DNA from: Flavisolibacter nicotianae
Lineage (GTDB): Bacteria; Bacteroidota; Bacteroidia; Chitinophagales; Chitinophagaceae
Length of the DNA stretch: 64,000 bases
Assembly (NCBI RefSeq): GCF_003628535.1
Contig: NZ_RBCI01000014.1
Span: forward strand, 62,001-126,000
Direction: 5' to 3'
Positions 1-64,000 of the stretch are shown one piece after another; positions within the stretch are counted from its first letter, which is position 1; every line of letters begins with the position of its first letter. The position numbers and the translations under genes are program-made. The notes beneath the pieces are model-generated. The model was not told where the DNA came from. It saw nothing but the letters and a program-made list of their open reading frames with translations, and did no database searches.

Positions 1-1227
1 GGACATGGCACAGGCATCAGCAGCGGGTTTGGTGCAGGGCTGGTTGCTGTTCTCGCAAGGGATGCCATTCTTGTTGCCAGAAATGATTTCGGCACGATGA
101 TCAAAACAACTCCTGATGGCTTTTTTGACCCGCAGTTTAGCATTGTAAATCTTCCTTTCCCAGTATCAAAGGTCGTTGCCGCCAATTCGGGTCAATTCTA
201 TCTTGGAGGCACGCTAAACGGCGATTTTGCCCTGGCACGGTATAATGACAGCCAGAAGGATCCAACCTTTGGCAACGACGGCATCATTACTTCTGACTTT
301 GGCGGCACCGAAGGCATCGAGAACATGGCACTTGTTGGTAAAATCATGTACGCTTACGGCAATGGAATTCTTACCTCCTATCCAACCAGTCCCTGCGTGC
401 CTCCTGTTCTTCGCAATGACCTGACGATCGTCCTTGATGCTTCCTGCACCGGCAATGACGGGCAGGTTTCCCTTCTTCCTTTATCCGGCACGCCACCATT
501 CCTGTACTCTCTCAATGGCGGAACGAGCTATGTGGAAGGACCCAATAGTGGCTACTCCTTCCAAAATCTTGCAGCCGGCATCTACCAGCTTCGAATCAAA
601 GATGCTGACGGCTGCGAGAGTGACATTGTCACAAGAGAAATCAGAAAAATCTATGGCGGTCCGCTGTTCCGGAACGACGGTACGATTGTCCTGGATGCCA
701 GTTGCGGCGCCAATGATGGCAACATCTCCATTATTCCCACCTGCGGGGCCGCACCGTTTATGTACTCCATTGACGGCGGGACAAACTATGTGGAAGGACC
801 GGCGACAGGCTATACGTTCCAAAACCTCGCCCCGGGTCGCTACCAGCTGCGGCTGAAAGACAACTATGGCAACGAGTCCGCGATTGTCACAAGAAATGTC
901 AGACCCAACATGTACGGACCCTGTGCTTTTGTCTCAACCGTTCGTACACCGGCAGGTGTCGGACAAGAAGTTCAGCCTGCAAGTGTGCAGGTATATCCGA
1001 ACCCAGGCAAAGGATTGTTTCGGTTATCTACCCGGCACTTTGTTTCAACGGTTGCACAAATGACCGTTTTGGATGCCCAGGGAAACGTCGTGCAGCAAAA
1101 GCAGGTGAATACACATGATGGAAATAGTTACGGCCTAGACCTTCGCGGCAAAGCCAAAGGAGTTTACCTGGTAAGATTCGTCGGAAGCAAGGGTGAGGCA
1201 TTGAGCACCCGGATCATCATCCAGTAA
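1..1227 (+). CDS. T9SS-exported delta-60/SprB-like repeat protein, 5' end outside window
   Basis: The reading frame is open from the first base, so the N-terminus lies upstream and 408 residues are visible. The start of the visible part carries delta-60-type beta-propeller repeats (ALARYN...DPTFGNDG). Two SprB-like repeats of about 75 residues follow, each beginning FRND/RNDLTIVLDASC and ending QLR-KD...ES-IVTR. The last ~80 residues, with VYPNPGKGLF and a closing GVYLVRFVG...IIIQ, look like a type IX secretion (Por) C-terminal sorting domain. Such proteins are secreted or held on the cell surface; the function of this one is unknown. It is closely paralogous to the C-terminal part of the next gene, suggesting tandem duplication. 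It ends at a strong hairpin terminator. Confidence 0.85.
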   Translation, partial: GHGTGISSGFGAGLVAVLARDAILVARNDFGTMIKTTPDGFFDPQFSIVNLPFPVSKVVAANSGQFYLGGTLNGDFALARYNDSQKDPTFGNDGIITSDFGGTEGIENMALVGKIMYAYGNGILTSYPTSPCVPPVLRNDLTIVLDASCTGNDGQVSLLPLSGTPPFLYSLNGGTSYVEGPNSGYSFQNLAAGIYQLRIKDADGCESDIVTREIRKIYGGPLFRNDGTIVLDASCGANDGNISIIPTCGAAPFMYSIDGGTNYVEGPATGYTFQNLAPGRYQLRLKDNYGNESAIVTRNVRPNMYGPCAFVSTVRTPAGVGQEVQPASVQVYPNPGKGLFRLSTRHFVSTVAQMTVLDAQGNVVQQKQVNTHDGNSYGLDLRGKAKGVYLVRFVGSKGEALSTRIIIQ

Positions 1228-1242
1228 CGCATCGCAAAACAC

Positions 1243-1275
1243 AAAGCTTCCGGCTTCTATTGCCGGAAGCTTTTT
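1243..1275 (+). terminator. Rho-independent terminator
   Basis: A 12-bp perfect stem (1243-1254 with 1262-1273), a 7-nt loop and a T run follow the stop codon at 1227 by 15 nt. Confidence 0.9.
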
Positions 1276-1362
1276 CCGCGGTAACCCGTACCCCCTTTAC
1301 CCTGAAAGTTTTGTACACACTTCGAGAAAGACGATTCTTTTTCAACCTCGAAATTTTACAAC

Positions 1363-4300
1363 ATGAAACAATCTCTATTCGCACTATTCTTTTCTCTTTT
1401 CGGTCATTTCACTTTAGTGGCCCAACCTTACCTGTATGGTACCACCCCGAAGGGTGGCCTCAAGGACTCAGGATTGTTATTTGTATTCAATGTAGTCACC
1501 AATCAAATTTTCCCCTTGTATTCCTTTACAAGGGCCGCCGGCTATTCGCCTGTAGGCAGTCTGCTCAAGGCCGCCGGTGACAAGTTGTATGGAACAACCT
1601 TACAAGGCGGCAGCTTTGACCAGGGCGTTCTTTTTTCCTATGACCCGTCTACGGGCACCTATTGCAAGCTGAAAGAATTTACAGGTACCGATGGCCGCCT
1701 TCCCAGTGGCAGCCTGGCACAGGATGCATCCGGCAAGGTCTACGGTACAACAGGCGTTGGAAACAATGACTATAACGGTACGATCTATTCCTATGATCCC
1801 GCAACAAAGACTTTTGCCAATTTGTATGATTTTACCGGACCGGAAGGTGCCTACCCTGTTGGAGGCCTTGTGCTGGCCTCCAATGGAAAACTTTATGGAA
1901 CAACCCTGCACGACGGATCGCCGGATTTTGGCGTGGCGTTTTGCTTTGATCCGTCAACAAAGGTCTATACCAGGATCCGCACGTTTGATGGTGCGGATGG
2001 CCTCTATCCCCAAAGTCCTTTGCTGCTGGCCGGCAATGGCAAAATCTACGGCGTGACTCCCGCCGGAGGTGCCAACAACAATGGTGTTATCTTTTCCATT
2101 GACCCTGCCAACAATTCCTTTTCCAGGCTCTATGATTTTACGGTGGCAGACGGCTCCTCTCTTAGTGCCGGTTTGCTGCAGGCAACAGATGGCAAACTTT
2201 ATGGGGTAACCTTAAGCGGCGGCGCGCACAGGGGTGGAACCATTTTTTCTTTCGATCCGGCGACCAACAGCTTTTCAAGCGAGTATTCTTTTGCAGGACC
2301 GGAAGGTTACGCCCCGAACGGCGGCCTGATGGAAGCGTCGAACGGAAAGCTTTATGGAACCACAACAAAAGGCGGCGTATATAATTTGGGCACCCTCTTT
2401 TCGTTTGACCAGGCTACCAAAGTCCTTACCAAGTCAAAAGATTTTAGTGGCGCCAACGGAAAAGACCCTTTAGCCAGCTTAACGGAATCGGTCGCACCTC
2501 TACCTGGGCGCAATTATGTACGGCTGGGTCACTCTTTTGTTAGCACGGCATTTACAAAAGAAGGTCAATTGGTTGGCGTCAACAGTACTGCCTTGGTCAA
2601 CAATATCTACCGTTACAATACCGATGGAACACCGGATGCTTCGTTTGGGAGCGGCGGCGTGGCGGAAATTGATTCAATGTTCATCGTTGGCAACAACGAC
2701 CGGTATGATCCCTACCACCTATTAGATGACACCAGTAACCAGCTGTTAACGGTGACTGTCGACAGCACCGGCCGGATAATTGTCAATGAACAGGTAGAAT
2801 TTGCCTATGGCCCATGGATACCACCACAAACCTTGCGTGATGAAAGACTGACCCGTTTTACGAAAGAAGGCACAATCGATTATAGCTTTTCCGAGCACGG
2901 AAAAATTTATGCGGGCCTGGCACCCGGTTATGAACATAACCCCGGACCGATCGCCGTGCAAAAAGATTCAAAAATCATCTTTACCTATCGCCAAGACCAA
3001 TTTGCCATATTTTGGCGACTCACCGAAACCGGGATGAGTGATTATTTCACCAGGTTTTATTGGGATAATTATTACCAGTACAGCGTCCCCGTGGGCATTG
3101 CCTTTCAGGAGAATGGGAAAATGGTCATGGAGCTAAAGAAAATAGGATCGCCTGTTGACTCCGTGGTGTTCATACGCTTAAACAGCGATGGATCGTTTGA
3201 TCCTTCGTTTGGAGACGGGGGAAAGGTTGCCCACCCTTTTGTGGTGCCCGCAAATCTGTCCGCTGAAAATTTACGACCGGAATACTGGCAATTACTGGCG
3301 GTGCAAAGCGATGAAAAAATCATATTCGGAACCAGCGATAACAAGCTTATCCGCCTGAATGCAAACGGAAGCCATGATGCGAGCTTTGGCAACAATGGAA
3401 TGGTAGACTCGTCGATGGCGATTGGCCGCATACTGGTTGGGAATGATGATAAAATCTATGTTGGAGGATCGCAAAACGGTGATTTTGCGCTGGCCCGTTA
3501 CAATGCCAGCGGCAACCTTGATCCGTCCTTTGGAAACGGCGGCCTCCTTGTTGACGATTTTGGCGGGACAGAGAGTATTCAGAACATGGCTATCGTCGGC
3601 CATACACTCTATGCGTTTGGAACCGGCATCCTGACCTCCTACCAGCTCAATGCCTGTATACCTCTGACCTTCCTGAACGATGCTACCATTGTATTGGATG
3701 CGAGCTGCACCGGTAACGATGGCAACATCTCTCTTATTCCCGTCACCGGCAACCCTCCTTTCCAGTATTCCATTGATGGCGGGGCAACGTACGCCGAAGG
3801 AGGGGCAAAAGGCCATACATTCCAGAACCTTGCACCGGGCACATACCAGCTTCGCATGAAAGATACCGATGGTTGTGAGAGCGAGATTGTAACAAGAGAG
3901 GTCCGACGCATTTTTGGCGGCCCGACCTTCCGTAACGACCAGACAATTGTGCTGGATGCAAGTTGTAGCGGCGGTGATGGCAAAATCTCGATTATCCCAA
4001 CCTGCGGCGCAGTGCCTTTCCACTACAGCATTGACGGCGGGGCCAACTATGTTACCGGTCCTGATGGCGGCTACACTTTCCAAAACCTCGCTGCCGGCAC
4101 TTACCACCTTCGACTCAAAGATGGCTACGGCAGGGAATCAGCAATCGTCACAAGAAATGTCAGGCCCAACATGTACGGACCCTGTGCCGGGTCCGCAGCA
4201 AAAAGCAGCCTGCGCTCAACGGCTATGAGCGATCATAAAATTCTTGTACAGGCTTATCCCAATCCCACAACCGGTATGACCCAACTGCGCCTGGAAAATA

Positions 4301-4482
4301 CCAGTGGTGCCGTGCACATACTTGTTGTTGACAGCAAGGGCGTCGAGATTATCAGTAAGTCTGCGGTTGCAACTGAAGATTCTCCAATTGTGATTGACCT
4401 CTCTAAAAATGCCAAAGGACTTTACCTCATCAGAGTTGTCGGCAATACCGGAGCATCAGCCACCAAAGTTCTTTTGCACTAA
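1363..4482 (+). CDS. T9SS-exported protein with GloVer, delta-60 and SprB-like repeats
   Basis: 1039 residues. Residues 1-20 are a signal peptide (hydrophobic FALFFSLFGHF, then VAQ). Residues ~25-390 hold about seven repeats of ~52 residues with the pattern GKLYGTT-GG...GTIFSFDP, matching the choice-of-anchor GloVer-type tandem repeat. Residues ~395-760 are delta-60 repeats (NTDGTPDASFGSGG, NSDGSFDPSFGDGG, NASGNLDPSFGNGG), a beta-propeller-like fold. Residues ~770-930 are two SprB-like repeats almost the same as in the preceding gene. The end (AYPNPTTGMTQL...KGLYLIRVVG) is a type IX sorting domain. It is probably a large surface or secreted protein, perhaps an adhesin, but no ligand can be named. 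It has its own terminator and lies 135 bp after the upstream paralog. Confidence 0.88.
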   Translation: MKQSLFALFFSLFGHFTLVAQPYLYGTTPKGGLKDSGLLFVFNVVTNQIFPLYSFTRAAGYSPVGSLLKAAGDKLYGTTLQGGSFDQGVLFSYDPSTGTYCKLKEFTGTDGRLPSGSLAQDASGKVYGTTGVGNNDYNGTIYSYDPATKTFANLYDFTGPEGAYPVGGLVLASNGKLYGTTLHDGSPDFGVAFCFDPSTKVYTRIRTFDGADGLYPQSPLLLAGNGKIYGVTPAGGANNNGVIFSIDPANNSFSRLYDFTVADGSSLSAGLLQATDGKLYGVTLSGGAHRGGTIFSFDPATNSFSSEYSFAGPEGYAPNGGLMEASNGKLYGTTTKGGVYNLGTLFSFDQATKVLTKSKDFSGANGKDPLASLTESVAPLPGRNYVRLGHSFVSTAFTKEGQLVGVNSTALVNNIYRYNTDGTPDASFGSGGVAEIDSMFIVGNNDRYDPYHLLDDTSNQLLTVTVDSTGRIIVNEQVEFAYGPWIPPQTLRDERLTRFTKEGTIDYSFSEHGKIYAGLAPGYEHNPGPIAVQKDSKIIFTYRQDQFAIFWRLTETGMSDYFTRFYWDNYYQYSVPVGIAFQENGKMVMELKKIGSPVDSVVFIRLNSDGSFDPSFGDGGKVAHPFVVPANLSAENLRPEYWQLLAVQSDEKIIFGTSDNKLIRLNANGSHDASFGNNGMVDSSMAIGRILVGNDDKIYVGGSQNGDFALARYNASGNLDPSFGNGGLLVDDFGGTESIQNMAIVGHTLYAFGTGILTSYQLNACIPLTFLNDATIVLDASCTGNDGNISLIPVTGNPPFQYSIDGGATYAEGGAKGHTFQNLAPGTYQLRMKDTDGCESEIVTREVRRIFGGPTFRNDQTIVLDASCSGGDGKISIIPTCGAVPFHYSIDGGANYVTGPDGGYTFQNLAAGTYHLRLKDGYGRESAIVTRNVRPNMYGPCAGSAAKSSLRSTAMSDHKILVQAYPNPTTGMTQLRLENTSGAVHILVVDSKGVEIISKSAVATEDSPIVIDLSKNAKGLYLIRVVGNTGASATKVLLH

Positions 4483-4498
4483 AACAACCTGCTCCGAT

Positions 4499-4530
4499 AA
4501 AACCTCCCGTCAAAAACCGGGAGGTTTTTT
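4499..4530 (+). terminator. Rho-independent terminator
   Basis: Stem 4501-4509 with 4518-4526 (9 bp), an 8-nt loop and six T, 16 nt after the stop codon at 4482. Confidence 0.9.
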
Positions 4531-4675
4531 GAAACAATTTTTTTTCTGCTGTAGTCCTTCACGACTTTCACGCCTCGGTCGAAATACGCTTTTTGCATGC
4601 CGCGAAGCAATGACGTCAATCCTTCAAGGTCACCCTTTTTGCTGCGGCGTAAATGAGCAGTATCTTTCCCGGCTT

Positions 4676-5260
4676 ATGAGTGATGTCTTTGAAACCGACA
4701 AAACATTTGATGGCGTGGATTTCAGCCAAACCTTTTTCCGTAAAGGGGAGTACGATGGCTGCAACTTTATCAACTGCGACTTCAGCCATACCGATCTTTC
4801 CAGTACGCAATTCATCGACTGCTCTTTTATGGCCTGCAACCTGAGTTTGGCAAAACTGGCCAAAACAACCTTGCAGGACATCCACTTCAAAAACTGTAAA
4901 CTACTGGGGCTTCGCTTTGACGAGTGCAGCGGTTTTGGCCTGGCGGTAAAATTTGAAAACTGCCAACTCAACCACGCCTGCTTTGCCGGCACAAAACTGA
5001 AAGGAACCTTGTTTACCAACACCCAATTGCAGGAAGTGGATTTTACCGATTCGGATTTAACCGGCGCCTCGTTTCACCACTGTGATTTGAAAAATGCCGT
5101 TTTCGAAAATACGCTGCTTCAAAAAGCAGACTTCCGCACCGCTTCCAATTATGCAATCGACCCCGAGATCAACCGGGTAAAGGGTGCGAAATTTTCACTT
5201 CCCGACGTACTGGCATTACTTGATAAATACGGAATACAGGTCGACCCGGGGGCGCACTGA
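4676..5260 (+). CDS. pentapeptide repeat protein
   Basis: 194 residues. Most of the chain follows the A(D/N)LXX pentapeptide pattern with F or L at the centre (DGVDFSQTFF, CNFINCDFSHTDLSSTQF, VDFTDSDLTGASFHHCDLKNAVF), predicting a right-handed quadrilateral beta-helix. The C-terminal ~35 residues leave the repeat (LPDVLALLDKYGI), as in several Qnr/McbG-like members of this superfamily. I chose the ATG at 4676 because repeat homology begins at once. Longer in-frame starts at 4610 or 4394 would add residues unlike the family, and the latter would overlap the previous gene. Some relatives protect DNA gyrase, but family membership alone does not show that here. Confidence 0.8.
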   Translation: MSDVFETDKTFDGVDFSQTFFRKGEYDGCNFINCDFSHTDLSSTQFIDCSFMACNLSLAKLAKTTLQDIHFKNCKLLGLRFDECSGFGLAVKFENCQLNHACFAGTKLKGTLFTNTQLQEVDFTDSDLTGASFHHCDLKNAVFENTLLQKADFRTASNYAIDPEINRVKGAKFSLPDVLALLDKYGIQVDPGAH

Positions 5261-5274
5261 AAATGTGCAGGAAA

Positions 5275-5487
5275 TCAATCAATGGGTTGCGCTTGCACGG
5301 CAAGATTTTGGGCATTCAGGTCGACGACCAAAAATTCAGGTTCTGCAGTTGTGTTCTGCAGGTACTGGCTGTTTTCCGCCATGAGACGACGTTTCAGCTT
5401 TCCCATATAACCGGGCTGAGAGATCTGATGAACATTCACACCGACAGAGGCAATAAAATCATTGCCGAGATACATCACAAGTTGCAT
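5275..5487 (-). CDS. small uncharacterised protein, 70 aa
   Basis: A minus-strand frame starts at an ATG at 5487 (MQLVMYLGNDFIASV) and ends at 5275. The sequence is balanced and protein-like, with mixed hydrophobic and charged segments (KLKRRLMAENSQYLQ, AEPEFLVVDL), unlike a random shadow, and no other gene occupies this stretch. It has no signal peptide or membrane segment. It is convergent with the pentapeptide gene, whose stop is 14 bp away. I do not recognise a family with certainty; the Y-GNDFI...SQPGY-G-LKR arrangement suggests a conserved small Bacteroidota protein. Only a homology search would decide whether it is real. Confidence 0.5.
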   Translation of the reverse strand: MQLVMYLGNDFIASVGVNVHQISQPGYMGKLKRRLMAENSQYLQNTTAEPEFLVVDLNAQNLAVQAQPID

Positions 5488-5713
5488 AGGGTAGCGCAGT
5501 AGAACGCAAAGTAAGCTGTCAAAGAAATGCAAGCCGCAATCGCACCCTGCAAATCTGCATGACTAAGGGATATTCTTAGAAGCCCGTAAAAAAATCCTCA
5601 CAAAACCTTTAGCCGCTCATTGCCTTCTTCCCCGCCTGCCTTGTCAAATCAGGCGAAATGCCCGCGGTTCGTATTAAATTTATATAGATCTAAGTCCAAC
5701 CAAACCTTTTTTT

Positions 5714-8488
5714 ATGCAAAAGTTGATGGCGCTTGCCCTTGTGCTTTTTGTGTTGTTCTGTATAAAAGCCGGGGCACAGACCAACACGGTCAGCGGCCGT
5801 GTGGTGACAGGCAGCGGCCAGCCCGTTGCCGGTGCATCGGTTGTTGTAAAAGGAACCAACCGTGGCGTGACAGCAAATGATAGCGGTGCCTTTACGATTG
5901 CCGTGTCGTTGAACGACGTATTGCAGGTGAGCAGCGCGGGCTTTGTGGCCGCTGAACTGCCGGTAAACGGCGCGAAAACCGTTGTCGTCACGCTATACGA
6001 AACATCGGCTGATCTGCAGCAACTGGTGCTGGTGGGTTCACGCAGGGCCGGGCGGGTAAAAACCGAGACGGCTGTTCCGGTTGATGTCATCCCGGTTGGC
6101 GTGCCGCAACCAACGTCCCGCACCGATGTCACCTCACTCCTCAACTTTACAGCTCCTTCGTTCAACTACAACAAGCAAAGCGGGTCGGATGGTGCCGACC
6201 ACATCGACCTTGCCACCCTACGCGGCCTCGGTCCCGATCAAACCCTTGTGCTGGTCAATGGCAAACGCCGTCACCAAACGGCTTTTGTTTCGGTGTTCGG
6301 CACCCGTGGCCGCGGCAATTCGGGTACCGACCTGAATGCGATTCCCATTTCCTCCATCGACCGCATTGAAATCCTTCGCGACGGCGCTTCGGCACAATAC
6401 GGGTCGGATGCCATCGCAGGCGTTATCAACATCATTCTGAAAAACAGTGTCAGGCGTCTTACCGGAAACGTGAGCACGTCGGCCTACCTCGACAACGACT
6501 TCAACCCCGCTTATAAAAACGGCCTGGGTCAGTACGAATACGGCGACAAACTGGATGGAAAAGCAGCGAGTGCCGGGCTGGATTATGGCCTGCCACTCGG
6601 TACAAAAGGCGGTTACCTCAACCTTTCGGCCGATTATTTTACGTTGGGTAAAACTTACCGGCAGGTGCTGGATACAACCGACCCGGTAAAAAATGCAAAG
6701 GCTCTCCCGATCAATTCCTACCGGCGTGCCAACGGAGACGGTTCACTCGACATGGCGGGAGCCGGCTTTCAACTGGAAGTGCCGACCAGCCAGACCGTGC
6801 GATTTTATTCGTTTGGCAATTACAACCACAAAAGCTCCGATGCCTTTGCGTTTACCCGCAACTTTTCGGCACGTCCGGAGCGCTTTCCTACCGATGGCAG
6901 CGGCAACCTGATCCCGGTTGCAGGCATCATCAAAACCACGTCCGACGGGGAAAGCTATTTTAACCCGCACATCCAAACCAAAATCGCCGACATTTCGTGG
7001 GCGGCGGGTATTCGCGGGAAAAGTCCACGAACCGGCTGGAACTGGGATTTGAGCAATATCGTCGGCTACAACCGGTTTCATTTTTTTGGCGACAAAACGT
7101 TCAATGCGTCCCTGGGTCCCAACAAGACTCATTTCGATGACGGCGGATTCCAGTTTTTGCAAAACACGGCCAACCTGAATTTCAGCCGCGAATACAATAC
7201 CATTGCACAAGGCTTTAACCTGGCCTTTGGCGCCGAGTACCGGTATGAACGGTACACCATTTTCGCCGGCGAGGCCGACTCGTATAAAAACTACAATCCT
7301 GACAAGGCCACCGGCTCGCAGGGCTTTCCTGGTTTTCAACCCGCCGACGAAGTAAAAGCCAACCGCTCCAACGTGGCAGCTTATGTGGACGTGGAACTCG
7401 ACGTCACCAAACGCTGGCTGCTCAATGGCGCGGTTCGGGTGGAGAATTACAGTGATTTTGGCTTTACCCATAATTACAAACTGGCCACCCGCATCAAGGC
7501 CGCCAAGCACTTCAACCTGCGTGGCTCTGTGAGCACGGGCTTCCGGGCACCGTCGCTGCAACAGATCAACTACAGCTCCACGTTCACTACTGTGCAAGGG
7601 GGAGTGATTGCGGAGGTAAAGATTGCACCGAATTACAGTTCCATTACAAAGGCAGCCGGCATTCCGGAATTGAAGCAGGAACGTTCGGTAAATGCCAGTG
7701 TCGGCTTTGCCTTTACGCCAGGCACCGCTTTCAGCCTGACAGTAGATGGCTACTGGGTTGCGATCAAAGACCGCGTGGTGCTTTCGGGCCAGTTCGATGC
7801 CACCAATCCCAATATCGACCCAGCCCTGGCCGCCGAAATGAACCGGCTGCGGGTGGGACTTGCGCAGTTCTTTGCCAATGCCGTCAACACCACTAACAAA
7901 GGCATAGACGTGGTGGCCGATTACAACAAGCGCTGGGGAAGCAACCGCTTGCGGCTGCTCTTTGCAGGCAATGTGCAGGACATGAGCATCGACAAGATCA
8001 ATGTTCCCAGCAAGCTTTCAGCAACGCAGGACCTTCGCCAGACGTTTCTGAGCGACCGGGAGCAGGCTTTTATCCTCGCTTCTGCCCCGCCACAAAAACT
8101 TGCGCTCAGTGCCGAATACGGAATGAAGAAATGGAGTGTGGGTAGCCGGCTGACCTATTTTGGGAAGGTGACGATTTTGGGCTATGGACAGGATGGCCTG
8201 GGTATCGATCCCAAAGTGCCGACAGATGCCGACCCAAACCGGCTCGTACGCGACGAATACATGTACAACGGTAAACTGACCACGGACGTTTACCTGACCT
8301 ATGCGTTGACCAAAGGGCTGACCTGGCACCTCGGTGCGGACAACATCTTCAATGTGCATCCGAACCTGGGTGTGGCTGCCGGTGCAAAAGGATGGGCCTA
8401 CAACAACGAACCCGCCGGACCATTTGACGCGGTGCAAATGGGCGGAAACGGCAGGAAATTATTTACCCGCATTGCTATTAATTTCTAA
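5714..8488 (+). CDS. TonB-dependent outer-membrane receptor
   Basis: 924 residues. A signal peptide (residues 1-22, ending GAQ) is followed by a carboxypeptidase-D-regulatory-like domain (~25-100, VSGRVVTGSGQPVAGASVVVKGT). A plug domain follows (~115-240, with IDLATLRGLGPDQTLVLVNG and IDRIEILRDGASAQYGSDAIAGVINI), then a long 22-strand-type barrel ending in an aromatic (TRIAINF). It imports a large substrate across the outer membrane using TonB-ExbBD energy. No SusD partner follows and the SusC/RagA signature is not obvious, so it is more like a siderophore- or vitamin-type receptor than a glycan SusC. The substrate cannot be read from sequence. It stands alone; a TonB-domain protein lies 1.9 kb downstream on the other strand. 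Confidence 0.92.
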   Translation: MQKLMALALVLFVLFCIKAGAQTNTVSGRVVTGSGQPVAGASVVVKGTNRGVTANDSGAFTIAVSLNDVLQVSSAGFVAAELPVNGAKTVVVTLYETSADLQQLVLVGSRRAGRVKTETAVPVDVIPVGVPQPTSRTDVTSLLNFTAPSFNYNKQSGSDGADHIDLATLRGLGPDQTLVLVNGKRRHQTAFVSVFGTRGRGNSGTDLNAIPISSIDRIEILRDGASAQYGSDAIAGVINIILKNSVRRLTGNVSTSAYLDNDFNPAYKNGLGQYEYGDKLDGKAASAGLDYGLPLGTKGGYLNLSADYFTLGKTYRQVLDTTDPVKNAKALPINSYRRANGDGSLDMAGAGFQLEVPTSQTVRFYSFGNYNHKSSDAFAFTRNFSARPERFPTDGSGNLIPVAGIIKTTSDGESYFNPHIQTKIADISWAAGIRGKSPRTGWNWDLSNIVGYNRFHFFGDKTFNASLGPNKTHFDDGGFQFLQNTANLNFSREYNTIAQGFNLAFGAEYRYERYTIFAGEADSYKNYNPDKATGSQGFPGFQPADEVKANRSNVAAYVDVELDVTKRWLLNGAVRVENYSDFGFTHNYKLATRIKAAKHFNLRGSVSTGFRAPSLQQINYSSTFTTVQGGVIAEVKIAPNYSSITKAAGIPELKQERSVNASVGFAFTPGTAFSLTVDGYWVAIKDRVVLSGQFDATNPNIDPALAAEMNRLRVGLAQFFANAVNTTNKGIDVVADYNKRWGSNRLRLLFAGNVQDMSIDKINVPSKLSATQDLRQTFLSDREQAFILASAPPQKLALSAEYGMKKWSVGSRLTYFGKVTILGYGQDGLGIDPKVPTDADPNRLVRDEYMYNGKLTTDVYLTYALTKGLTWHLGADNIFNVHPNLGVAAGAKGWAYNNEPAGPFDAVQMGGNGRKLFTRIAINF

Positions 8489-8677
8489 ACGACCCGATAT
8501 AGGACGGCGATTTTTCGGGAGCCTTGAAAGGATTTATACGATGGAAGATGACCGATAACAGATGGTGGATGACAGCAGAGAAACCATTCTATTTTTTCCC
8601 GGACGATTCCTGCTGGCTGGCGGGTATGCGGAACCCGTGAAAGTAAATGTTTCCCATCGACCCTGAAATCCGCCCAA

Positions 8678-9484
8678 TTAATTTTTACCGGAACGCGATG
8701 TCTGCAATTGGTTCAGGAGACGCCGGTTATCTTCCACTACTTCTTTGTAAGCCGTTTTAAGCGCACTGGACTCATTGATCGTTTGGTCGCTGGTGGTTTT
8801 CAGTTTGTCGTAAGCGGCTTTCATTTTTTCGTATTTCACTTTCCATTCCGCACCGTCCGTCTTTTCCTGCCCGGCTGGCGGCAGGGCATTCAGCCTGCTT
8901 TGCAGCGAAGCAATGGTCCGGTCCTTTTCCTGCAAGGATGCACCGCTTTGCGATTCTAATTCCTGTATCCTTTGCTCTTTCTGTACCAGGATGCCTTTCA
9001 GTTCATTCATTTCTTCCGTTGCTGCACTGCTGCCGCCAACCGCAGGTACGCTCTTCAGCAATGTTGCGGTCTTTACGAGGCTGACCTGTTTTCCCGCTTC
9101 CTGCCGGAAGGCATCGAGCAAAGCCTGGAGATCTTGTTTTTCTGTTGCTGCCAGCGAGGCATTGGCAATGCGAATGCTGTCGAGCAGGGAGGAGAAACGG
9201 TCGCTCTCCTTCTGCAGGTTCTGCGCAGCATCCCGTGAAGTTGATTTCATGGCGTAAGCCGAACAGGCACTCAAAACCCTGTCCATTTCCCGGTGCAGAA
9301 GCGGATCGACTGACAACCGGGTATCGGCTTTTATTGTCGTCGCTGATTCCCTGCCGCCTTTCTCAGCCGGGACATGTTTCAGGAACGAAGAAAGGACAAT
9401 AAAAAACAACAGGACGCTCAGGGTGTAGACACCATAGAATTTCCGTTTGGCAGCATTCCTGTTCGCTAATTTGGGTGTTTCCAT
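8678..9484 (-). CDS. membrane-anchored coiled-coil protein, TssO-like
   Basis: 268 residues. There is a short cytoplasmic N-terminus (NRNAAKRKFYG), one membrane segment at ~16-35 (VYTLSVLLFFIVLSSFL), then a long periplasmic region rich in heptad-like helices (QKEQRIQELESQ, KYEKMKAAYDKLKTT), likely a coiled coil. The small N-terminal anchor plus periplasmic coiled coil resembles TssO of the Bacteroidota type VI secretion system (T6SSiii), although TssO is usually shorter. The gene just upstream looks like TssN, which strengthens the idea; the gap is only 11 nt, so they are co-transcribed. No hcp, sheath or clpV gene is in the window, so assignment to a secretion system is an inference. Confidence 0.55.
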   Translation of the reverse strand: METPKLANRNAAKRKFYGVYTLSVLLFFIVLSSFLKHVPAEKGGRESATTIKADTRLSVDPLLHREMDRVLSACSAYAMKSTSRDAAQNLQKESDRFSSLLDSIRIANASLAATEKQDLQALLDAFRQEAGKQVSLVKTATLLKSVPAVGGSSAATEEMNELKGILVQKEQRIQELESQSGASLQEKDRTIASLQSRLNALPPAGQEKTDGAEWKVKYEKMKAAYDKLKTTSDQTINESSALKTAYKEVVEDNRRLLNQLQTSRSGKN

Positions 9485-9495
9485 GTTTCAATCAT

Positions 9496-10305
9496 TTATT
9501 CCGGTTCACCGGTTTCCTGCAAGACATTTTCTTCTTCTACTCGCACGGCATAAATCACGTTTCCGTATTTGATCCTGTTTTGCGACAACGTCAGCCCTGG
9601 GTCCAGTGCCCGTTTCCACAAAAGCCGGTCGGGGGTTAAAAAGACCCAGCGATAGGGTTCACCGTTTTCATCCAGGAGAGGAATGTCGTATCCGCTTTGG
9701 CGTTTTTGTTTCTGCGCAATATCAACCAGTATCTCTCCCGGCTTCAGGCGTACGGAAGGCAAAAAATCAACCGACAGCCTGTCTTCCCGTCCTTCTCCCA
9801 GAATGATTTTAAAACACACAGGAATACCGTTTACATAAATGGCCGGGTAGGTGGCAGACAACTCACTGACAGGGTACCAGGTCTTCATGCCTGCCGCCGA
9901 TACCTGGTTGTAGAGGCGGTACACATCGAGTACGGTAAACGGCAGTAAAAAAGCACTCGGCCCCGAAACCATGAAGAGCCAGGTAAAACGGCTTTGCGAA
10001 AAATAAAAAAGCGCAAACAACAGTACAAGGGTACCGGCCAGCGAAAATGTGAAAAGCCATCGTTGTGTTGCCGAAAAGCCGGGAAGTTCTTTGTTCAGCA
10101 GAAAAACATGGGCGGTGCCGGCAACCAGGAAAAGCAGGGCCTCCAACAAGAGAAATACGCTTTCATTTGAGAAAAAAGCGATGACCATGCACACAATAAA
10201 CGTGAGCAAAACAAGGATGAAACTCGTGGCCATCGCTCCTTTCTGCTGGCCCAGTTTATCTGTCAGCATCGTTTTACCTGTCATCCGGAAAGTGTCCTGT
10301 TCCAT
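9496..10305 (-). CDS. polytopic membrane protein, TssN-like
   Basis: 269 residues. About five hydrophobic segments fill residues ~25-150 (TSFILVLLTFIVCMVIAFF, VFLLLEALLFLVAGTAHVFL, WLFTFSLAGTLVLLFALFYF, WLFMVSGPSAFLLPFTVL). A soluble C-terminal half begins near WYPVSEL and includes FKIILGEGREDRLSVDFLPS and PYRWVFLTPD. Length and layout fit TssN, a T6SSiii membrane-complex protein of Bacteroidota. It sits between the TonB-C-domain gene (43-nt gap) and the TssO-like gene (11-nt gap) in a three-gene operon. The call rests on architecture and partial motif memory; a profile search against the TssN family would settle it. Confidence 0.55.
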   Translation of the reverse strand: MEQDTFRMTGKTMLTDKLGQQKGAMATSFILVLLTFIVCMVIAFFSNESVFLLLEALLFLVAGTAHVFLLNKELPGFSATQRWLFTFSLAGTLVLLFALFYFSQSRFTWLFMVSGPSAFLLPFTVLDVYRLYNQVSAAGMKTWYPVSELSATYPAIYVNGIPVCFKIILGEGREDRLSVDFLPSVRLKPGEILVDIAQKQKRQSGYDIPLLDENGEPYRWVFLTPDRLLWKRALDPGLTLSQNRIKYGNVIYAVRVEEENVLQETGEPE

Positions 10306-10348
10306 AATTCGCCTGTAAAGAAATTAAAAATTGCAGAACCGGGGTCAT

Positions 10349-11890
10349 TTACCTGTTTCCCGCTTCACCTTCAGCGCCCCTGAATGTCACGGGCAGCATC
10401 AGGAGGGTTTCCGTAGCCGTTCCCCGAAGGGCGGCCGGTTTCCATTTGGGCATCTTCCGCAAAACCCGTTTCACTTCCTGGTCGAACACATAGCCCGCCG
10501 ATTCCACCACACGGATATCGCGACAGCTTCCGTCCGCATCAACCAGGAACGACACCAACACCTTTTTTTGCTCCGCCGGTTTTAACTCCGACGGGTTGAG
10601 AATATTTTTTCGTAGAAAGCTGGCCAAGCCTGCCTCGCCGCCCGGGAATTCCGCATCGGTTTGAATGAGGGGCACCTTCCCGGTTTTCTGCTTCGGCAAT
10701 CTTGCTGCCACCTGCGCTCCCTTAACCCCGGCAAAAGCCGGTTCATTGTCCTGCTGCTCCAACACCTCAACCTGCTTCTTGTTGCGGAGTACTATCACCC
10801 GTTTGCCCTCGCGCCGTTCGACTTTCCCTACGACCTTCACTTTCTTGTTCACGTAATCCACTTCCGGTGTGCCAAAACCGGGAAGGTCTTCATTTGCGAT
10901 CACCAACGAAAGTGTTGCGCCGCTATCCGGTGTACCCATGGAAAGATAGGTTTCTTTGGCTGCCGAATCTCCCACAAACGCTAACGCAAAAATTTTACCA
11001 GATACGGTTACAGAATCGCCTTCAAAATAACCCACCTCCGAAACACTAACGGGACTGGTCAGCCGGATTTGCTCCTTGCTGTGAATAATAAGTGTCGGAG
11101 TGTTGTCTTTCATTTCCACCAATCCACTGATGCAAACATCCTTGTCGACATAGCGTTTCTCCGGCACATTGTTGAACCGCGGACGGTCTGGCTCCAGGAT
11201 CAGGACATTAACGGCCGGATCGGAGAAATGCGCCTGCAGGTTCAATAACGTTGGCCCGTTCTCCGAGCCGCGGAAATAGCGAGTTTGATAAACGTGGCTG
11301 CAAAACGTGACACTGTCGCCAATATGACCACGAATGTCACCGAGGTTGATGGGCAGTACCGTTTGGGCCAGGTTGTTTTTTTGCCATTCGGTCATTAACA
11401 TCTCGCTGGCCTTTTTCACCTTTTCGCTGTTTTCTTTTGGAATGGCGAGGTCGGAAAACGAGTTAAAACTGTATTTGCGGATCCCGGCCAGTTCCAGCCG
11501 GCTCAGGGCAGAAAGCGCAGCCGCGTTTAGCGCATACCGGTGGTCATAGGTATTTTGGACAAGTCCCGGCTCAAAACTTTGCAGCCCTGTCGCGTGAAGC
11601 GTTACCGTGCTGTCGTTGGAAAAAAGAAGGATCAATTCGTTCCCGGCATCGATCGTGGAAGCGCCCCAGCCGGACCCGTTGAGGTTCATATACAATGAGG
11701 ATCCCAGGGCGGAAAGTGAAATTGAAAGTTTGGTTTTGGGCGGCAGCCCCGCAACAGGCAAAGGCTGCATTTCAATGCGCTGCTTTTTTAAAAACCGGTC
11801 GTATTCGTTCGTTTTCACCTCCTGTGACAAAAGGGTGAAAGGGAAAAGAAACAGCAAAATCTGTAAGGTCAACAACTTCATGGTGTTCAT
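10349..11890 (-). CDS. secreted protein with C-terminal TonB domain
   Basis: 513 residues. The signal peptide is MKLLTLQILLFLFPFTLLSQ, starting at residue 4; ATG at 11881 is an alternative start to 11890. The middle holds two similar segments, IGDSVTFCSHVYQTRYF...VDKDVCISGLVEMKDNTPTLIIHSKEQI and EGDSVTVSGKIFALAFV...VNKKVKVVGKVERREGKRVIVLRNKKQV, which look like tandem OB-fold-type domains. The C-terminal ~90 residues (AEFPGGEAGLASFLRKN...VSFLVDADGSCRDIRVVES...KMPKWKPA) are a TonB C-terminal domain. Here the domain follows a signal peptide rather than an N-terminal membrane anchor, so the protein is probably periplasmic and not a classical energy transducer. It is first in the operon with the TssN-like and TssO-like genes. 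Confidence 0.75.
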   Translation of the reverse strand: MNTMKLLTLQILLFLFPFTLLSQEVKTNEYDRFLKKQRIEMQPLPVAGLPPKTKLSISLSALGSSLYMNLNGSGWGASTIDAGNELILLFSNDSTVTLHATGLQSFEPGLVQNTYDHRYALNAAALSALSRLELAGIRKYSFNSFSDLAIPKENSEKVKKASEMLMTEWQKNNLAQTVLPINLGDIRGHIGDSVTFCSHVYQTRYFRGSENGPTLLNLQAHFSDPAVNVLILEPDRPRFNNVPEKRYVDKDVCISGLVEMKDNTPTLIIHSKEQIRLTSPVSVSEVGYFEGDSVTVSGKIFALAFVGDSAAKETYLSMGTPDSGATLSLVIANEDLPGFGTPEVDYVNKKVKVVGKVERREGKRVIVLRNKKQVEVLEQQDNEPAFAGVKGAQVAARLPKQKTGKVPLIQTDAEFPGGEAGLASFLRKNILNPSELKPAEQKKVLVSFLVDADGSCRDIRVVESAGYVFDQEVKRVLRKMPKWKPAALRGTATETLLMLPVTFRGAEGEAGNR

Positions 11891-12175
11891 CGTTTAACAT
11901 CTGGGGGCTGTTTCACGGGTGAAGGATGGCGAACGCACAGCCGGCAGCATCCCGCGCCAGCTTGTCAACCAAACGATTTTTACCGACAGGATAAGGGGCA
12001 ATACGGGTTGAAAATAAAACGAATCTCCCGCCCGGCAAACATTTTTTGCCCGGCGGCAGGGCTGTTTTTCCTTCGCAGTATGTTGTTAAATGCTTGATAA
12101 CCACGGCAAAGCCGGGTTCTCTTCCACTGTTTATGAAAAACTTTGACCGGCAACGGGCCCGTCCCGCCTTCCCTT
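11891..12175. other. divergent intergenic region
   Basis: About 285 bp between the minus-strand TonB-domain operon and the plus-strand MFS gene. It contains a short direct repeat, GCCCGGC, flanking a T run near 12030-12055, and the upstream part of the MFS promoter. I see no RNA gene or convincing ORF. Confidence 0.5.
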
Positions 12176-12183
12176 TACCTTTG
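12176..12183 (+). promoter_or_regulatory. Bacteroidota -7 promoter box
   Basis: TACCTTTG matches the Bacteroidota -7 consensus TAnnTTTG and lies 10 nt before the ATG of the MFS gene, giving a very short 5' leader. No well-spaced -33 TTG is seen. Confidence 0.6.
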
Positions 12184-12193
12184 CACCCTTCCC

Positions 12194-13393
12194 ATGCAAA
12201 ATCAACGGATCTATACATTAAAGTTCTGGCTGCTCTGCTCCAGTTCCTTCCTGTTTTCTTCGAGCTTCAACATGCTGATCCCCGAACTGCCGGCTTACCT
12301 GAGCAGCCTGGGCGGCAGTGCCTACAAGGGCTATATCATTGGTTTGTTTACCATCACGGCCGGCCTGTCGCGGCCTTTCAGCGGGCGGCTCACCGACACC
12401 ATCGGGCGGGTTCCGGTGATGGCGATCGGATCGTTGGTGTGCGTGGTTTGCAGCCTGCTTTACCCGATGCTAACAACAGTTGCCGGCTTTTTGCTGTTGC
12501 GGCTGTTGCATGGGTTTTCCACCGGCTTTAAACCCACCGCCACAGCCGCCTACATTGCCGATGTCGTACCGTTTTATCGTTGGGGCGAGGCCATGGGGAT
12601 TCACGGGCTTTGCTTCAGCACGGGCCTTGCCATCGGGCCGGCCCTGGGTGGATTGATCACCGCTTATTTTCCCATCTCTGTTCTTTTTTACTGCTCCTCC
12701 TTTTTTGCTTTTGGCTCTATTATTATCCTGATGAACCTGAAGGAAACGCACCCCGACAAGCAACGCTTTCATCCCAAGCTTTTGCGCATCCGCTGGAAAG
12801 ATGTGTTTGAGCCGCTGGTATGGCCTGCAGCCGTAATCACATTTTTAGGTTACATCAGTTATGGGGCCATCCTGACGCTGATTCCCGACTGGAGTGAACA
12901 CCTGGGTGTAAAAAACAAGGGCACGTTTTACGTGGTCTTCACCGTTTCTTCCCTCCTTGTTCGCCTGCTTGCCGGTAAATTGTCCGACCGGAAAGGCCGG
13001 GTGTTCGTATTGAAAATTGCGCTGGTCATCATGATTGTTTCTGTTGTGCTCCTGGGCCTTGCTTCCTCGGTCACCTCGCTGCTGGCGGGCGGTTTTGTTT
13101 ATGGGCTGAGTACGGGTCTTTTCTCCCCGGCCACGTCTGCCTGGACGGCCGACCTTAGCCACGAACAACACCGTGGCCGCGGCATGGCGACGATGTACAT
13201 TTCGCTGGAAGCGGGTATTGGAATCGGCGCCATGGTTGCCGGCTGGCTTTTTCGCGATCACCTGTACATGATCCCTCCTATCTTTTACGGCTGTGCGCTG
13301 GTTGCCGGTGCCGGGTTGATTTACCTGCTGTATTATCATCCTTTATTGCAAGAAGCGGCCAGCGACCCGGCGCGAACCCTGGAAGAAGTTTAA
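12194..13393 (+). CDS. MFS transporter
   Basis: 399 residues with about twelve hydrophobic segments. The motif-A-like loop GRLTDTIGRVPVM between TM2 and TM3 and its repeat GKLSDRKGRVFVL in the second half are typical of the major facilitator superfamily. It is a proton-coupled carrier in the inner membrane; sequence suggests a DHA1-like exporter but no substrate. I chose ATG 12194 because the -7 box ends 10 nt before it and the N-terminus then runs straight into TM1 (FWLLCSSSFLFSSSF). An upstream extension to 12143 would cross the promoter. The next gene begins 40 nt downstream and may share its transcript. Confidence 0.88.
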   Translation: MQNQRIYTLKFWLLCSSSFLFSSSFNMLIPELPAYLSSLGGSAYKGYIIGLFTITAGLSRPFSGRLTDTIGRVPVMAIGSLVCVVCSLLYPMLTTVAGFLLLRLLHGFSTGFKPTATAAYIADVVPFYRWGEAMGIHGLCFSTGLAIGPALGGLITAYFPISVLFYCSSFFAFGSIIILMNLKETHPDKQRFHPKLLRIRWKDVFEPLVWPAAVITFLGYISYGAILTLIPDWSEHLGVKNKGTFYVVFTVSSLLVRLLAGKLSDRKGRVFVLKIALVIMIVSVVLLGLASSVTSLLAGGFVYGLSTGLFSPATSAWTADLSHEQHRGRGMATMYISLEAGIGIGAMVAGWLFRDHLYMIPPIFYGCALVAGAGLIYLLYYHPLLQEAASDPARTLEEV

Positions 13394-13433
13394 CACACAA
13401 ACGGCCACCTACGCCGGGAAAAAACAACGACAC

Positions 13434-13933
13434 ATGACATCCAAGCAACTCATCGACCAACTCCACTTGCAACCACATCCCGAAGGCGGATTTTATAAGA
13501 GGTTTATCGCTCCGAAGGCCGCATCGAAGCCGCCTGCCTGCCCCAGGGTTTTGGCGGCGACCGGAATTATGCCACCTCCATTTATTATCTTTTGCAGAGG
13601 GGAGACTTTTCGGCCTTTCACCGGATTCAGAGCGACGAGATCTGGCATTTTTATACCGGAGGACATCTTTCCCTTCACCTCATCGATCAACAGGGTCACT
13701 ACGAACGCCACACCTTAGGCGACGCACCCGGAAGCGGTGCGCAATTCCAGGTTGTGATGCCGGCCGGTGTTTGGTTCGCCGCGGAGCCAGCGCCGGGAAC
13801 CGACTTCACGCTGGCTGGCTGCACGGTTTCACCGGGCTTTGATTTCAGGGATTTTGAACTGGCCCACAAGGATACCCTTCGGGAGCAGTACCCGGTGCAC
13901 AGCGAAATCATTGAACGTCTTTGCCGGCTGTGA
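13434..13933 (+). pseudogene. cupin_5 (DUF985) family protein, frameshifted
   Basis: Two overlapping frames together make one cupin of ~166 residues. The first frame gives MTSKQLIDQLHLQPHPEGGFYK. After that the family-like sequence continues in the next frame as EVYRSEGRIEAACLPQGFGG, NYATSIYYLLQRGDFSAFHRI and SDEIWHFYTG, to GCTVSPGFDFRDFEL and the stop at 13933. Restoring one A in the run at 13497-13498 (AAAGAG in place of AAGAG) rejoins them. Members of this family (YML079w-like) have a single-domain cupin barrel with a poorly defined sugar-related role. The frameshift may be a real lesion or a sequencing error in a short homopolymer, since the rest of the frame is intact. Confidence 0.8.
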
Positions 13934-14026
13934 ATGGTGTTGAAAAAAGGCTGAAATTGCAGAAGGCCGTTGGCAAATACTCTTTGAAGATTCGTTCATT
14001 CCGCTGCCCGTTTAAAAAATACAACC

Positions 14027-15148
14027 ATGCAATCACGTCGTCATTTCCTGCAAAATCTATCGGTTACGGCCCTTGGCCTTCCCCTGCTGAACAGTGCCGG
14101 GTTTCCCTTTGAGCAAAACAGTTTCGCACCAGCCGCTGATGGTGCCGTGCTGCGGGTGGCGCTCATGGGCCTGGGCAGCTATGCCAACAGGGTGGCAGAC
14201 GCGATGCGGGACTGCAAGCGGGCCAAACTTGTTGGTGTGGTGAGCGGAACGCCGTCGAAAATCACCGACTGGCAGCGCCGTTTTTCCATCCCCGAAAAAA
14301 ACTGTTATGATTACACGAGTTTCGATCGCATCAAAGACAACCCGGAAATTGATGCCGTGTATGTTACCACACCCAATGGGCTTCACCACGATCACGTGAT
14401 CCGCGCTGCCAGGGCCGGCAAGCAGGTGATCTGCGAAAAACCAATGGCCATCAATGCCCGGGAAGGCCGTGAAATGGTGGATGCTTGCAAAAAAGCCGGC
14501 GTGCAACTGCTGGTTGGCTACCGCATGCATTTCGAACCCAAAACCGTCGAAGTAATCCGGATGCGGCAAAATGGCGAATTCGGGAAGATCCTTTTCTTCC
14601 AGGGCTTGTCGGGCTTTCGCATTGGCGATCCAAGCCAGTGGCGGCTAAACAAGACCCTCGCCGGCGGTGGCGCCATGATGGACATTGGCATTTACTCCAT
14701 CAACGGTGCCCGCTACATGATCGGTGAAGAACCAGTGTGGGTTACGGCACAGGAAACCAAAACCGACCCGCAAAAATTTAAAGAAGGCGTTGATGAAACG
14801 ATCCAGTTTCAACTCGGTTTTCCCGGTGGCGCCGTGGCCTCCTGCCTGTCGACCTACAGCATGAACAACCTGGATAAATTTTTTCTCAACGGCGACAAAG
14901 GCTTTGCCGAACTGCAGCCGGCCACTGGTTACGGACCCATTGAAGGACGCACACACAAGGGTCTTCTTACGCAACCGCACATCACGCACCAAACGATCCA
15001 GATGGATGAAATGGCCGCTATTCTTCTGGATGGAAAAAAGCCGCTCGTTCCCGTCGACGGCGAAGAGGCGGTAAAAGATTTAACGATCATCGACGCGATC
15101 TACCAGGCGGTGAAAACGGGACAGCGGGTGGCATTGAAGCTTCACTAA
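14027..15148 (+). CDS. Gfo/Idh/MocA family oxidoreductase with Tat-type signal
   Basis: 373 residues. The N-terminus has a twin-arginine-type signal (SRRHFLQNLSVTALGLPLL), suggesting export across the inner membrane with bound cofactor. The Rossmann domain begins at RVALMGLGSYANRVADAM. The family motif is VICEKPMAI (the EKP lysine is usually catalytic), followed by GYRMHFEP and GGGAMMDIGIYSINGARYM, which fits the glucose-fructose oxidoreductase-like branch. It probably oxidises or reduces a sugar or sugar derivative with NAD(P). The neighbours do not reveal a pathway. A very long perfect hairpin follows the stop. Confidence 0.88.
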   Translation: MQSRRHFLQNLSVTALGLPLLNSAGFPFEQNSFAPAADGAVLRVALMGLGSYANRVADAMRDCKRAKLVGVVSGTPSKITDWQRRFSIPEKNCYDYTSFDRIKDNPEIDAVYVTTPNGLHHDHVIRAARAGKQVICEKPMAINAREGREMVDACKKAGVQLLVGYRMHFEPKTVEVIRMRQNGEFGKILFFQGLSGFRIGDPSQWRLNKTLAGGGAMMDIGIYSINGARYMIGEEPVWVTAQETKTDPQKFKEGVDETIQFQLGFPGGAVASCLSTYSMNNLDKFFLNGDKGFAELQPATGYGPIEGRTHKGLLTQPHITHQTIQMDEMAAILLDGKKPLVPVDGEEAVKDLTIIDAIYQAVKTGQRVALKLH

Positions 15149-15150
15149 AA

Positions 15151-15201
15151 ATGAGTCAAAGGGAAAAGGCAGCCTTTGGCTGCCTTTTCCCTTTGACTCA
15201 T
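15151..15201. terminator. bidirectional terminator, 24-bp perfect hairpin
   Basis: Bases 15151-15174 pair without mismatch with 15178-15201 across a 3-nt loop. The element lies between two convergent genes, and its right arm includes the stop codon of the minus-strand oxidase (15198-15200). It begins 3 nt after the plus-strand stop. Confidence 0.85.
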
Positions 15202-18194
15202 CCTTTTACCTTTTCTTTCAAGGCATCGTACAATACTTCGACAGTGTGCAGGGCTTTGCGGCCGGTGCCATCCTTGATCTGGTGACGGCAACTGGTTCCG
15301 GGAGCCGCGATGATCACGTCTTTCGCACTGTTGCGCACAGCCGGCAGTAACACCAGTTCGCCAATCTTCATCGAGATGTCGTAGTGCTCCGCTTCATAAC
15401 CGAATGAACCGGCCATGCCGCAGCAACCCGAAGGGATGACTTCCACCGTATAGTTATTGGGGAAAGACAAAATTTTCACGGAAGGCGTCACAGAACTCAG
15501 CGCTTTTTGCTGGCAGTGTCCATGCAGTTTGATCGTTCTTTTTTCGGTGGTAAAAAGTTCTTTGGGAATGTTGCCGTTCGTCATTTCCTGGGCCAGGAAT
15601 TCATCGATTAGCCAGGCATTTTTTGCCAGGCTTTTGGCGGCTTCCAGGTTCTCATCATCGGCCAGGTCCACATATTCATCGCGGAAGGTCAGGATCGCGG
15701 AAGGTTCAATCCCGATCAGCGGCGTTGCTTCAGAAATGATGTTGCGCAATAAAGCAACGTTCCGGTTGGCGATCTTTTTGGCTTCTCTTACCAATCCCTT
15801 CGAAAGCCATGCACGGCCGCTTTCTTCGTGTTTCGGAATCACGACTTCATACCCCAAGCGTTCGAGCAGCAGGATGGCCTTTATGCCGATTTCGGTGTCG
15901 TTGTAATTCGTGAATTCATCACAAAAAAGATAGACTTTCCGGTTTGACGTTTCAGGTTTCACGTTTGACCTTTGGTGTTTCTTCCACCATTTGTACAAGG
16001 TTGTTTTGTACATCGTCGGCATGGAACGCTTCACCGCAAACCCGGATGTTTTCTTTACCAGGCTGCTGACCCCCGGTGCCGTCATTGCAAAATTGTAAAG
16101 GGATGGAGCAATCGCACCCAGCTTCGCCGACTTGCTGAAATTGGCGATCAGCTTCGAACGGAACGGCACACCGTTGGCATCGTAATACTGCTGCAGGAAT
16201 TCGGCTTTCAGCTTGGCCATGTCCACGTTCGAAGGACATTCCGATTTGCAGCCTTTGCAACTGAGGCAAAGGTCCATCACATCCAGGATCTCTTTGTGGT
16301 CGAAGCGGTTGATCTTGGTGGAGCGGGTCAGCATTTCCCGCAACATGTTGGCCCTTGCCCTTGTCGTGTCTTTTTCATTTCGGGTAGCCATGAACGATGG
16401 ACACATGGTGCCACCCGATAATTGCGACTTGCGGCAGTCGCCGGAGCCGTTGCACTGCTCCGCGTGTTGCAGGATGTCCTGGTTGTGAAAACGAAAAACG
16501 GTCTTGAACGCCGGCGTTTGCTGCCCCGGCTCATAGCGCAGCATGGTGTTCATCGACGGCGTGTCAACAATCTTGTGCGGGTTGAAGATATTGCCCGGAT
16601 CCCAGGTGTACTTGAGCGTTTTCAGCAGGTTGTAGTTTTTCTCTCCCACCATCTGGCGAATGAACTCACCACGCAGGCGGCCATCGCCGTGTTCACCGCT
16701 CAGGGAGCCATTGTATTTTTTGACAAGGGTGGCAATTTCTTCTGCAATGGTGCGAAACAACCGGTTCCCTTCTTCGGTTTTGAGGTTGATAATCGGACGC
16801 AGGTGCAGCTCTCCGGAGCCTGCATGCGCATAGTGCACAGAGTAAAGATTGTGCTTCGTCAAAATTTCATTGAACTCACGGATATAAGCCGGCAGGTCAT
16901 TCACATCCACTGCCGTGTCTTCAATCACCGGCACTGCTTTTTCATCACCGGGCAGGTTGCTCAGCAAGCCAAGGCCAGCCTTGCGCAGCGTCCAGATCTT
17001 TTTCGTGTCGTCGCCAAACAGCAGGGGGAAATGAAAACCCAATCCTGCTGCCCGCATCTCCTCTTCCACGTTTTTTGCTATCGCCACGATCTCCTCCCGG
17101 GTTGGCCGGGTAAATTCGATCACGAGAATGGCACCGGGGTCGCCCTGTACAAAAAAGCGGTTCTTGCGTTGCTCGATATTGTCTTTAGTGCATTCGAGAA
17201 TAAAATGGTCGATCAATTCACTGGCACTCGGACGATATTTTAAGGCAATGAGATTGGCATGAAGTGATTCGTCGATGTTGTGAAAATGCACACACAGCAG
17301 CCCCACTTCTTTGGGCGGCAGCGGAACGACATTGAGCTTGATCTCGGTGAGCAGGGCCAGGGTCCCTTCCGATCCCGCCAGCAGGCTGCAGAAATTAAAA
17401 TCCGGTCCGCCGGCCGTAAACGGTGCCATTTCCAGCAACATGTCCACTGCATAACCGGTGTTGCGCCGCTCCACTGTTTTCTTGGGAAACTCTTTGCGGA
17501 TTTCCTCCGCATTGCCGTAATCGCCCAGGAGGCTGCGCACGGTTTTGTAAATCGTTGCTTCCAGCGAATCGCCTTCGCATTTTTGGTGAAATTCATCAAG
17601 CCCGATGGCTTTGAATTCCGCTTCGGTCCCGTCGCTCAGCAAGGCTTTCACTTCCAGCAAATGCTCCCGGGTGCTCCGGTACACAACCGAGTTGGAGCCG
17701 CAGGAATTGTTTCCCACCATGCCGCCGATCATCGCACGGTTGGCCGTGGAGGTTTCGGGTCCAAAAAGGAGACCGTGTGGTTTCAAAAACAGGTTGAGTT
17801 CATCGCGAACAACCCCTGGCTGCACCCGCACCCATCCTTCCTCTTTGTTCAGTTCGAGGATGCGATTGAAATATTTGGATACGTCCACCACGATGCCATT
17901 GCCCACCACCTGTCCGGCCAGCGAGGTACCGGCCGTACGGGGAATCAGCGAGGTTTTTTCGGCCTGCGCAAACCGGATGAGTTTTTTAAGGTCATCGATC
18001 GTTCGGGGAATGGCTACGGCCATGGGCAGTTCGCGGTAGGCCGACGCATCGGTGGCATACAAAACCCGCATGGTGTCGTCGAAAAAAAATTCGCCTTCGA
18101 GTTGCCCGCCTAGTTGCTGCAAGGCCGCTTTTTGCTGGGTAGAAAGTTGCTGGTTCAAGATGTCCAAATTTAGGCCGGTGGCCTTTGCCGGCAA
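15198..18194 (-). CDS. FAD-linked oxidase fused to Fe-S/CCG domain (D-lactate/glycolate dehydrogenase-like)
   Basis: 998 residues from the upstream TTG (18194). The N-terminal FAD-binding PCMH-type domain (~70-215) has TSLIPRTAGTSLAGQVVGNGIVVD and GGMVGNNSCGSNSV. An FAD-oxidase C-terminal domain (~270-530) has VHYAHAGSGELHLRPIINL and SGEHGDGRLRGEF. A 4Fe-4S region carries CNGSGDC...CPSF and CLSCKGCKSECP, and the end is a CCG-type domain with HGHCQQKAL and SGCCGMAGSFGYE. It thus joins GlcD-like and GlcF-like parts and probably oxidises a 2-hydroxy acid, passing electrons to quinones. The start is uncertain: TTG at 18158 fits a -7 box at 18165-18172. The linker SNVKPETSNRK is encoded by a heptad-repeat tract (15940-15981). 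Confidence 0.85.
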   Translation of the reverse strand: MPAKATGLNLDILNQQLSTQQKAALQQLGGQLEGEFFFDDTMRVLYATDASAYRELPMAVAIPRTIDDLKKLIRFAQAEKTSLIPRTAGTSLAGQVVGNGIVVDVSKYFNRILELNKEEGWVRVQPGVVRDELNLFLKPHGLLFGPETSTANRAMIGGMVGNNSCGSNSVVYRSTREHLLEVKALLSDGTEAEFKAIGLDEFHQKCEGDSLEATIYKTVRSLLGDYGNAEEIRKEFPKKTVERRNTGYAVDMLLEMAPFTAGGPDFNFCSLLAGSEGTLALLTEIKLNVVPLPPKEVGLLCVHFHNIDESLHANLIALKYRPSASELIDHFILECTKDNIEQRKNRFFVQGDPGAILVIEFTRPTREEIVAIAKNVEEEMRAAGLGFHFPLLFGDDTKKIWTLRKAGLGLLSNLPGDEKAVPVIEDTAVDVNDLPAYIREFNEILTKHNLYSVHYAHAGSGELHLRPIINLKTEEGNRLFRTIAEEIATLVKKYNGSLSGEHGDGRLRGEFIRQMVGEKNYNLLKTLKYTWDPGNIFNPHKIVDTPSMNTMLRYEPGQQTPAFKTVFRFHNQDILQHAEQCNGSGDCRKSQLSGGTMCPSFMATRNEKDTTRARANMLREMLTRSTKINRFDHKEILDVMDLCLSCKGCKSECPSNVDMAKLKAEFLQQYYDANGVPFRSKLIANFSKSAKLGAIAPSLYNFAMTAPGVSSLVKKTSGFAVKRSMPTMYKTTLYKWWKKHQRSNVKPETSNRKVYLFCDEFTNYNDTEIGIKAILLLERLGYEVVIPKHEESGRAWLSKGLVREAKKIANRNVALLRNIISEATPLIGIEPSAILTFRDEYVDLADDENLEAAKSLAKNAWLIDEFLAQEMTNGNIPKELFTTEKRTIKLHGHCQQKALSSVTPSVKILSFPNNYTVEVIPSGCCGMAGSFGYEAEHYDISMKIGELVLLPAVRNSAKDVIIAAPGTSCRHQIKDGTGRKALHTVEVLYDALKEKVKG
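15940..15981. repeat. heptad-period tract inside coding sequence
   Basis: Six successive 7-mers on the plus strand: cggtttg, acgtttc, aggtttc, acgtttg, acctttg, gtgtttc. They are in frame within the oxidase gene and encode a polar linker before the CCG domain. Same type as the intergenic tracts elsewhere in the window. Confidence 0.7.
18165..18172 (-). promoter_or_regulatory. Bacteroidota -7 promoter box, minus strand
   Basis: TAAATTTG on the minus strand fits TAnnTTTG. It lies 6 nt before the TTG at 18158, suggesting a near-leaderless transcript and favouring that start of the FAD/Fe-S oxidase. Confidence 0.45.
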
Positions 18195-18328
18195 AAAAGA
18201 GAAAGCGGCAAAACACGATTTTTAGTTCCCGGTCTTCCCTGCCAAACCGCCGCCTGTGCTGCGTTTGCAGGGCGATCAAATCGGATGGCCAGATTTGTTT
18301 TTGTACATTTCGGCCCTAATCGAACCGG

Positions 18329-18802
18329 ATGACCAGAGAGGAAAAATTTATGCGGGAAGCCATACAGCTTTCGAAAGCCGGCAGCGACGCCAACGAAGGC
18401 GGACCGTTTGGCTGTGTGATTGTCAAGAATGACGAGATCATCGGGAGAGGAAACAACAAAGTGCTCCTGACCAACGACCCTACCGCTCATGCAGAAGTCG
18501 TTGCCATCCGCGATGCCTGTCGAAAACTGGGCAGCTTCCAGCTCGACGACTGCGAGGTCTATACATCCTGCGAACCCTGCCCCATGTGCCTTGGCGCCCT
18601 GTACTGGGCTCGCCCCAAAATCATCTACTTTGCCAATAACCGAAAGGATGCTGCCGACATTGGTTTCGATGATTCACTGATCTACCAGGAAGTTTGCACC
18701 CCGCTTTCGGAACGAAAAATCCCCATCGAGTCGATTGGCCGCGACGAAGCCCTCCGCGTGTTTCGCGAATGGCAGGCCCGCGGCGACAAATTTGTTTACT
18801 AG
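18329..18802 (+). CDS. guaD: guanine deaminase (CDA-fold nucleoside/nucleobase deaminase)
   Basis: 157 residues. The zinc site HAE (PTAHAEVVAIRDAC) and PCPMC (SCEPCPMCLGALYWARP) are both present, with the catalytic Glu in HAE. Specific stretches (GGPFGCVIVK, DDCEVYTSCEPCPMCLG, GFDDSLIY) and the conserved final aromatic (DKFVY) match the B. subtilis GuaD type of cytidine-deaminase-fold guanine deaminase, which converts guanine to xanthine in purine salvage. Other family members, such as tRNA adenosine deaminase TadA, lack this C-terminal extension. It is transcribed divergently from the FAD/Fe-S oxidase and followed 57 bp later by the broken flavin oxidoreductase gene. Confidence 0.88.
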   Translation: MTREEKFMREAIQLSKAGSDANEGGPFGCVIVKNDEIIGRGNNKVLLTNDPTAHAEVVAIRDACRKLGSFQLDDCEVYTSCEPCPMCLGALYWARPKIIYFANNRKDAADIGFDDSLIYQEVCTPLSERKIPIESIGRDEALRVFREWQARGDKFVY

Positions 18803-19923
<1,121 letters not shown>

Positions 19924-19924
19924 A

Positions 19925-20047
19925 GGATAGTAGGATATTGGGATATTTGATATTGAGATAGTGGAATAATGAATTACTCATTTCCTAACCTTCATTAACC
20001 CACCAATTTCATAACCAAATAAGCCATTATCCTACTATCTCAATCTC
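19925..20047. repeat. inverted pair of 7/8-nt-period AT-rich arms
   Basis: The left arm (19925-19964) is built of ggatagta, ggatattg, ggatattt and gatattg units. The right arm (20027-20047), reverse-complemented, closely matches the left arm's GAGATAGT-GGATAAT segment. The spacer is about 60 bp. It lies between convergent genes and may also act as a terminator. Confidence 0.6.
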
Positions 20048-20064
20048 TTAAGAACGCCTGTCTT

Positions 20065-20547
20065 TCACTGTGCCGTATCTTCCTTCTTTTTGTCTTTTTT
20101 GAAGATGCTGAAAATCTTGTCCACGAATTTCCGGAGTCCTTTGCGATCCTTTTTTTCTTTTACCACCAACGTATCCGGGGCTTTGATCTCCGGCTTGGGT
20201 GGTTCTTTTTTGGCCACAGTGTCGCCGGGCACGGCATATAGCACGGAGGAATAAATGAGTTTATGCTGCTCATTGTCCTTCCACACCGGCTGCGACGGGT
20301 TGGGAATGAAAATGCCTTTATCCATCAGGCCCTGGACGACATTGGGAATTTGTTTGGCTGTTTGCCAGGTTTTCCCGTCGGTTGTAACAAAAAGGTAGTC
20401 TTTGTTGGCCGAATCGAAATATACATTGGCTCTTGGGTAGTAATAATACTGCGGTTGCAGGGTTACCGGCTTTTTCTCCTCTTTTTTTTCATTGTTGCAG
20501 GCAAGCAAAATAAGCAGGGAAAAAAGCAAAAGGAAACGTGGGTTCAT
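20065..20547 (-). CDS. small lipoprotein
   Basis: 160 residues. The N-terminus MNPRFLLLFSLLILLACNN has a lipobox (LLAC), so the protein should be lipidated and facing the periplasm or outside. The middle (YYYYPRANVYFDSANKDYLF, TTDGKTWQTAKQIP, VWKDNEQHKLIYSSVLYAVPGD) has no family I recognise. The C-terminus is strongly basic (KKDRKGLRKFVDKIFSIFKKDKKKED). It starts 32 nt downstream of the first kinase gene and is the last gene of the kinase/FHA/SEDS locus, so a role at the envelope in that system is likely but unproven. Confidence 0.75.
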   Translation of the reverse strand: MNPRFLLLFSLLILLACNNEKKEEKKPVTLQPQYYYYPRANVYFDSANKDYLFVTTDGKTWQTAKQIPNVVQGLMDKGIFIPNPSQPVWKDNEQHKLIYSSVLYAVPGDTVAKKEPPKPEIKAPDTLVVKEKKDRKGLRKFVDKIFSIFKKDKKKEDTAQ

Positions 20548-20579
20548 GCCAACAGGTATTCAAATGCCATTCCACAACC

Positions 20580-22484
20580 TTACCGCGGCTGTGTATTCAG
20601 GTTCAATTCGTCGAGCAGCTTGCGGGCCGTGGTATCGCCGCCATTGGCTGCCTGTGATAGCAGCTGCCTTGCTTTGTCCACGTCTTTGGTGTAGCTGCAC
20701 TGGTTATAATTGTTGATCTGCAGCCAGGCCGGGTTTTCGGCAAAGAGGTAAAGCACACCCAGCGTCCGTTTTGCCGGGAGGTAGCCGGCATCGCTTGCCT
20801 TCATCAGCAGGGACAAGGCCTGTGTGCAATTCACCGAGGGATTTTTTCCCTGCAGGCCATAATTCCCTGCCTGGTAAAGTGCCTCCGGCACGTTGAACGT
20901 CGACAAAAAATTATAGATCGTCAGGGCTTCTTCCATCTGGTTGGTGCGTACATAGCCCGCTGCCAAGGTAAGCTGGGTTTTGATCTCGTCCTGTGTGGGT
21001 TCGCGGTTTTGCTGCTGTTGTTGTCTTGCATTCCATTCGTCGGCCGTCAGCAGGTTGTCTTTGCGCAGCCAGCCTTTTGAAGTTTGCCCGCGGCTGTTGG
21101 TAAACTCCGTGTACACAAAACCGTTTTGATCTTCATAGGCGGTGATTGGGTCGCCTTTAGAAAGAAATGCATTGCGCTTCGTGGAGGCATCGGGCTCGTT
21201 GTGAAAATAGGTTTTATCCGCGCTGACCCTGTATTCGCCAATCGCCACATTTTGTTTCGGCTGCGTAACCGGGTTGCTTGCCACCTCCTTCTTTTCTTCG
21301 GGTTCTTTCGGTTTTGTGTTCGACCTGATCAGCGCATAGGCAAGACCACTGGCAACCAGCAAGGTAAAAAGGAAAGCTAGGATCCAGGCTGAATTGCGTC
21401 GCGTGTTGCCCCCGTAATCGTCCTGGCCCGGGTAGCGTTCCGCGCCGGCCGTTACGGGCTGAGGCAGCGGCTGCGAACGCAACCGCACCAACTCGGCATC
21501 TTTTGCGGCGAGCTGTTGCTGTAGTTGCTGTTTTTCTTTCAGCAGTTTTTCGGCCTGGTACTGCCAGGGGTTGTGCTCGGTCAGCACTTCGGCACGGTAA
21601 GTTCCCACGCTGCTTGTCAAAATATGATTGTGCAGTTCGATGCCGTTGGCAAAACGTTCCTGTGGTTTTTTGCGCAGGCAACGATAGATTAGACTGAGAA
21701 GCCACTCTGGCACCTGCATTTCTTTTTCTTTTTTCTCCGGGCTCCAGCTATCCGGCAGATGCTGGCGGCGCAGGTCTTTCAGGTCGGGCGGTGTTTGATC
21801 GAGGTGCGCCAGCATCACCATGTTCCGTGCCGACTCGCTGTTGTCTTTCAGCGGAAAGGGCACCTGTCCTGCCAGCAGTTCAAAAAGGATCACACCAAAT
21901 CCGTACACGTCTGTTTGAAAAAGAAGCTGCCCTTCGCTTTGTTCCGGGGCCATGAATTCGATGGCGCCTGCATGACGCAGTGAAGTACGCCGCTGCTCAT
22001 CACTCATTGCGGCCAGGCCGAAATCGAGCAGCATGTAGTTGCCGGTGTGCTTGTTGAACTTGACGTTGTTGCTTTTGATGTCGCCGTGTTTGACATCGAG
22101 CCTGTGGCAGTGCGCCAGCGCATTGGAAAGCTGGATGGTGAAAACAGGATCATGCGGCGGCTTGAGCAGATCTTCCAGGTCGGGCCCCTCAATGAATTCC
22201 ATTTCAATAAAGGGAAAGGAACCCGAATCGGTAAAACCGTGATTAAGAATCTTAACGACGTTCGGGTTGGGCTCTTCGTTGACCTTTTTCAGCTTCCGCA
22301 CCTCGTTTTGAAATGATACATAAGCTTTATCCTGTTCGCTTTCGCTGTAGATAGGCGTCGGCAACAGTTTGACTGCCGTGATGATTTCTCCGATCCGCTT
22401 TGCTTTGTACACCGAGCCCTGGCCCCCTGTCTTCAGGGCACCCATATTTTCCAGTCCTTCCGTAATAGTGAACACTTTCGCCAT
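20580..22484 (-). CDS. transmembrane Ser/Thr protein kinase with SH3-like sensor region
   Basis: 634 residues. The kinase domain (~10-290) has the glycine loop TGGQGSVYK, Lys39, the catalytic loop HGDIKSNN (Asp135, non-RD type), DFG at 154-156 and APE at 179-181. A coiled coil (~310-338, LLKEKQQLQQQLAAKDAELVRLR) leads to one membrane segment at 366-386. The extracytoplasmic part has an SH3-like domain (~416-478, ending SKGWLRKDNL) and a C-terminal Sel1/TPR-like helical region with ALSLLMKASDAGYLPAKRTLGVLYL. The layout matches receptor-type Hanks kinases that sense envelope signals. It shares a 159-bp near-identical tract with the neighbouring kinase gene. Confidence 0.9.
   Translation of the reverse strand: MAKVFTITEGLENMGALKTGGQGSVYKAKRIGEIITAVKLLPTPIYSESEQDKAYVSFQNEVRKLKKVNEEPNPNVVKILNHGFTDSGSFPFIEMEFIEGPDLEDLLKPPHDPVFTIQLSNALAHCHRLDVKHGDIKSNNVKFNKHTGNYMLLDFGLAAMSDEQRRTSLRHAGAIEFMAPEQSEGQLLFQTDVYGFGVILFELLAGQVPFPLKDNSESARNMVMLAHLDQTPPDLKDLRRQHLPDSWSPEKKEKEMQVPEWLLSLIYRCLRKKPQERFANGIELHNHILTSSVGTYRAEVLTEHNPWQYQAEKLLKEKQQLQQQLAAKDAELVRLRSQPLPQPVTAGAERYPGQDDYGGNTRRNSAWILAFLFTLLVASGLAYALIRSNTKPKEPEEKKEVASNPVTQPKQNVAIGEYRVSADKTYFHNEPDASTKRNAFLSKGDPITAYEDQNGFVYTEFTNSRGQTSKGWLRKDNLLTADEWNARQQQQQNREPTQDEIKTQLTLAAGYVRTNQMEEALTIYNFLSTFNVPEALYQAGNYGLQGKNPSVNCTQALSLLMKASDAGYLPAKRTLGVLYLFAENPAWLQINNYNQCSYTKDVDKARQLLSQAANGGDTTARKLLDELNLNTQPR
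22011..22169. repeat. near-identical tract shared with second kinase gene, copy 1
   Basis: These 159 bases, covering the catalytic loop and DFG region, match 23770-23929 base for base except for one inserted base in the other copy. Flanking kinase sequence diverges clearly on both sides. Confidence 0.9.
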
Positions 22485-22752
22485 TGCGTAAATTTAACGC
22501 TCTGCCGAATACTGCCGTTGTTCAGCGAGAGGAATTAACAGCGAGACCGCAGGTTTTACCCAAACGGAGATGTAAAGAGGCCGACCGGACGTTTTCCCGG
22601 CAGGAACGGCAGAATGTATTTCTCCGCAAAAATGTTTGGTCTACATAAAATATTTTGTCCGCATCTGCGACTTGCCACAACAGGAACCTGTGCAAACGGC
22701 AGCGTTTTGCAGGGGCAATTCAACAGCACGAACAGCGGATGCGCAACACAAG

Positions 22753-24244
22753 TCAGCGCCTGTCGGCTGCCTGGTCGTGGACAGTCGTATCTTTTTTCGC
22801 GGGTTTTTCTTTCAAGAACTTTTCTACTGCTTTTTCGGGATTTACCGGCGTTGTTTCTTCCGGTGTTTTTTTCTCGTCTGTCGCCGCATCTTCTGGCAGA
22901 CCTTCGTCGGTGCTCTGCTTCTCTGTGCCATCTTTTGCAACCGAGTCGGCTGCCTGTTTTTTCTTTTGCTCTTTTAGCTGCCGCTTGGCAGCACTCTTGT
23001 TTTCCGAAACCACCGAGGTGATTTGCTCACGGGTTGCGGAAGCCGTATCTCCGGCCGGGTAGGATTCTGTAGCCGTTGTGTTTGTACCTGCCACAGCCGA
23101 ACGATGAAAAACCCAACCGTAAACCGCCAGCCCCGTGGCAAGGAACAACAAGGTCAGTACCGTAGCGAAGGCCGACCTGGAAACCGTTTTTCGTTCGGTG
23201 CCACCGTCTGTGTCCAGCACCGGTTGCCGGCGCAATTCTTCCAGCTCCCGGTCCTGCCGCGCCACGATGGCTTTCAGGTCCTGCACTTCGTAATTCTTTT
23301 CGGCCATTGCCGACTGCCACCGGGAATCCTCCGTTCGCACAAGGCCCGCCACTTCGGCAGTAAAGAGCCGGTGATGTGTGATAAACTCGTGCAGGTCCTC
23401 GCCGTTGGCAAAGCGGTCTTCGGGCCTTTTCTGCAGGCATTTTCCAATCAGGTTAAGGAGCCATTCGGGCACCTGCATTTCCAGCGCCTTTTTTTCTTCC
23501 GGCCAACCAGGCGGCAGCATCGAAGCCCGAAGGGAAAGCAGGTCGGGTGGCGTCGCTTCCATGTGGGCTACCATCACTTTATTCCGTGCCGTTTCACTGT
23601 TGCCGTCAAGCGGGAAGGGCACCCGGCCGGCCAGCATTTCAAACAACACGATGCCAAAGCTGTATACATCGGTCCCGAAAAACATTTTGCCTTCGTTCTG
23701 TTCCGGTGCCATGAATTCGATGGCTCCCGCATGTCGAAGGGAGGTACGCCGCTCCTCGTCGGAAAGCATGGCCAGGCCGAAATCGAGCAGCATGTAGTTG
23801 CCGGTGTGCTTGTTGAACTTGACGTTGTTGCTTTTGATGTCGCCGTGTTTGACATCGAGCCTGTGGCAGTGCGCCAGCGCATTGGAAAGCTGTGATGGTG
23901 AAAACAGGATCATGCGGCGGCTTGAGCAGGTCGCAAAGATCCGGGCCGTCGATGTATTCCATTTCGATAAAGGGAAACCCTCCGGTTTCGCTGATGCCAT
24001 AGCTTAGCAGCTTTACCACGTTTGGATTGGGCTCTTCGGCCACCCGCTGCAGCTTTTTGACTTCGTTGACAAAATCGCGGTAATGCTTGTCGTCTTCGCT
24101 TTGCGAAAAAACGGGTGTTGGCAGGAGTTTGATGGCGGTGATGATCTCTCCCACTCGCCGTCCTTTGTAAACAGAACCCTGTCCGCCGGTACGGATGGCG
24201 CCCATGTTCTCTAAACCCTCGGTGATCGTAAACACTTTTGACAC
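22753..24244 (-). pseudogene. second transmembrane Ser/Thr protein kinase, frameshifted
   Basis: Starting at GTG 24244, the first frame gives SKVFTITEGLENMG, the glycine loop TGGQGSVYKGRR and a normal N-lobe up to HDPVFTI. One extra base near 23893, compared with the paralog, shifts the frame, and the rest (QLSNALAHCHRLD, HGDIKSNN, DFGLAML, FMAPEQ) continues in another frame. Corrected, it would have ~496 residues. After the kinase comes a coiled coil (NYEVQDLKAIVARQDRELEELR), a membrane segment (FATVLTLLFLATGLAVYGWVF) and a charged, low-complexity tail rich in K, E and T without an SH3 domain. The lesion lies in the tract shared with kinase 1, so a recombination or assembly artefact is plausible. 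Confidence 0.85.
23770..23929. repeat. near-identical tract shared with first kinase gene, copy 2
   Basis: 160 bases identical to 22011-22169 apart from one extra base at about 23893, which breaks the reading frame. Confidence 0.9.
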
Positions 24245-24276
24245 GTCGCTTCGTTTTTATAGGTTAGAATAACAAT

Positions 24277-24430
24277 GATATTGGATATTCGAAATTCGAT
24301 ATTTGAAAGTCGCTTATTGCCTAAGTGGCACCGCGTAAACGGTATCAAAAGAATATTATCCCGTCTAGCACAATCCCAATATCGAATATCCTAATATCTA
24401 CTATCTCAATATCTACTATCTCAATCTCGT
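24277..24430. repeat. inverted pair of heptad-period arms
   Basis: The left arm 24277-24311 is gatattg, gatattc, gaaattc, gatattt, gaaagtc. The right arm, from about 24379, repeats caatatc, gaatatc, taatatc and tactatc units, the reverse complement in character. The spacer is about 65 bp. It lies between the FHA gene and the second kinase gene, and the right arm runs into the FHA gene's 3' end. Confidence 0.65.
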
Positions 24431-25209
24431 TCCACGTAACTGAACTGCAGCAAGGCCGATTCGCCCAAAACAATCTGGTCGCCTTCCTGCAAATGATGGC
24501 CAATATGAGTCGACTGCAGGCGAAGCACGTCGCCGCTGCCTGTCTGCACTTTGATCTTGTTGCGCGGCGGTATGCCCCCTTCATCGGCATACAGGAAAAA
24601 GCCACCAACCTCCTTATTCCACTCAATGTGCGCATGCTGGCGGCTGATGTATTTGTTGCTGCTGTTCTGGCTTGCCGAAGAAAAAGCAATGTCATTTTCA
24701 CGCAGAAACCCTTCCGCCGTCTGCACACGTTTTTCCCGGCCGATACAGACTTTGCCGCCTTTGCTCGTCAGGATGTACAGCTCTTTTTCGGCTTCCCCGC
24801 TTGCCACCCGCAGGTAAGCCGTGGTGGGCGTCGTCAGTGTCGGTTGCTTTCGGGTAGAAACATGCAGGGCTACCGGCAAGTCCTTTGCCTTGATCGCCTC
24901 CGCCGGCAATGCAGGCACGAACAAAAGTTCCAGTGCCGCGTTGTGCGGTAATTGAAGCGCATAATCATCGGCAATGCGCTGCACCTCTTCCTCCCTGAAC
25001 TTGTCCGGCTGGTCCAGGTACACGGACGCTTCGTACAGGTGTTTTTCCTCATCGGTTGGCGATAGAAACAGTTGCAGACCTTTGATGTTCACGCCTTCGC
25101 CTCCCTCCCATTTTTGCAACTGGTCTTTAATGAATTGCAACAAGCCATGCCGGATCGTTTTGACATCCGGGGCCGATGCTTCGCCTTTTTGTTTAAACAA
25201 ATCGAACAT
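24421..25209 (-). CDS. FHA-domain protein
   Basis: 262 residues. The C-terminal ~100 residues form a forkhead-associated domain: VCIGREKRVQ (GR), NKYISRQHAHIEWN (the SRQHA phosphothreonine-binding core), then GDQIVLGESALLQF. The N-terminal half (QFIKDQLQKWEGGEGV...LQLFLSPTDEEKHLYEASVYL) has no family I recognise. FHA domains bind phosphothreonine made by Hanks kinases. With two kinases downstream and a PP2C and SEDS-transpeptidase upstream, it is the likely phospho-reader of this locus, comparable with FhaB in Actinobacteria. It is 224 bp after the SEDS gene and 176 bp before the second kinase. Confidence 0.88.
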   Translation of the reverse strand: MFDLFKQKGEASAPDVKTIRHGLLQFIKDQLQKWEGGEGVNIKGLQLFLSPTDEEKHLYEASVYLDQPDKFREEEVQRIADDYALQLPHNAALELLFVPALPAEAIKAKDLPVALHVSTRKQPTLTTPTTAYLRVASGEAEKELYILTSKGGKVCIGREKRVQTAEGFLRENDIAFSSASQNSSNKYISRQHAHIEWNKEVGGFFLYADEGGIPPRNKIKVQTGSGDVLRLQSTHIGHHLQEGDQIVLGESALLQFSYVERD

Positions 25210-25433
25210 ACTGATGGTGGTGATTTTGTTTTATTCTTATTCAAGAAACAGTCCAGATTTTGAAACCCGGCCCTCAATCCTCTAAGAGTCACGCAGCACT
25301 TCCACAACCCTCGCTTTGACAAGCCCCTTCACGGCCCATGTTTGTCTGCCAACTGAGGCTTTTTGTTTTTTTGTCCCGGCGACAAACTATCGGTTTAGCT
25401 TCCGTTGCGTCGCACCTTTCAACGTCCAGAACG

Positions 25434-28400
25434 CTATTGGGCAGGCAACGTTACTGGCTGAGCCTGGCCTTGTACGGCAGCCGGTCCTGCTTTGGAGGGC
25501 TGTGCCGTTTCAAAACTCCGGATGTAACCGTACTTCTGCAAAACCGGGATAACATGTGTACCGGCGAGACGGACCGCCACGCTGGACCCTTTGGTTTTTT
25601 CGATGCGGACACAAACAACCACGTGCCCGGTTCCCTTGTTTTTTGGGGCAAAAAATACATACCATCCGTCGTTGATGCGTTCGCCTTTGAGGATACGTTC
25701 CGGCGTACCGGTTTTCCCCGCAACCGTAAACCCGCCCAGCTTATCTTTCTTGTTGGCACTTTGCTCTTTCATGTATTTCGTCATCAGCGCGGCTGCCTGC
25801 GGCTCTTTCAGCAGCGGAACGCCCTGTTCCGGTGCCAGCGTCGAGTCGCTTATTTTCATCACGTACCGGTTGTGCATCATGGTGCCGCCGTTGGCAATCG
25901 CCGATGCCACACGTGCCATGGCAGCCGGTGTGGCAATCAGTTCGCCCTGCCCCCAGGCCATGCCCGAGATTCCGCGGCCACGGGTGCGGTGAATGTCATT
26001 GGGATTGTAAGAGCGGATGCTGGTAAATTCTGTCTTGCGCCAGATGGACTTCCACCGCTCCCACTGTTCGGGGTTGTTCATGTTGCCGTCGTAATAGTAG
26101 CCGCCCACACCCCGAAGGAAAAGACCGGCCTTCAGGTAGATATCACCCATTTCCTCTTCGAGCCGGAATTCGTTCGCCAGGCGAATGAAGAAGGGGTTGT
26201 TTGATTTAACAATGCCGCGTTCGATGTTGATATTACCGGTTTCGTCCGGCTCTTCGCTGCGGGTGCGGATCAGGTCTCCCGGCCGAACCAAAATCGTCTT
26301 GGTTGCTGCGGCCAGTCCCAGTTTGTTAAATGCCGCGGAAGCCGTGATCAGTTTGGCCGTAGAACCGGGTTGCGACGCATAGGTAAACCCGATGTCCCTT
26401 GTGCTGAGCAGGTAGGGCAAACGGTTCAGTTCCGCATTGGTCAGGCTCATCCGCTCCGGGTCGTTCACCGGTGGTGCCGGGTACATGGCCGATGCCAGCA
26501 CATCACCCGTATTGTCTTCCATCACCACGACCGAAATCCGGCTGTTCTTCAGCGTATCGAGTGTTTGCAGCGACTGTTGCAACTGGGTTTGCAAGCCTGC
26601 GTCCATGGTCAATTGCACATCGCGGTTTCGTTCCTTGAACTTTTCCACTTCGGCGCTGTTGATGCCGGCAAGCAGCAGGGGTGCCAGGGCACTGAAGTCA
26701 CGCTTGGCCACCTGCATTTCCACTTCCGTTCGGGGCAAAAAGCGGTTTTCGCGGAAGCGGCTTGCCCTGACGGCAAACTTGGTTTCCGGTGCCGGGAAGC
26801 CTCTCAGTTCGGCCATGTGCTCGTATTCGGCAAAATAGCCATTGGGACTTCCCATAAAAGCGCCGGTATTCATATCACCAACCCAGAAAAACATCGACTC
26901 GTAAAACGGATAGTAGCGGTCGAGGCGCTTGTGCGCCAGCGACTGGAGCGCCGTCGGGTTCAGGCCGGCGGAGATCAGCGAGTCCTGCTGCTGCAAATAT
27001 TGTTGCGGGTTGCCGGTTGCCAGAACGCGGCCGTTCCGGTCGAGCAGGTTGCCGGCACCAATCCGGTTCATCAAAATTGCGATGCGGGGATTGTAACTGA
27101 ACATCCGTGCGCCACTGCGATCAGCAACCAATGCAGGCTGTACCACCCATTTGGAGGGGTTGAACAAATATTTTCCCACGCTGGCACCAAGCAGGCTCAC
27201 ACCGGCAATGGCGGCAAGCAGGGCAGGCATGATGTTGTGGTCCTGTTGCCTGGCAATGAATCGCATTTGCGCCGGCGAACCCTGGATGATGGAAGCCGAT
27301 AAAAGAAAGCCCGCCGCGACCATGTTGGCAATGAGCGAAGAACCGCCGTAACTCATAAACGGCAGCGAGACTCCCGATAGCGGCAGGGCGCCAACCGATC
27401 CTCCTGCGATCAGTAAAAATTGGACAAAGGTGCAGATGCCGATGCCGGCACAGAGGTAGAAAAGAAAGGGCGTTCCCGTTTGTCGCCCAATCAAAATAGA
27501 CCGGTGCAGGTAAAGCAGGAAGGCAATGAACACACAGATGATTCCCGCCCAGCCAAATTCTTCACCCATCGACGGCAGGATCATATCGGTGTGTGCTTCC
27601 GGGATGGTTTTGGCAAAGCCTTCGCCGATCCCCTGCCCCTGCACACCGCCACTGCTCATGGCCCAAAGGCCGTTGGCAATCTGGTCGCCGCCAAATACTT
27701 CGTTGTTCCAGGGATCCTGCCAGATCGCTTTACGGTCTACCAGCCGCTGCACAGGACCGGGAAACGCTTTTTCGATGTAGGGAATTTTATCCAGTAACAG
27801 GAAGCCGGCCATCACGACCATAACCATGATTGCCGATTCGGCCAGTTGTTTTTTGACAAACAGGGTGAAAAGCACGAGCAGGCCAAGGGTGATGGCCGTG
27901 GCGAGGAGAACATTGTTGCCGGTCAGCCAGATGGTGCCGACATAAACGATGGCGGTTCCAACCGCGTAGGCAAAATCGCCCCGGGAAAAGGAAAACAGGA
28001 TGATGAATGTAAAACAAGCCACCATGGCCGGACCCAGGTCACCGAGAATAAGGAACAGTCCCAATGATGCCAGGATAGCGATCAGTGCAAAACCGAAAAA
28101 TTGCCAGCGCTTTTGCCAGCGGCCGTATTCGGAAATAAATTTTTCATTCGTGGCAAAATAGCCGGCCAGGAAAACCACGATCAGGAACTTTACAATCTCG
28201 CTGGGCTGAAAGCCAAACAGGTTTACTTTCACGCCGCTGCCTTCAGGGCCTGAACCAAACAAAATGGTGAGCAGCAAAAGTCCCATTGCCAAAACCGCCC
28301 AGGGCCAGCCGTTGGCCGCCTTGCTGTTGGTCCGGAAAAAGAAGAGACGGAACAAACCAGAATCGGTAGTAAACCGGCGCAGGTTGAACAACTGCAGGAT

Positions 28401-29561
28401 GGCCATGCCGGCAATTCCCCCAACGAAATAGATCAATGTGCTCTTGCCAAAAAAGCGGTCACGCAACGGATCCTGCAGCGATAGCAGGGTTAAAAACGAA
28501 ATTCCGGTCAGCAGCATCAGCACGGGCAGGATGAGTTGATCCGCGGAAGGAAAGCGAAGGGAAAGAAAAAGGTGCAGCAAAAAAAAGCCGGCAAAAAAAA
28601 CAGCCACGATGATCCAGTACCAACGCGAGACTTCGTCGGGCATGCGAACGATCAGGGCTTTTTCCTTTCGCAGGTTGTTGAAGTCGCGGGTGGAAAACAT
28701 TTTGATTGTATGCGGTGAGCCGGAAAAACGAAAGTTCGCGTCTTTATTAAGTTCCTGAACGCCTTTGGATGCGCCGAACTGGTAACCGGGTTTCAGCGGC
28801 AATACCTCGTAGGCCTCGTTACCTGGCAGGCCATCAAAAACAAAATTTCCGTTGCCATCCGTGCGTGCATAAGCAGCCAGAGACACCAGCTGCCGGCGAT
28901 TGCCCGAGTCGAGGCGATAGGTTCTGACCAGTGTCGGCGTGGTGTTCACCACCGTCCGCCCTTCATCCTGGATTTCTTCACTGTACACACTGTCCTGCGG
29001 AATGATCATGTTCAGGCGAACCAGTACACCGGCCATCGCTTTTTCATCCTTTGCCTGGATGGTTCCCCTGATGGCGTGTTTCCCCATGCCCAGACCAACC
29101 TCCGACGGAAGCTTCGGCGGGTTGCGCCGCTCCGCATCGAAGCGTAGCGAGTCGGTACCGGCAAACCCAATCAGGATCCGTGAAAGTTTGGCCCGGCGGC
29201 GAAAGGATTCCCCGCCTTTTGCATAGGCTTCATCGGTATTGATTTCAAAGACACGCTTGTTCAGTTCCCCGATGTTATCAATTTCGTTGCCGCTGCTGAA
29301 CCCCTGCGCAGCAACGGCACGAATGAGAGCTACATCCTGCGGGTCTTCGAAGTAAAATCCTTTTTGCAGCAGGTTCGCCAGGTTCTCTGCAGGTTTGGGC
29401 GCATTCAGGTTCACCATCGAACCATCGGCCAGGCGACGCGGCACTTCGGCAAAATCTTTTTCCAGCACCGAATACAATTGCATAAAAATGTACAGCAACA
29501 CAGCCCCGATGGCGAACAGGAAAACACGTTCTAAATTTCTACTCCGGATAAAAGAAGCCAT
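25434..29561 (-). CDS. SEDS glycosyltransferase fused to class B transpeptidase (FtsW/RodA-PBP)
   Basis: 1375 residues. TM1 at ~13-31, then a ~275-residue extracytoplasmic part with a carboxypeptidase-regulatory-like segment (GNGNFVFDGLPGNEAYEVLPLKPGY). From ~315 to ~835 comes a polytopic SEDS domain with GFQPSEIVKF, GDLGPAMV, EAHTDMILPSMGEEFG (Asp659, matching the essential FtsW/RodA aspartate) and LSGVSLPFMSYGGSS. The C-terminal third is a transpeptidase with all three motifs: STAK (Ser1067), SNN (Ser1120) and KTGT (Lys1283). One chain therefore holds peptidoglycan polymerase and crosslinker, which are usually separate proteins (RodA-PBP2, FtsW-PBP3). It starts 8 nt after the PP2C stop, so they are co-transcribed. 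Confidence 0.92.
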   Translation of the reverse strand: MASFIRSRNLERVFLFAIGAVLLYIFMQLYSVLEKDFAEVPRRLADGSMVNLNAPKPAENLANLLQKGFYFEDPQDVALIRAVAAQGFSSGNEIDNIGELNKRVFEINTDEAYAKGGESFRRRAKLSRILIGFAGTDSLRFDAERRNPPKLPSEVGLGMGKHAIRGTIQAKDEKAMAGVLVRLNMIIPQDSVYSEEIQDEGRTVVNTTPTLVRTYRLDSGNRRQLVSLAAYARTDGNGNFVFDGLPGNEAYEVLPLKPGYQFGASKGVQELNKDANFRFSGSPHTIKMFSTRDFNNLRKEKALIVRMPDEVSRWYWIIVAVFFAGFFLLHLFLSLRFPSADQLILPVLMLLTGISFLTLLSLQDPLRDRFFGKSTLIYFVGGIAGMAILQLFNLRRFTTDSGLFRLFFFRTNSKAANGWPWAVLAMGLLLLTILFGSGPEGSGVKVNLFGFQPSEIVKFLIVVFLAGYFATNEKFISEYGRWQKRWQFFGFALIAILASLGLFLILGDLGPAMVACFTFIILFSFSRGDFAYAVGTAIVYVGTIWLTGNNVLLATAITLGLLVLFTLFVKKQLAESAIMVMVVMAGFLLLDKIPYIEKAFPGPVQRLVDRKAIWQDPWNNEVFGGDQIANGLWAMSSGGVQGQGIGEGFAKTIPEAHTDMILPSMGEEFGWAGIICVFIAFLLYLHRSILIGRQTGTPFLFYLCAGIGICTFVQFLLIAGGSVGALPLSGVSLPFMSYGGSSLIANMVAAGFLLSASIIQGSPAQMRFIARQQDHNIMPALLAAIAGVSLLGASVGKYLFNPSKWVVQPALVADRSGARMFSYNPRIAILMNRIGAGNLLDRNGRVLATGNPQQYLQQQDSLISAGLNPTALQSLAHKRLDRYYPFYESMFFWVGDMNTGAFMGSPNGYFAEYEHMAELRGFPAPETKFAVRASRFRENRFLPRTEVEMQVAKRDFSALAPLLLAGINSAEVEKFKERNRDVQLTMDAGLQTQLQQSLQTLDTLKNSRISVVVMEDNTGDVLASAMYPAPPVNDPERMSLTNAELNRLPYLLSTRDIGFTYASQPGSTAKLITASAAFNKLGLAAATKTILVRPGDLIRTRSEEPDETGNINIERGIVKSNNPFFIRLANEFRLEEEMGDIYLKAGLFLRGVGGYYYDGNMNNPEQWERWKSIWRKTEFTSIRSYNPNDIHRTRGRGISGMAWGQGELIATPAAMARVASAIANGGTMMHNRYVMKISDSTLAPEQGVPLLKEPQAAALMTKYMKEQSANKKDKLGGFTVAGKTGTPERILKGERINDGWYVFFAPKNKGTGHVVVCVRIEKTKGSSVAVRLAGTHVIPVLQKYGYIRSFETAQPSKAGPAAVQGQAQPVTLPAQ

Positions 29562-29569
29562 GGTCTCGG

Positions 29570-30970
29570 TTATTTGGGTAACGAATTAGGAGTCACAAGA
29601 AAGGTATCGCGAAGCGTTCCGCTCAGGGCACTGTCGGCCGGTAAAAGCAACTGCCGCTGCACCGGCACTTTGCAATTCAGAAATTGCACGTTGCGCAATT
29701 GCACACCCTTGCCCTGCAGCACAAGAGCAACAGGAAAATTTTGAAAGACCATGTTTTGAAGCGAAAGGAATTTATTGTTGGCTGTCACAAAAAATGCCGG
29801 TCCTGCAAACGCCGAGTCGGCGCGGAAAACAACGCCACGGCCGTCAATTAGCAATGTATCCTGGCGCACGTATAACGTGTCGCCAACTGCAATGGATTTG
29901 CCGAAACCCGACTCCGTAAGCACCAGGGAATGTTGTGCAAGTCCCAGGCTGTCTGCTACTTTCTTTTCTGCGTCGTTAGGACTGTAGGCGGCAACGAACA
30001 CCGGCTTTTTCTCCTGTGCATTGTTGCGGAAGAGCAACCATAAAACAGCGGCTGCCAACAGGAAGCAAAGCACCACGAGAAAGAGAACGATCTCGTTTCG
30101 TTTACGGGCTTTGGAAGGCACGGGGACTTCCGGGGTTTTTTCCGCCGGCGTCACTACGGGAACCGGTTCTTTCCGTTCGTTTTTTTTTGTGAGAACGGGT
30201 TTGGTGGCCCGCAAACGAACCGGTTTTTTGTTATTGCTGACGATGACCACCGTGATGTTGTCTTTTCCGCCGGCATTGTTGGCCGCGTCGATCAGGGCTT
30301 TTGCCTTGTCGGCCAGCGGGGCGCCGGAAAGCAGGATGGAACTCATCGCACGGTTGTCGACCAGGTCACTCAACCCATCGCTGCAAAGCAGGAGCATGTC
30401 GCCCGGCAAAAACGGTGATGAACCCGTTTCGATATAATCTGATTTCACGTCGATCTGCGGATCAAAGCCGAGGGCTTTGTTGATCTCGTTGCGCTTGGGA
30501 TGCGCCATCGCCTCTTTTTCCGACAAGCGACCACTGTCTTCGAGGAAACCGACAAAGGAATGGTCCTTGGTTAGTTTTACGAGCGACTGGTCGCGGAGAA
30601 GATAAAGTCTTGTGTCGCCGACATGCGCATAGTAAAACTGGTTGCTTTCCACGTCGACAAGGGCGATGGTCAGCACGCAGGCCATCTGACTGTTCCCTTT
30701 GTTGTTGATCTTCTCCTGGTAGATGGCCTGGTTGGCCTGCAGCAGGCCTTCGCGAAGCGTTTGCACCGGGTCGGCCGCCACGGTTTGCAATTGTTTCCGA
30801 ATCGTTTCCCGTGCGATCTCCGCTGCCACTTCACCGCCTTCGTAGCCACCTACGCCGTCAATAACGCAGGCCACGATCCAGCCATTGGAAAGTTTTTCCG
30901 CAAGAAACGTATCCTCGTTGTTATCCCTGATCCGTCCTGTATGGGTAACGCCAACAAAATTTTCAGCCAT
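29570..30970 (-). CDS. transmembrane PP2C-type Ser/Thr phosphatase
   Basis: 466 residues from ATG 30970 (MAENFVGVTHTGRIRDNNED). The PP2C domain (~1-247) has RDNNED, DGVGGYEGG (metal-binding Asp38), HVGDTRLYLL, LLCSDGLSDLV and GGKDNITVVIV. A Pro/Lys-rich linker, a membrane segment at 294-314, and an extracytoplasmic C-terminus follow. That end (LLIDGRGVVFRADSAFAG, FLSLQNMVFQNFPVALVLQG, VQLRNVQFLNC) looks like a short right-handed beta-helix. It should dephosphorylate targets of the linked kinases, like PstP. Its start overlaps the stop of a 32-residue membrane ORF by 8 nt, implying translational coupling; a longer start at 31024 would cover most of that small ORF. Confidence 0.9.
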   Translation of the reverse strand: MAENFVGVTHTGRIRDNNEDTFLAEKLSNGWIVACVIDGVGGYEGGEVAAEIARETIRKQLQTVAADPVQTLREGLLQANQAIYQEKINNKGNSQMACVLTIALVDVESNQFYYAHVGDTRLYLLRDQSLVKLTKDHSFVGFLEDSGRLSEKEAMAHPKRNEINKALGFDPQIDVKSDYIETGSSPFLPGDMLLLCSDGLSDLVDNRAMSSILLSGAPLADKAKALIDAANNAGGKDNITVVIVSNNKKPVRLRATKPVLTKKNERKEPVPVVTPAEKTPEVPVPSKARKRNEIVLFLVVLCFLLAAAVLWLLFRNNAQEKKPVFVAAYSPNDAEKKVADSLGLAQHSLVLTESGFGKSIAVGDTLYVRQDTLLIDGRGVVFRADSAFAGPAFFVTANNKFLSLQNMVFQNFPVALVLQGKGVQLRNVQFLNCKVPVQRQLLLPADSALSGTLRDTFLVTPNSLPK

Positions 30971-31061
30971 TCTTCCTGTGGGTGTTTTTGATTTCAGCAA
31001 AATGGGCAATGAGCATGAACACACAAATGCCGAGAAGTACCAGTGAGATAATGGATGACAT
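30963..31061 (-). CDS. 32-residue single-pass membrane micropeptide
   Basis: ATG at 31061 opens 2 nt after the FHA-like gene's stop (31064) and the frame closes at 30963, overlapping the PP2C ATG by 8 nt. The peptide is MSSIISLVLLGICVFMLIAH followed by FAEIKNTHRKNG, that is one membrane helix with a basic tail. Its exact fit between two tightly packed genes is what makes it credible. Its role is unknown; it could be a small subunit of the SEDS/kinase complex or only a translational coupling device. Confidence 0.55.
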   Translation of the reverse strand: MSSIISLVLLGICVFMLIAHFAEIKNTHRKNG

Positions 31062-31063
31062 GG

Positions 31064-32026
31064 TTAGGGTTTAAAAATGTTAACGCCGACGATGCCGTTC
31101 AACAGGATGCGTGAATTGAACGGCAGCTCGATCCACTGCGGATTCGCTTCACTGCTATGCAAAACATCCCGTTCGTTCAGCACCGTTTTTTCGCCGAATG
31201 AGGCGAGATAAAATTTATTCTCGTTCTTGTTATAACGGATGCGCAGGTGCGGTGAATTCACCCAGTCCGACGGAATTTTAAAATAGTCGCCGCTTTCATT
31301 TTTCTCCTCTTTTCCCGTGACAGTGATTTCCTCGTCGCGCATGAAATATTCGATTTTTTTGCCGGCAAATTCCTTGTCGGGAATGATGGTCTCGAACCGC
31401 GCCAGTGCATTTACCGAAGCCGGTGCCTTCACCTGCCGCTCATCGTAAACAAGGTCTTCGCGGTAGGGCACTTCGTAATAGCCTTCGCTGTAAAAATGAA
31501 AGCCCTTGAGAATATCAGGGTTGATGTCGAAGGTTTGGGCAATACCGGTCTGCCGGGGAATAAAGGTCACCCGCAGGTTTTCGGCCGACTGCGTATTGGG
31601 CGCTGTATCGGGCAACAGTTTTCCAATGAAGCTGATGTCGCCCCTTGCATAATCGGGGTGCGAAACAAAGCGGAAGATCCACCGGCTTGCAGACGGTTCC
31701 ACCGTTTTTCCCAGGCCGCGGTATTCTTTGAGCAGGTCGTAAAACTTTTTCAGCGATTCGTGCACGATGATGCCAAAAATGCCTTTTTTATTTTCCATGA
31801 AATGATGGTAGTCCTCGGGGTTGAGGCAAATAATGTATTCATGGTAAAAGACCACCCTGTCGGCAAACGAAAGTTCTTCGATCGACTCCCGGAATTTTTC
31901 GATGATATAGCGATAGACGTTATTGGGCGTCAGCGATGGCGGCGTGTTGTCCACACGGTCGGCTTCTTTTTTTAAAAAGAAATCGTGAAGACCAATGCGT
32001 TGCCAGAAAGATTGTTTCGACTTCAT
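31064..32026 (-). CDS. FHA-like protein, FhaA-like layout
   Basis: 320 residues. The N-terminal ~200 residues (IIEKFRESIEELSFADRVVFYHEYIICL, GIIVHESLKKFYDLLKEYRG, WIFRFVSHPDY) match no family I can name. The C-terminal ~100 residues (DWVNSPHLRIRYNKNENKFYL, EKTVLNERDVL, WIELPFNSRILLNGIVGVNIF) have the strand pattern of an FHA domain, but the canonical GR...SRxHA residues are weak: PHLRIRY stands where SRxHA is expected. An unknown N-terminal domain plus a C-terminal FHA recalls FhaA of Actinobacteria, which also heads this kind of gene set. It is the first gene of the minus-strand locus. Confidence 0.65.
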   Translation of the reverse strand: MKSKQSFWQRIGLHDFFLKKEADRVDNTPPSLTPNNVYRYIIEKFRESIEELSFADRVVFYHEYIICLNPEDYHHFMENKKGIFGIIVHESLKKFYDLLKEYRGLGKTVEPSASRWIFRFVSHPDYARGDISFIGKLLPDTAPNTQSAENLRVTFIPRQTGIAQTFDINPDILKGFHFYSEGYYEVPYREDLVYDERQVKAPASVNALARFETIIPDKEFAGKKIEYFMRDEEITVTGKEEKNESGDYFKIPSDWVNSPHLRIRYNKNENKFYLASFGEKTVLNERDVLHSSEANPQWIELPFNSRILLNGIVGVNIFKP

Positions 32027-32435
32027 GCAAATTTGTTAGCGTCGTAAATGTACAGCAATCCACTAATGAAAAGGCTGTCGCTAAAATTGTGTTGATGTGC
32101 TTAAATTTTTATGCCGTAGGGTTGGCTTTCCAACTTTATTTTTATTCGTTGGGTTCCCCTTATTTATTTCTTACGGTTACTGCGATTCAGTTCCACCTCG
32201 CACACCAACGGTTTTCTCCTATAACGCAGGTTGCCTCGTTAAATTGCCAGGGTGCATTTGCGGCCGCTTTGTCTTCACACCAGTTTCCATCTGGCAACAA
32301 CATACCATTCCTGAATGAGTGACCGACATATCTGATCGGATAAACGGCAAAAACGCTTTTGCCTGAATGACAACAGGTGTTGCGTGGCAGGAAAATTGAA
32401 ATCAATAAACACATCCACAAAACATATCGAACCAA
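32027..32435. other. divergent intergenic region
   Basis: 409 bp between the FHA-like gene and glgX. It must hold both promoters, but I find no clean TAnnTTTG box. Two small inverted repeats are visible: GTTGG/CCAAC near 32120 and GGCAAAA/TTTTGCC near 32347-32364. No RNA gene or credible ORF is seen. Confidence 0.5.
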
Positions 32436-34562
<2,127 letters not shown>

Positions 34563-34564
34563 CC

Positions 34565-36385
34565 ATGGAGCCAATTGCTATTTCGAAGCGAACGGTCGGT
34601 GTGAACTTCCGCGACGACGGCCGGGCCGAAATCCGGCTATGGGCGCCACTTGCAGAGCAGGTTGCAATCCTATCCGGTGAAACAACCATTGCCCTGGAAA
34701 AGGAGGATCCCGGTTATTGGATAACCGTTACCGACAGGCTCCACGAAGGCTCCCGGTACCGCATCCGGATTGACGACCGAAACCCCTTCCCTGATCCAAC
34801 ATCCCTGTCGCAGCCCGACGGTGTTCATGGCCCTTCGGAGGCCGTTGACCTGACCGGTTTCCAGTGGCAGCAAAACGGGTGGACCAACCTGCCGCTTGAA
34901 GACTACATCATCTACGAGTTGCATACCGGCACCTTCACTAGCGAAGGCACATTTGCTTCGCTGGAAGAAAAACTGGATCACCTGAAAGAGCTTGGCGTGA
35001 CGGCGATCGAACTCATGCCGGTGGCACAGTTTCCCGGCAGCCGCAACTGGGGCTACGACGGTGTGTATCCTTTCGCCGTGCAAAATTCGTATGGCGGTCC
35101 GCACGGCCTGCAACACCTGGTCGACGCCTGTCATCAAAAAGGCCTGGCGGTGATCCTGGACGTGGTGTACAACCACCTGGGACCTGAAGGAAATTATTTC
35201 GGCGAGCTGGGACCATTCTTCACACGAAAGTACCATACCCCCTGGGGCAGTGCCGTCAACTTCGATGATCGCTGGTGCGATGGCGTTCGCCGCATGGTTG
35301 TGGAAAATGCGCTGATGTGGTGCCGCGATTTTCACATCGATGCCCTGCGGATCGACGCAGCGCATGCCATCAGGGATTTCAGTGCTGTTCATATCCTGAA
35401 AGAGCTGCGGCTGCGGCTCGATGAATTGATGCAGAAGACAGGAAAAAAGTATTACCTGATCGTCGAACAGGACTTGAACGACACACGCTACATCGACCCG
35501 TTGCACAACGGCGGTTACGGCATGGACGCACAGTGGATCGACGAGTTTCACCATGCCTTGCGGGTAACGACCGGGCAGGCGCAAACAGGCTACTACGAAG
35601 ACTTCAACGGCATCGAAGACCTGGCCAGGGCTTACCGCGATGCGTACGTGTACACGGGCCAATGGTCGCCGCACCGGAAGCGTTTTTTTGGCACGACGAC
35701 AGAAAATTGCGCAGGAAAGCAGTTTGTTGTTTTCTCGCAAAACCACGATCATATCGGCAACCGCATGCTGGGCGAACGGACAGGCCGGTTGCTTTCCTTC
35801 GAGATGCAAAAACTGGTGGCTGCCGCCGTGCTTTTAAGTCCTTACTTGCCCCTGTTGTTCATGGGTGAAGAATGGGGCGAGACCCAGCCTTTCCTCTACT
35901 TTGTCAGCCACTCCGATGAAGCGCTTGCCGAAGCGGTGCGCACGGGAAGAAAGAAAGAATTTGCAGCCTTCCATACCGAAGGCGAACCGCCTGACCCGAT
36001 GGCCGACGACACCTTTCACCAATCCCGCCTGCACTGGCATCTGATGACAGACGAAAAACACGATGCGATGCTGGCGTTTTACAAAGCCCTCATCCAACTG
36101 CGCAAACGGGAACGGGCCTTGCGAACCTTGAACCGAAAGGCATTGGCAGTGGATGTGAACAGCGAAAACCAGGTACTTGTGTTGCACCGCTGGACGGCCG
36201 ACAGCAAGGTTATTTGCCTGCTGAACTTTTCAACCGAACAACGTCTTCATTCGCTCGACCGGACATCGGAGTGGCAGGCACTGCTCTGCTCTGCCGGTTC
36301 GGAATGGGGCGGGCCGGGCTGCATACAGTCATCCGGACACGGTATCACGCTGCAACCGCAATCGGTCAGCGTTTTCAAACGATAA
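34565..36385 (+). CDS. treZ: malto-oligosyltrehalose trehalohydrolase
   Basis: 606 residues from ATG 34565, 2 nt after the glgX stop. The N-terminal domain (VGVNFRDDGRAEIRLWAPLAEQVAIL) is followed by a GH13 barrel with YELHTGTFTSEGTF, DVVYNHLGPEGNYF, IDALRIDAAHAIRD (nucleophile Asp), LIVEQDLND (acid/base Glu) and FSQNHDHIGNRMLGER. TreZ cleaves trehalose from the end of maltooligosyl trehalose made by TreY. The motifs separate it from GlgB branching enzyme, which it otherwise resembles. An upstream in-frame start would overlap glgX and is not needed. Confidence 0.92.
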   Translation: MEPIAISKRTVGVNFRDDGRAEIRLWAPLAEQVAILSGETTIALEKEDPGYWITVTDRLHEGSRYRIRIDDRNPFPDPTSLSQPDGVHGPSEAVDLTGFQWQQNGWTNLPLEDYIIYELHTGTFTSEGTFASLEEKLDHLKELGVTAIELMPVAQFPGSRNWGYDGVYPFAVQNSYGGPHGLQHLVDACHQKGLAVILDVVYNHLGPEGNYFGELGPFFTRKYHTPWGSAVNFDDRWCDGVRRMVVENALMWCRDFHIDALRIDAAHAIRDFSAVHILKELRLRLDELMQKTGKKYYLIVEQDLNDTRYIDPLHNGGYGMDAQWIDEFHHALRVTTGQAQTGYYEDFNGIEDLARAYRDAYVYTGQWSPHRKRFFGTTTENCAGKQFVVFSQNHDHIGNRMLGERTGRLLSFEMQKLVAAAVLLSPYLPLLFMGEEWGETQPFLYFVSHSDEALAEAVRTGRKKEFAAFHTEGEPPDPMADDTFHQSRLHWHLMTDEKHDAMLAFYKALIQLRKRERALRTLNRKALAVDVNSENQVLVLHRWTADSKVICLLNFSTEQRLHSLDRTSEWQALLCSAGSEWGGPGCIQSSGHGITLQPQSVSVFKR

Positions 36386-36404
36386 TTTTTTTTTACTATT
36401 CAAC

Positions 36405-39400
36405 ATGTTCAACCCCATCTCGACATACCGCGTACAGCTTCATAAAGATTTTCCACTCAGCGACCTTGAAAAGATCATTCCATACCTGCAGCAAATGGGT
36501 ATCGGCACGCTGTATGCGTCGCCCATCTTTACGGCAGTTCCCGGCAGTGTTCATGGTTATGATTCGGTGGATCCCCTGCATGTAAACCCGGAGATCGGTA
36601 CCGGGGAACAGCTTCGTAACGTGGCGCAACAACTGGCGGACAGCAACATTCACTGGTTGCAGGATATCGTTCCCAATCACATGGCCTTCGATCACCGCAA
36701 TGGCTGGCTGGCGGATGTATTGGAAAAAGGGCAACAGTCTGCGTACGCCTCTTTTTTTGACATTGCGTGGACCTCTCCGCTTTTCAACGGCAAATTGATG
36801 GTGCCGTTTTTGGGCAAGTCGCTGGAAGACGCTGTGCAGGACGGCGAGTTAAAAATCGTGGTGGAAGAAGGCCGGCTCTTCCTCGCCTATTTTGATAGCC
36901 GCTGGCCACTGAAGACAGGCTCCTACGTCACGCTTCTGCGCCCCGCAGCCGGCAACGACGCACTGGAAACCCTGCTGCAGGAACTTGACATTTTGCACAA
37001 AACGGAAGACAGTCTCCAACTGCAAAAAGGCTGGGAAGAGTTTCTGTTGCAACTGCGGTCGCTGATGAAGAACGAGCGGGTAAGCCAGGCCATTCTCCAG
37101 GCCATTGACCAGTATAACCAAGACCCGCAAGCCCTCCTCGCCCTGGCCAAAGAGCAACACTACCAGCTTTGCCACTGGCAAGAAACGGATCACCGCATCA
37201 ACTATCGCCGCTTCTTTACCGTGAATGGCCTGATCTGCCTGAATATCCAGGACGAGAATGTGTTGCATACGCACCATGCCTTCCTGCAAACGCTCGTCAG
37301 CGAAGGTTTGATCCGGGGTTTGCGCATCGATCACATTGACGGTTTGTACAACCCGGCCGAATACCTTCATCGCCTGCGTGCCCGCAGCGGTGATGAGATC
37401 TACATCGTTGTCGAAAAAATACTGGAACGCGGGGAGCAGCTACCGGGCGACTGGCCGGTACAGGGCACAACCGGTTACGATTTTCTCTCGCAGGTCAACA
37501 ACCTTTTCACCCATCAAAAAGCCGAAGAATCGTTCACCGAATTTTACCAGGACCTCACCGGAAATTATAGCAGCATCGAACAGCAGTTGCACAACAAAAA
37601 AGCCCTGATCCTGGAACAGCACATGGGCGGCGAACTGGAAAATCTTTATCGTCTCCTGTTGCAATTGAACATCGTTGACAAACGAACACTGGCCCGCATC
37701 CCTTCGGAAGACCTGAAAACGGTGATTGGCGAGTTCCTCGTGCAATGCCCTGTGTACCGGTTCTACGGCAGTCAATTCCCATTGTCGGGAGAAGAGGAAG
37801 ATGCCCTGCGCCAGATTTTCAACCGCCTGCTGCGAACCGAAGAATCGCAGGAAGCGGTCCGCATCCTGGAAGCGGTCTTCCTGCAAAGACCCCATGAGGG
37901 CAATGCGGAAATGAACGATCGCATCCGCCAGTTCTACCAGCGTTGCATGCAGTTTACCGGGCCGCTGATGGCTAAGGGTGTCGAAGATACCCTGATGTAC
38001 ACCTGCAACCGCTTTATCGGGCACAATGAAGTTGGCGATTCACCGGAAGCCTTTGGTGAATCCATCGAGGGCTTTCACCAGCAAATGCAGTCAAAGCAAC
38101 AACGGTGGCCGCTTTCGCTCAACGCAACAGCCACCCACGATACCAAACGCGGCGAAGACGCCCGTGCACGGTTAAACGTTTTGACCGACCTGCACGACGA
38201 ATGGCTGGCAGCCGTTGCAGAATGGCGGAACCTGAACAAAGAACTGGTGAAAGGCGACCTGCCGGATGCGAATGACGAATACCTGATTTACCAGGCTTTG
38301 ACAGCCAACTATCCCCTGCCGGGCGAAGACGAAGACGATTTTGCCAACCGCTTCCAGGCATACATCCGCAAAGCAGTGCGGGAAGCCAAGATCCATTCCA
38401 ACTGGACATCACCGAATGAAGCATACGAAACCGCGGCAACCTCGTTTGCACTGGCACTGCTCGACAAAAGCAAGCCATTCTGGAAAAGTTTTTCGGCTTT
38501 CCTGGAAACCATTGCCGAACATGGCGTCATCAATTCGCTTTCGCAGGTTCTGTTGAAATTCACCTGCCCGGGTGTGCCTGATGTATACCAGGGCTGCGAA
38601 CTGTGGGACTACAGCTTTGTCGATCCCGATAACCGGCGTCCCGTCGACTATGAAAGACGCCTGCAATTGCTCCAGGCATTCGAAGAAAAAAGCGAAGAGG
38701 AACTGTTCGACCATCTCTGGGAAAACCGATTCAATGGAAGCGCAAAGCTGTGGCTTGTGCGGACTATGCTGCAGATGCGAAAGGGTAACCCGGATGCCTT
38801 TGCCGAAGGCGAATACATTCCGTTGCAGGTAGAGGGACATTACCGCAATCACGTACTGGCGTTTGCCCGCCGGCACAAGCGGTCGGTACACGTGGTGGCC
38901 ATTCCCCTGCACACGGCGATCATCAGCAAAGAACAGGGACGTCCGTTTTTTGAAGTCGACTGGAAAGACACAAAGATCAACCTGCCGCGGGAGATCGAAA
39001 GCAACCTGGAAGCACAGTTCAATAAAGCGACTGTTGAAAAAGGGAAAGGACTGCTGCCGGGTGAATTGTTCAACCGCTTCCCCGTGGCCATTCTTCGCGG
39101 CCGCCAGGCGATCAATGAAAGAGGCGCCGGTATTCTTCTCCACCTCACTTCTCTCCCTTCGCCATTCGGGGTTGGAGACATGGGACCGGAGGCAAGAGCT
39201 TTTGCAGATTTCCTGTACCGCAGCAAACAAAAATACTGGCAACTGCTTCCGCTGAATCCCACGGAAGAAGGCCAGGGCCATTCACCCTACAGTGCGCTTT
39301 CAAGCAAGGCCGGTTATCCTTTGCTGCTTTCGCCAGAACGTATGGTAAACGACGGTTTGCTGCAACCCGAAGACCTCCAACGGCATCACCTGCCGCGGGA

Positions 39401-40616
39401 AAGCCGGGCCAATTTCCGCGAAGCCGAGCGGGTAAAGAACGCCCTTTTCGACAAAGCCTTTGCCGCCTTCGTGCAAGCCAAAGAATCACCACTGCAGGAT
39501 TCGTTTCGACAATTCCAAAAATCCGAAAAAGACTGGCTGGATGATTTTGCCCTCTTTATCCTGCTAAAAAAACAGGCCGGCGGCAAGCCCTGGTACGAAT
39601 GGCCGGATGCGTATAAAAAACGAAACGAAGAGGCGCTGAAAAAGCTGGCCGACGGTCATCGTCGTGAGATCCGGAAAATCAAGTGGCTCCAGTTCATGTT
39701 TTCGCGGCAGTGGCACGAGTTGCGCGACTATTGCAACAGCCGCAACATCAAACTCATTGGCGACATTCCTTTTTATATTTCGTACGACAGTGCCGACGTA
39801 TGGGCCAACAAAGAAATCTTTGCGCTCGACGAAGAGGGTAAACGCACCGGCATGGCAGGTGTGCCGCCGGATTCGTTCAGTGCCGACGGGCAGTTGTGGG
39901 GCATGCCGGTGTTTCGCTGGGATGTGCTGAAAGAAACAGGCTATCACTGGTGGGTGGAAAGGCTGAAGAAAAACCGCGAACTGTTCGACATGGTGCGACT
40001 GGACCATTTCCGGGCTTTTGCGGCCTACTGGGAGGTAGCGGAAGGCGAACAAACAGCAAAAAACGGTCAGTGGATTGAGGGACCGGGTTCGGATTTCTTC
40101 CACGCCATGGAAAAGGAATTGGGACAATTGCCGTTTGTGGCCGAAGACCTGGGCGACATTGACGAACAGGTGTTGAAACTTCGCGACGAATTCAGGCTAC
40201 CGGGCATGAAGGTGCTGCAGTTTGCCTTTGGAGAAGACATGCCACAGTCGGACTACATCCCGCACAATTACGACAAAGACTTCCTGGTGTATACGGGAAC
40301 ACACGACAACAACACAACGGTAGGCTGGTATAAAACAGAAGCTAACGAAGACATCCGCCGGCGCATCCACCACTATACCGCCACAGAGGTCAACGAACGG
40401 ACGATTCACCAGGTCTTTGCACGCCTGGCCTATGGGTCTGTGGCGGCCATTGCCATCCTGCCCATCCAGGATGTGCTGGGACTGGACGAATCGGCACGGA
40501 TGAATGTGCCGTCGTCTGCCGAAAATAACTGGGCCTGGCGACTGACACCCGGGCAGATTAGCCCAAACACCGAACAACAGTTGCTCGAATGGACTCGGAC
40601 CTATAACCGGGAATAA
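36405..40616 (+). CDS. treY-malQ: maltooligosyl trehalose synthase fused to 4-alpha-glucanotransferase
   Basis: 1403 residues in one frame. Residues ~1-890 are TreY: TYRVQLHKDFPLSDLEKIIPYL, WLQDIVPNHMAF, GLRIDHIDGLYNP, VVEKILERGEQLPGDW, TGYDFL and NATATHDTKRGEDARARL. From ~905 the chain becomes MalQ: GILLHLTSLPSPFGVGDMG, KYWQLLPLNPT, IGDIPFYISYDSADVWAN, RLDHFRAFAAYWEV, FVAEDLGDID and YTGTHDNNTTVGW. TreY turns the reducing-end maltosyl unit into a trehalosyl unit; MalQ rearranges short maltodextrins. The fusion would regenerate TreY substrates from the glucan stubs left after TreZ. It starts 19 nt after treZ and ends at a terminator. Confidence 0.92.
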   Translation: MFNPISTYRVQLHKDFPLSDLEKIIPYLQQMGIGTLYASPIFTAVPGSVHGYDSVDPLHVNPEIGTGEQLRNVAQQLADSNIHWLQDIVPNHMAFDHRNGWLADVLEKGQQSAYASFFDIAWTSPLFNGKLMVPFLGKSLEDAVQDGELKIVVEEGRLFLAYFDSRWPLKTGSYVTLLRPAAGNDALETLLQELDILHKTEDSLQLQKGWEEFLLQLRSLMKNERVSQAILQAIDQYNQDPQALLALAKEQHYQLCHWQETDHRINYRRFFTVNGLICLNIQDENVLHTHHAFLQTLVSEGLIRGLRIDHIDGLYNPAEYLHRLRARSGDEIYIVVEKILERGEQLPGDWPVQGTTGYDFLSQVNNLFTHQKAEESFTEFYQDLTGNYSSIEQQLHNKKALILEQHMGGELENLYRLLLQLNIVDKRTLARIPSEDLKTVIGEFLVQCPVYRFYGSQFPLSGEEEDALRQIFNRLLRTEESQEAVRILEAVFLQRPHEGNAEMNDRIRQFYQRCMQFTGPLMAKGVEDTLMYTCNRFIGHNEVGDSPEAFGESIEGFHQQMQSKQQRWPLSLNATATHDTKRGEDARARLNVLTDLHDEWLAAVAEWRNLNKELVKGDLPDANDEYLIYQALTANYPLPGEDEDDFANRFQAYIRKAVREAKIHSNWTSPNEAYETAATSFALALLDKSKPFWKSFSAFLETIAEHGVINSLSQVLLKFTCPGVPDVYQGCELWDYSFVDPDNRRPVDYERRLQLLQAFEEKSEEELFDHLWENRFNGSAKLWLVRTMLQMRKGNPDAFAEGEYIPLQVEGHYRNHVLAFARRHKRSVHVVAIPLHTAIISKEQGRPFFEVDWKDTKINLPREIESNLEAQFNKATVEKGKGLLPGELFNRFPVAILRGRQAINERGAGILLHLTSLPSPFGVGDMGPEARAFADFLYRSKQKYWQLLPLNPTEEGQGHSPYSALSSKAGYPLLLSPERMVNDGLLQPEDLQRHHLPRESRANFREAERVKNALFDKAFAAFVQAKESPLQDSFRQFQKSEKDWLDDFALFILLKKQAGGKPWYEWPDAYKKRNEEALKKLADGHRREIRKIKWLQFMFSRQWHELRDYCNSRNIKLIGDIPFYISYDSADVWANKEIFALDEEGKRTGMAGVPPDSFSADGQLWGMPVFRWDVLKETGYHWWVERLKKNRELFDMVRLDHFRAFAAYWEVAEGEQTAKNGQWIEGPGSDFFHAMEKELGQLPFVAEDLGDIDEQVLKLRDEFRLPGMKVLQFAFGEDMPQSDYIPHNYDKDFLVYTGTHDNNTTVGWYKTEANEDIRRRIHHYTATEVNERTIHQVFARLAYGSVAAIAILPIQDVLGLDESARMNVPSSAENNWAWRLTPGQISPNTEQQLLEWTRTYNRE

Positions 40617-40650
40617 AAAACGGTCAGCTTAAACACCTGAAAAACAAGCG

Positions 40651-40678
40651 AAAGGCTGCCGGGAGGCGGTCTTTTTTT
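40651..40678 (+). terminator. Rho-independent terminator
   Basis: A 10-bp stem with two G-T pairs (40651-40660 with 40665-40674), a 4-nt GGGA loop and a T run, 34 nt after the treY-malQ stop. Confidence 0.75.
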
Positions 40679-40696
40679 GTGCAGGACTTTTCCACA

Positions 40697-40730
40697 TTGG
40701 CTAAAATTTTTAGGAAGAGGCGTTATTTTG
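40697..40730 (+). promoter_or_regulatory. possible promoter of DUF2130 gene
   Basis: TTG at 40697-40699 and TTATTTTG at 40723-40730, 23 nt apart, resemble the Bacteroidota -33/-7 pair with one mismatch. They lie 16 nt before the ATG at 40747. Confidence 0.35.
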
Positions 40731-40746
40731 CTAAAAAAGAACCGCA

Positions 40747-42069
40747 ATGGCTACGCACATAAAATGTCCCAATTGCTCGCATGCGTTTGACGTGGAGGAG
40801 GTTTTGTCTTCTGATGTGGAGCAAAAGCTGAAGCTGCAATACGAGAAAAAACTCCAGCAATCCCTCTCCCAGATCGAAAGTGAACGAAGAAGGCTGGAAG
40901 CCCAGCAAACCGAATTTGAAGAAAAACGCAAAAAGCAAAACGAGATCTTCCAGGAGCGGTTGCAGCAGGAGCGGCAAAGGCTGGAGCAGCAGGCGGCCTC
41001 GGAAAAAGAAAAGCTGCAGGCCGAGTTGCAGCAACAACTCCGCAAATCCATCGGCCAGGATTACGAAAACCAGTTGCGCGTCTTGAAAGAGTCCGAGCGG
41101 GAAAAAGAAGAAAAACTGCGGACGGCCCAACAAAAAGAACTGGAGTTCATGCGCCGCGAAAAAGAGCTGCAGACCAAGGAAAGCGAACTGGAACTGCAAC
41201 TTCAAAAAAAGCTGCTGCAGGAAAAAGCCGGCCTCCTCGAACAATTCCGGAAGGACGAAGAGCAACGCATTGCCATCAAAGAGGAAGAACATCTTTTCCG
41301 GATGAAGGACCTGCAAATGCAACTGGACGAGCAAAAAAAGCTGATTGAAGAAATGAAGAAAAGAGCCGAGCAGGGCTCCATGCAGCGCCAGGGCGAAGTA
41401 CAGGAACTGCTGCTCGAAGAAATGCTGAAAGACCATTTCCCGTTTGATATCGTTGGCGAAGTGGGCAAGGGTGTGGAAGGCGCCGACTGCATCCAGATCG
41501 TGCGCAACCACCTGGGACAGGATTGCGGAAAGATCATCTTTGAAAGCAAGCGCACCAAGACCTTCCAGCAATCGTGGATCGAAAAATTAAAGACCGATAT
41601 GCGGGCCAAGGGCGCCGATGTTGCCATCATTGTCACCCAGGCTTATCCCAAAGACTTCAAATGCTTTGGCGAACTGGATGGCGTTTGGGTTTGCTCGTTT
41701 GGCGAAGTAATTGCCCTGACGACTGCCATGCGCCACACTATCATCCGCATCGCCGAAACAAAAAAAGGCGAGGAAAACAAGGGCGAAAAAATGCAGATGC
41801 TTTACGACTACCTGACCGGTATTGAATTCCGCCAGCAGATGGAGTCGATCGTGGAAGGTTTCCTGGCGATGAAAATCTCGATTGAGAAAGAACGCCTCCA
41901 AATGGAAAAGCTGTGGAAAGAGCGGGAGAAACAATTGCAAAAAGTGCTGTTGAGCACATCGGGCTTATATGGGTCGATCAAAGGCATTGCTGGCGCATCG
42001 GTGGGCAATATCCCGCTGCTGGACGAGGGATCGGAAAATGGCCACGAACAGCCCTTGCTGGTAAAGTAG
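40747..42069 (+). CDS. DUF2130 coiled-coil protein
   Basis: 440 residues. A short N-terminal CPNCSH zinc-ribbon-like motif is followed by a long charged coiled coil (~25-220, very rich in Q, E, K and R). The DUF2130 domain starts near GVEGADCIQIVRN and includes CGKIIFESKRTKTFQQSWIEKLK and ADVAIIVTQAYPKDF, then FRQQMESIVEGF. DUF2130 resembles a restriction-endonuclease-like fold (the ESKR pattern), suggesting possible nucleic-acid action, but no activity is established. It stands alone, convergent with the phosphopantetheinyl transferase gene. Confidence 0.85.
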   Translation: MATHIKCPNCSHAFDVEEVLSSDVEQKLKLQYEKKLQQSLSQIESERRRLEAQQTEFEEKRKKQNEIFQERLQQERQRLEQQAASEKEKLQAELQQQLRKSIGQDYENQLRVLKESEREKEEKLRTAQQKELEFMRREKELQTKESELELQLQKKLLQEKAGLLEQFRKDEEQRIAIKEEEHLFRMKDLQMQLDEQKKLIEEMKKRAEQGSMQRQGEVQELLLEEMLKDHFPFDIVGEVGKGVEGADCIQIVRNHLGQDCGKIIFESKRTKTFQQSWIEKLKTDMRAKGADVAIIVTQAYPKDFKCFGELDGVWVCSFGEVIALTTAMRHTIIRIAETKKGEENKGEKMQMLYDYLTGIEFRQQMESIVEGFLAMKISIEKERLQMEKLWKEREKQLQKVLLSTSGLYGSIKGIAGASVGNIPLLDEGSENGHEQPLLVK

Positions 42070-42091
42070 CGGACCCAAAAGGAAACGGCAC

Positions 42092-42772
42092 TTATTTTAC
42101 CACCCAGGCCAGGCAAAGCTGGTCGAACAACCGGTAATGTACCGTTAACGGCCACTCCTGCTTTTCGGATCGAAAAGCTCCCTCGAAACTTCCGGAAGGC
42201 TGCAGCGAAAATGGCTGCAGCCTTATCATTTCACTAAAGTCGACGTTGCCATAGCTCCACCATTTGAATATGGCTTCCTTGGCCGACCAAAGCAAGGTGA
42301 GTTTGGAGTCGGGAGTTTGGCGTTTGGCGTTTGCGTTGTATGGCGTGTATTCCTGCTTGTTGCTTGCTGCCTGGAGCTTGCGGCTGTTTTCACTCACCAT
42401 GGCCAGCTCTTCTTCGTGCAAAAACTTGTGCTTGATCTTTTCCACTTTTGGCGATGGCACTTCGATATCGAGTCCGACGCGTTTGTTCTTACTCACGATA
42501 ACGGCGGCATAGTCGCTGCAGTGTGAAATGGAAAAGTGATAGGCTTCGTCTTCGAGATAGGGCTTTCGTGTGTCGGCAATCCTGATCAGCTCCAACGGAA
42601 AATCCGGGAACAGGAAGCGCAACAGGTAACGTCCGGCAAGGTGTTGCTGCCGCTTGTGGGGATGGGTGATCTCCCGCTGCAGCGGTACGTGGAAAAATGC
42701 TTCCTCCTCTTCAATCTTCCAGATGGCCAGTCTTGTTCGATCGTCGATTTCCTGTTGAAAAAAAATGGGCAT
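42092..42772 (-). CDS. 4'-phosphopantetheinyl transferase (Sfp-type) with heptad-repeat insertion
   Basis: 226 residues from ATG 42772. Family motifs are RKPYLEDEAYHFSISHCSDYAAV, VGLDIE (Mg-binding Asp and Glu) and LWSAKEAIFKWW. The enzyme moves phosphopantetheine from CoA to a serine of carrier proteins. Between HEEELAMV and the WSAKEA motif lie ~31 extra residues (SENSRKLQAASNKQEYTPYN onward). They coincide with a tract of strict 7-nt period in the DNA (42299-42389), the same kind as the intergenic tracts. The motifs on either side are complete, so the enzyme may well be active. No carrier-protein or synthase gene is adjacent. Confidence 0.87.
   Translation of the reverse strand: MPIFFQQEIDDRTRLAIWKIEEEEAFFHVPLQREITHPHKRQQHLAGRYLLRFLFPDFPLELIRIADTRKPYLEDEAYHFSISHCSDYAAVIVSKNKRVGLDIEVPSPKVEKIKHKFLHEEELAMVSENSRKLQAASNKQEYTPYNANAKRQTPDSKLTLLWSAKEAIFKWWSYGNVDFSEMIRLQPFSLQPSGSFEGAFRSEKQEWPLTVHYRLFDQLCLAWVVK
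42299..42389. repeat. heptad-period tract inside the phosphopantetheinyl transferase gene
   Basis: Thirteen units in one phase on the plus strand, including gagtttg, gagtcgg, gagtttg, gcgtttg, gcgtttg, then gcttgtt, gcttgct, gcctgga, gcttgcg. The frame is kept. Confidence 0.7.
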
Positions 42773-42801
42773 TGTTTGCTGTTCCGGGTTTATTTTGCCG
42801 G

Positions 42802-42836
42802 GATCAAAGATCAAATTTCAAACGTCAAACCACAAA
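42802..42836. repeat. heptad-period tract upstream of dcd
   Basis: Five units: gatcaaa, gatcaaa, tttcaaa, cgtcaaa, ccacaaa. It ends 6 nt before the dcd start codon, in the divergent gap from the phosphopantetheinyl transferase gene. Confidence 0.65.
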
Positions 42837-42842
42837 TCGTTC

Positions 42843-43379
42843 ATGATTTTATCGGACAAACGTATTTTGGAGGAGATGGAGCAAGGCACCATCAAGATTG
42901 TGCCCTACAGCCGCGAGTGCCTGGGCAGCAACAGCTATGATGTGCACCTGGGGAAAACGCTGGCTACTTACCGCGAACACATCCTGGACGCGAAAAAGCA
43001 CAACGAGATTGAGTACTTTGACATTCCCGAAGAAGGCTTTGTTTTGTACCCGCATATTTTTTACCTCGGTGTTACCCTGGAATATACCGAAACGCATGTG
43101 CATGTCCCCTTCCTTGAAGGCAAATCGTCGACCGGTCGTTTGGGCATCGACATTCATGCAACGGCGGGCAAAGGCGATGTTGGGTTTTGTGGCAACTGGA
43201 CGCTGGAAATTTCCGTCAAACAACCGGTGAAAGTCTATGCCGGTATGCCGGTGGGCCAGCTCATTTATTTCCCTGTCGATGGCGAGATCGAAATAAAGTA
43301 TAACCAGAAAGCGAATGCCAAGTACAGTGGTCAACCCAACCGCCCCGTTGAGAGCATGATGTGGAAGAACAGGTTTTAA
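42843..43379 (+). CDS. dcd: dCTP deaminase
   Basis: 178 residues, the family's usual size. Recognisable segments are ILSDKRILEEME, SNSYDVHLG, VPFLEGKSSTGRLGIDIHATAG, GFCGNWTLEISV (with the catalytic Glu) and PVGQLIYFPV. The enzyme deaminates dCTP to dUTP for thymidylate synthesis, as a trimer in the cytoplasm. I chose ATG 42843 because the family sequence begins there; an upstream in-frame start would read through the heptad tract. It is transcribed divergently from the phosphopantetheinyl transferase gene. Confidence 0.93.
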   Translation: MILSDKRILEEMEQGTIKIVPYSRECLGSNSYDVHLGKTLATYREHILDAKKHNEIEYFDIPEEGFVLYPHIFYLGVTLEYTETHVHVPFLEGKSSTGRLGIDIHATAGKGDVGFCGNWTLEISVKQPVKVYAGMPVGQLIYFPVDGEIEIKYNQKANAKYSGQPNRPVESMMWKNRF

Positions 43380-43448
43380 GGGACCGATTTATTCCGCTAA
43401 AAAGATTTCCAACAAGTCCCCTCAACCCGTCAATCACGGATCTACCCG

Positions 43449-46007
43449 CTATTTCCACATTTCCCTGTCTGTTACAGGATAGTATACCGCTGATGCAATG
43501 ACAACCGTTGGCTTGCCTTTTACCAGGTCGTTCACTTTGGAAAATTGAAACCTGTCTGTTTTCTTTCCCCCTTCAAAAAACACCTCCAGGTATCCGTTAT
43601 CAACCCGCCAATAACCCTTCGCTTTTTTTGCAACAGGCGACGACCAGGTCTCTTCTGTTCCATCCGCTCTCAGGTCCATGTAATAGTCTTCTTTATTCCA
43701 TGCCGTTTTCCATAAACCAACGATAGAAAGATCAACCGTGCCATTGAGCTTTACAGGGGGCTCCACAAGTTTTACGGGAACAACGGTAGCATTTCTACCC
43801 GGCGATGGTGTTGGTGCATTGCTGACATCCCATGGCTTTCTCTGTGTCATTGGGAAGTAGGGCCTGTATTCTCCTGTACCCTGCCCCCATTCGATCACTA
43901 GGGCCGGCCCGTTTTGCGGATCATTTCGCTTCAGAAGTCTGAGCGGCAGAACCTCTTTTTTTCCTTCGGGAAGAAACGCGATCACCCCGCCATCAACCCT
44001 CCAAAAATTTTTATGATTTGGTGGCGGTGCAGATGAAGTCAACAAGTCTGACCAATAGTCATAGGTACCGTCAGCCCGGAAGATATAATAGCCATTAAAG
44101 TTCATCCCCGGATCGTGGTACCGCCAGGTTCCGACAATAGCCGGGTCAATGCTGCCGTTCATGGGAAGGGGAGGTATGGCAGGTTTTACCGTCTCTTCCC
44201 CGGTTTCCGTTTTCAGGCTTACGCTTTGGGGAGCGGAGGCTGTCGTGGAGGAGGGCCTATTGATTTCAAATTCCCGCCCGTCTTTTTTCACTTTGGCTTT
44301 GCCATCGATAAAAGCTTCGGCCTGGTCATATTGGGGAGGAATCACTTCCCTGCCGGTCTTGTCGACAAAGCCCCATTGATTGTTGTATTCAACCGCGGCC
44401 AGGCCTTCACTGAAGCCAAAATAAACATCAACGTCCTGGTATTTCGGTGGCACCACCTCCTTCCCTGTCCAGTCCACAAAACCCCATTTGCCGTTCAACT
44501 GGACGGCGGCAAAGCCGTCCTGAAATCCCATAATAAAGTCATTTCCAACGCGCTGGTATTTTGGTGCAACCACTTCGTTCCCCGTGTTATCGATAAAGCC
44601 CCATTTATCGTTCACCTGTACGGCTGCCCTGTCATCACTAAAAAAGAATCCATCATCGTATTTTAGGGGAATCACCTCCCTTCCCGTTTTATCAACATAG
44701 CCGGATTTATCGTTTAAGACAACTAAAGACAGCCCTTCACTGAAGCCAAGGACAGCCTGGTATTTTAGCGGAATGACTTCCTTGCCGGTTTTGTCGACAA
44801 AGCCCCATTTATCGTTTCGCTTTACGCCTCCCAAACCTTCTACAAACGAAAACCCATCCTGGTATTTTGCCTGGATCACTGCCTGGCCTGATTTGTTTTT
44901 GAAACCGTATTTACCGTCGGCAGTCTTGAAGACTTCCAACGCTTCCTGTGCATCCATGGCAGATTTTTGCGGATGGTTAATGGTCGAATAAACGCCGTTC
45001 TGAATCACTTTGGCCTCGCCGTTGTGAAAGTCGAACGTTCCATCGTATTTCAGGCTGATGACTAACTTCCCGGTTTTATCAATAAAGCCGCATTTACCGT
45101 CCACGAAAACCGCCGACAGGCCTTCGCTAAAATCCCGCGAAGCGTCCCATTTCAAGGGGATCACTTCTTTGCCCGTATTGTCGATAAATCCCATTTTTTT
45201 ATTCAACTCAACGGCAGCCATTCCTTCTTTAAAACTGCGAAAGCCGTCATATTTCGGGGGTATCACTTCCTTCCCGGTTTTATCAATAAAACCGTATTTC
45301 TTGCTCAATTCAACAGCGGCCAGGCGATCCCTAAAATTCCAAACATGATCATAGATGAAAGGCACTACCACCTTACCGGTTTTATCCACAAAGCCCCATT
45401 TGTCGTTTAACTGCACGCCCAATAAACCCTCGGGGAAACTCGTGCATGACTGGTATTTAACAGGTACAACTTCGTTTCCGGCCTTATCCACAAACCCCCA
45501 TTTCTTGCCCATGGCCACAGCAGCCAAATCCTTGTGAAAGATATTTACGGCATCGTATTTCAGGGCCGTCACCTCCCTTCCCGCACTGTTGATAAAGCCC
45601 CATTTATCCTCCAGTTTAACGGCAGCCATTCCCTCGTTAAAATCATCGACATAGGTATATTTTACCGGGCTTATTTCTTTGCCCTCCTTGTTTACAAAAC
45701 CCCACTTTCCGTTCAGTTTAACGGCACCAAACCCCTCGTTGAAGTTGCCTGTATTTTCGTATTTAAACGGCGTAATCTCTCTGCCGGTTTTATCCACAAA
45801 GGCCCAATTGCCATTTTGCTTGACGGCTGCCAATCCTTCTCTAAAATCACTCACATTCTCATACTTTGCTGGAATCACAATTTGGCCCTCTTTATTTTTA
45901 AATCCGAACTTGCCATTCGCCTCCTTGTAGTAATTTAACGAAGGTTGCGCATGCGAACAGGACGTAAAGAACAACAGGTTAAAAAGCCAAAAAAGAACTG
46001 CTTTCAT
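43449..46007 (-). CDS. secreted WG-repeat protein
   Basis: 852 residues. The N-terminus MKAVLFWLFNLLFFTSCSHAQ is a signal peptide with a possible lipobox (FTSC). About fifteen WG repeats follow, each ~45 residues with the core KWGFVDKTGKEVIPxKYD and a following F-EGLAAV. They run in two blocks, ~30-345 and ~365-615, separated by a short spacer without repeats. The last ~200 residues contain two similar WRYHDPGMNFNGYYIFRADGTYDYW / LWKTAWNKEDYYMDLRADGTEETW modules that resemble lipocalin-like domains. It should be periplasmic or surface-exposed; its function is unknown. It is 69 bp from the convergent dcd gene. Confidence 0.85.
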   Translation of the reverse strand: MKAVLFWLFNLLFFTSCSHAQPSLNYYKEANGKFGFKNKEGQIVIPAKYENVSDFREGLAAVKQNGNWAFVDKTGREITPFKYENTGNFNEGFGAVKLNGKWGFVNKEGKEISPVKYTYVDDFNEGMAAVKLEDKWGFINSAGREVTALKYDAVNIFHKDLAAVAMGKKWGFVDKAGNEVVPVKYQSCTSFPEGLLGVQLNDKWGFVDKTGKVVVPFIYDHVWNFRDRLAAVELSKKYGFIDKTGKEVIPPKYDGFRSFKEGMAAVELNKKMGFIDNTGKEVIPLKWDASRDFSEGLSAVFVDGKCGFIDKTGKLVISLKYDGTFDFHNGEAKVIQNGVYSTINHPQKSAMDAQEALEVFKTADGKYGFKNKSGQAVIQAKYQDGFSFVEGLGGVKRNDKWGFVDKTGKEVIPLKYQAVLGFSEGLSLVVLNDKSGYVDKTGREVIPLKYDDGFFFSDDRAAVQVNDKWGFIDNTGNEVVAPKYQRVGNDFIMGFQDGFAAVQLNGKWGFVDWTGKEVVPPKYQDVDVYFGFSEGLAAVEYNNQWGFVDKTGREVIPPQYDQAEAFIDGKAKVKKDGREFEINRPSSTTASAPQSVSLKTETGEETVKPAIPPLPMNGSIDPAIVGTWRYHDPGMNFNGYYIFRADGTYDYWSDLLTSSAPPPNHKNFWRVDGGVIAFLPEGKKEVLPLRLLKRNDPQNGPALVIEWGQGTGEYRPYFPMTQRKPWDVSNAPTPSPGRNATVVPVKLVEPPVKLNGTVDLSIVGLWKTAWNKEDYYMDLRADGTEETWSSPVAKKAKGYWRVDNGYLEVFFEGGKKTDRFQFSKVNDLVKGKPTVVIASAVYYPVTDREMWK

Positions 46008-46688
46008 GTCATGATTTTTTTAGTGTTGTCGATTTAAAGAGCTGCACGTTGCCGGCTTCCGGCTGAAGACTACTCCTTTAACGAAAGAGACGGTGTACGG
46101 CCAACTTTACACACCAACAATGTTTTACCGGTTCCTGGTATACTCATAAATCGCAGTAGAGATGTGGCAGACAAGTGGCCGAGCTCGAACCGTCCCGCCT
46201 GCAACCTTTTACCATTCATATCCTGAAAAGAAAACCGCCCCTCTTGTGAATCATTGCTTCAGTGAAGTTTTGGGAAACCGTCGTCCACCCACTGGTAGCA
46301 TTTGTTTTGTTTTGCCGGATTGCCCCTCACCTTTTGGAAAGTAAAAAAAGCTTTCTTCGCCTGGACAGCGCCTGAGATAAATGGCAGGAACAAAAGTCCG
46401 GTTGCAATCAACAGCAATACGACGAAGTACCTTTTCATCCGAATGACAGTTTAAAACGAAGAATAGCTGGGTTATTTCGAGTGTCATTCCTTAGGATAAA
46501 TTCTACATCCAGTCAATTTGTTTTTTAGGAGAAGGATATTATAAAGATAAAAATAAGATACTTGATTCCTTCCGGTTTATCACCACTTATCCAACGCATT
46601 GACCGCTCCTTTTTTGTTTACCACATCAATAAAAAACCCAGGACCGTACTCTCTGGTTTGCCATAGATTCAAACGTAAAATAACTGCC
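46008..46688. other. gene-poor region with one small ORF
   Basis: 680 bp between the divergent WG-repeat and DUF2911 genes. Apart from the 59-residue secreted ORF at 46259-46438 (minus) I see only AT-rich DNA around 46500-46570 and a small GCCGG/CCGGC hairpin near 46050. No RNA gene is evident. Confidence 0.5.
46259..46438 (-). CDS. small secreted protein, 59 aa
   Basis: ATG at 46438 opens a frame with a textbook signal peptide: MKRYFVVLLLIATGLLFLPF, then ISGAVQA as a cleavage region. The mature part of ~32 residues (KKAFFTFQKVRGNPAKQNKC then YQWVDDGFPKLH) contains one Cys. No other gene covers this stretch. The basic-hydrophobic-AxA pattern is hard to get by chance, but no homolog is known to me, so I give moderate confidence. 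Confidence 0.45.
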   Translation of the reverse strand: MKRYFVVLLLIATGLLFLPFISGAVQAKKAFFTFQKVRGNPAKQNKCYQWVDDGFPKLH

Positions 46689-47798
46689 ATGAAACGTTTG
46701 CTGGTTGGAATGCTATTCACAAGTTTTCTTTCATCCACGTTTGCCCAAATCACCCTAACCCAACTGCCCAGCGGCGGCAATAAAAAAGCTTTCGTGGGCG
46801 AACGCATTGGACTGACTGATGTCACCATCCATTACGACCGTCCTGGTGTAAAAGGCCGCGAAGGAAAGATCTGGGGAGGCCTGGTGCCGGTTGGATACAT
46901 CGACCAGGGGTTTGGCAACAGCAAGGCAGCGCCCTGGCGGGCCGGTGCCAACGAGAACACTACCATCGAGTTTTCGAATGACGTAAAGATCGAAGGACAG
47001 CCGTTGAAGAAAGGAAAGTACGGCCTTTTTATTGCGTATGACCCCAACGAATCGACTGTCATCTTTTCCAATAACTCCACCTCGTGGGGCAGCTTTTATT
47101 ACAACGACAAAGAAGATGCGCTGCGGGTAAAGGTAAAGCCCGTGAAAATGGACAAAAGCGTGGAATGGCTGAAGTACGAATTCTTAAATCAAACCGAGAA
47201 TGCTGCAACAGTTGCCCTCGAATGGGAGGCCCTGCAATTTCCCTTTAAAGTGGAGACGGATTATATCCACGACCAGATTGCGTCCTTTCAAAATGAGTTG
47301 CGCACCGAGAAAGGCTTTTTCTGGCTGGCCTGGAACCAGGCAGCCCAATGGTGCCTGCAACACAATGTGAACCTGGAACAGGCCTTGCAGTGGGCCGATT
47401 CGGCTTCGGGACCGTCGTTTGGCGGCGCTGCCCTCTTTACCCCGAAAGCCACCAAGGCCCAGATCCTGCAAAAGCTGGGAAGAGAAGACGAAGCGATGGT
47501 GCTGATGAAACAGGCTTTACCGCTGGCAAGTATGAATGAAATGCACATGTATGCCCGTTCGCTCATCGCCATGAAAAAACCGAAGGAAGCCATGGATGTT
47601 TTCCAGGCGAACTACAAGAAAAACCCGGCGCAGTTTACCACGCTGGTTGGACTGGCCAGGGGTTATTCGGCTAACAGTGATTTTAAAAATGCATTGAAAT
47701 ATGCCGAACAGGCCTTGCCGCTTGCTCCCGATGCACAAAACAAAAACAGCGTGGCGGCGATGATCGATAAGCTAAAGAAAGGACAGGATGTAAATTGA
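46689..47798 (+). CDS. DUF2911 protein with C-terminal TPR-like repeats
   Basis: 369 residues from ATG 46689. A signal peptide (MKRLLVGMLFTSFLSSTFAQ) precedes a DUF2911 domain (~20-185): VTIHYDRPGVKGREGKIWGG, VPVGYIDQGFGNSKAAPWRA, GANENTTIEFSNDV and GKYGLFIAYDPNES. The C-terminal ~150 residues are helical, with TPR-like units (ALQWADSA, AQILQKLGREDEAMVLMKQA, ALKYAEQALPLAPDAQ). DUF2911 proteins are common periplasmic proteins of Bacteroidota with no assigned function. A longer start at 46599 would precede the signal peptide and is unlikely. A heptad tract follows the stop. Confidence 0.88.
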   Translation: MKRLLVGMLFTSFLSSTFAQITLTQLPSGGNKKAFVGERIGLTDVTIHYDRPGVKGREGKIWGGLVPVGYIDQGFGNSKAAPWRAGANENTTIEFSNDVKIEGQPLKKGKYGLFIAYDPNESTVIFSNNSTSWGSFYYNDKEDALRVKVKPVKMDKSVEWLKYEFLNQTENAATVALEWEALQFPFKVETDYIHDQIASFQNELRTEKGFFWLAWNQAAQWCLQHNVNLEQALQWADSASGPSFGGAALFTPKATKAQILQKLGREDEAMVLMKQALPLASMNEMHMYARSLIAMKKPKEAMDVFQANYKKNPAQFTTLVGLARGYSANSDFKNALKYAEQALPLAPDAQNKNSVAAMIDKLKKGQDVN

Positions 47799-47801
47799 GG
47801 G

Positions 47802-47843
47802 GATAATAGATAATAGATATTAGATATTGGATATTGGGATATT
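47802..47843. repeat. heptad-period tract
   Basis: Six units: gataata, gataata, gatatta, gatattg, gatattg, ggatatt. It begins 4 nt after the stop of the DUF2911 gene; the remaining ~170 bp up to hisF show nothing further. Confidence 0.7.
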
Positions 47844-48017
47844 TATTAGCGCATTCTCATTCTGATATGGTCTAGGTCTTTTCGTGGTGCAGAATAGATT
47901 TTTCCGCTCTGCTGATTGTCACTCCGTCATGTCTTTAGTGGCGTTTTTTTTATTCTTGTGATTAACAGGCAGAACCGACCGGCTGCAGGTTCTCCGTCTG
48001 ACCTTGGCCTCTGTGGT

Positions 48018-48776
48018 TCAAAGACGCACGGCAATATTTTGCTTCGCGAGAAAAGTTTTCAGCGCCGGTATTTCAATTTCCTTGAAGTGGAAGACGCTGG
48101 CTGCCAGGGCCGCATCGGCATGCGCCTTGAGAAAAACGTCGGCAAAATGCTGCATCGTGCCGCCACCACCGGAAGCAATGATGGGAATGGGCAAGGCATC
48201 GGAAAATTGTTGGGTAATGTCCAATGCAAAACCGGCTTTCGTACCATCGTGATTCATGGACGTAAGCAAGATTTCCCCGGCGCCCAGGTCAACGGCTTTT
48301 TTAGCCCAGTCGAAACATTTGGCATTGGTTTTTGTACGGCCGCCATGCAGGTACACATACCATTCGCCGTCTTCCTCCTGCCGGGTATCAATGGCCAGAA
48401 CGACACACTGGCTGCCCGCCGTATTGGCAATATCGGTAATGACTTGCGGGTTTTGAAAGGCCGCCGTGTTGATAGAGATTTTGTCCGCGCCGTTATTCAG
48501 CAATACAGACACGTCTTCCACGGTTTTAATGCCGCCACCAACAGTAAACGGGATATTGATGGTGTGGGCTACACGCTTTACCAGTTCGGCCAGCGTCTTT
48601 CGTCTTTCCACTGTTGCCGTGATGTCCAAAAACACCAGTTCATCGGCGCCCTGTTTGGCATAATTCGCCGCCAGTTCCACCGGGTCGCCGGCATCACGCA
48701 GGTTGACGAAATTGGTGCCTTTCACCGTTCTTCCGTCTTTGATATCCAAACAAGGTATAATTCTCTTTGCCAGCAT
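48018..48776 (-). CDS. hisF: imidazole glycerol phosphate synthase, cyclase subunit
   Basis: 252 residues, full family length. The (beta/alpha)8 barrel starts [20 protein letters not shown] and carries [53 protein letters not shown] and [14 protein letters not shown], with catalytic Asp residues at CLDI and NHDGT. With HisH it turns PRFAR and glutamine-derived ammonia into IGP and AICAR, linking histidine and purine synthesis. It begins 2 nt after hisA and is the last gene of the minus-strand trp-his cluster in the window. Confidence 0.96.
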
Positions 48777-48778
48777 AA

Positions 48779-49498
48779 TTATGTATTCAGCTTTTTTAAG
48801 TCGGTCAATGCGATCCTACCTTCATAAATGGCTTTGCCAATGATGACGCCCCTGCAGCCAATGTCCTGCAGTTGGTATACATCATCTATCGAACTCACGC
48901 CACCACTGGCGATAAAGTGCAGGTCCGGAAATTTTTTAATAATGCTTTTGTACAGCTCCGTAGAGGGACCTTCCAATGCGCCGTCCTTGGCAACATCGGT
49001 GCAGAAGATTTGCTTCACGCCTTTTTGCAGGTAGTCCTCGATAAAGTCATAGATCCAGATTTCCGTTTGCTCCAGCCAGCCGCTGATGGTGAGTTTCTCT
49101 CCTTTGACATCCGCACCGAGCAGGAACTTTTCCGCTCCCCATTTTTGCAGCCATTGCACAAAGGTTTCTTTTTCCTTTACGGCCATGCTGCCAACCGTAG
49201 CCAATGCTGCACCGGAGTCAAAGACAATCTGCACATCTTTTTCCGATTTGATGCCGCCGCCAAAATCCACGATCATTGATGTTTTGCCGGCAATCATTTC
49301 CAGCACCTTCCAGTTCTTCACGGCGCCGGCTTTGGCGCCATCGAGGTCCACGAGATGCAAGCGCCGCAAGCCGGCATCTTCAAATTGCCGGGCCACCTCT
49401 AAAGGGTGTTCGTTGTAAATTTTTTTCTGCGAATAATCGCCGTGCGTCAGCCTCACGCATTTGCCTTCAATGATGTCAATAGCGGGAATGATTTCCAT
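48779..49498 (-). CDS. hisA: ProFAR isomerase
   Basis: 239 residues. [24 protein letters not shown] holds the catalytic Asp at [42 protein letters not shown] and [16 protein letters not shown] follow in the order of the half-barrel duplication. It isomerises ProFAR to PRFAR, the substrate of HisF-HisH. The four-helix-bundle gene and its flanking arms now separate it from hisH, which normally lies directly upstream. Confidence 0.96.
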
Positions 49499-49503
49499 TA
49501 GAA

Positions 49504-49538
49504 GTGTTGAATGTTGAATGTTGAATTTTAAATAGTGG
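49504..49538. repeat. heptad-period arm, left of four-helix-bundle gene
   Basis: Units gtgttga, atgttga, atgttga, attttaa, atagtgg. It is inverted relative to the arm at 49882-49909 and overlaps the stop codon of the enclosed gene. Confidence 0.75.
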
Positions 49539-49878
49539 ATTGCGCTGTTTTTACAATCTTGGTAAGAACATTTATGATATTTTCAATGGCATTTAAATGA
49601 TTTTCATATTCCACCTGAACAAGTTTACTTTTTTCCAACAACCGTAACCAATACCGAGTTTCTCTTGCTTCTTTGGACGCAATTGCCATTTTCGCTATAA
49701 AGTCTTTTTTGGTCTGACCGGCCACTGCTTCCTCAACATTTGCACCGATACTTGTCCCTGATCGTAAAAGCTGTTTGGAAAGGACAAATTCCTTTTGATC
49801 TGTCATTTTTTTGTACAGCTCGATTATTTGTAAAGCAAAATCAAATGTCATTGAAACAATGAGATTGTCTTTATTCAT
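49528..49878 (-). CDS. four-helix-bundle protein (23S rRNA intervening-sequence protein family)
   Basis: 116 residues. NLIVSMTFDFALQIIELYKKM, SKQLLRSGTSIGANVEEAVAG, KKDFIAKMAIASKEARETRYWL and ENIINVLTKIVK match the S23/IVP family (four-helix bundle), whose members lie within intervening sequences of 23S rRNA genes and in many Bacteroidota intergenic sites. The related Avd protein is part of diversity-generating retroelements. Codon use is clearly more AT-rich than in the his genes beside it. It is flanked on both sides by inverted heptad arms and interrupts hisA-hisH, which points to insertion as a unit. The biochemical role is unknown. Confidence 0.88.
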   Translation of the reverse strand: MNKDNLIVSMTFDFALQIIELYKKMTDQKEFVLSKQLLRSGTSIGANVEEAVAGQTKKDFIAKMAIASKEARETRYWLRLLEKSKLVQVEYENHLNAIENIINVLTKIVKTAQSTI

Positions 49879-49881
49879 TAT

Positions 49882-49909
49882 TCAACATTTAGCATTTAGC
49901 ATTCAACAT
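49882..49909. repeat. heptad-period arm, right of four-helix-bundle gene
   Basis: Units tcaacat, ttagcat, ttagcat, tcaacat. The reverse complement resembles the left arm (TGTTGAATG). It reaches the stop codon of hisH. Confidence 0.75.
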
Positions 49910-50502
49910 TACAGAAGTTCCAAAAAGTTTTTAATGATCTGATCGCCCGTTTCGGCGCTTTTTTCCGTGTGAAACTGCACGCCGTAGAAGTTATCCTTTT
50001 TCACCGCTGCCGCATACTCCAGGCCGTAATTGCAGTTCGCAATGGTATACTCACTGTCGTCGGCATAGTAGCTGTGCACGTTGTAGATGTAGCTGTTTTC
50101 CGGAACGTTCTTGAAAAGGTCTGATTTCAAATCGTAGATCGTGTTCCAGCCAACCTGTGGAATTTTGATCAGCTCCTTGCCGCTTTGAAATTTCTTCACC
50201 TTTACAGGCACAATGCCCAAACAGGTCGTATCATTTTCTTCCGAATGCTCACACAACAACTGCATACCCACGCAAATGCCGAGCACCGGTTGTTCCAGCT
50301 CTTTGATCACCTGATCCAGGTTGTTCTGGCGCAGGCTGTTCATGGCGCTACTCGCCTCTCCCACACCGGGAAAAATCACCTTATCCGCTGCCTTTATTTT
50401 TTCGGCTTTGTCGGTCACTTCTGCCTGAACGCCCAGCCGCTCGAGGGCCACCAGCACCGACTGGATATTTCCCGCGTTGTATTTGATAATTGCCAGTTTC
50501 AT
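49909..50502 (-). CDS. hisH: imidazole glycerol phosphate synthase, glutaminase subunit
   Basis: 197 residues. This is a class I glutamine amidotransferase with the triad: nucleophile Cys in LGICVGMQLLCE, and His and Glu in YGVQFHTEKSAETG. The oxyanion region FPGVGEASSAM is also present. It supplies ammonia to HisF. The start MKLAIIKYNAGNIQSV is typical. A heptad-arm pair and a plus-strand tRNA gene lie upstream, so the promoter must be in or near that repeat unless transcription continues from trpA. Confidence 0.95.
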   Translation of the reverse strand: MKLAIIKYNAGNIQSVLVALERLGVQAEVTDKAEKIKAADKVIFPGVGEASSAMNSLRQNNLDQVIKELEQPVLGICVGMQLLCEHSEENDTTCLGIVPVKVKKFQSGKELIKIPQVGWNTIYDLKSDLFKNVPENSYIYNVHSYYADDSEYTIANCNYGLEYAAAVKKDNFYGVQFHTEKSAETGDQIIKNFLELL

Positions 50503-50507
50503 ACTAA

Positions 50508-50598
50508 TGTTTAAAGTTTAGTGTTCAAGGTTTAATGTTTGGTGGAAGAGAAAGCCAGCGACGCTTGTAACTTTAAACATTAAACCTTAAACTTGTAA
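50508..50598. repeat. heptad-period tract with inverted arms
   Basis: Thirteen 7-nt steps in a single phase. The left part is tgtttaa, agtttag, tgttcaa, ggtttaa, tgtttgg; the right part is ctttaaa, cattaaa, ccttaaa, cttgtaa. The arms include a perfect 14-bp inverted match (AAGGTTTAATGTTT and its complement). It sits between hisH and the tRNA gene. Confidence 0.75.
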
Positions 50599-50606
50599 CG
50601 TCGTCC

Positions 50607-50679
50607 GCGGAAGTAGCTCACCTGGTAGAGCGACAGCTTCCCAAGCTGTAGGTAGCGGGTTCGAGTCCCGTCTTCCGCT
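50607..50679 (+). tRNA. tRNA-Gly (anticodon CCC)
   Basis: 73 nt. The acceptor stem GCGGAAG/CTTCCGC, a D-arm GCTC...GAGC, anticodon stem ACAGC/GCTGT with loop TTCCCAA, and T-arm CGGGTTCGAGTCCCG all fold. CCA is not encoded. It lies on the strand opposite the surrounding trp-his genes, 8 nt after a heptad tract. Confidence 0.95.
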
Positions 50680-50683
50680 CAGG

Positions 50684-50741
50684 AAATGAGGAATGTTGAA
50701 TGTTGAATTTTAACTAGACGATCATTCGAGATTCCTCATTT
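50684..50741. repeat. hairpin with heptad units after the tRNA
   Basis: Perfect 11-bp arms at 50684-50694 and 50731-50741 enclose gaatgtt, gaatgtt, gaatttt units (50691-50711). It begins 5 nt after the tRNA and may serve as its terminator. Confidence 0.6.
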
Positions 50742-50755
50742 TTCTTTTATCATTC

Positions 50756-51526
50756 CTACCTCAATATTCCCGTTAAAAATTCTTTCGTTGCCGTTTCCAC
50801 ATCGTTTCCGTTTTCCAGGGCTTTGATGTAGGCACTGCCAATGATTGCACCGGCCGTGTATTTCGCTGCCATAGCAAACGTTGCCTTGTCTTTAATGCCA
50901 AAGCCTACCAGGACGGGATTTTTCAAGCCCATTCCCTGCAACCTTTGCAAGTAAGATTCCACGGGAGAAAAGTCTTTGTCCGAGCCGGTGATGCTCGACG
51001 ACGAAACAGCATACAAAAAGCCGGTGCTCAGGCTATCGAGTTTTTTGATCCTTTCTTCCGACGTTTCCGGCGTTACCAAAAAGATAAAGTCAAGGCCCTG
51101 CTTTTGAATGACGGCAGCGTATTCTTTTTCGTATTCAAACATGGGAATGTCCGGAATGATCAGGCCATCAATACCCACCTCGGCCGCCTTTGCACAAAAT
51201 TTCTCGAAGCCGTATTGCAACAGCGGATTAAGGTATCCCATCAGCACCACGGGCACGGTGATTTCCTTGCGAAAGTCCGCTAACTGTTCAAACAACGTCG
51301 CGATGGTCATGCCATTTTGCAAAGCCTTTGTACCACTTGCCTGGATCACCGGGCCATCGGCCAGCGGGTCACTGTACGGCATTCCCAGTTCAATGAGGTC
51401 GGCGCCGTTGTTTTGCAGGGCTTTCATCACAGCCAGGGTGCTGTTCAGTTCAGGATAACCTGCTGTGCAGTACACATTCAATACATTGTTCTTCTTGCGT
51501 GTAAAAAGTTCTGTAAGTCTGCTCAT
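50756..51526 (-). CDS. trpA: tryptophan synthase alpha subunit
   Basis: 256 residues from ATG 51526 (MSRLTELF). The barrel motifs are LIELGMPYSDPLADGPVIQ (catalytic Glu), VVLMGYLNPLLQYG, GLIIPDIPMFE (catalytic Asp), FLVTPETSEERI, SSSSITG and VGFGIKDKATF. It splits indole-3-glycerol phosphate and passes indole to TrpB. The ATG overlaps the end of the DUF695 gene by 4 nt, suggesting translational coupling within the trp operon. Confidence 0.95.
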   Translation of the reverse strand: MSRLTELFTRKKNNVLNVYCTAGYPELNSTLAVMKALQNNGADLIELGMPYSDPLADGPVIQASGTKALQNGMTIATLFEQLADFRKEITVPVVLMGYLNPLLQYGFEKFCAKAAEVGIDGLIIPDIPMFEYEKEYAAVIQKQGLDFIFLVTPETSEERIKKLDSLSTGFLYAVSSSSITGSDKDFSPVESYLQRLQGMGLKNPVLVGFGIKDKATFAMAAKYTAGAIIGSAYIKALENGNDVETATKEFLTGILR

Positions 51527-51945
51527 AACAATTCGTAAAAAGCCGAAACATTCATCCATTCCGGGTCGGCCTCTATTTCGTAAAACGTTTCCCGTTCAAC
51601 CGTTGAAAGGTAGTAATTCAGAAAGCCATCCACCTTCTCCACCTCTTTCGTATAAAAAATGATCTCCCGTTTGCGGAACGCTGTTGTGTGCCCCACGTGC
51701 ACGGTTTGCGTTTGCTCTTCCAGGTAGTCAATCATCTTGCTTTCCACGTCCAGCAGGTAATCATATTCTTTTTCATCCGGGTGACCGAATTCATTGTAGG
51801 TATCCGGGATGATCTCGATCAGAACGGCATTCGGATGTTCTGCCTGTACGGCTTTATCAGCCAGGTCTTTGTTGATAATTGCCAGAGCCGGATAACCTTC
51901 CACTTCAAATTCAAATCCCGTGTATGTTGCCGTTTTGCTGCTCAT
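51523..51945 (-). CDS. DUF695-like protein within the trp operon
   Basis: 140 residues, no signal or membrane segment. Segments include GYPALAIINKDLADKAVQAE, AVLIEIIPDTYNEFGHPDEKEY, HTTAFRKREIIFYTKEVEKV and ERETFYEIEADPEWM, which suggest the DUF695 family; that assignment is tentative. The gene sits between trpB and trpA, overlapping trpA by 4 nt, so it is made together with tryptophan synthase although it has no known role in the pathway. Confidence 0.7.
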   Translation of the reverse strand: MSSKTATYTGFEFEVEGYPALAIINKDLADKAVQAEHPNAVLIEIIPDTYNEFGHPDEKEYDYLLDVESKMIDYLEEQTQTVHVGHTTAFRKREIIFYTKEVEKVDGFLNYYLSTVERETFYEIEADPEWMNVSAFYELL

Positions 51946-51946
51946 G

Positions 51947-52009
51947 TTTGAAATTTTAAATTTTGAATGCTAAATGCTGAATAAAGATTCTCCCATTCAA
52001 CATGCAGCA
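51947..52009. repeat. heptad-period tract between trpB and DUF695 genes
   Basis: Nine 7-nt steps in one phase: tttgaaa, ttttaaa, ttttgaa, tgctaaa, tgctgaa, then two neutral units, ttcaaca, tgcagca. The AAATGCTG segment recurs inverted. It fills the whole gap between the two genes. Confidence 0.7.
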
Positions 52010-52010
52010 T

Positions 52011-53270
52011 TTATATTTCATCATTCTGCTCCATCACCCGCATGTAGGTGGCCAGGTCTTTATCGCCACGTCCGCTCAGACAGATCACGATGGTCTCTTC
52101 TTTTTTTAATTCCAATTGATTCAATGCCGAAAAGGCGTGTGCACTTTCCAGTGCTGGGATGATGCCTTCCAGCTTTGCCACTTCAAAGGCGGCTTTCAGG
52201 GCTTCTTCATCCGTTGCCGACAGGAACCGTCCGCGACCGCTGTCGAACAGGTGTGCATGCAGCGGCCCGATACCGGGATAGTCCAGCCCCGCCGAAATGC
52301 TGTGCGGTTCCACCACCTGGCCATCTTCCGTTTGCATCACCAGCGAGCGGCTGCCGTGCAATACGCCGTCCCGCCCCAGTTGCGTGGTGGCTGCACTCTT
52401 ACCCGAATGCACACCTTCCCCCGCGGCTTCGACGGCAATCAATTCAACACTTTTCTCGTCCAAAAAATGATAGAAAGCGCCGGCTGCATTGGAGCCGCCA
52501 CCCACACAGGCGATCACTTTACCCGGCAATTCGCTACCGGTTTTTTCCTTCAACTGCCAGCGCACCTCTTTGGAGATCACGCTCTGGAAACGGGCCACCA
52601 TATCGGGATAAGGATGCGGCCCTACCACGCTGCCGATGATATAATGGGTGTCGTGCGGGTTGTTGATCCAGTCGCGGATAGCTTCATTGGTTGCATCCTT
52701 GAGGGTTTTGCTGCCACTGGTTGCCGGGATCACTTTTGCACCCAGCATTTTCATGCGGGCCACGTTCGGCGCCTGCCGCTCGATGTCTTTTTCACCCATG
52801 TACACTATGCACTCAATCCCCTTTAGTGCACAAACTGTTGCCGTGGCCACGCCGTGCTGGCCTGCACCTGTTTCGGCAATAATCCGTTTTTTTCCAAGGC
52901 GCAAGGCCAGCAGAATTTGTCCTACGGTATTGTTCACTTTGTGTGCGCCGGTATGACAAAGATCTTCCCGCTTTAAGAAAATCTGCGTGCCATACTGCCT
53001 GCTCAGCCGCTCCGCAAAATAGAGCGGTGTTGGCCGGCCCACGTAATCGTGAAGTAATTGCTGGTATTCGCCTTGAAACGAAGGCTCGTGCATGATCTCC
53101 AGGTAGCGTGTCCGCAATTCTTCCACGTTGCGGTGCAACATTTCCGGGATGTAGGCCCCGCCAAAACGGCCGTAGTAGCCGTTTTCGTCCGGCACAAAAT
53201 TGCTCCGCGAAAGCTTGTATTCCGCTGCAGATCCCTGCTCTTCCAATTTTCTGGTTATGTGATAACTCAT
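52011..53270 (-). CDS. trpB: tryptophan synthase beta subunit
   Basis: 419 residues. The PLP lysine lies in REDLCHTGAHKVNNTVGQ, the phosphate-binding loop in CVGGGSNAAGAF, and AETGAGQHGVATATVCAL, SVVGPHPYPDMVARFQ and LDYPGIGPLHAHL are all typical of TrpB1. It condenses indole with serine to give tryptophan. The next gene upstream is a cupin, 79 bp away, where trpF would normally be adjacent. Confidence 0.96.
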   Translation of the reverse strand: MSYHITRKLEEQGSAAEYKLSRSNFVPDENGYYGRFGGAYIPEMLHRNVEELRTRYLEIMHEPSFQGEYQQLLHDYVGRPTPLYFAERLSRQYGTQIFLKREDLCHTGAHKVNNTVGQILLALRLGKKRIIAETGAGQHGVATATVCALKGIECIVYMGEKDIERQAPNVARMKMLGAKVIPATSGSKTLKDATNEAIRDWINNPHDTHYIIGSVVGPHPYPDMVARFQSVISKEVRWQLKEKTGSELPGKVIACVGGGSNAAGAFYHFLDEKSVELIAVEAAGEGVHSGKSAATTQLGRDGVLHGSRSLVMQTEDGQVVEPHSISAGLDYPGIGPLHAHLFDSGRGRFLSATDEEALKAAFEVAKLEGIIPALESAHAFSALNQLELKKEETIVICLSGRGDKDLATYMRVMEQNDEI

Positions 53271-53349
53271 TTGATTTTATTTTATCATTGAACCGGGGTA
53301 TGTGTGCTGCCTGAAATTGATGGGGCAACTTTTGTTAGCATCCCGTTCA

Positions 53350-53709
53350 TCACACCCATTCCAGTTCAGATTTTGTCTGTTCATTCAGGACGTTGCCGGT
53401 ATTCAGTGTTGATGCCGGTTCAAACAACATCACCCACACTTCTTCATCGGCCACCGGTTTGTGCTCCACGCCTCTTGGAACAACCAGCATATCGCCTTCG
53501 GCCAGCTCAATACTTTTATCCCGAAGCTCCATGCGAAAACTTCCCTTGAGTACGAAGAATGCTTCGTCTTCATCCGTATGTTGATGCCATACGAATTCGC
53601 CTTTCAGCTTTGCCAGCTTCACTTGTTGCCCGTTTAATTCACCCACAATTTTCGGACTCCAATTCTCACTGATCAGCGCAAATTTCTGAAGTAGATTAAC
53701 CTTGTCCAT
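53350..53709 (-). CDS. small cupin protein within the trp operon
   Basis: 119 residues, a single cupin_2 barrel. Motif 1 is WHQHTDEDEAFFVLKGSFRM (two His and one Glu as metal ligands) and motif 2 is GDMLVVPRGVEHKPVADEEVWVML (third His). Its first 14 bases overlap the 3' end of trpF, so it is translated from the trp mRNA. Such small cupins bind a metal and often an acidic small molecule; the substrate is unknown. Its place between trpF and trpB suggests a regulatory or protective role for a pathway intermediate, but that is only inferred. Confidence 0.85.
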   Translation of the reverse strand: MDKVNLLQKFALISENWSPKIVGELNGQQVKLAKLKGEFVWHQHTDEDEAFFVLKGSFRMELRDKSIELAEGDMLVVPRGVEHKPVADEEVWVMLFEPASTLNTGNVLNEQTKSELEWV

Positions 53710-54379
53710 TGGCTGTCTTTAATTCAGCAATAAATTGTTTCACTTTTTCCATGTCCTTTACGCCGGGTGCCGTCTCAAACCGGCTGTTGATATCTACAGA
53801 AATCATATCCTTTGCCACCCCGGTCGCCATGAAGGTCTTCACCAGTTCCGCATCGGTTGGCTCGATGCCACCACTCAGGAAAAAGGGCTTTTGAATATCG
53901 AGGTCACGCAGGCGGTTCCAGTCAAATTTCCGCCCGGTTCCGCCGTAAAGCATTTTGTTTTCCCGCTCGCCTTTTGGCGCCGGCACGCCGGTGTCAAAAA
54001 GGAAAAAATCACTGTCGGCATAATAGTCTTTGATCATCCACATCACGTGGTCGTTTTCTGCAAACCGGAAGGCTTTGATGACATCAATATTGGCAACAAT
54101 CTTCTGGCATTCGTAGGGTGTTTCCCGTCCATGCAACTGCACCATATCCAAACCAAATTCGTCGATCCGCCGCATCACTTCTTCATACGAGGCATCTACA
54201 AATACGCCGACTTTGTAAAGCTTGACCCGCGCTTTCTTCACTTCGGGACCGGTCATTCCTGCTTTGGTTACAAAGCGCGGACTCGGGGGGTAAAAAATAA
54301 AACCGGCGTAATTGACTTCCATTTCGGACAAAGCGTAGAGTTGCTCGAGTTGGGTGATACCGCAGACCTTTACTTTCAT
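53696..54379 (-). CDS. trpF: phosphoribosylanthranilate isomerase
   Basis: 227 residues from ATG 54379. MKVKVCGIT carries the catalytic Cys, followed by YAGFIFYPPSPRFV, KVGVFVDASYEEV, DMVQLHGRET, FLFDTG (catalytic Asp) and PFFLSGGIEPTDAE, with SVDINSRFETAPGVKD at the end. It carries out the Amadori rearrangement of PRA to CdRP. An upstream in-frame start would add an unrelated Cys-rich stretch and is rejected. Confidence 0.95.
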   Translation of the reverse strand: MKVKVCGITQLEQLYALSEMEVNYAGFIFYPPSPRFVTKAGMTGPEVKKARVKLYKVGVFVDASYEEVMRRIDEFGLDMVQLHGRETPYECQKIVANIDVIKAFRFAENDHVMWMIKDYYADSDFFLFDTGVPAPKGERENKMLYGGTGRKFDWNRLRDLDIQKPFFLSGGIEPTDAELVKTFMATGVAKDMISVDINSRFETAPGVKDMEKVKQFIAELKTANGQG

Positions 54380-54497
54380 CGGATTGCTTTTAAGTGTTTT
54401 TGACGAATAGCAAAAGCAATCGCAGCACAGCATCCGTTCGCCCGTTTTCGTTGAGCACCGATGCCGGAAAGCTTTAAAGATACGTTCCTTCCCTCAA

Positions 54498-55274
54498 TCA
54501 TAAACTATACGCAAATTCTTTAAACGCAGCCATCGGGCTTGGCTGTTTCATAAAATATTCGCCGATCAAAAAGCCCCTAAATCCATGCTGTTTCAGGTAC
54601 TGAATATTCTTCACATCATTGATCCCGCTTTCTGCCACCTTGATAAACCTGTCATCGATCTGCTGTGCCAGGCGAACCGAATGTTCGAGGTCCACCTCAA
54701 AATTTTTGAGGTTGCGATTGTTCACACCCACCAGGTCTACCGTGTCGCAAATATGATCCAACTCGCTTTCTTCGTGCAGTTCCAGCAGCACTTCCAGCCC
54801 GAGGTTTTTTGCCGCCGTCGAAAGCGTTCTGACCTCCCGCGGTGAGAGGCAGGCTGCAATCAGCAGGATAACATCCGCGCCAAATGCTTTCGCTTCCACC
54901 AGCTGGTACTCGTCGATCATGAAATCCTTGCGCAGGAGCGGCAAACCATTGTCCCTTGCCGCCACCAGGTCATCGAGCGAGCCGCCAAAAAACTTCTGGT
55001 CGGTCAGAATGGAAATGCCGGAAGCCCCGTAGCCGAAATAGGCTTTGGTCACGGCCTCCACGCTGTCGCGGTTGTTGATAACGCCTTTCGATGGCGACTT
55101 TCGCTTGTATTCGGCAATGATGCCGGTCTTGCGTTCGTCAAGCAAGGATTTTTTCAGCGAAAAACAGGGCCGGCTGTAATACCGTTGGCTCTCCAGGACA
55201 TCCGCCGGCCAGTCTTTTTTCCGTTGCGCCACTTCGCGTTTTTTATGGTCGATAATCGTTTCTAAAATATTCAT
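54498..55274 (-). CDS. trpC: indole-3-glycerol phosphate synthase
   Basis: 258 residues from ATG 55274 (MNILETIIDHKKREVAQRK). IIAEYKRKSPSKGVI holds the catalytic Lys; GASGISILTDQKFFGGS, PLLRKDFMIDEYQLVEAKAFG, LVGVNNRNLKNFEVD (second Lys/Asn region) and VAESGIND follow. It closes the indole ring from CdRP. It is a stand-alone TrpC, not fused to TrpF. A gap of about 118 bp separates it from trpF. Confidence 0.95.
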   Translation of the reverse strand: MNILETIIDHKKREVAQRKKDWPADVLESQRYYSRPCFSLKKSLLDERKTGIIAEYKRKSPSKGVINNRDSVEAVTKAYFGYGASGISILTDQKFFGGSLDDLVAARDNGLPLLRKDFMIDEYQLVEAKAFGADVILLIAACLSPREVRTLSTAAKNLGLEVLLELHEESELDHICDTVDLVGVNNRNLKNFEVDLEHSVRLAQQIDDRFIKVAESGINDVKNIQYLKQHGFRGFLIGEYFMKQPSPMAAFKEFAYSL

Positions 55275-55341
55275 GACAGAACCATTGTTGTACAATCAAA
55301 TCAAAAGACAGGTTTTGATTTTTTGCCGTTTGAATTTTGCC

Positions 55342-56334
55342 TTATTGCAATGCGATCAATTTTTGAAATGCCTGGTAGGCCTTGCCGCTTTCAAGACTTT
55401 CCACGGCTGCATCGTAAGCGTCGTCGTACTGCCCGTACTCGCCCATGCAATTGAGTGCCATGGCTGCATTGGCCAGCACCACGGCATTCTGTGCCCAGGT
55501 GCCTTCCCCTTTCAAAATTTTCAGGAAAATCTTTGCCGCTTCTTCCACCGTTGCCCCGCCGTGAAGATCGACAGGCGACACCACCCGTTTGCCGATCTGT
55601 TCGGCCGAGAGCACTTTTTCGCCTGCATTGGTGATCACCTTCGTGTCGTTAGTCAGCGAAATCTCGTCGTAGCCATCCAGGCCGTGAATAATGGTAAACG
55701 GCTTTCCTTCCTGCTGCAGCAGGTAGTTATACACACGGGCCATTTCGAGGTTGTAAACACCCACCAACTGGTATTCCGGCTTGGCCGGATTCACCATTGG
55801 TCCCAGCATATTGAAAAAAGTGCGGAAGCCAATGTTTTTGCGGATCGTCGCCACCGCTTTCAGGGCCGGGTGAAACAGCGGCGCATGAAGAAAGGTAAAA
55901 CCGGCTTCGTCCAACTCCTTCTTTAAGCCGTCGCTGTTGTTTTTGAATTTGTATCCCAGGGTTTCCATCACATTGGACGCCCCACTCACAGAGGTCGCGC
56001 CGTAGTTGCCATGCTTGGCTACTTTTTTACCGGCGCCGGCCACGACGAGGCAGGACAGCGTAGAGATGTTGAACGTGTTTTTTCCGTCGCCGCCGGTACC
56101 CACAATGTCCATCACCTTGTAACCATTCAAATCGACCGGTACCGCCAGCTCGAGCAGTCCATCACGAAAGCCCTGCAGCTCCGCGATGGTGATGCTGCGC
56201 ATCAGGTAGACGGTCATAAAAGCCGTCAGTTCTACATCGTTGGAAGTGCCTTTGGCAATGTTGAGCATAATCTCCTTCGCCTGCTGGCGGGTAAGGGTTT
56301 TGTGCTCAAATAATTGTTGTAAAATCTTTTTCAT
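55342..56334 (-). CDS. trpD: anthranilate phosphoribosyltransferase
   Basis: 330 residues from ATG 56334 (MKKILQQLFEHKTLTRQQA). The PRPP-binding motif is DIVGTGGDGKNTFNIST; VAKHGNYGATSVSGASNVMETLG, NIGFRTFFNMLGPMVNPAKP and IIHGLDGYDEIS follow. It joins anthranilate with PRPP. It is separated from trpG by about 100 bp with no gene. Confidence 0.95.
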   Translation of the reverse strand: MKKILQQLFEHKTLTRQQAKEIMLNIAKGTSNDVELTAFMTVYLMRSITIAELQGFRDGLLELAVPVDLNGYKVMDIVGTGGDGKNTFNISTLSCLVVAGAGKKVAKHGNYGATSVSGASNVMETLGYKFKNNSDGLKKELDEAGFTFLHAPLFHPALKAVATIRKNIGFRTFFNMLGPMVNPAKPEYQLVGVYNLEMARVYNYLLQQEGKPFTIIHGLDGYDEISLTNDTKVITNAGEKVLSAEQIGKRVVSPVDLHGGATVEEAAKIFLKILKGEGTWAQNAVVLANAAMALNCMGEYGQYDDAYDAAVESLESGKAYQAFQKLIALQ

Positions 56335-56436
56335 CAAACACAAATTTTTTCACGAATTGCACGTTGTTTTGTCTATCAACCGGCCCCTATTCACTGCGAT
56401 CTTATTATTCCACTACCCCACCATCGCGTATCCCGT

Positions 56437-57009
56437 TCAGGCTTTTAACCAGTTTCGCAAAATGGTTTCCCCGTCGGGTGTCAGTACGCTTTCGGGATGG
56501 AACTGCACACCCTGGATATCGTAGGTTTTGTGCTGCAGCGCCATAATATAGCCGTTGTCGTCTTTGGCCGTTACCTCCAGCACGTCGGGAAAGCCCTCAG
56601 TGCTTACCACCCAACTGTGGTAGCGACCAACGGGAATTTGCGCCGGCAAACCTTTAAATAACTGGCAATCGGCAACATCCAATTGACAATTGAGCGCCAC
56701 ACCGTGGTAAACAGTGGACAGGTTCACCAGCGTGCCGCCAAAAGCTTCACCAATTGCCTGGTGCCCCAGGCACACCCCCAGGATGGATTTGCTGGCTGCG
56801 TATTCGCTGATCAGGGACAGCAACCGGCCGGCTTCGGAAGGGATACCGGGACCGGGAGACAAAATGATCTTGTCGTAGTTCTTCACGTTTTCCAGCGGAA
56901 TTTCATCGTTGCGAAAGACGTCTACATCAATGCTTGCATCCACTTGTTTTACCAGGTGAACAAGATTGTAGGTAAACGAGTCGTAGTTATCAAAAACCAA
57001 TAGTTTCAT
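56437..57009 (-). CDS. trpG: anthranilate synthase glutaminase component
   Basis: 190 residues from the second of two adjacent ATGs (57009; 57012 is possible). The triad is the Cys in ILGVCLGHQAIGEAFGG, and His and Glu in QGVQFHPESVLTPDG; DNYDSFTYNLVHLV and LSPGPGIPSEAG are family signatures. It channels ammonia to TrpE and may also serve 4-aminobenzoate synthase (PabA role), as in many bacteria. It starts about 8 nt after the trpE stop. Confidence 0.95.
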   Translation of the reverse strand: MKLLVFDNYDSFTYNLVHLVKQVDASIDVDVFRNDEIPLENVKNYDKIILSPGPGIPSEAGRLLSLISEYAASKSILGVCLGHQAIGEAFGGTLVNLSTVYHGVALNCQLDVADCQLFKGLPAQIPVGRYHSWVVSTEGFPDVLEVTAKDDNGYIMALQHKTYDIQGVQFHPESVLTPDGETILRNWLKA

Positions 57010-57017
57010 CACCGTTC

Positions 57018-58433
57018 TTAACAGATTGACTCTGCCATTTGAATGGCAGATTTGAGTGCATTTAATTTATTGTTGACTTCCTGCAGTTCACTTTCCGGGT
57101 TGCTGGCGGCTACGATGCCGGCGCCCCCCTGCAGGTAAAGCGTATTGTCTTTACTCAACAGCGTACGGATCATGATCGCGTGGTTGCAGGACCCGTCAAA
57201 ACCGACAAAGCCAATGGCGCCCCCATAAAAGCTCCGTGCGGTGGGCTCGTACGCATTGATCAACTGCATGGCTTTGAATTTCGGTGCCCCGCTCAATGTG
57301 CCGGCCGGGAAGGTCTTGAACAGCACTTCAAACGGGTTCGTGCCTTCTTTCACATCGCCGGTCACCTCGCTCACCATGTGAATGACGTGGGAGTAAAACT
57401 GGATTTGTTTGTAGTGCGTTACCTGCACGTTGCTGCAAACCGTGCTCAGGTCGTTTCTTGCCAGGTCCACCAGCATAACGTGCTCGGCATTTTCTTTCGG
57501 GTCTTTGGTCAGTTCGTCGGCCCGTTGCTCGTCAATCCTGTCATCACCCGAGCGGCGGAACGTTCCGGCAATCGGGTGGATCACAGCCTTTCCGTTGCGG
57601 ATGATCAGTTGTGCTTCCGGCGAGGAGCCGGCCAGTTTGTAGTCGCCATAATCGAAAAAGAAGAGATAAGGAGACGGGTTGATGTTGCGCAGGGCCCGGT
57701 AAACATTGAATTCGTCGCCGGCGAACCGCTGCTGAAAACGGCGGCTCAGCACGATCTGGAACACGTCGCCACGGTGGCAACTGGCAATTCCTTTTTTTAC
57801 GATCTCCCTGTAATCGCTGTCCTCCATGTTAGAGCTTTCATCACCCACGACTTTGAAGGGATAGACAGGAACGTCCTTGCTGTTAATCAGGCTTTCCACA
57901 ACTGCCCCTTCGCTCTCGATCCCTGCCAGCTTGTTTTCCAGCAGCAACAATTCGTCGCGGTAGTGATTGATGGCAATAACGTATTGGTACAGCCGGTAAC
58001 GGGCAAACGGGATCTGGTTGCTGGTGTCTTCCGGCTCCCGGAATTGAATCGTTTCAAAAAACTGGACGGCATCGAAGGTAAAATAGCCAAACAAGCCCTG
58101 CGCAAACCGGGTCAGCCTGGGATTTTCGGACCTTACCTCGAACTGCTGTGTAAAGTCCCAAAGAATGTTTTTCAGCTCTTCGTTGGTGCGCAGCGACGTT
58201 TGTTCCGCATTTTGACCAGGGAACTTTGTTTCCACCACGCCATCCTTGATCTCGATACCGCCAATGGCGTTGATACAGATAAACGAGTAGCTGTTTTCTG
58301 CCGCATGGTGATCGGTACTTTCCAGCAGGACGGTATCGTGGAAACGATCACGCAGGCGCAGGTAGATGCCGACAGGTGTGTACACATCTGCGAGCATTTT
58401 CTTTACCGTTGTTTCAATTTGAATCTTTTTCAT
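57018..58433 (-). CDS. trpE: anthranilate synthase component I
   Basis: 471 residues. The chorismate-binding C-terminal domain has GDVFQIVLSRRFQQRF, SSPEAQLIIRNG, PIAGTFRRSGDD, HVMLVDLARNDLSTVC, TFPAGTLSGAPKFKAMQLI and GGAIGFVGFDGSCNHAIMIRT. The N-terminal region contains LLESTDHHAAENSYSFICI, where an ESS-type motif for tryptophan feedback is usually found. The first structural gene of the trp operon, it lies directly after an attenuator with a Trp-rich leader peptide. Confidence 0.95.
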   Translation of the reverse strand: MKKIQIETTVKKMLADVYTPVGIYLRLRDRFHDTVLLESTDHHAAENSYSFICINAIGGIEIKDGVVETKFPGQNAEQTSLRTNEELKNILWDFTQQFEVRSENPRLTRFAQGLFGYFTFDAVQFFETIQFREPEDTSNQIPFARYRLYQYVIAINHYRDELLLLENKLAGIESEGAVVESLINSKDVPVYPFKVVGDESSNMEDSDYREIVKKGIASCHRGDVFQIVLSRRFQQRFAGDEFNVYRALRNINPSPYLFFFDYGDYKLAGSSPEAQLIIRNGKAVIHPIAGTFRRSGDDRIDEQRADELTKDPKENAEHVMLVDLARNDLSTVCSNVQVTHYKQIQFYSHVIHMVSEVTGDVKEGTNPFEVLFKTFPAGTLSGAPKFKAMQLINAYEPTARSFYGGAIGFVGFDGSCNHAIMIRTLLSKDNTLYLQGGAGIVAASNPESELQEVNNKLNALKSAIQMAESIC

Positions 58434-58443
58434 AAAGACTAAT

Positions 58444-58513
58444 AAAAAAACCCCGCAAGCAGCGGGGTTCTAATATGGTGAATAAACAATAGCGATTGCT
58501 ATACAGAACCCCG
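58444..58513 (-). promoter_or_regulatory. trp operon attenuator (terminator and antiterminator)
   Basis: On the minus strand an 8-bp GC-rich stem (58449-58456 with 58462-58469) followed by seven T forms a terminator 11 nt before trpE. A competing antiterminator pairs 58463-58471 with 58505-58513 (9 bp, perfect). The latter segment overlaps the end of the leader-peptide ORF, so ribosome position can choose between the two folds. Confidence 0.85.
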
Positions 58514-58561
58514 ATCAGCGTTTGTATGCCACCACCAAAATTTATTGTTGATTGATTTCAT
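58499..58561 (-). CDS. trpL: trp leader peptide
   Basis: A 20-codon ORF (ATG 58561, stop 58499-58501) encodes MKSINNKF, then three consecutive tryptophans (codons at 58529-58537), then HTNADRGSV. It lies just upstream of the attenuator of trpE. A ribosome stalled at the Trp codons when Trp-tRNA is scarce would leave the 58505-58513 segment free to form the antiterminator; a ribosome reaching the stop would cover it. This is classical ribosome-mediated attenuation, deduced from sequence alone. Confidence 0.88.
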   Translation of the reverse strand: MKSINNKFWWWHTNADRGSV

Positions 58562-58631
58562 TTGATTGCAAATATGCGGTAGAATAGCTGATTTGGCAAA
58601 CTTTTTTTTTAGCTTTAAAAAAACACACACG

Positions 58632-58913
58632 ATGACCATTCAACATAAAGAAAACCCGCAGCGGGGCCTGTTTTTCGTTGAAGACGAAGGCGACGTAGTT
58701 GCAGAAATCGTTTATGCCAAAAGCAGCGACAACATCCTCATTATCGAACATACCGAAGTGGACGAAGCCCTCCGTGACGGCAACATCGGCTACGAACTGG
58801 TACACAAAACAGCTGATTATGCCCGCATGCACGGTATGAAAGTGTCGCCGGTCTGCCCGTTTGCCAAGGCGGTATTCGACAAAAAGCCGGAATGGGCGGA
58901 CCTGCTTGCATAA
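58632..58913 (+). CDS. small GNAT acetyltransferase (YjdJ type)
   Basis: 93 residues. LFFVEDEGDVVAEIVYAKSSDNILIIEHTEVDEALRDGNIGYELVHKTADYAR and KVSPVCPFAKAVFDKKPEWADLL match the short GCN5-related YjdJ-type family, about half the length of a usual GNAT, with an acetyl-CoA-binding GxG-like turn (RDGNIGYEL). The substrate is unknown. It is transcribed divergently from the trp operon and followed by an MBL hydrolase gene 87 bp later. Confidence 0.88.
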   Translation: MTIQHKENPQRGLFFVEDEGDVVAEIVYAKSSDNILIIEHTEVDEALRDGNIGYELVHKTADYARMHGMKVSPVCPFAKAVFDKKPEWADLLA

Positions 58914-59000
58914 ATATTCGCCAAACCGCGGCCAGCCGCGGTTTTTACCCGGTTCCCAGGAAAAATAAAAGAAGCAAAAGCCTTTTCTTTGTGGTTCACT

Positions 59001-59846
59001 ATGAGCTTGTTTGTTTGTTCAATCGCATCCGGAAGCAACGGCAATTGCTATTACGTGGGAAACGAAACCGAAGCGGTTCTGATCGACGCGGGCATTCCCT
59101 GCAAAGAGATTGAGACCCGGATGAAACGGTCGGGGCTTTCGCTGCAAAACGTAAAAGCCGTTTTTGTTTCGCACGAGCATACCGACCATATTTCCGGTTT
59201 GCCCGTGCTGGCAAAAAAACACCAGCTCCCCATCTTTATTACCACGCCGACACTGCGGAACAGCAAGCTCCGGTTTGAAAAGGAATTGCTCAACGATTTT
59301 TCCGGCGATGTTCCCGTTATCATTGGCGACCTCACGGTCACGGCGTTTTCCAAGCGGCACGATGCTGCCGACCCGTACAGCTTTACGGTTAGTGGAAACG
59401 GGGTGAACGTTGGCGTCATCACAGATATCGGCAGGGCCTGCGAAAATGTAATCGGGCATTTCAGCCAGTGCCACGCGGCGTTTTTGGAATCGAACTACGA
59501 TGAAGAAATGCTGCTAAAGGGAAGCTATCCCTGGTACCTGAAAAACCGCATCCGCAACGGGCAGGGACACCTGTCAAACCGGGAAGCCCTCGATCTTTTC
59601 CTGGGGCACCGGTCGCAGCAGCTCTCGCACCTTTTTCTCTCGCACCTGTCGCGTAACAACAACTGCCCCAAACTGGTGGAGGAACTGTTCACCACGCATG
59701 CCAACGGCGTGAAGATGATCGTTGCCAGCCGTTTCCAGGAATCAGCGGTTTATCAAATTCAAGGGCTGAGCAAACTGGCGCCAAATAATTTCGACGTTCA
59801 TGTCTCCCAGCCGCAGTTGACGTTTACATTTGATTCCTCGCTATAA
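59001..59846 (+). CDS. MBL-fold metallo-hydrolase (YycJ/WalJ-like)
   Basis: 281 residues from ATG 59001 (MSLFVCSIASGSNGNCYYVG). The metal motif is VFVSHEHTDHISG (HxHxDH), with further ligands in FSKRHDAADP, GVITDIGRA and FLSHLSRNNN. SGSNGNCYYVG and IDAGIPCKEI are typical of the YycJ-like branch, linked in Firmicutes to cell-wall and DNA-repair control. The precise substrate is unproven. Its 3' end overlaps the convergent ABC gene by 6 nt. Confidence 0.88.
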   Translation: MSLFVCSIASGSNGNCYYVGNETEAVLIDAGIPCKEIETRMKRSGLSLQNVKAVFVSHEHTDHISGLPVLAKKHQLPIFITTPTLRNSKLRFEKELLNDFSGDVPVIIGDLTVTAFSKRHDAADPYSFTVSGNGVNVGVITDIGRACENVIGHFSQCHAAFLESNYDEEMLLKGSYPWYLKNRIRNGQGHLSNREALDLFLGHRSQQLSHLFLSHLSRNNNCPKLVEELFTTHANGVKMIVASRFQESAVYQIQGLSKLAPNNFDVHVSQPQLTFTFDSSL

Positions 59847-60812
59847 ATACCAACAGTTTTCCCGGTTTACGGCAGCCTTCACCCTGTCTCCTTTTTGAAA
59901 TCCGGTGCTGTTGGTTTTGATCCACAGCCTCGTTGCCCCGTACACCACGTCCAGTTCGTAATAACTTCCGAAAAAGTGTGCCGCACTGACCAGTCCAGCG
60001 CCACCGTCTGTCTTTTCCAAACGGATATTTTCCGGCCGGATAAAAAGCCTCTCCCCTTCCGCCGGCACGATCGAAAAAATGGTTTTGGCCTCTTCTGCAG
60101 TCAGCAGGTTGTAGTCGCCAAACAATCCGCCGATATACTCGTTTACAGGCTGGCGGTACAATTTTTCCGGTGCCGCCTTTTGGATAATGGTCCCTCCTTT
60201 CAGCACCAGCACTTCCTCCGCCCAGGGCAATACATCCATGGGATCGTGCGACACCATGATACAGGCCGTTTTGCCTTCCCGCACGATGTCGTCAAGAACC
60301 GTTTTCAGGATTTGCTTGTGAATTCCATCCAGGTTGGAAAAAGGCTCGTCCAGCAGCAGCAACCGTGGCAGCGTTGTCAGGAGGCGGGCCAGGGCCGTGC
60401 GTTGCCGTTCTCCGCCGGAAAGCTGGTCTGTTCTCCGTGTCAACAAGTGATCGACCTGGCAAAGGGCATAAATGCGGTGTCGCTCTTCTTCTCCCACCAG
60501 GCTGGCCATTTCGAGATAATCGTCGAGTTTGTAATTGTTCCGCAGTTCGAAATGCTGCGACAGGTAGGCAATGTGTTTGTGACCCGGCAAGAGTTTTTCG
60601 TCGGGCCCGGCTACCCGTTGTCCTTCAAAAAAGATGTTTCCGCTGTCGGGTTGAACAAGGCCGGCAATTGCTTTGAGCAAGGTTGTTTTACCCGAACCGG
60701 TTTCGCCGGCGACCGCCAAACGCTTGAATGACTGGTAGGAAAAACTAACGTCGTTCAGAACAAGTGTCTCTTTATTCGATTTTCGAAGCCGCGAAACATG
60801 CAGGAGATCCAT
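59841..60812 (-). CDS. ABC transporter ATP-binding protein with TOBE-type C-terminus
   Basis: 323 residues. Walker A GETGSGKTT, Q-loop YLSQHFEL, signature LSGGERQR, Walker B LLLLDEPFSNLD and switch His SHDP are all intact. The C-terminal ~100 residues (LFIRPENIRLEKTDGGAG, FFGSYYELDVVYG, RLWIKTNS) form a TOBE-like domain as in PotA, FbpC or ModC importers. No permease or binding protein is next to it in the window, so it is an orphan ATPase whose partner must be encoded elsewhere. Confidence 0.87.
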   Translation of the reverse strand: MDLLHVSRLRKSNKETLVLNDVSFSYQSFKRLAVAGETGSGKTTLLKAIAGLVQPDSGNIFFEGQRVAGPDEKLLPGHKHIAYLSQHFELRNNYKLDDYLEMASLVGEEERHRIYALCQVDHLLTRRTDQLSGGERQRTALARLLTTLPRLLLLDEPFSNLDGIHKQILKTVLDDIVREGKTACIMVSHDPMDVLPWAEEVLVLKGGTIIQKAAPEKLYRQPVNEYIGGLFGDYNLLTAEEAKTIFSIVPAEGERLFIRPENIRLEKTDGGAGLVSAAHFFGSYYELDVVYGATRLWIKTNSTGFQKGDRVKAAVNRENCWYL

Positions 60813-61274
60813 AAAAGGTCAAATGTATCCCGTTTCATTGCATGTTTTGCTTCCAATCTTTTCCCGCCGCCCGGCGGTCGGGAAAGGTTGAATTGTCCGG
60901 CACTGTAAAGAAATACGCTTGGCATTGCAGCGAAAGGTGTTGCCGGCTGATATGCGATTGGTGCTACAAAGCTATTTCCGTTCGCCGTTTTGCAGACCAG
61001 TCTGCCAGGCCAACTTTTCTCATGCTGCGCCCAAAGGTCAATGCGCTGAACCTGTTTGACGTTTGTTTTCCTGCTTTACACGCAGGTAAGATGCCGGTTG
61101 CTACAGGCCACCGGTCCGGCATTCTTCGAAAAAAATAAGGGAAAACACAGACCCGGAAAAAGGATTTTCCGTCTCCAAAACACGCTTACAATCGTAATTA
61201 AAAATGCGTGAAACCCTTTACAGGAAAGGGTTTTAATCATTCCTTTAACAGTTTCGGCATAGTAACACCGAGAA
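60813..61274. other. gene-poor stretch upstream of a small RNA
   Basis: About 460 bp. A 9-bp hairpin (61211-61219 with 61225-61233) followed by TAAT could be a weak terminator. Possible frames here look composition-driven and unlike proteins. Nothing else is supported. Confidence 0.5.
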
Positions 61275-61314
61275 AAAGTTGTTGCAACAACTTTATTTAT
61301 CGATTCTACATTTG
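61275..61314 (+). promoter_or_regulatory. promoter with overlapping 20-bp palindrome
   Basis: A perfect 20-bp palindrome (61275-61294) contains TTG at 61282-61284. After 22 nt comes TACATTTG (61307-61314). TTG and TAnnTTTG at this spacing match the Bacteroidota -33/-7 promoter. The palindrome over the -33 region looks like an operator. Confidence 0.75.
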
Positions 61315-61319
61315 TACCA

Positions 61320-61430
61320 GAAGAGCAAACGATACGAGATCAGAACGCTCTTCCTTTAAGTCGAACTCAACTACTTTTCATATAGCAAGCAATCGTTAGC
61401 GTCCGCTGTTTCTACAGTGGACTTTTTTTT
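61320..61430 (+). ncRNA. candidate small RNA, about 110 nt
   Basis: Transcription from the promoter at 61282-61314 should start near 61320. The RNA would begin with a 7-bp stem (61320-61326 with 61347-61353). Its loop contains AACGAT, which can pair with ATCGTT near 61392-61397, either as a pseudoknot or as an alternative fold. It ends in a strong terminator. No start codon with a convincing frame follows the promoter. I do not recognise a known family; 6S RNA and other housekeeping RNAs have different length or structure. Confidence 0.65.
61401..61430 (+). terminator. Rho-independent terminator of the small RNA
   Basis: An 8-bp stem with one G-T pair (61401-61408 with 61415-61422), a 6-nt loop and eight T. 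Confidence 0.85.
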
Positions 61431-61452
61431 GTCCCTATGTGTCGCAAACGGG

Positions 61453-61662
61453 TTATGCAATTTCGGCTTCGGCCACTTCTGCAACGACTTTTTCCTGCCC
61501 CGGCATTTCACCTTTCGATGTCCTGGCCATGGCCTGGAAAAATGAGCCGTCTTCTGCTTTTTTCACTTCACTCAGGCTTTCAAACCCCTGCGACCGTAAC
61601 TGGCTGACATAAATCTCCAGTTCCCGCTCATTGAAACAGATGGCAGCAATGTGCATTTTCAT
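61453..61662 (-). CDS. small uncharacterised protein, 69 aa
   Basis: ATG 61662 gives MKMHIAAICFNERELEIYVS, then QLRSQGFESLSEVKKAEDGS, and a tail rich in Ala and Glu. The first ~50 residues look like a small alpha/beta domain, with no signal peptide or membrane segment. A longer frame upstream would add an unrelated hydrophobic stretch. It converges with the small RNA, whose terminator lies 22 bp away. I do not recognise a family. Confidence 0.6.
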   Translation of the reverse strand: MKMHIAAICFNERELEIYVSQLRSQGFESLSEVKKAEDGSFFQAMARTSKGEMPGQEKVVAEVAEAEIA

Positions 61663-61883
61663 CGAATAAAAGTACAGGATCAGCCGATTTGCCGGCACAG
61701 CAATTTTCCACATTGCCAGGCTCGAAACGGAACCGTCGTCATGCCTATATATTCAACTGTAAGATCGTCCTGATAAAAGAAAGAATTGCACACCTGGATA
61801 AAAAAAGAGGACTACGCTGCCGTCGGCAACAGCGGCAATGGTTGCAACACCCGTAAAAGTTGTTTTGCCGCCTGGGAAACTAC

Positions 61884-62585
61884 CTACCAACCCATGAACA
61901 CCATTCCGGCGCCGCAAAGCAAAACGGACAACCCGCCGATTGCATGCATGTAACGTTCCAGTTTTTCTGTTTTCAACAACGAAAACCCGTAAAAACCGGC
62001 GGTCACCATCAGGATCATCGTTGCCAGTGTACAAATGGTGTACACCACAACCAGTAGAGTCATGCCCGTCCACGAATTTTTGGCTGCAGGGAAATAGAGC
62101 AGGGGAATCATGGGTTCGCAGGGACCAAGCAAAAAAATCAAAAACATCACCCAGGGAGTCACTTTGTGGCGCTCCTGTTGGGTCAATGCCGCACCGTGTT
62201 TATGTTCGTAAACGTACATGGAACCATCTGCATGAAGGTCGAAATGTTTGTGCACATGGTCTTGCCTTGCCCGGAAGAGTCCCCAGGTGGCGTAGGCGGC
62301 GCCAAAACCCAGCAAGACCCAACCGGCCAGGCCTCCGCGTACCGATTCGAGCCAGCTGAGTTTCGAAAGCGACCAGCCAATAGCAGCTCCGCCGAGACCC
62401 AGCAACACGGAACTCCACACATGCCCGCATCCGCAGACAATCGTCCAGAAAACAGTTCGACCCCACCCCCAGCCTCTTGCCTTTGCCAACGCCAGGAAAG
62501 GCAGGTAATGATCGGGGCCGGCAATGGTGTGCAAAAATGAAACGCTGATGGCCGTCAAGGCCAGCACTTCCAATTCAGGCGACAT
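61884..62585 (-). CDS. nickel transporter-like membrane protein of the urease cluster (UreH/NiCoT type)
   Basis: 233 residues from ATG 62585, overlapping the ureD stop region by 11 nt. There are six membrane segments. The first carries SFLHTIAGPDHYLPFLALAKA, an H-x-x-x-x-D-H motif like that of nickel/cobalt permeases, and segment two has GCGHVWSSVLLGL. A central His-rich loop (HVHKHFDLHADGS...HKHG) suggests metal binding. LGPCEPMIPLLYFPA is also typical of the UreH/TauE-like group. Coupling to ureD and ureG supports nickel uptake for urease. Confidence 0.85.
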   Translation of the reverse strand: MSPELEVLALTAISVSFLHTIAGPDHYLPFLALAKARGWGWGRTVFWTIVCGCGHVWSSVLLGLGGAAIGWSLSKLSWLESVRGGLAGWVLLGFGAAYATWGLFRARQDHVHKHFDLHADGSMYVYEHKHGAALTQQERHKVTPWVMFLIFLLGPCEPMIPLLYFPAAKNSWTGMTLLVVVYTICTLATMILMVTAGFYGFSLLKTEKLERYMHAIGGLSVLLCGAGMVFMGW

Positions 62586-63396
62586 GCGATTCCAGTTTTT
62601 TGGGTGAACCAACTAGTGCCGTTTGCAGTACTGACCCGAGCTGTCGTTGCAGGGTAAACAATTCTTCGGCTTTGTATCCGAGCATGCGCACTATGATCCC
62701 GTTTACCGGCAGTGCGCTAACACCGAAACGAATGCCCGCAAGATTGTCCAGCGTTTGCACCACGAGATCGATGGTGGCCTGTACGTTGACTTGTTCATCG
62801 ATAAAAAGCAATGTAGACTGGTGTGTAAACCCTTCCCATTGTCCGATGGCGTGCAGATTGGTTTCGCCGGGTTGCAGAACGAGGTTTTCTTTTACGACCA
62901 GCCGTTCATTCAGGAAGATTTCCGTAAGCCCGTGATAAAGTGAGAACTGAAAGATCTCGCCGTTGAGTTTCCGGCCACAGCTGATCACTTCTCCCCAAAG
63001 CAAGCGACACCCCTTCTCCAAATAAATGGCGGCCTGCGAGCGGAGCACGGCGCCCTTGTGCAATACCAACGGGTGCGGCAGAAAGGCAAACGTGCTGGCA
63101 GTTTTCAACCGTACGACAAATTTCTGCACGGCCCCCTGTTTCATCTGGAAAACGCGTTGGTAGGACTGGGTTTCCACTGTCAGCATGCACCCTTCTGCTA
63201 CGTCAATCGCCAGGTCGTACCCATCATTGTCAAGGATACCCGGCGATGCGTTCATGAGCATGAGCTGGAGGTCTGCCCGCAGCTTATCCTCTGTTGTATT
63301 AACGATTTTGAAGGGCTGTGTACAGAAGGACCGGGAAACGATCGTCCGTCCCTGCCGCAAGGCTGTTGCGATATGGAGGCTGGCAGTTAACGGCAT
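62575..63396 (-). CDS. ureD: urease accessory protein UreD
   Basis: 273 residues. [65 protein letters not shown] and [20 protein letters not shown] follow the UreD/UreH pattern. UreD binds apo-urease and, with UreF and UreG, passes nickel to the active site. Its start overlaps the ureG stop by 10 nt and its stop overlaps the transporter ATG, so all three are translationally linked. The urease structural genes would lie beyond the window. Confidence 0.92.
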
Positions 63397-64000
63397 AAAA
63401 GAACCTCTTCGCCCTCTTCGGTCAGTGCATATTTTTTAATCCAGCTAATCACTTTATCCAACCCTTCCAGCGACATCAGGTTGGTAAAAACAAAGGGCTC
63501 TCCCCTGCGCATTTTTTTGGCGTCACGCTCCATCACCTCCAGGCTGGCACCCACATAGGGAGCAAGGTCGATTTTATTAATGATCAGCAGGTCGGACCGC
63601 GTGATACCGGGACCACCTTTGCGCGGAATTTTATCGCCTTCGGCAACGTCGATCACGAAGATGGTCACATCAGCGAGGTCGGGGCTGAAGGTGGCCGAAA
63701 GATTGTCACCCCCGCTTTCGATAAAAAGAATCTGCAGGTCGGGAAAGCGAGCCGCCATTTCCTCCACGGCTTCAAGGTTCATGCTGGCGTCTTCACGGAT
63801 AGCCGTGTGCGGGCAGCCGCCTGTTTCCACGCCGATGATCCGTTCGGGTGGAAGCAGGCTATTCTGCGTCAGGAACTCGGCATCCTCTCTTGTGTAGATA
63901 TCGTTGGTGATTACTGCGAGGCTGTAGTCTTTGTTCATCTGCCGGCTCAAGCGTTCGATCAGCGCGGTTTTGCCTGACCCAACCGGGCCGGCAATTCCAA
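63387..64000 (-). CDS. ureG: urease accessory GTPase UreG, 5' end outside window
   Basis: The frame stays open to the window edge. Walker [15 protein letters not shown] is visible at the edge, so only a few N-terminal residues are missing. The CPH metal motif ([21 protein letters not shown]), the G3-like [35 protein letters not shown] and [16 protein letters not shown] are all UreG signatures. It hydrolyses GTP to drive nickel insertion into urease. About 204 residues are visible, close to the full ~205-210 of the family. Confidence 0.95.

Follow-up and report, generated by a model that had tools for sequence, protein, structure and literature searches.

Organization of the locus

In the 64,000-nucleotide stretch of Flavisolibacter nicotianae DNA that was analysed (the window), the minus strand encodes, between positions 20065 and 32026, an FHA-fold protein, a micropeptide, a PP2C phosphatase, a SEDS-transpeptidase fusion, an FHA protein, two kinase genes and a lipoprotein. 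A preliminary description had listed the same eight parts, and its gene content was confirmed except that one of the two kinases is frameshifted in the assembly. The features, with the evidence used for each, are as follows.

31064-32026, minus strand: FhaA-like protein, 320 aa (AlphaFold model, VIA-align, FhaA_N matches in relatives, hhalign, residue counts)
30963-31061, minus strand: single-pass membrane micropeptide, 32 aa (sequence; presence in relatives)
29570-30970, minus strand: transmembrane PP2C-type Ser/Thr phosphatase, 466 aa (Stp1/IreP, Pfam PP2C_2, TM)
25434-29561, minus strand: SEDS glycosyltransferase-class B PBP transpeptidase fusion, 1375 aa (Pfam, motifs, TM)
24421-25209, minus strand: FHA protein, 262 aa (Pfam FHA, E 7.8e-5; model with pLDDT 89.2 and FHA matches)
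22753-24244, minus strand: gene for a second receptor Ser/Thr kinase, with a frameshift in the assembly (ORFs 23639-24244 and 22753-24000)
20580-22484, minus strand: receptor Ser/Thr kinase, 634 aa (Pkinase, E 1.3e-30; TM 368-386)
20065-20547, minus strand: putative lipoprotein, 160 aa (lipobox-like LLAC in the sequence)

All Pkinase, Pfam-FHA and Stp1-type PP2C matches that the genome yielded lie inside this locus. The phosphatase reached 209.8 bits against the Stp1/IreP family (cut-off 230) and matched Pfam PP2C_2 with an E-value of 8.7e-17; its predicted TM segment at residues 294-312 would place the tail across the membrane from the catalytic part. Against NF033483, the PASTA kinase family, the kinase scored 129.4 bits (cut-off 450), and a Pfam scan of the locus proteins gave no PASTA match in the kinases. 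Sensors other than PASTA had been proposed, namely SH3-like and beta-helix domains. These named domains are not supported. The C-terminal tail of the kinase encoded at 20580-22484 yielded SH3_3 and Sel1 matches that were both sub-threshold. In the FHA protein the phosphothreonine-binding residues are intact (GR 51/51, SxxH in the form SRxH 51/51, N 50/51). A relative of the lipoprotein was found near only some of the other loci.

The stop codon of the micropeptide and the start codon (ATG) of the PP2C gene overlap. A search of 450 bases recovered the micropeptide in all 78 testable relatives, each time with the motif [HN]F..[IV]K, the shuffle control being made on 180-base stretches of 38 loci. 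Its sequence likeness to FhaB anchors was weak, with shuffle p values ranging from 0.002 to 0.52 over 14 comparisons, and its position is suggestive of a counterpart of FhaB. Annotation is likely to overlook a conserved membrane peptide of this size.

Conservation of the gene set in Bacteroidota

Among the best 80 relatives, all five main genes were found co-stranded within the flanks at 73 loci, the remaining seven being interrupted by contig ends. The order FhaA-PP2C-SEDS-class B PBP, with a kinase close by, is present at the Flavisolibacter locus and in relatives. The gene set stays together in close relatives, and divergent versions of it also occur in other classes. The position of the kinase varied: downstream only in 28 of the 80 relatives, upstream only in 17, on both sides in 30, and none seen in 5. 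The fusion itself is rare in the phylum (12 of 296 sampled genomes at E<=1e-60) and patchy within the family (7 of 79 genomes); in a Spirosoma the module is plasmid-borne.

For G204, G090 and G109, the deepest relatives, neither a PP2C nor a kinase was seen in the 20 kb surrounding the fusion. In G204 the FHA, FhaA_N and PP2C genes lie together on a different contig from the fusion, and a kinase adjoins a second fusion. No kinase was seen within the 20 kb examined in G106, and in both G106 and G252 a lytic transglycosylase with LysM is encoded immediately upstream of FhaA. Among the matches listed in a search of the open-access literature, we found no paper describing the locus in Bacteroidota.

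The fusion is separate from the native RodA and FtsW pairs

In Pfam the fusion matched the SEDS family with an E-value of 1.1e-46 and the transpeptidase family with one of 1.1e-24. Its predicted layout comprises a TM segment at 15-33, a putatively periplasmic region at about 34-310, the SEDS part at about 311-760, a further TM segment at about 777-799 and a transpeptidase domain at 1010-1330, also placed in the periplasm. The aspartate of the HTD motif (D659), which we take to be the SEDS catalytic residue, is unchanged in 7/7 aligned fusions, as are the SxxK, SxN and KTG motifs of the transpeptidase (S1067/K1070, S1120/N1122 and K1283-T1284-G1285). The protein thus carries the motifs expected of an active SEDS glycosyltransferase and class B PBP, and is predicted to be both. 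RodA and PbpA had been described as one protein here, and these matches and motifs do place SEDS and transpeptidase in a single chain. PF21922, the PbpA dimerisation domain, was found in Nocardia and Monoglobus and in none of the seven fusions at E<=10.

The native genes for RodA and FtsW are also present in this genome, and a class B PBP gene lies close to each. In the SEDS tree the canonical RodA/FtsW clade was split off with a support of 99.5/100, and in a further tree with a support of 100. Four placements of the fusion inside the canonical clade were excluded by AU tests (p 0.003 or less). Derivation of the fusion from RodA/PBP2 or FtsW/PBP3 was therefore rejected. The single trees included 19 fusions and the concatenated tree 10 fusions, with 30 taxa and 674 columns; class A PBPs and partial or unretrieved matches (e.g. 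L203, L204, L219 and L222) were left out of all trees, and unpaired Bacillus and Paenibacillus genes out of the concatenated one. Constraint trees H1-H4 were built under LG+F+I+G4 (the H4 search being possibly incomplete) and H5 with 60 iterations, scoring being done under LG+F+G4. The smallest AU values differed between two scorings of one tree (8e-7 and 4e-20) and are therefore to be read as very small only. The RodA/FtsW and PBP2/PBP3 labels were assigned from gene neighbourhood. Two of them were confirmed by the trees, the RodA sequences grouping with E. coli RodA (98.5/100) and the PBP2 sequences with MrdA (97.2/97); the FtsW-side clade was weak in the SEDS tree (36.8/57).

The relationship to the actinobacterial sequences was the other point at issue. 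Both the fusion and the actinobacterial operon pair fell outside the canonical clade. Since the trees describe an unrooted three-way split between canonical, Gram-positive FHA-linked and fusion sequences, the last two are sisters or not according to where the root is placed; in the transpeptidase-only tree the fusion took no firm position (48.9/56).

The first gene encodes a homologue of FhaA

The first protein of the locus has an N-terminal FhaA_N-type domain, assigned through its relatives, and a C-terminal, degenerate FHA fold (residues 205-320), seen in the AlphaFold model and with VIA-align. With HMMER/hmmscan, FhaA_N was detected neither in the Flavisolibacter protein nor in any of 60 orthologues. 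HMMER alone not sufficing, the link was made via divergent relatives: in the deep relative G204 FhaA_N reached 28.4 bits against a cut-off of 25, and in G106, G252 and the same-genus G380 it stayed under the cut-off. A profile comparison by hhalign gave a probability of 97.1 and an E-value of 4.8e-11 over 262 columns. When a structural match of residues 30-137 to the solved N-terminal domain of FhaA was sought, the Foldseek and VIA lists for the models of this protein and of the downstream FHA protein were occupied by FHA domains, and the two FHA profiles matched solved structures weakly (best E 1.2 and 0.015). By these profile comparisons, the first protein of the locus is homologous to actinobacterial FhaA, a relationship that is new here. 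Of the GR and SxxH residues that read phosphothreonine, its FHA fold is without the arginine and mostly without the serine; at the positions given by the alignment of orthologues, the GR arginine occurred in 0/60 and the SxxH serine in 7/60.

A proposed kinase-controlled peptidoglycan synthase

We propose that the locus is probably an autonomous phospho-signalling module centred on a dedicated peptidoglycan synthase, the third in the genome, and a Bacteroidota relative of the fhaA-fhaB-pstP-rodA-pbpA-pkn operon. Receptor kinases with tails predicted to be periplasmic would sense some envelope state and phosphorylate threonines of the module, for example in cytoplasmic loops of the fusion, where T398/T399 (loop 395-419) are candidates. 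The FHA protein with intact residues would bind these phosphothreonines, the FhaA-like protein may provide a scaffold by means of its FhaA_N domain and phospho-blind FHA fold, and the transmembrane PP2C would return the system to its starting state. The output would be on/off or positional control of one chain uniting glycan polymerisation (SEDS) with crosslinking (transpeptidase), apart from the RodA/PBP2 and FtsW/PBP3 pairs of the genome. Judged from sequence, control of peptidoglycan synthesis by the kinases is plausible.

The fusion could instead be a synthase specific to a stage or stress (desiccation, osmotic shock, an encystment-like process), with the kinases mainly regulating expression or other targets and not its activity. 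The patchy presence and plasmid carriage described above fit this reading, as do the adjoining genes in the window, which were read as coding for glycogen/trehalose enzymes, and the many hosts belonging to genera known from soil. However, both the kinases and the PP2C sit in the membrane, with their genes next to that of a membrane enzyme, and we consider this explanation rather unlikely.

The preliminary description had left open that the resemblance to Actinobacteria arose by convergence, the kinase, PP2C, FHA, SEDS and transpeptidase genes having gathered in Bacteroidota without a common operon ancestor. The variable position of the kinase and the absence of PASTA and PF21922 matches are compatible with such an origin. 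However, it would require chance recurrence of FhaA_N together with FHA in the first gene, and likewise of the order FhaA-small membrane protein-PP2C-SEDS-transpeptidase. Because the first gene codes for a homologue of FhaA, we regard convergence as improbable; the homology argues for common ancestry with the actinobacterial operon, through either vertical descent or old transfer. A defence-type kinase module was rejected as very improbable: PADLOC models PD-T4-6 and PDC-M21C do match the kinases (best 2.1e-41) and the PP2C (6.2e-7), respectively, but generic kinase and PP2C similarity accounts for these matches, the fusion, FHA protein, FhaA-like protein and lipoprotein had none at E<=0.01, and the neighbours in the 80 loci are the cell-wall gene set.

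A more ambitious history, less probable than not, can be put forward tentatively. A third ancient SEDS-transpeptidase lineage under kinase/FHA control might have existed in the ancestor of Actinobacteria, Clostridia and Bacteroidota, or moved very early, staying unfused in Gram-positives and becoming fused in diderm Bacteroidota; FhaB would have shrunk to the 32-aa micropeptide anchor, and phospho-reading would have passed to the downstream FHA protein. The module also has implications for where the operon came from and for the number of SEDS lineages.

Most work on the steering of peptidoglycan synthesis by Ser/Thr kinases concerns Gram-positive and mycobacterial cells. Essential parts of the mycobacterial operon include pknA and pknB (PMC6554272). 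The module is perhaps dispensable in Bacteroidota, since it is absent from many relatives. This Gram-negative homologue, which combines polymerase and crosslinker in a single chain and, in this genome, includes every kinase, Stp-type phosphatase and FHA reader that was found, could allow FhaA-type control to be tested by clean deletions.

Comparison with known systems

Gram-positive PASTA kinase/Stp phosphatase pairs are the best NCBIfam matches of the kinase and the PP2C, but the Flavisolibacter proteins lie under both curated cut-offs and are without PASTA. With the RodA-PBP2 and FtsW-FtsI synthases the fusion has two catalytic domains and their motifs in common, whereas it is a single chain and forms a separate clade. 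The clostridial operon of Monoglobus pectinilyticus (NZ_OY725743.1) likewise has adjacent FHA, SEDS and PbpA-type transpeptidase genes; it differs in being unfused, in showing no PP2C or kinase among the annotated genes of a 17-kb stretch (the gene table being incomplete) and in the absence of an FhaA_N match in the record.

For the actinobacterial fhaA-fhaB-pstP-rodA-pbpA-pknA-pknB operon we used Nocardia farcinica (NZ_LN868939.1), in which the order is FhaA-FhaB-PP2C-SEDS-PBP-kinases, and Tsukamurella tyrosinosolvens (NZ_LR134456.1), in which it is the same except that no PP2C is among the genes listed in an incomplete table. Unlike this operon, the Bacteroidota locus has SEDS and transpeptidase fused, with an additional N-terminal TM and periplasmic region, and this SEDS set is a third one that comes in addition to RodA and FtsW. 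Its FHA protein lies downstream, and the place of FhaB is taken by a TM-only micropeptide. The FHA fold of its FhaA-like protein is degenerate, PASTA and PF21922 were not found, and its kinase is sometimes upstream. Shared by both are an FhaA homologue in first position, a transmembrane PP2C, SEDS followed by class B transpeptidase, receptor kinases, and a SEDS protein outside the canonical RodA/FtsW clade. The resemblance to Actinobacteria pointed out in the preliminary description is upheld and extended, the gene set occurring together with an FhaA homologue at its head.

Gene content of the locus

The locus lies in a 6.1-Mb genome (window G000:C6:62001-126000). By locus, its closest named relatives belong to Flavisolibacter longurius, with a fusion identity of 80-81%. 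In transcription order it comprises:

31064-32026, minus: FhaA-like protein, 320 aa, without Pfam match
30963-31061, minus: micropeptide, 32 aa, single transmembrane segment
29570-30970, minus: transmembrane PP2C
25434-29561, minus: SEDS-transpeptidase fusion, 1375 aa (SEDS, E 1.1e-46; transpeptidase, E 1.1e-24)
24421-25209, minus: FHA protein, 3' of the fusion
22753-24244, minus: one kinase gene, split across two frames (23639-24244 and 22753-24000)
20580-22484, minus: the other kinase gene
20065-20547, minus: lipoprotein

The gene set of the preliminary description was recovered, but one of the two kinase genes proved to be split in this assembly, and the SH3-like and beta-helix sensor domains named there were not supported. 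The two kinase genes share a tract of more than 100 bases that is fully identical between them. Beside this tract both lack 23-24 bases that are present in all seven aligned kinases of relatives, a loss that frameshifts the gene at 22753-24244. Misassembly at a repeat and gene conversion would each be compatible with this pattern. Seven aligned fusions share invariant SEDS Asp D659, SxxK (S1067/K1070), SxN (S1120/N1122) and KTG (1283-1285) residues.

Beyond the FhaA-like gene, window positions 32436-40616 hold divergent neighbours that encode putative GlgX-, TreZ- and TreY-like glycogen/trehalose enzymes. The first also adjoins the locus of one relative (L033, 80% identity), and a 708-aa ORF stands at the place of the GlgX-like neighbour in two others (L039 and L040).

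A single kinase, FHA and phosphatase set

Searches of the whole genome found Pkinase matches (E<=0.001) only in the locus, which also holds the sole matches to PF00498 FHA and to Stp1-type PP2C (both E<=0.01). By these matches, the locus is a closed circuit for kinase, FHA reader and Stp1-type PP2C in this genome. RodA and FtsW (names assigned by neighbourhood and tree) are encoded elsewhere in the genome, both accompanied by a nearby gene for a class B PBP, which makes the fusion its third synthase.

Hydropathy analysis revealed one transmembrane segment in the kinase, one in the PP2C and, in the fusion, an extra one N-terminal to the SEDS domain. If the kinase and phosphatase domains are cytoplasmic, their tails, the 34-310 region of the fusion and its transpeptidase would be periplasmic, and the same orientation would place fusion loop 395-419 in the cytoplasm. 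This loop carries a threonine pair in four of seven sequences and a single threonine in a fifth; we infer that the pair is a candidate phosphosite. In two deep Bacteroidota relatives, G106 (locus L133, 3572-5842) and G252 (locus L134, 4449-6653), the gene directly upstream of FhaA encodes a lytic transglycosylase (SLT) that has four LysM matches, which also points to peptidoglycan. The best reading of the locus is a putative kinase control of the synthase.

Conservation and odd partners

A scan across a collection of species genomes, described as comprising 84,980 of them, gave 288 relatives. The best 80 were fetched, which biases the counts towards close relatives; among the hosts with names are Mucilaginibacter, Pedobacter, Segetibacter, Flavisolibacter and Cnuella. 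In a tblastn count restricted to same-strand genes in the flanking sequence fetched with these 80 loci, the FhaA-like gene was found upstream of the fusion in 78, PP2C upstream in 80, FHA downstream in 79 and a kinase in 75 (downstream only 28, upstream only 17, both sides 30, none seen 5). All five main genes, the fusion included, occurred together in 73/80, bearing out the conservation of the set in close relatives; each of the remaining seven loci is truncated by a contig end on a flank that could have contained the missing gene.

The micropeptide was sought in the 78 loci with an FhaA-like ORF in reach, using 450 bases around and after the ORF end. In every one, this span included a short ORF that encodes a strongly hydrophobic segment, and in every one such an ORF bore a [HN]F..[IV]K motif. 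Shuffled 180-base stretches, as against the 450 bases of the real search, gave a hydrophobic short ORF in 3 of 190. Among divergent relatives, a transmembrane peptide occupies the same place in L136, L147, L133 and L141, and less clearly in L038 and L037.

The fusion was matched in 7/79 genomes of a family sample and, at E<=1e-60, in 12/296 of a phylum sample: its distribution is widespread but patchy. One route to such patchiness is offered by plasmid carriage, as a 137-kb plasmid of Spirosoma oryzicola bears the whole module (L147, NZ_CP089545.1 63336-91286; FHA, PP2C, two kinases, fusion, FHA). This plasmid was typed non-mobilizable.

Divergent loci showed further arrangements. At their N-termini the downstream FHA proteins of L133 (11935-13305, E 1.5e-25) and L134 (11979-13253, E 7.4e-22) carry a Swt1-like HEPN domain, an unusual companion to cell-wall genes. 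Some 4 kb upstream of its FhaA gene, L134 also encodes a kinase (104-2617) whose WD40 propeller is matched in seven stretches. The first fusion of a third deep relative, G204, has no neighbouring PP2C. Contig C121 of this genome (L135) encodes a second, very divergent fusion of 1307 aa, flanked by a kinase on the upstream side and, on the downstream side, by a protein that looks like a sensor (Reg_prop, Y_Y_Y, HATPase_c); FHA, FhaA_N and PP2C genes adjoin on its 9.3-kb contig C44 (L139).

Phylogeny of the fusion

For the SEDS domain, a tree of 42 sequences over 359 columns was divided by a 99.5/100 split. One side held the canonical proteins: RodA and FtsW-type (E. coli, Bacteroidota) and FtsW/SpoVE-type (Bacilli, Clostridia, one actinobacterium). 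The other contained 19 fusions, two actinobacterial operon SEDS and a Monoglobus FHA-linked SEDS, so that the comparison with actinobacterial SEDS domains places both groups outside the canonical side. For the transpeptidase, a tree of 44 sequences over 315 columns was compatible with this split without resolving it (48.9/56). Concatenation (30 taxa, 674 columns) gave a canonical clade (100), a Gram-positive FHA-linked clade (95) and a fusion clade (100).

AU tests rejected grouping the fusions with Bacteroidota RodA/PBP2 (p 7e-6), Bacteroidota FtsW/PBP3 (p below 1e-6), all division-type pairs (p 3e-4) and all RodA pairs (p 0.003, with a constraint tree possibly incompletely searched). The three clades form an unrooted star, so that the trees alone do not prove sisterhood of the fusion and the actinobacterial pair; the two would be sisters given a root on the canonical side. 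A third ancient SEDS lineage is a bold possibility.

Comparison with Actinobacteria and Clostridia

Two actinobacterial operons were compared, both from collection records labelled plasmids. The order in Nocardia farcinica is FhaA (FhaA_N, 132.8 bits), FhaB, PP2C, SEDS, PbpA (PF21922), kinase and PASTA kinase. Tsukamurella is annotated as DUF3662/FHA, FHA, SEDS, PBP2, kinase and PASTA kinase. Its gene table is incomplete and has a gap at the place of the PP2C, which it does not list. A record from Monoglobus (Clostridia) shows FHA-SEDS-PBP with a PF21922 domain.

According to PMC6554272, all Actinobacteria keep pstP, rodA, pbpA and the PASTA kinase gene linked, and some Firmicutes keep pknB linked to fhaA; its main text nowhere uses the word Bacteroidetes. 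PMC11898655 presents FhaA as a regulator of where the cell-envelope machinery is placed.

The locus is a variant of a known operon type. The resemblance first noted to the actinobacterial fha-pstP-rodA-pbpA-pkn operon extends to gene order: Bacteroidota FhaA - micropeptide - PP2C - SEDS-PBP - FHA, often followed by a kinase, matches actinobacterial FhaA - FhaB - PP2C - RodA - PbpA - kinases. Convergence, one of two origins first proposed beside old transfer, is now disfavoured. Since the N-terminus of FhaB is a hydrophobic segment, the micropeptide, which occupies the place of FhaB but has weak sequence support as its relic, may be what is left of an FhaB anchor.
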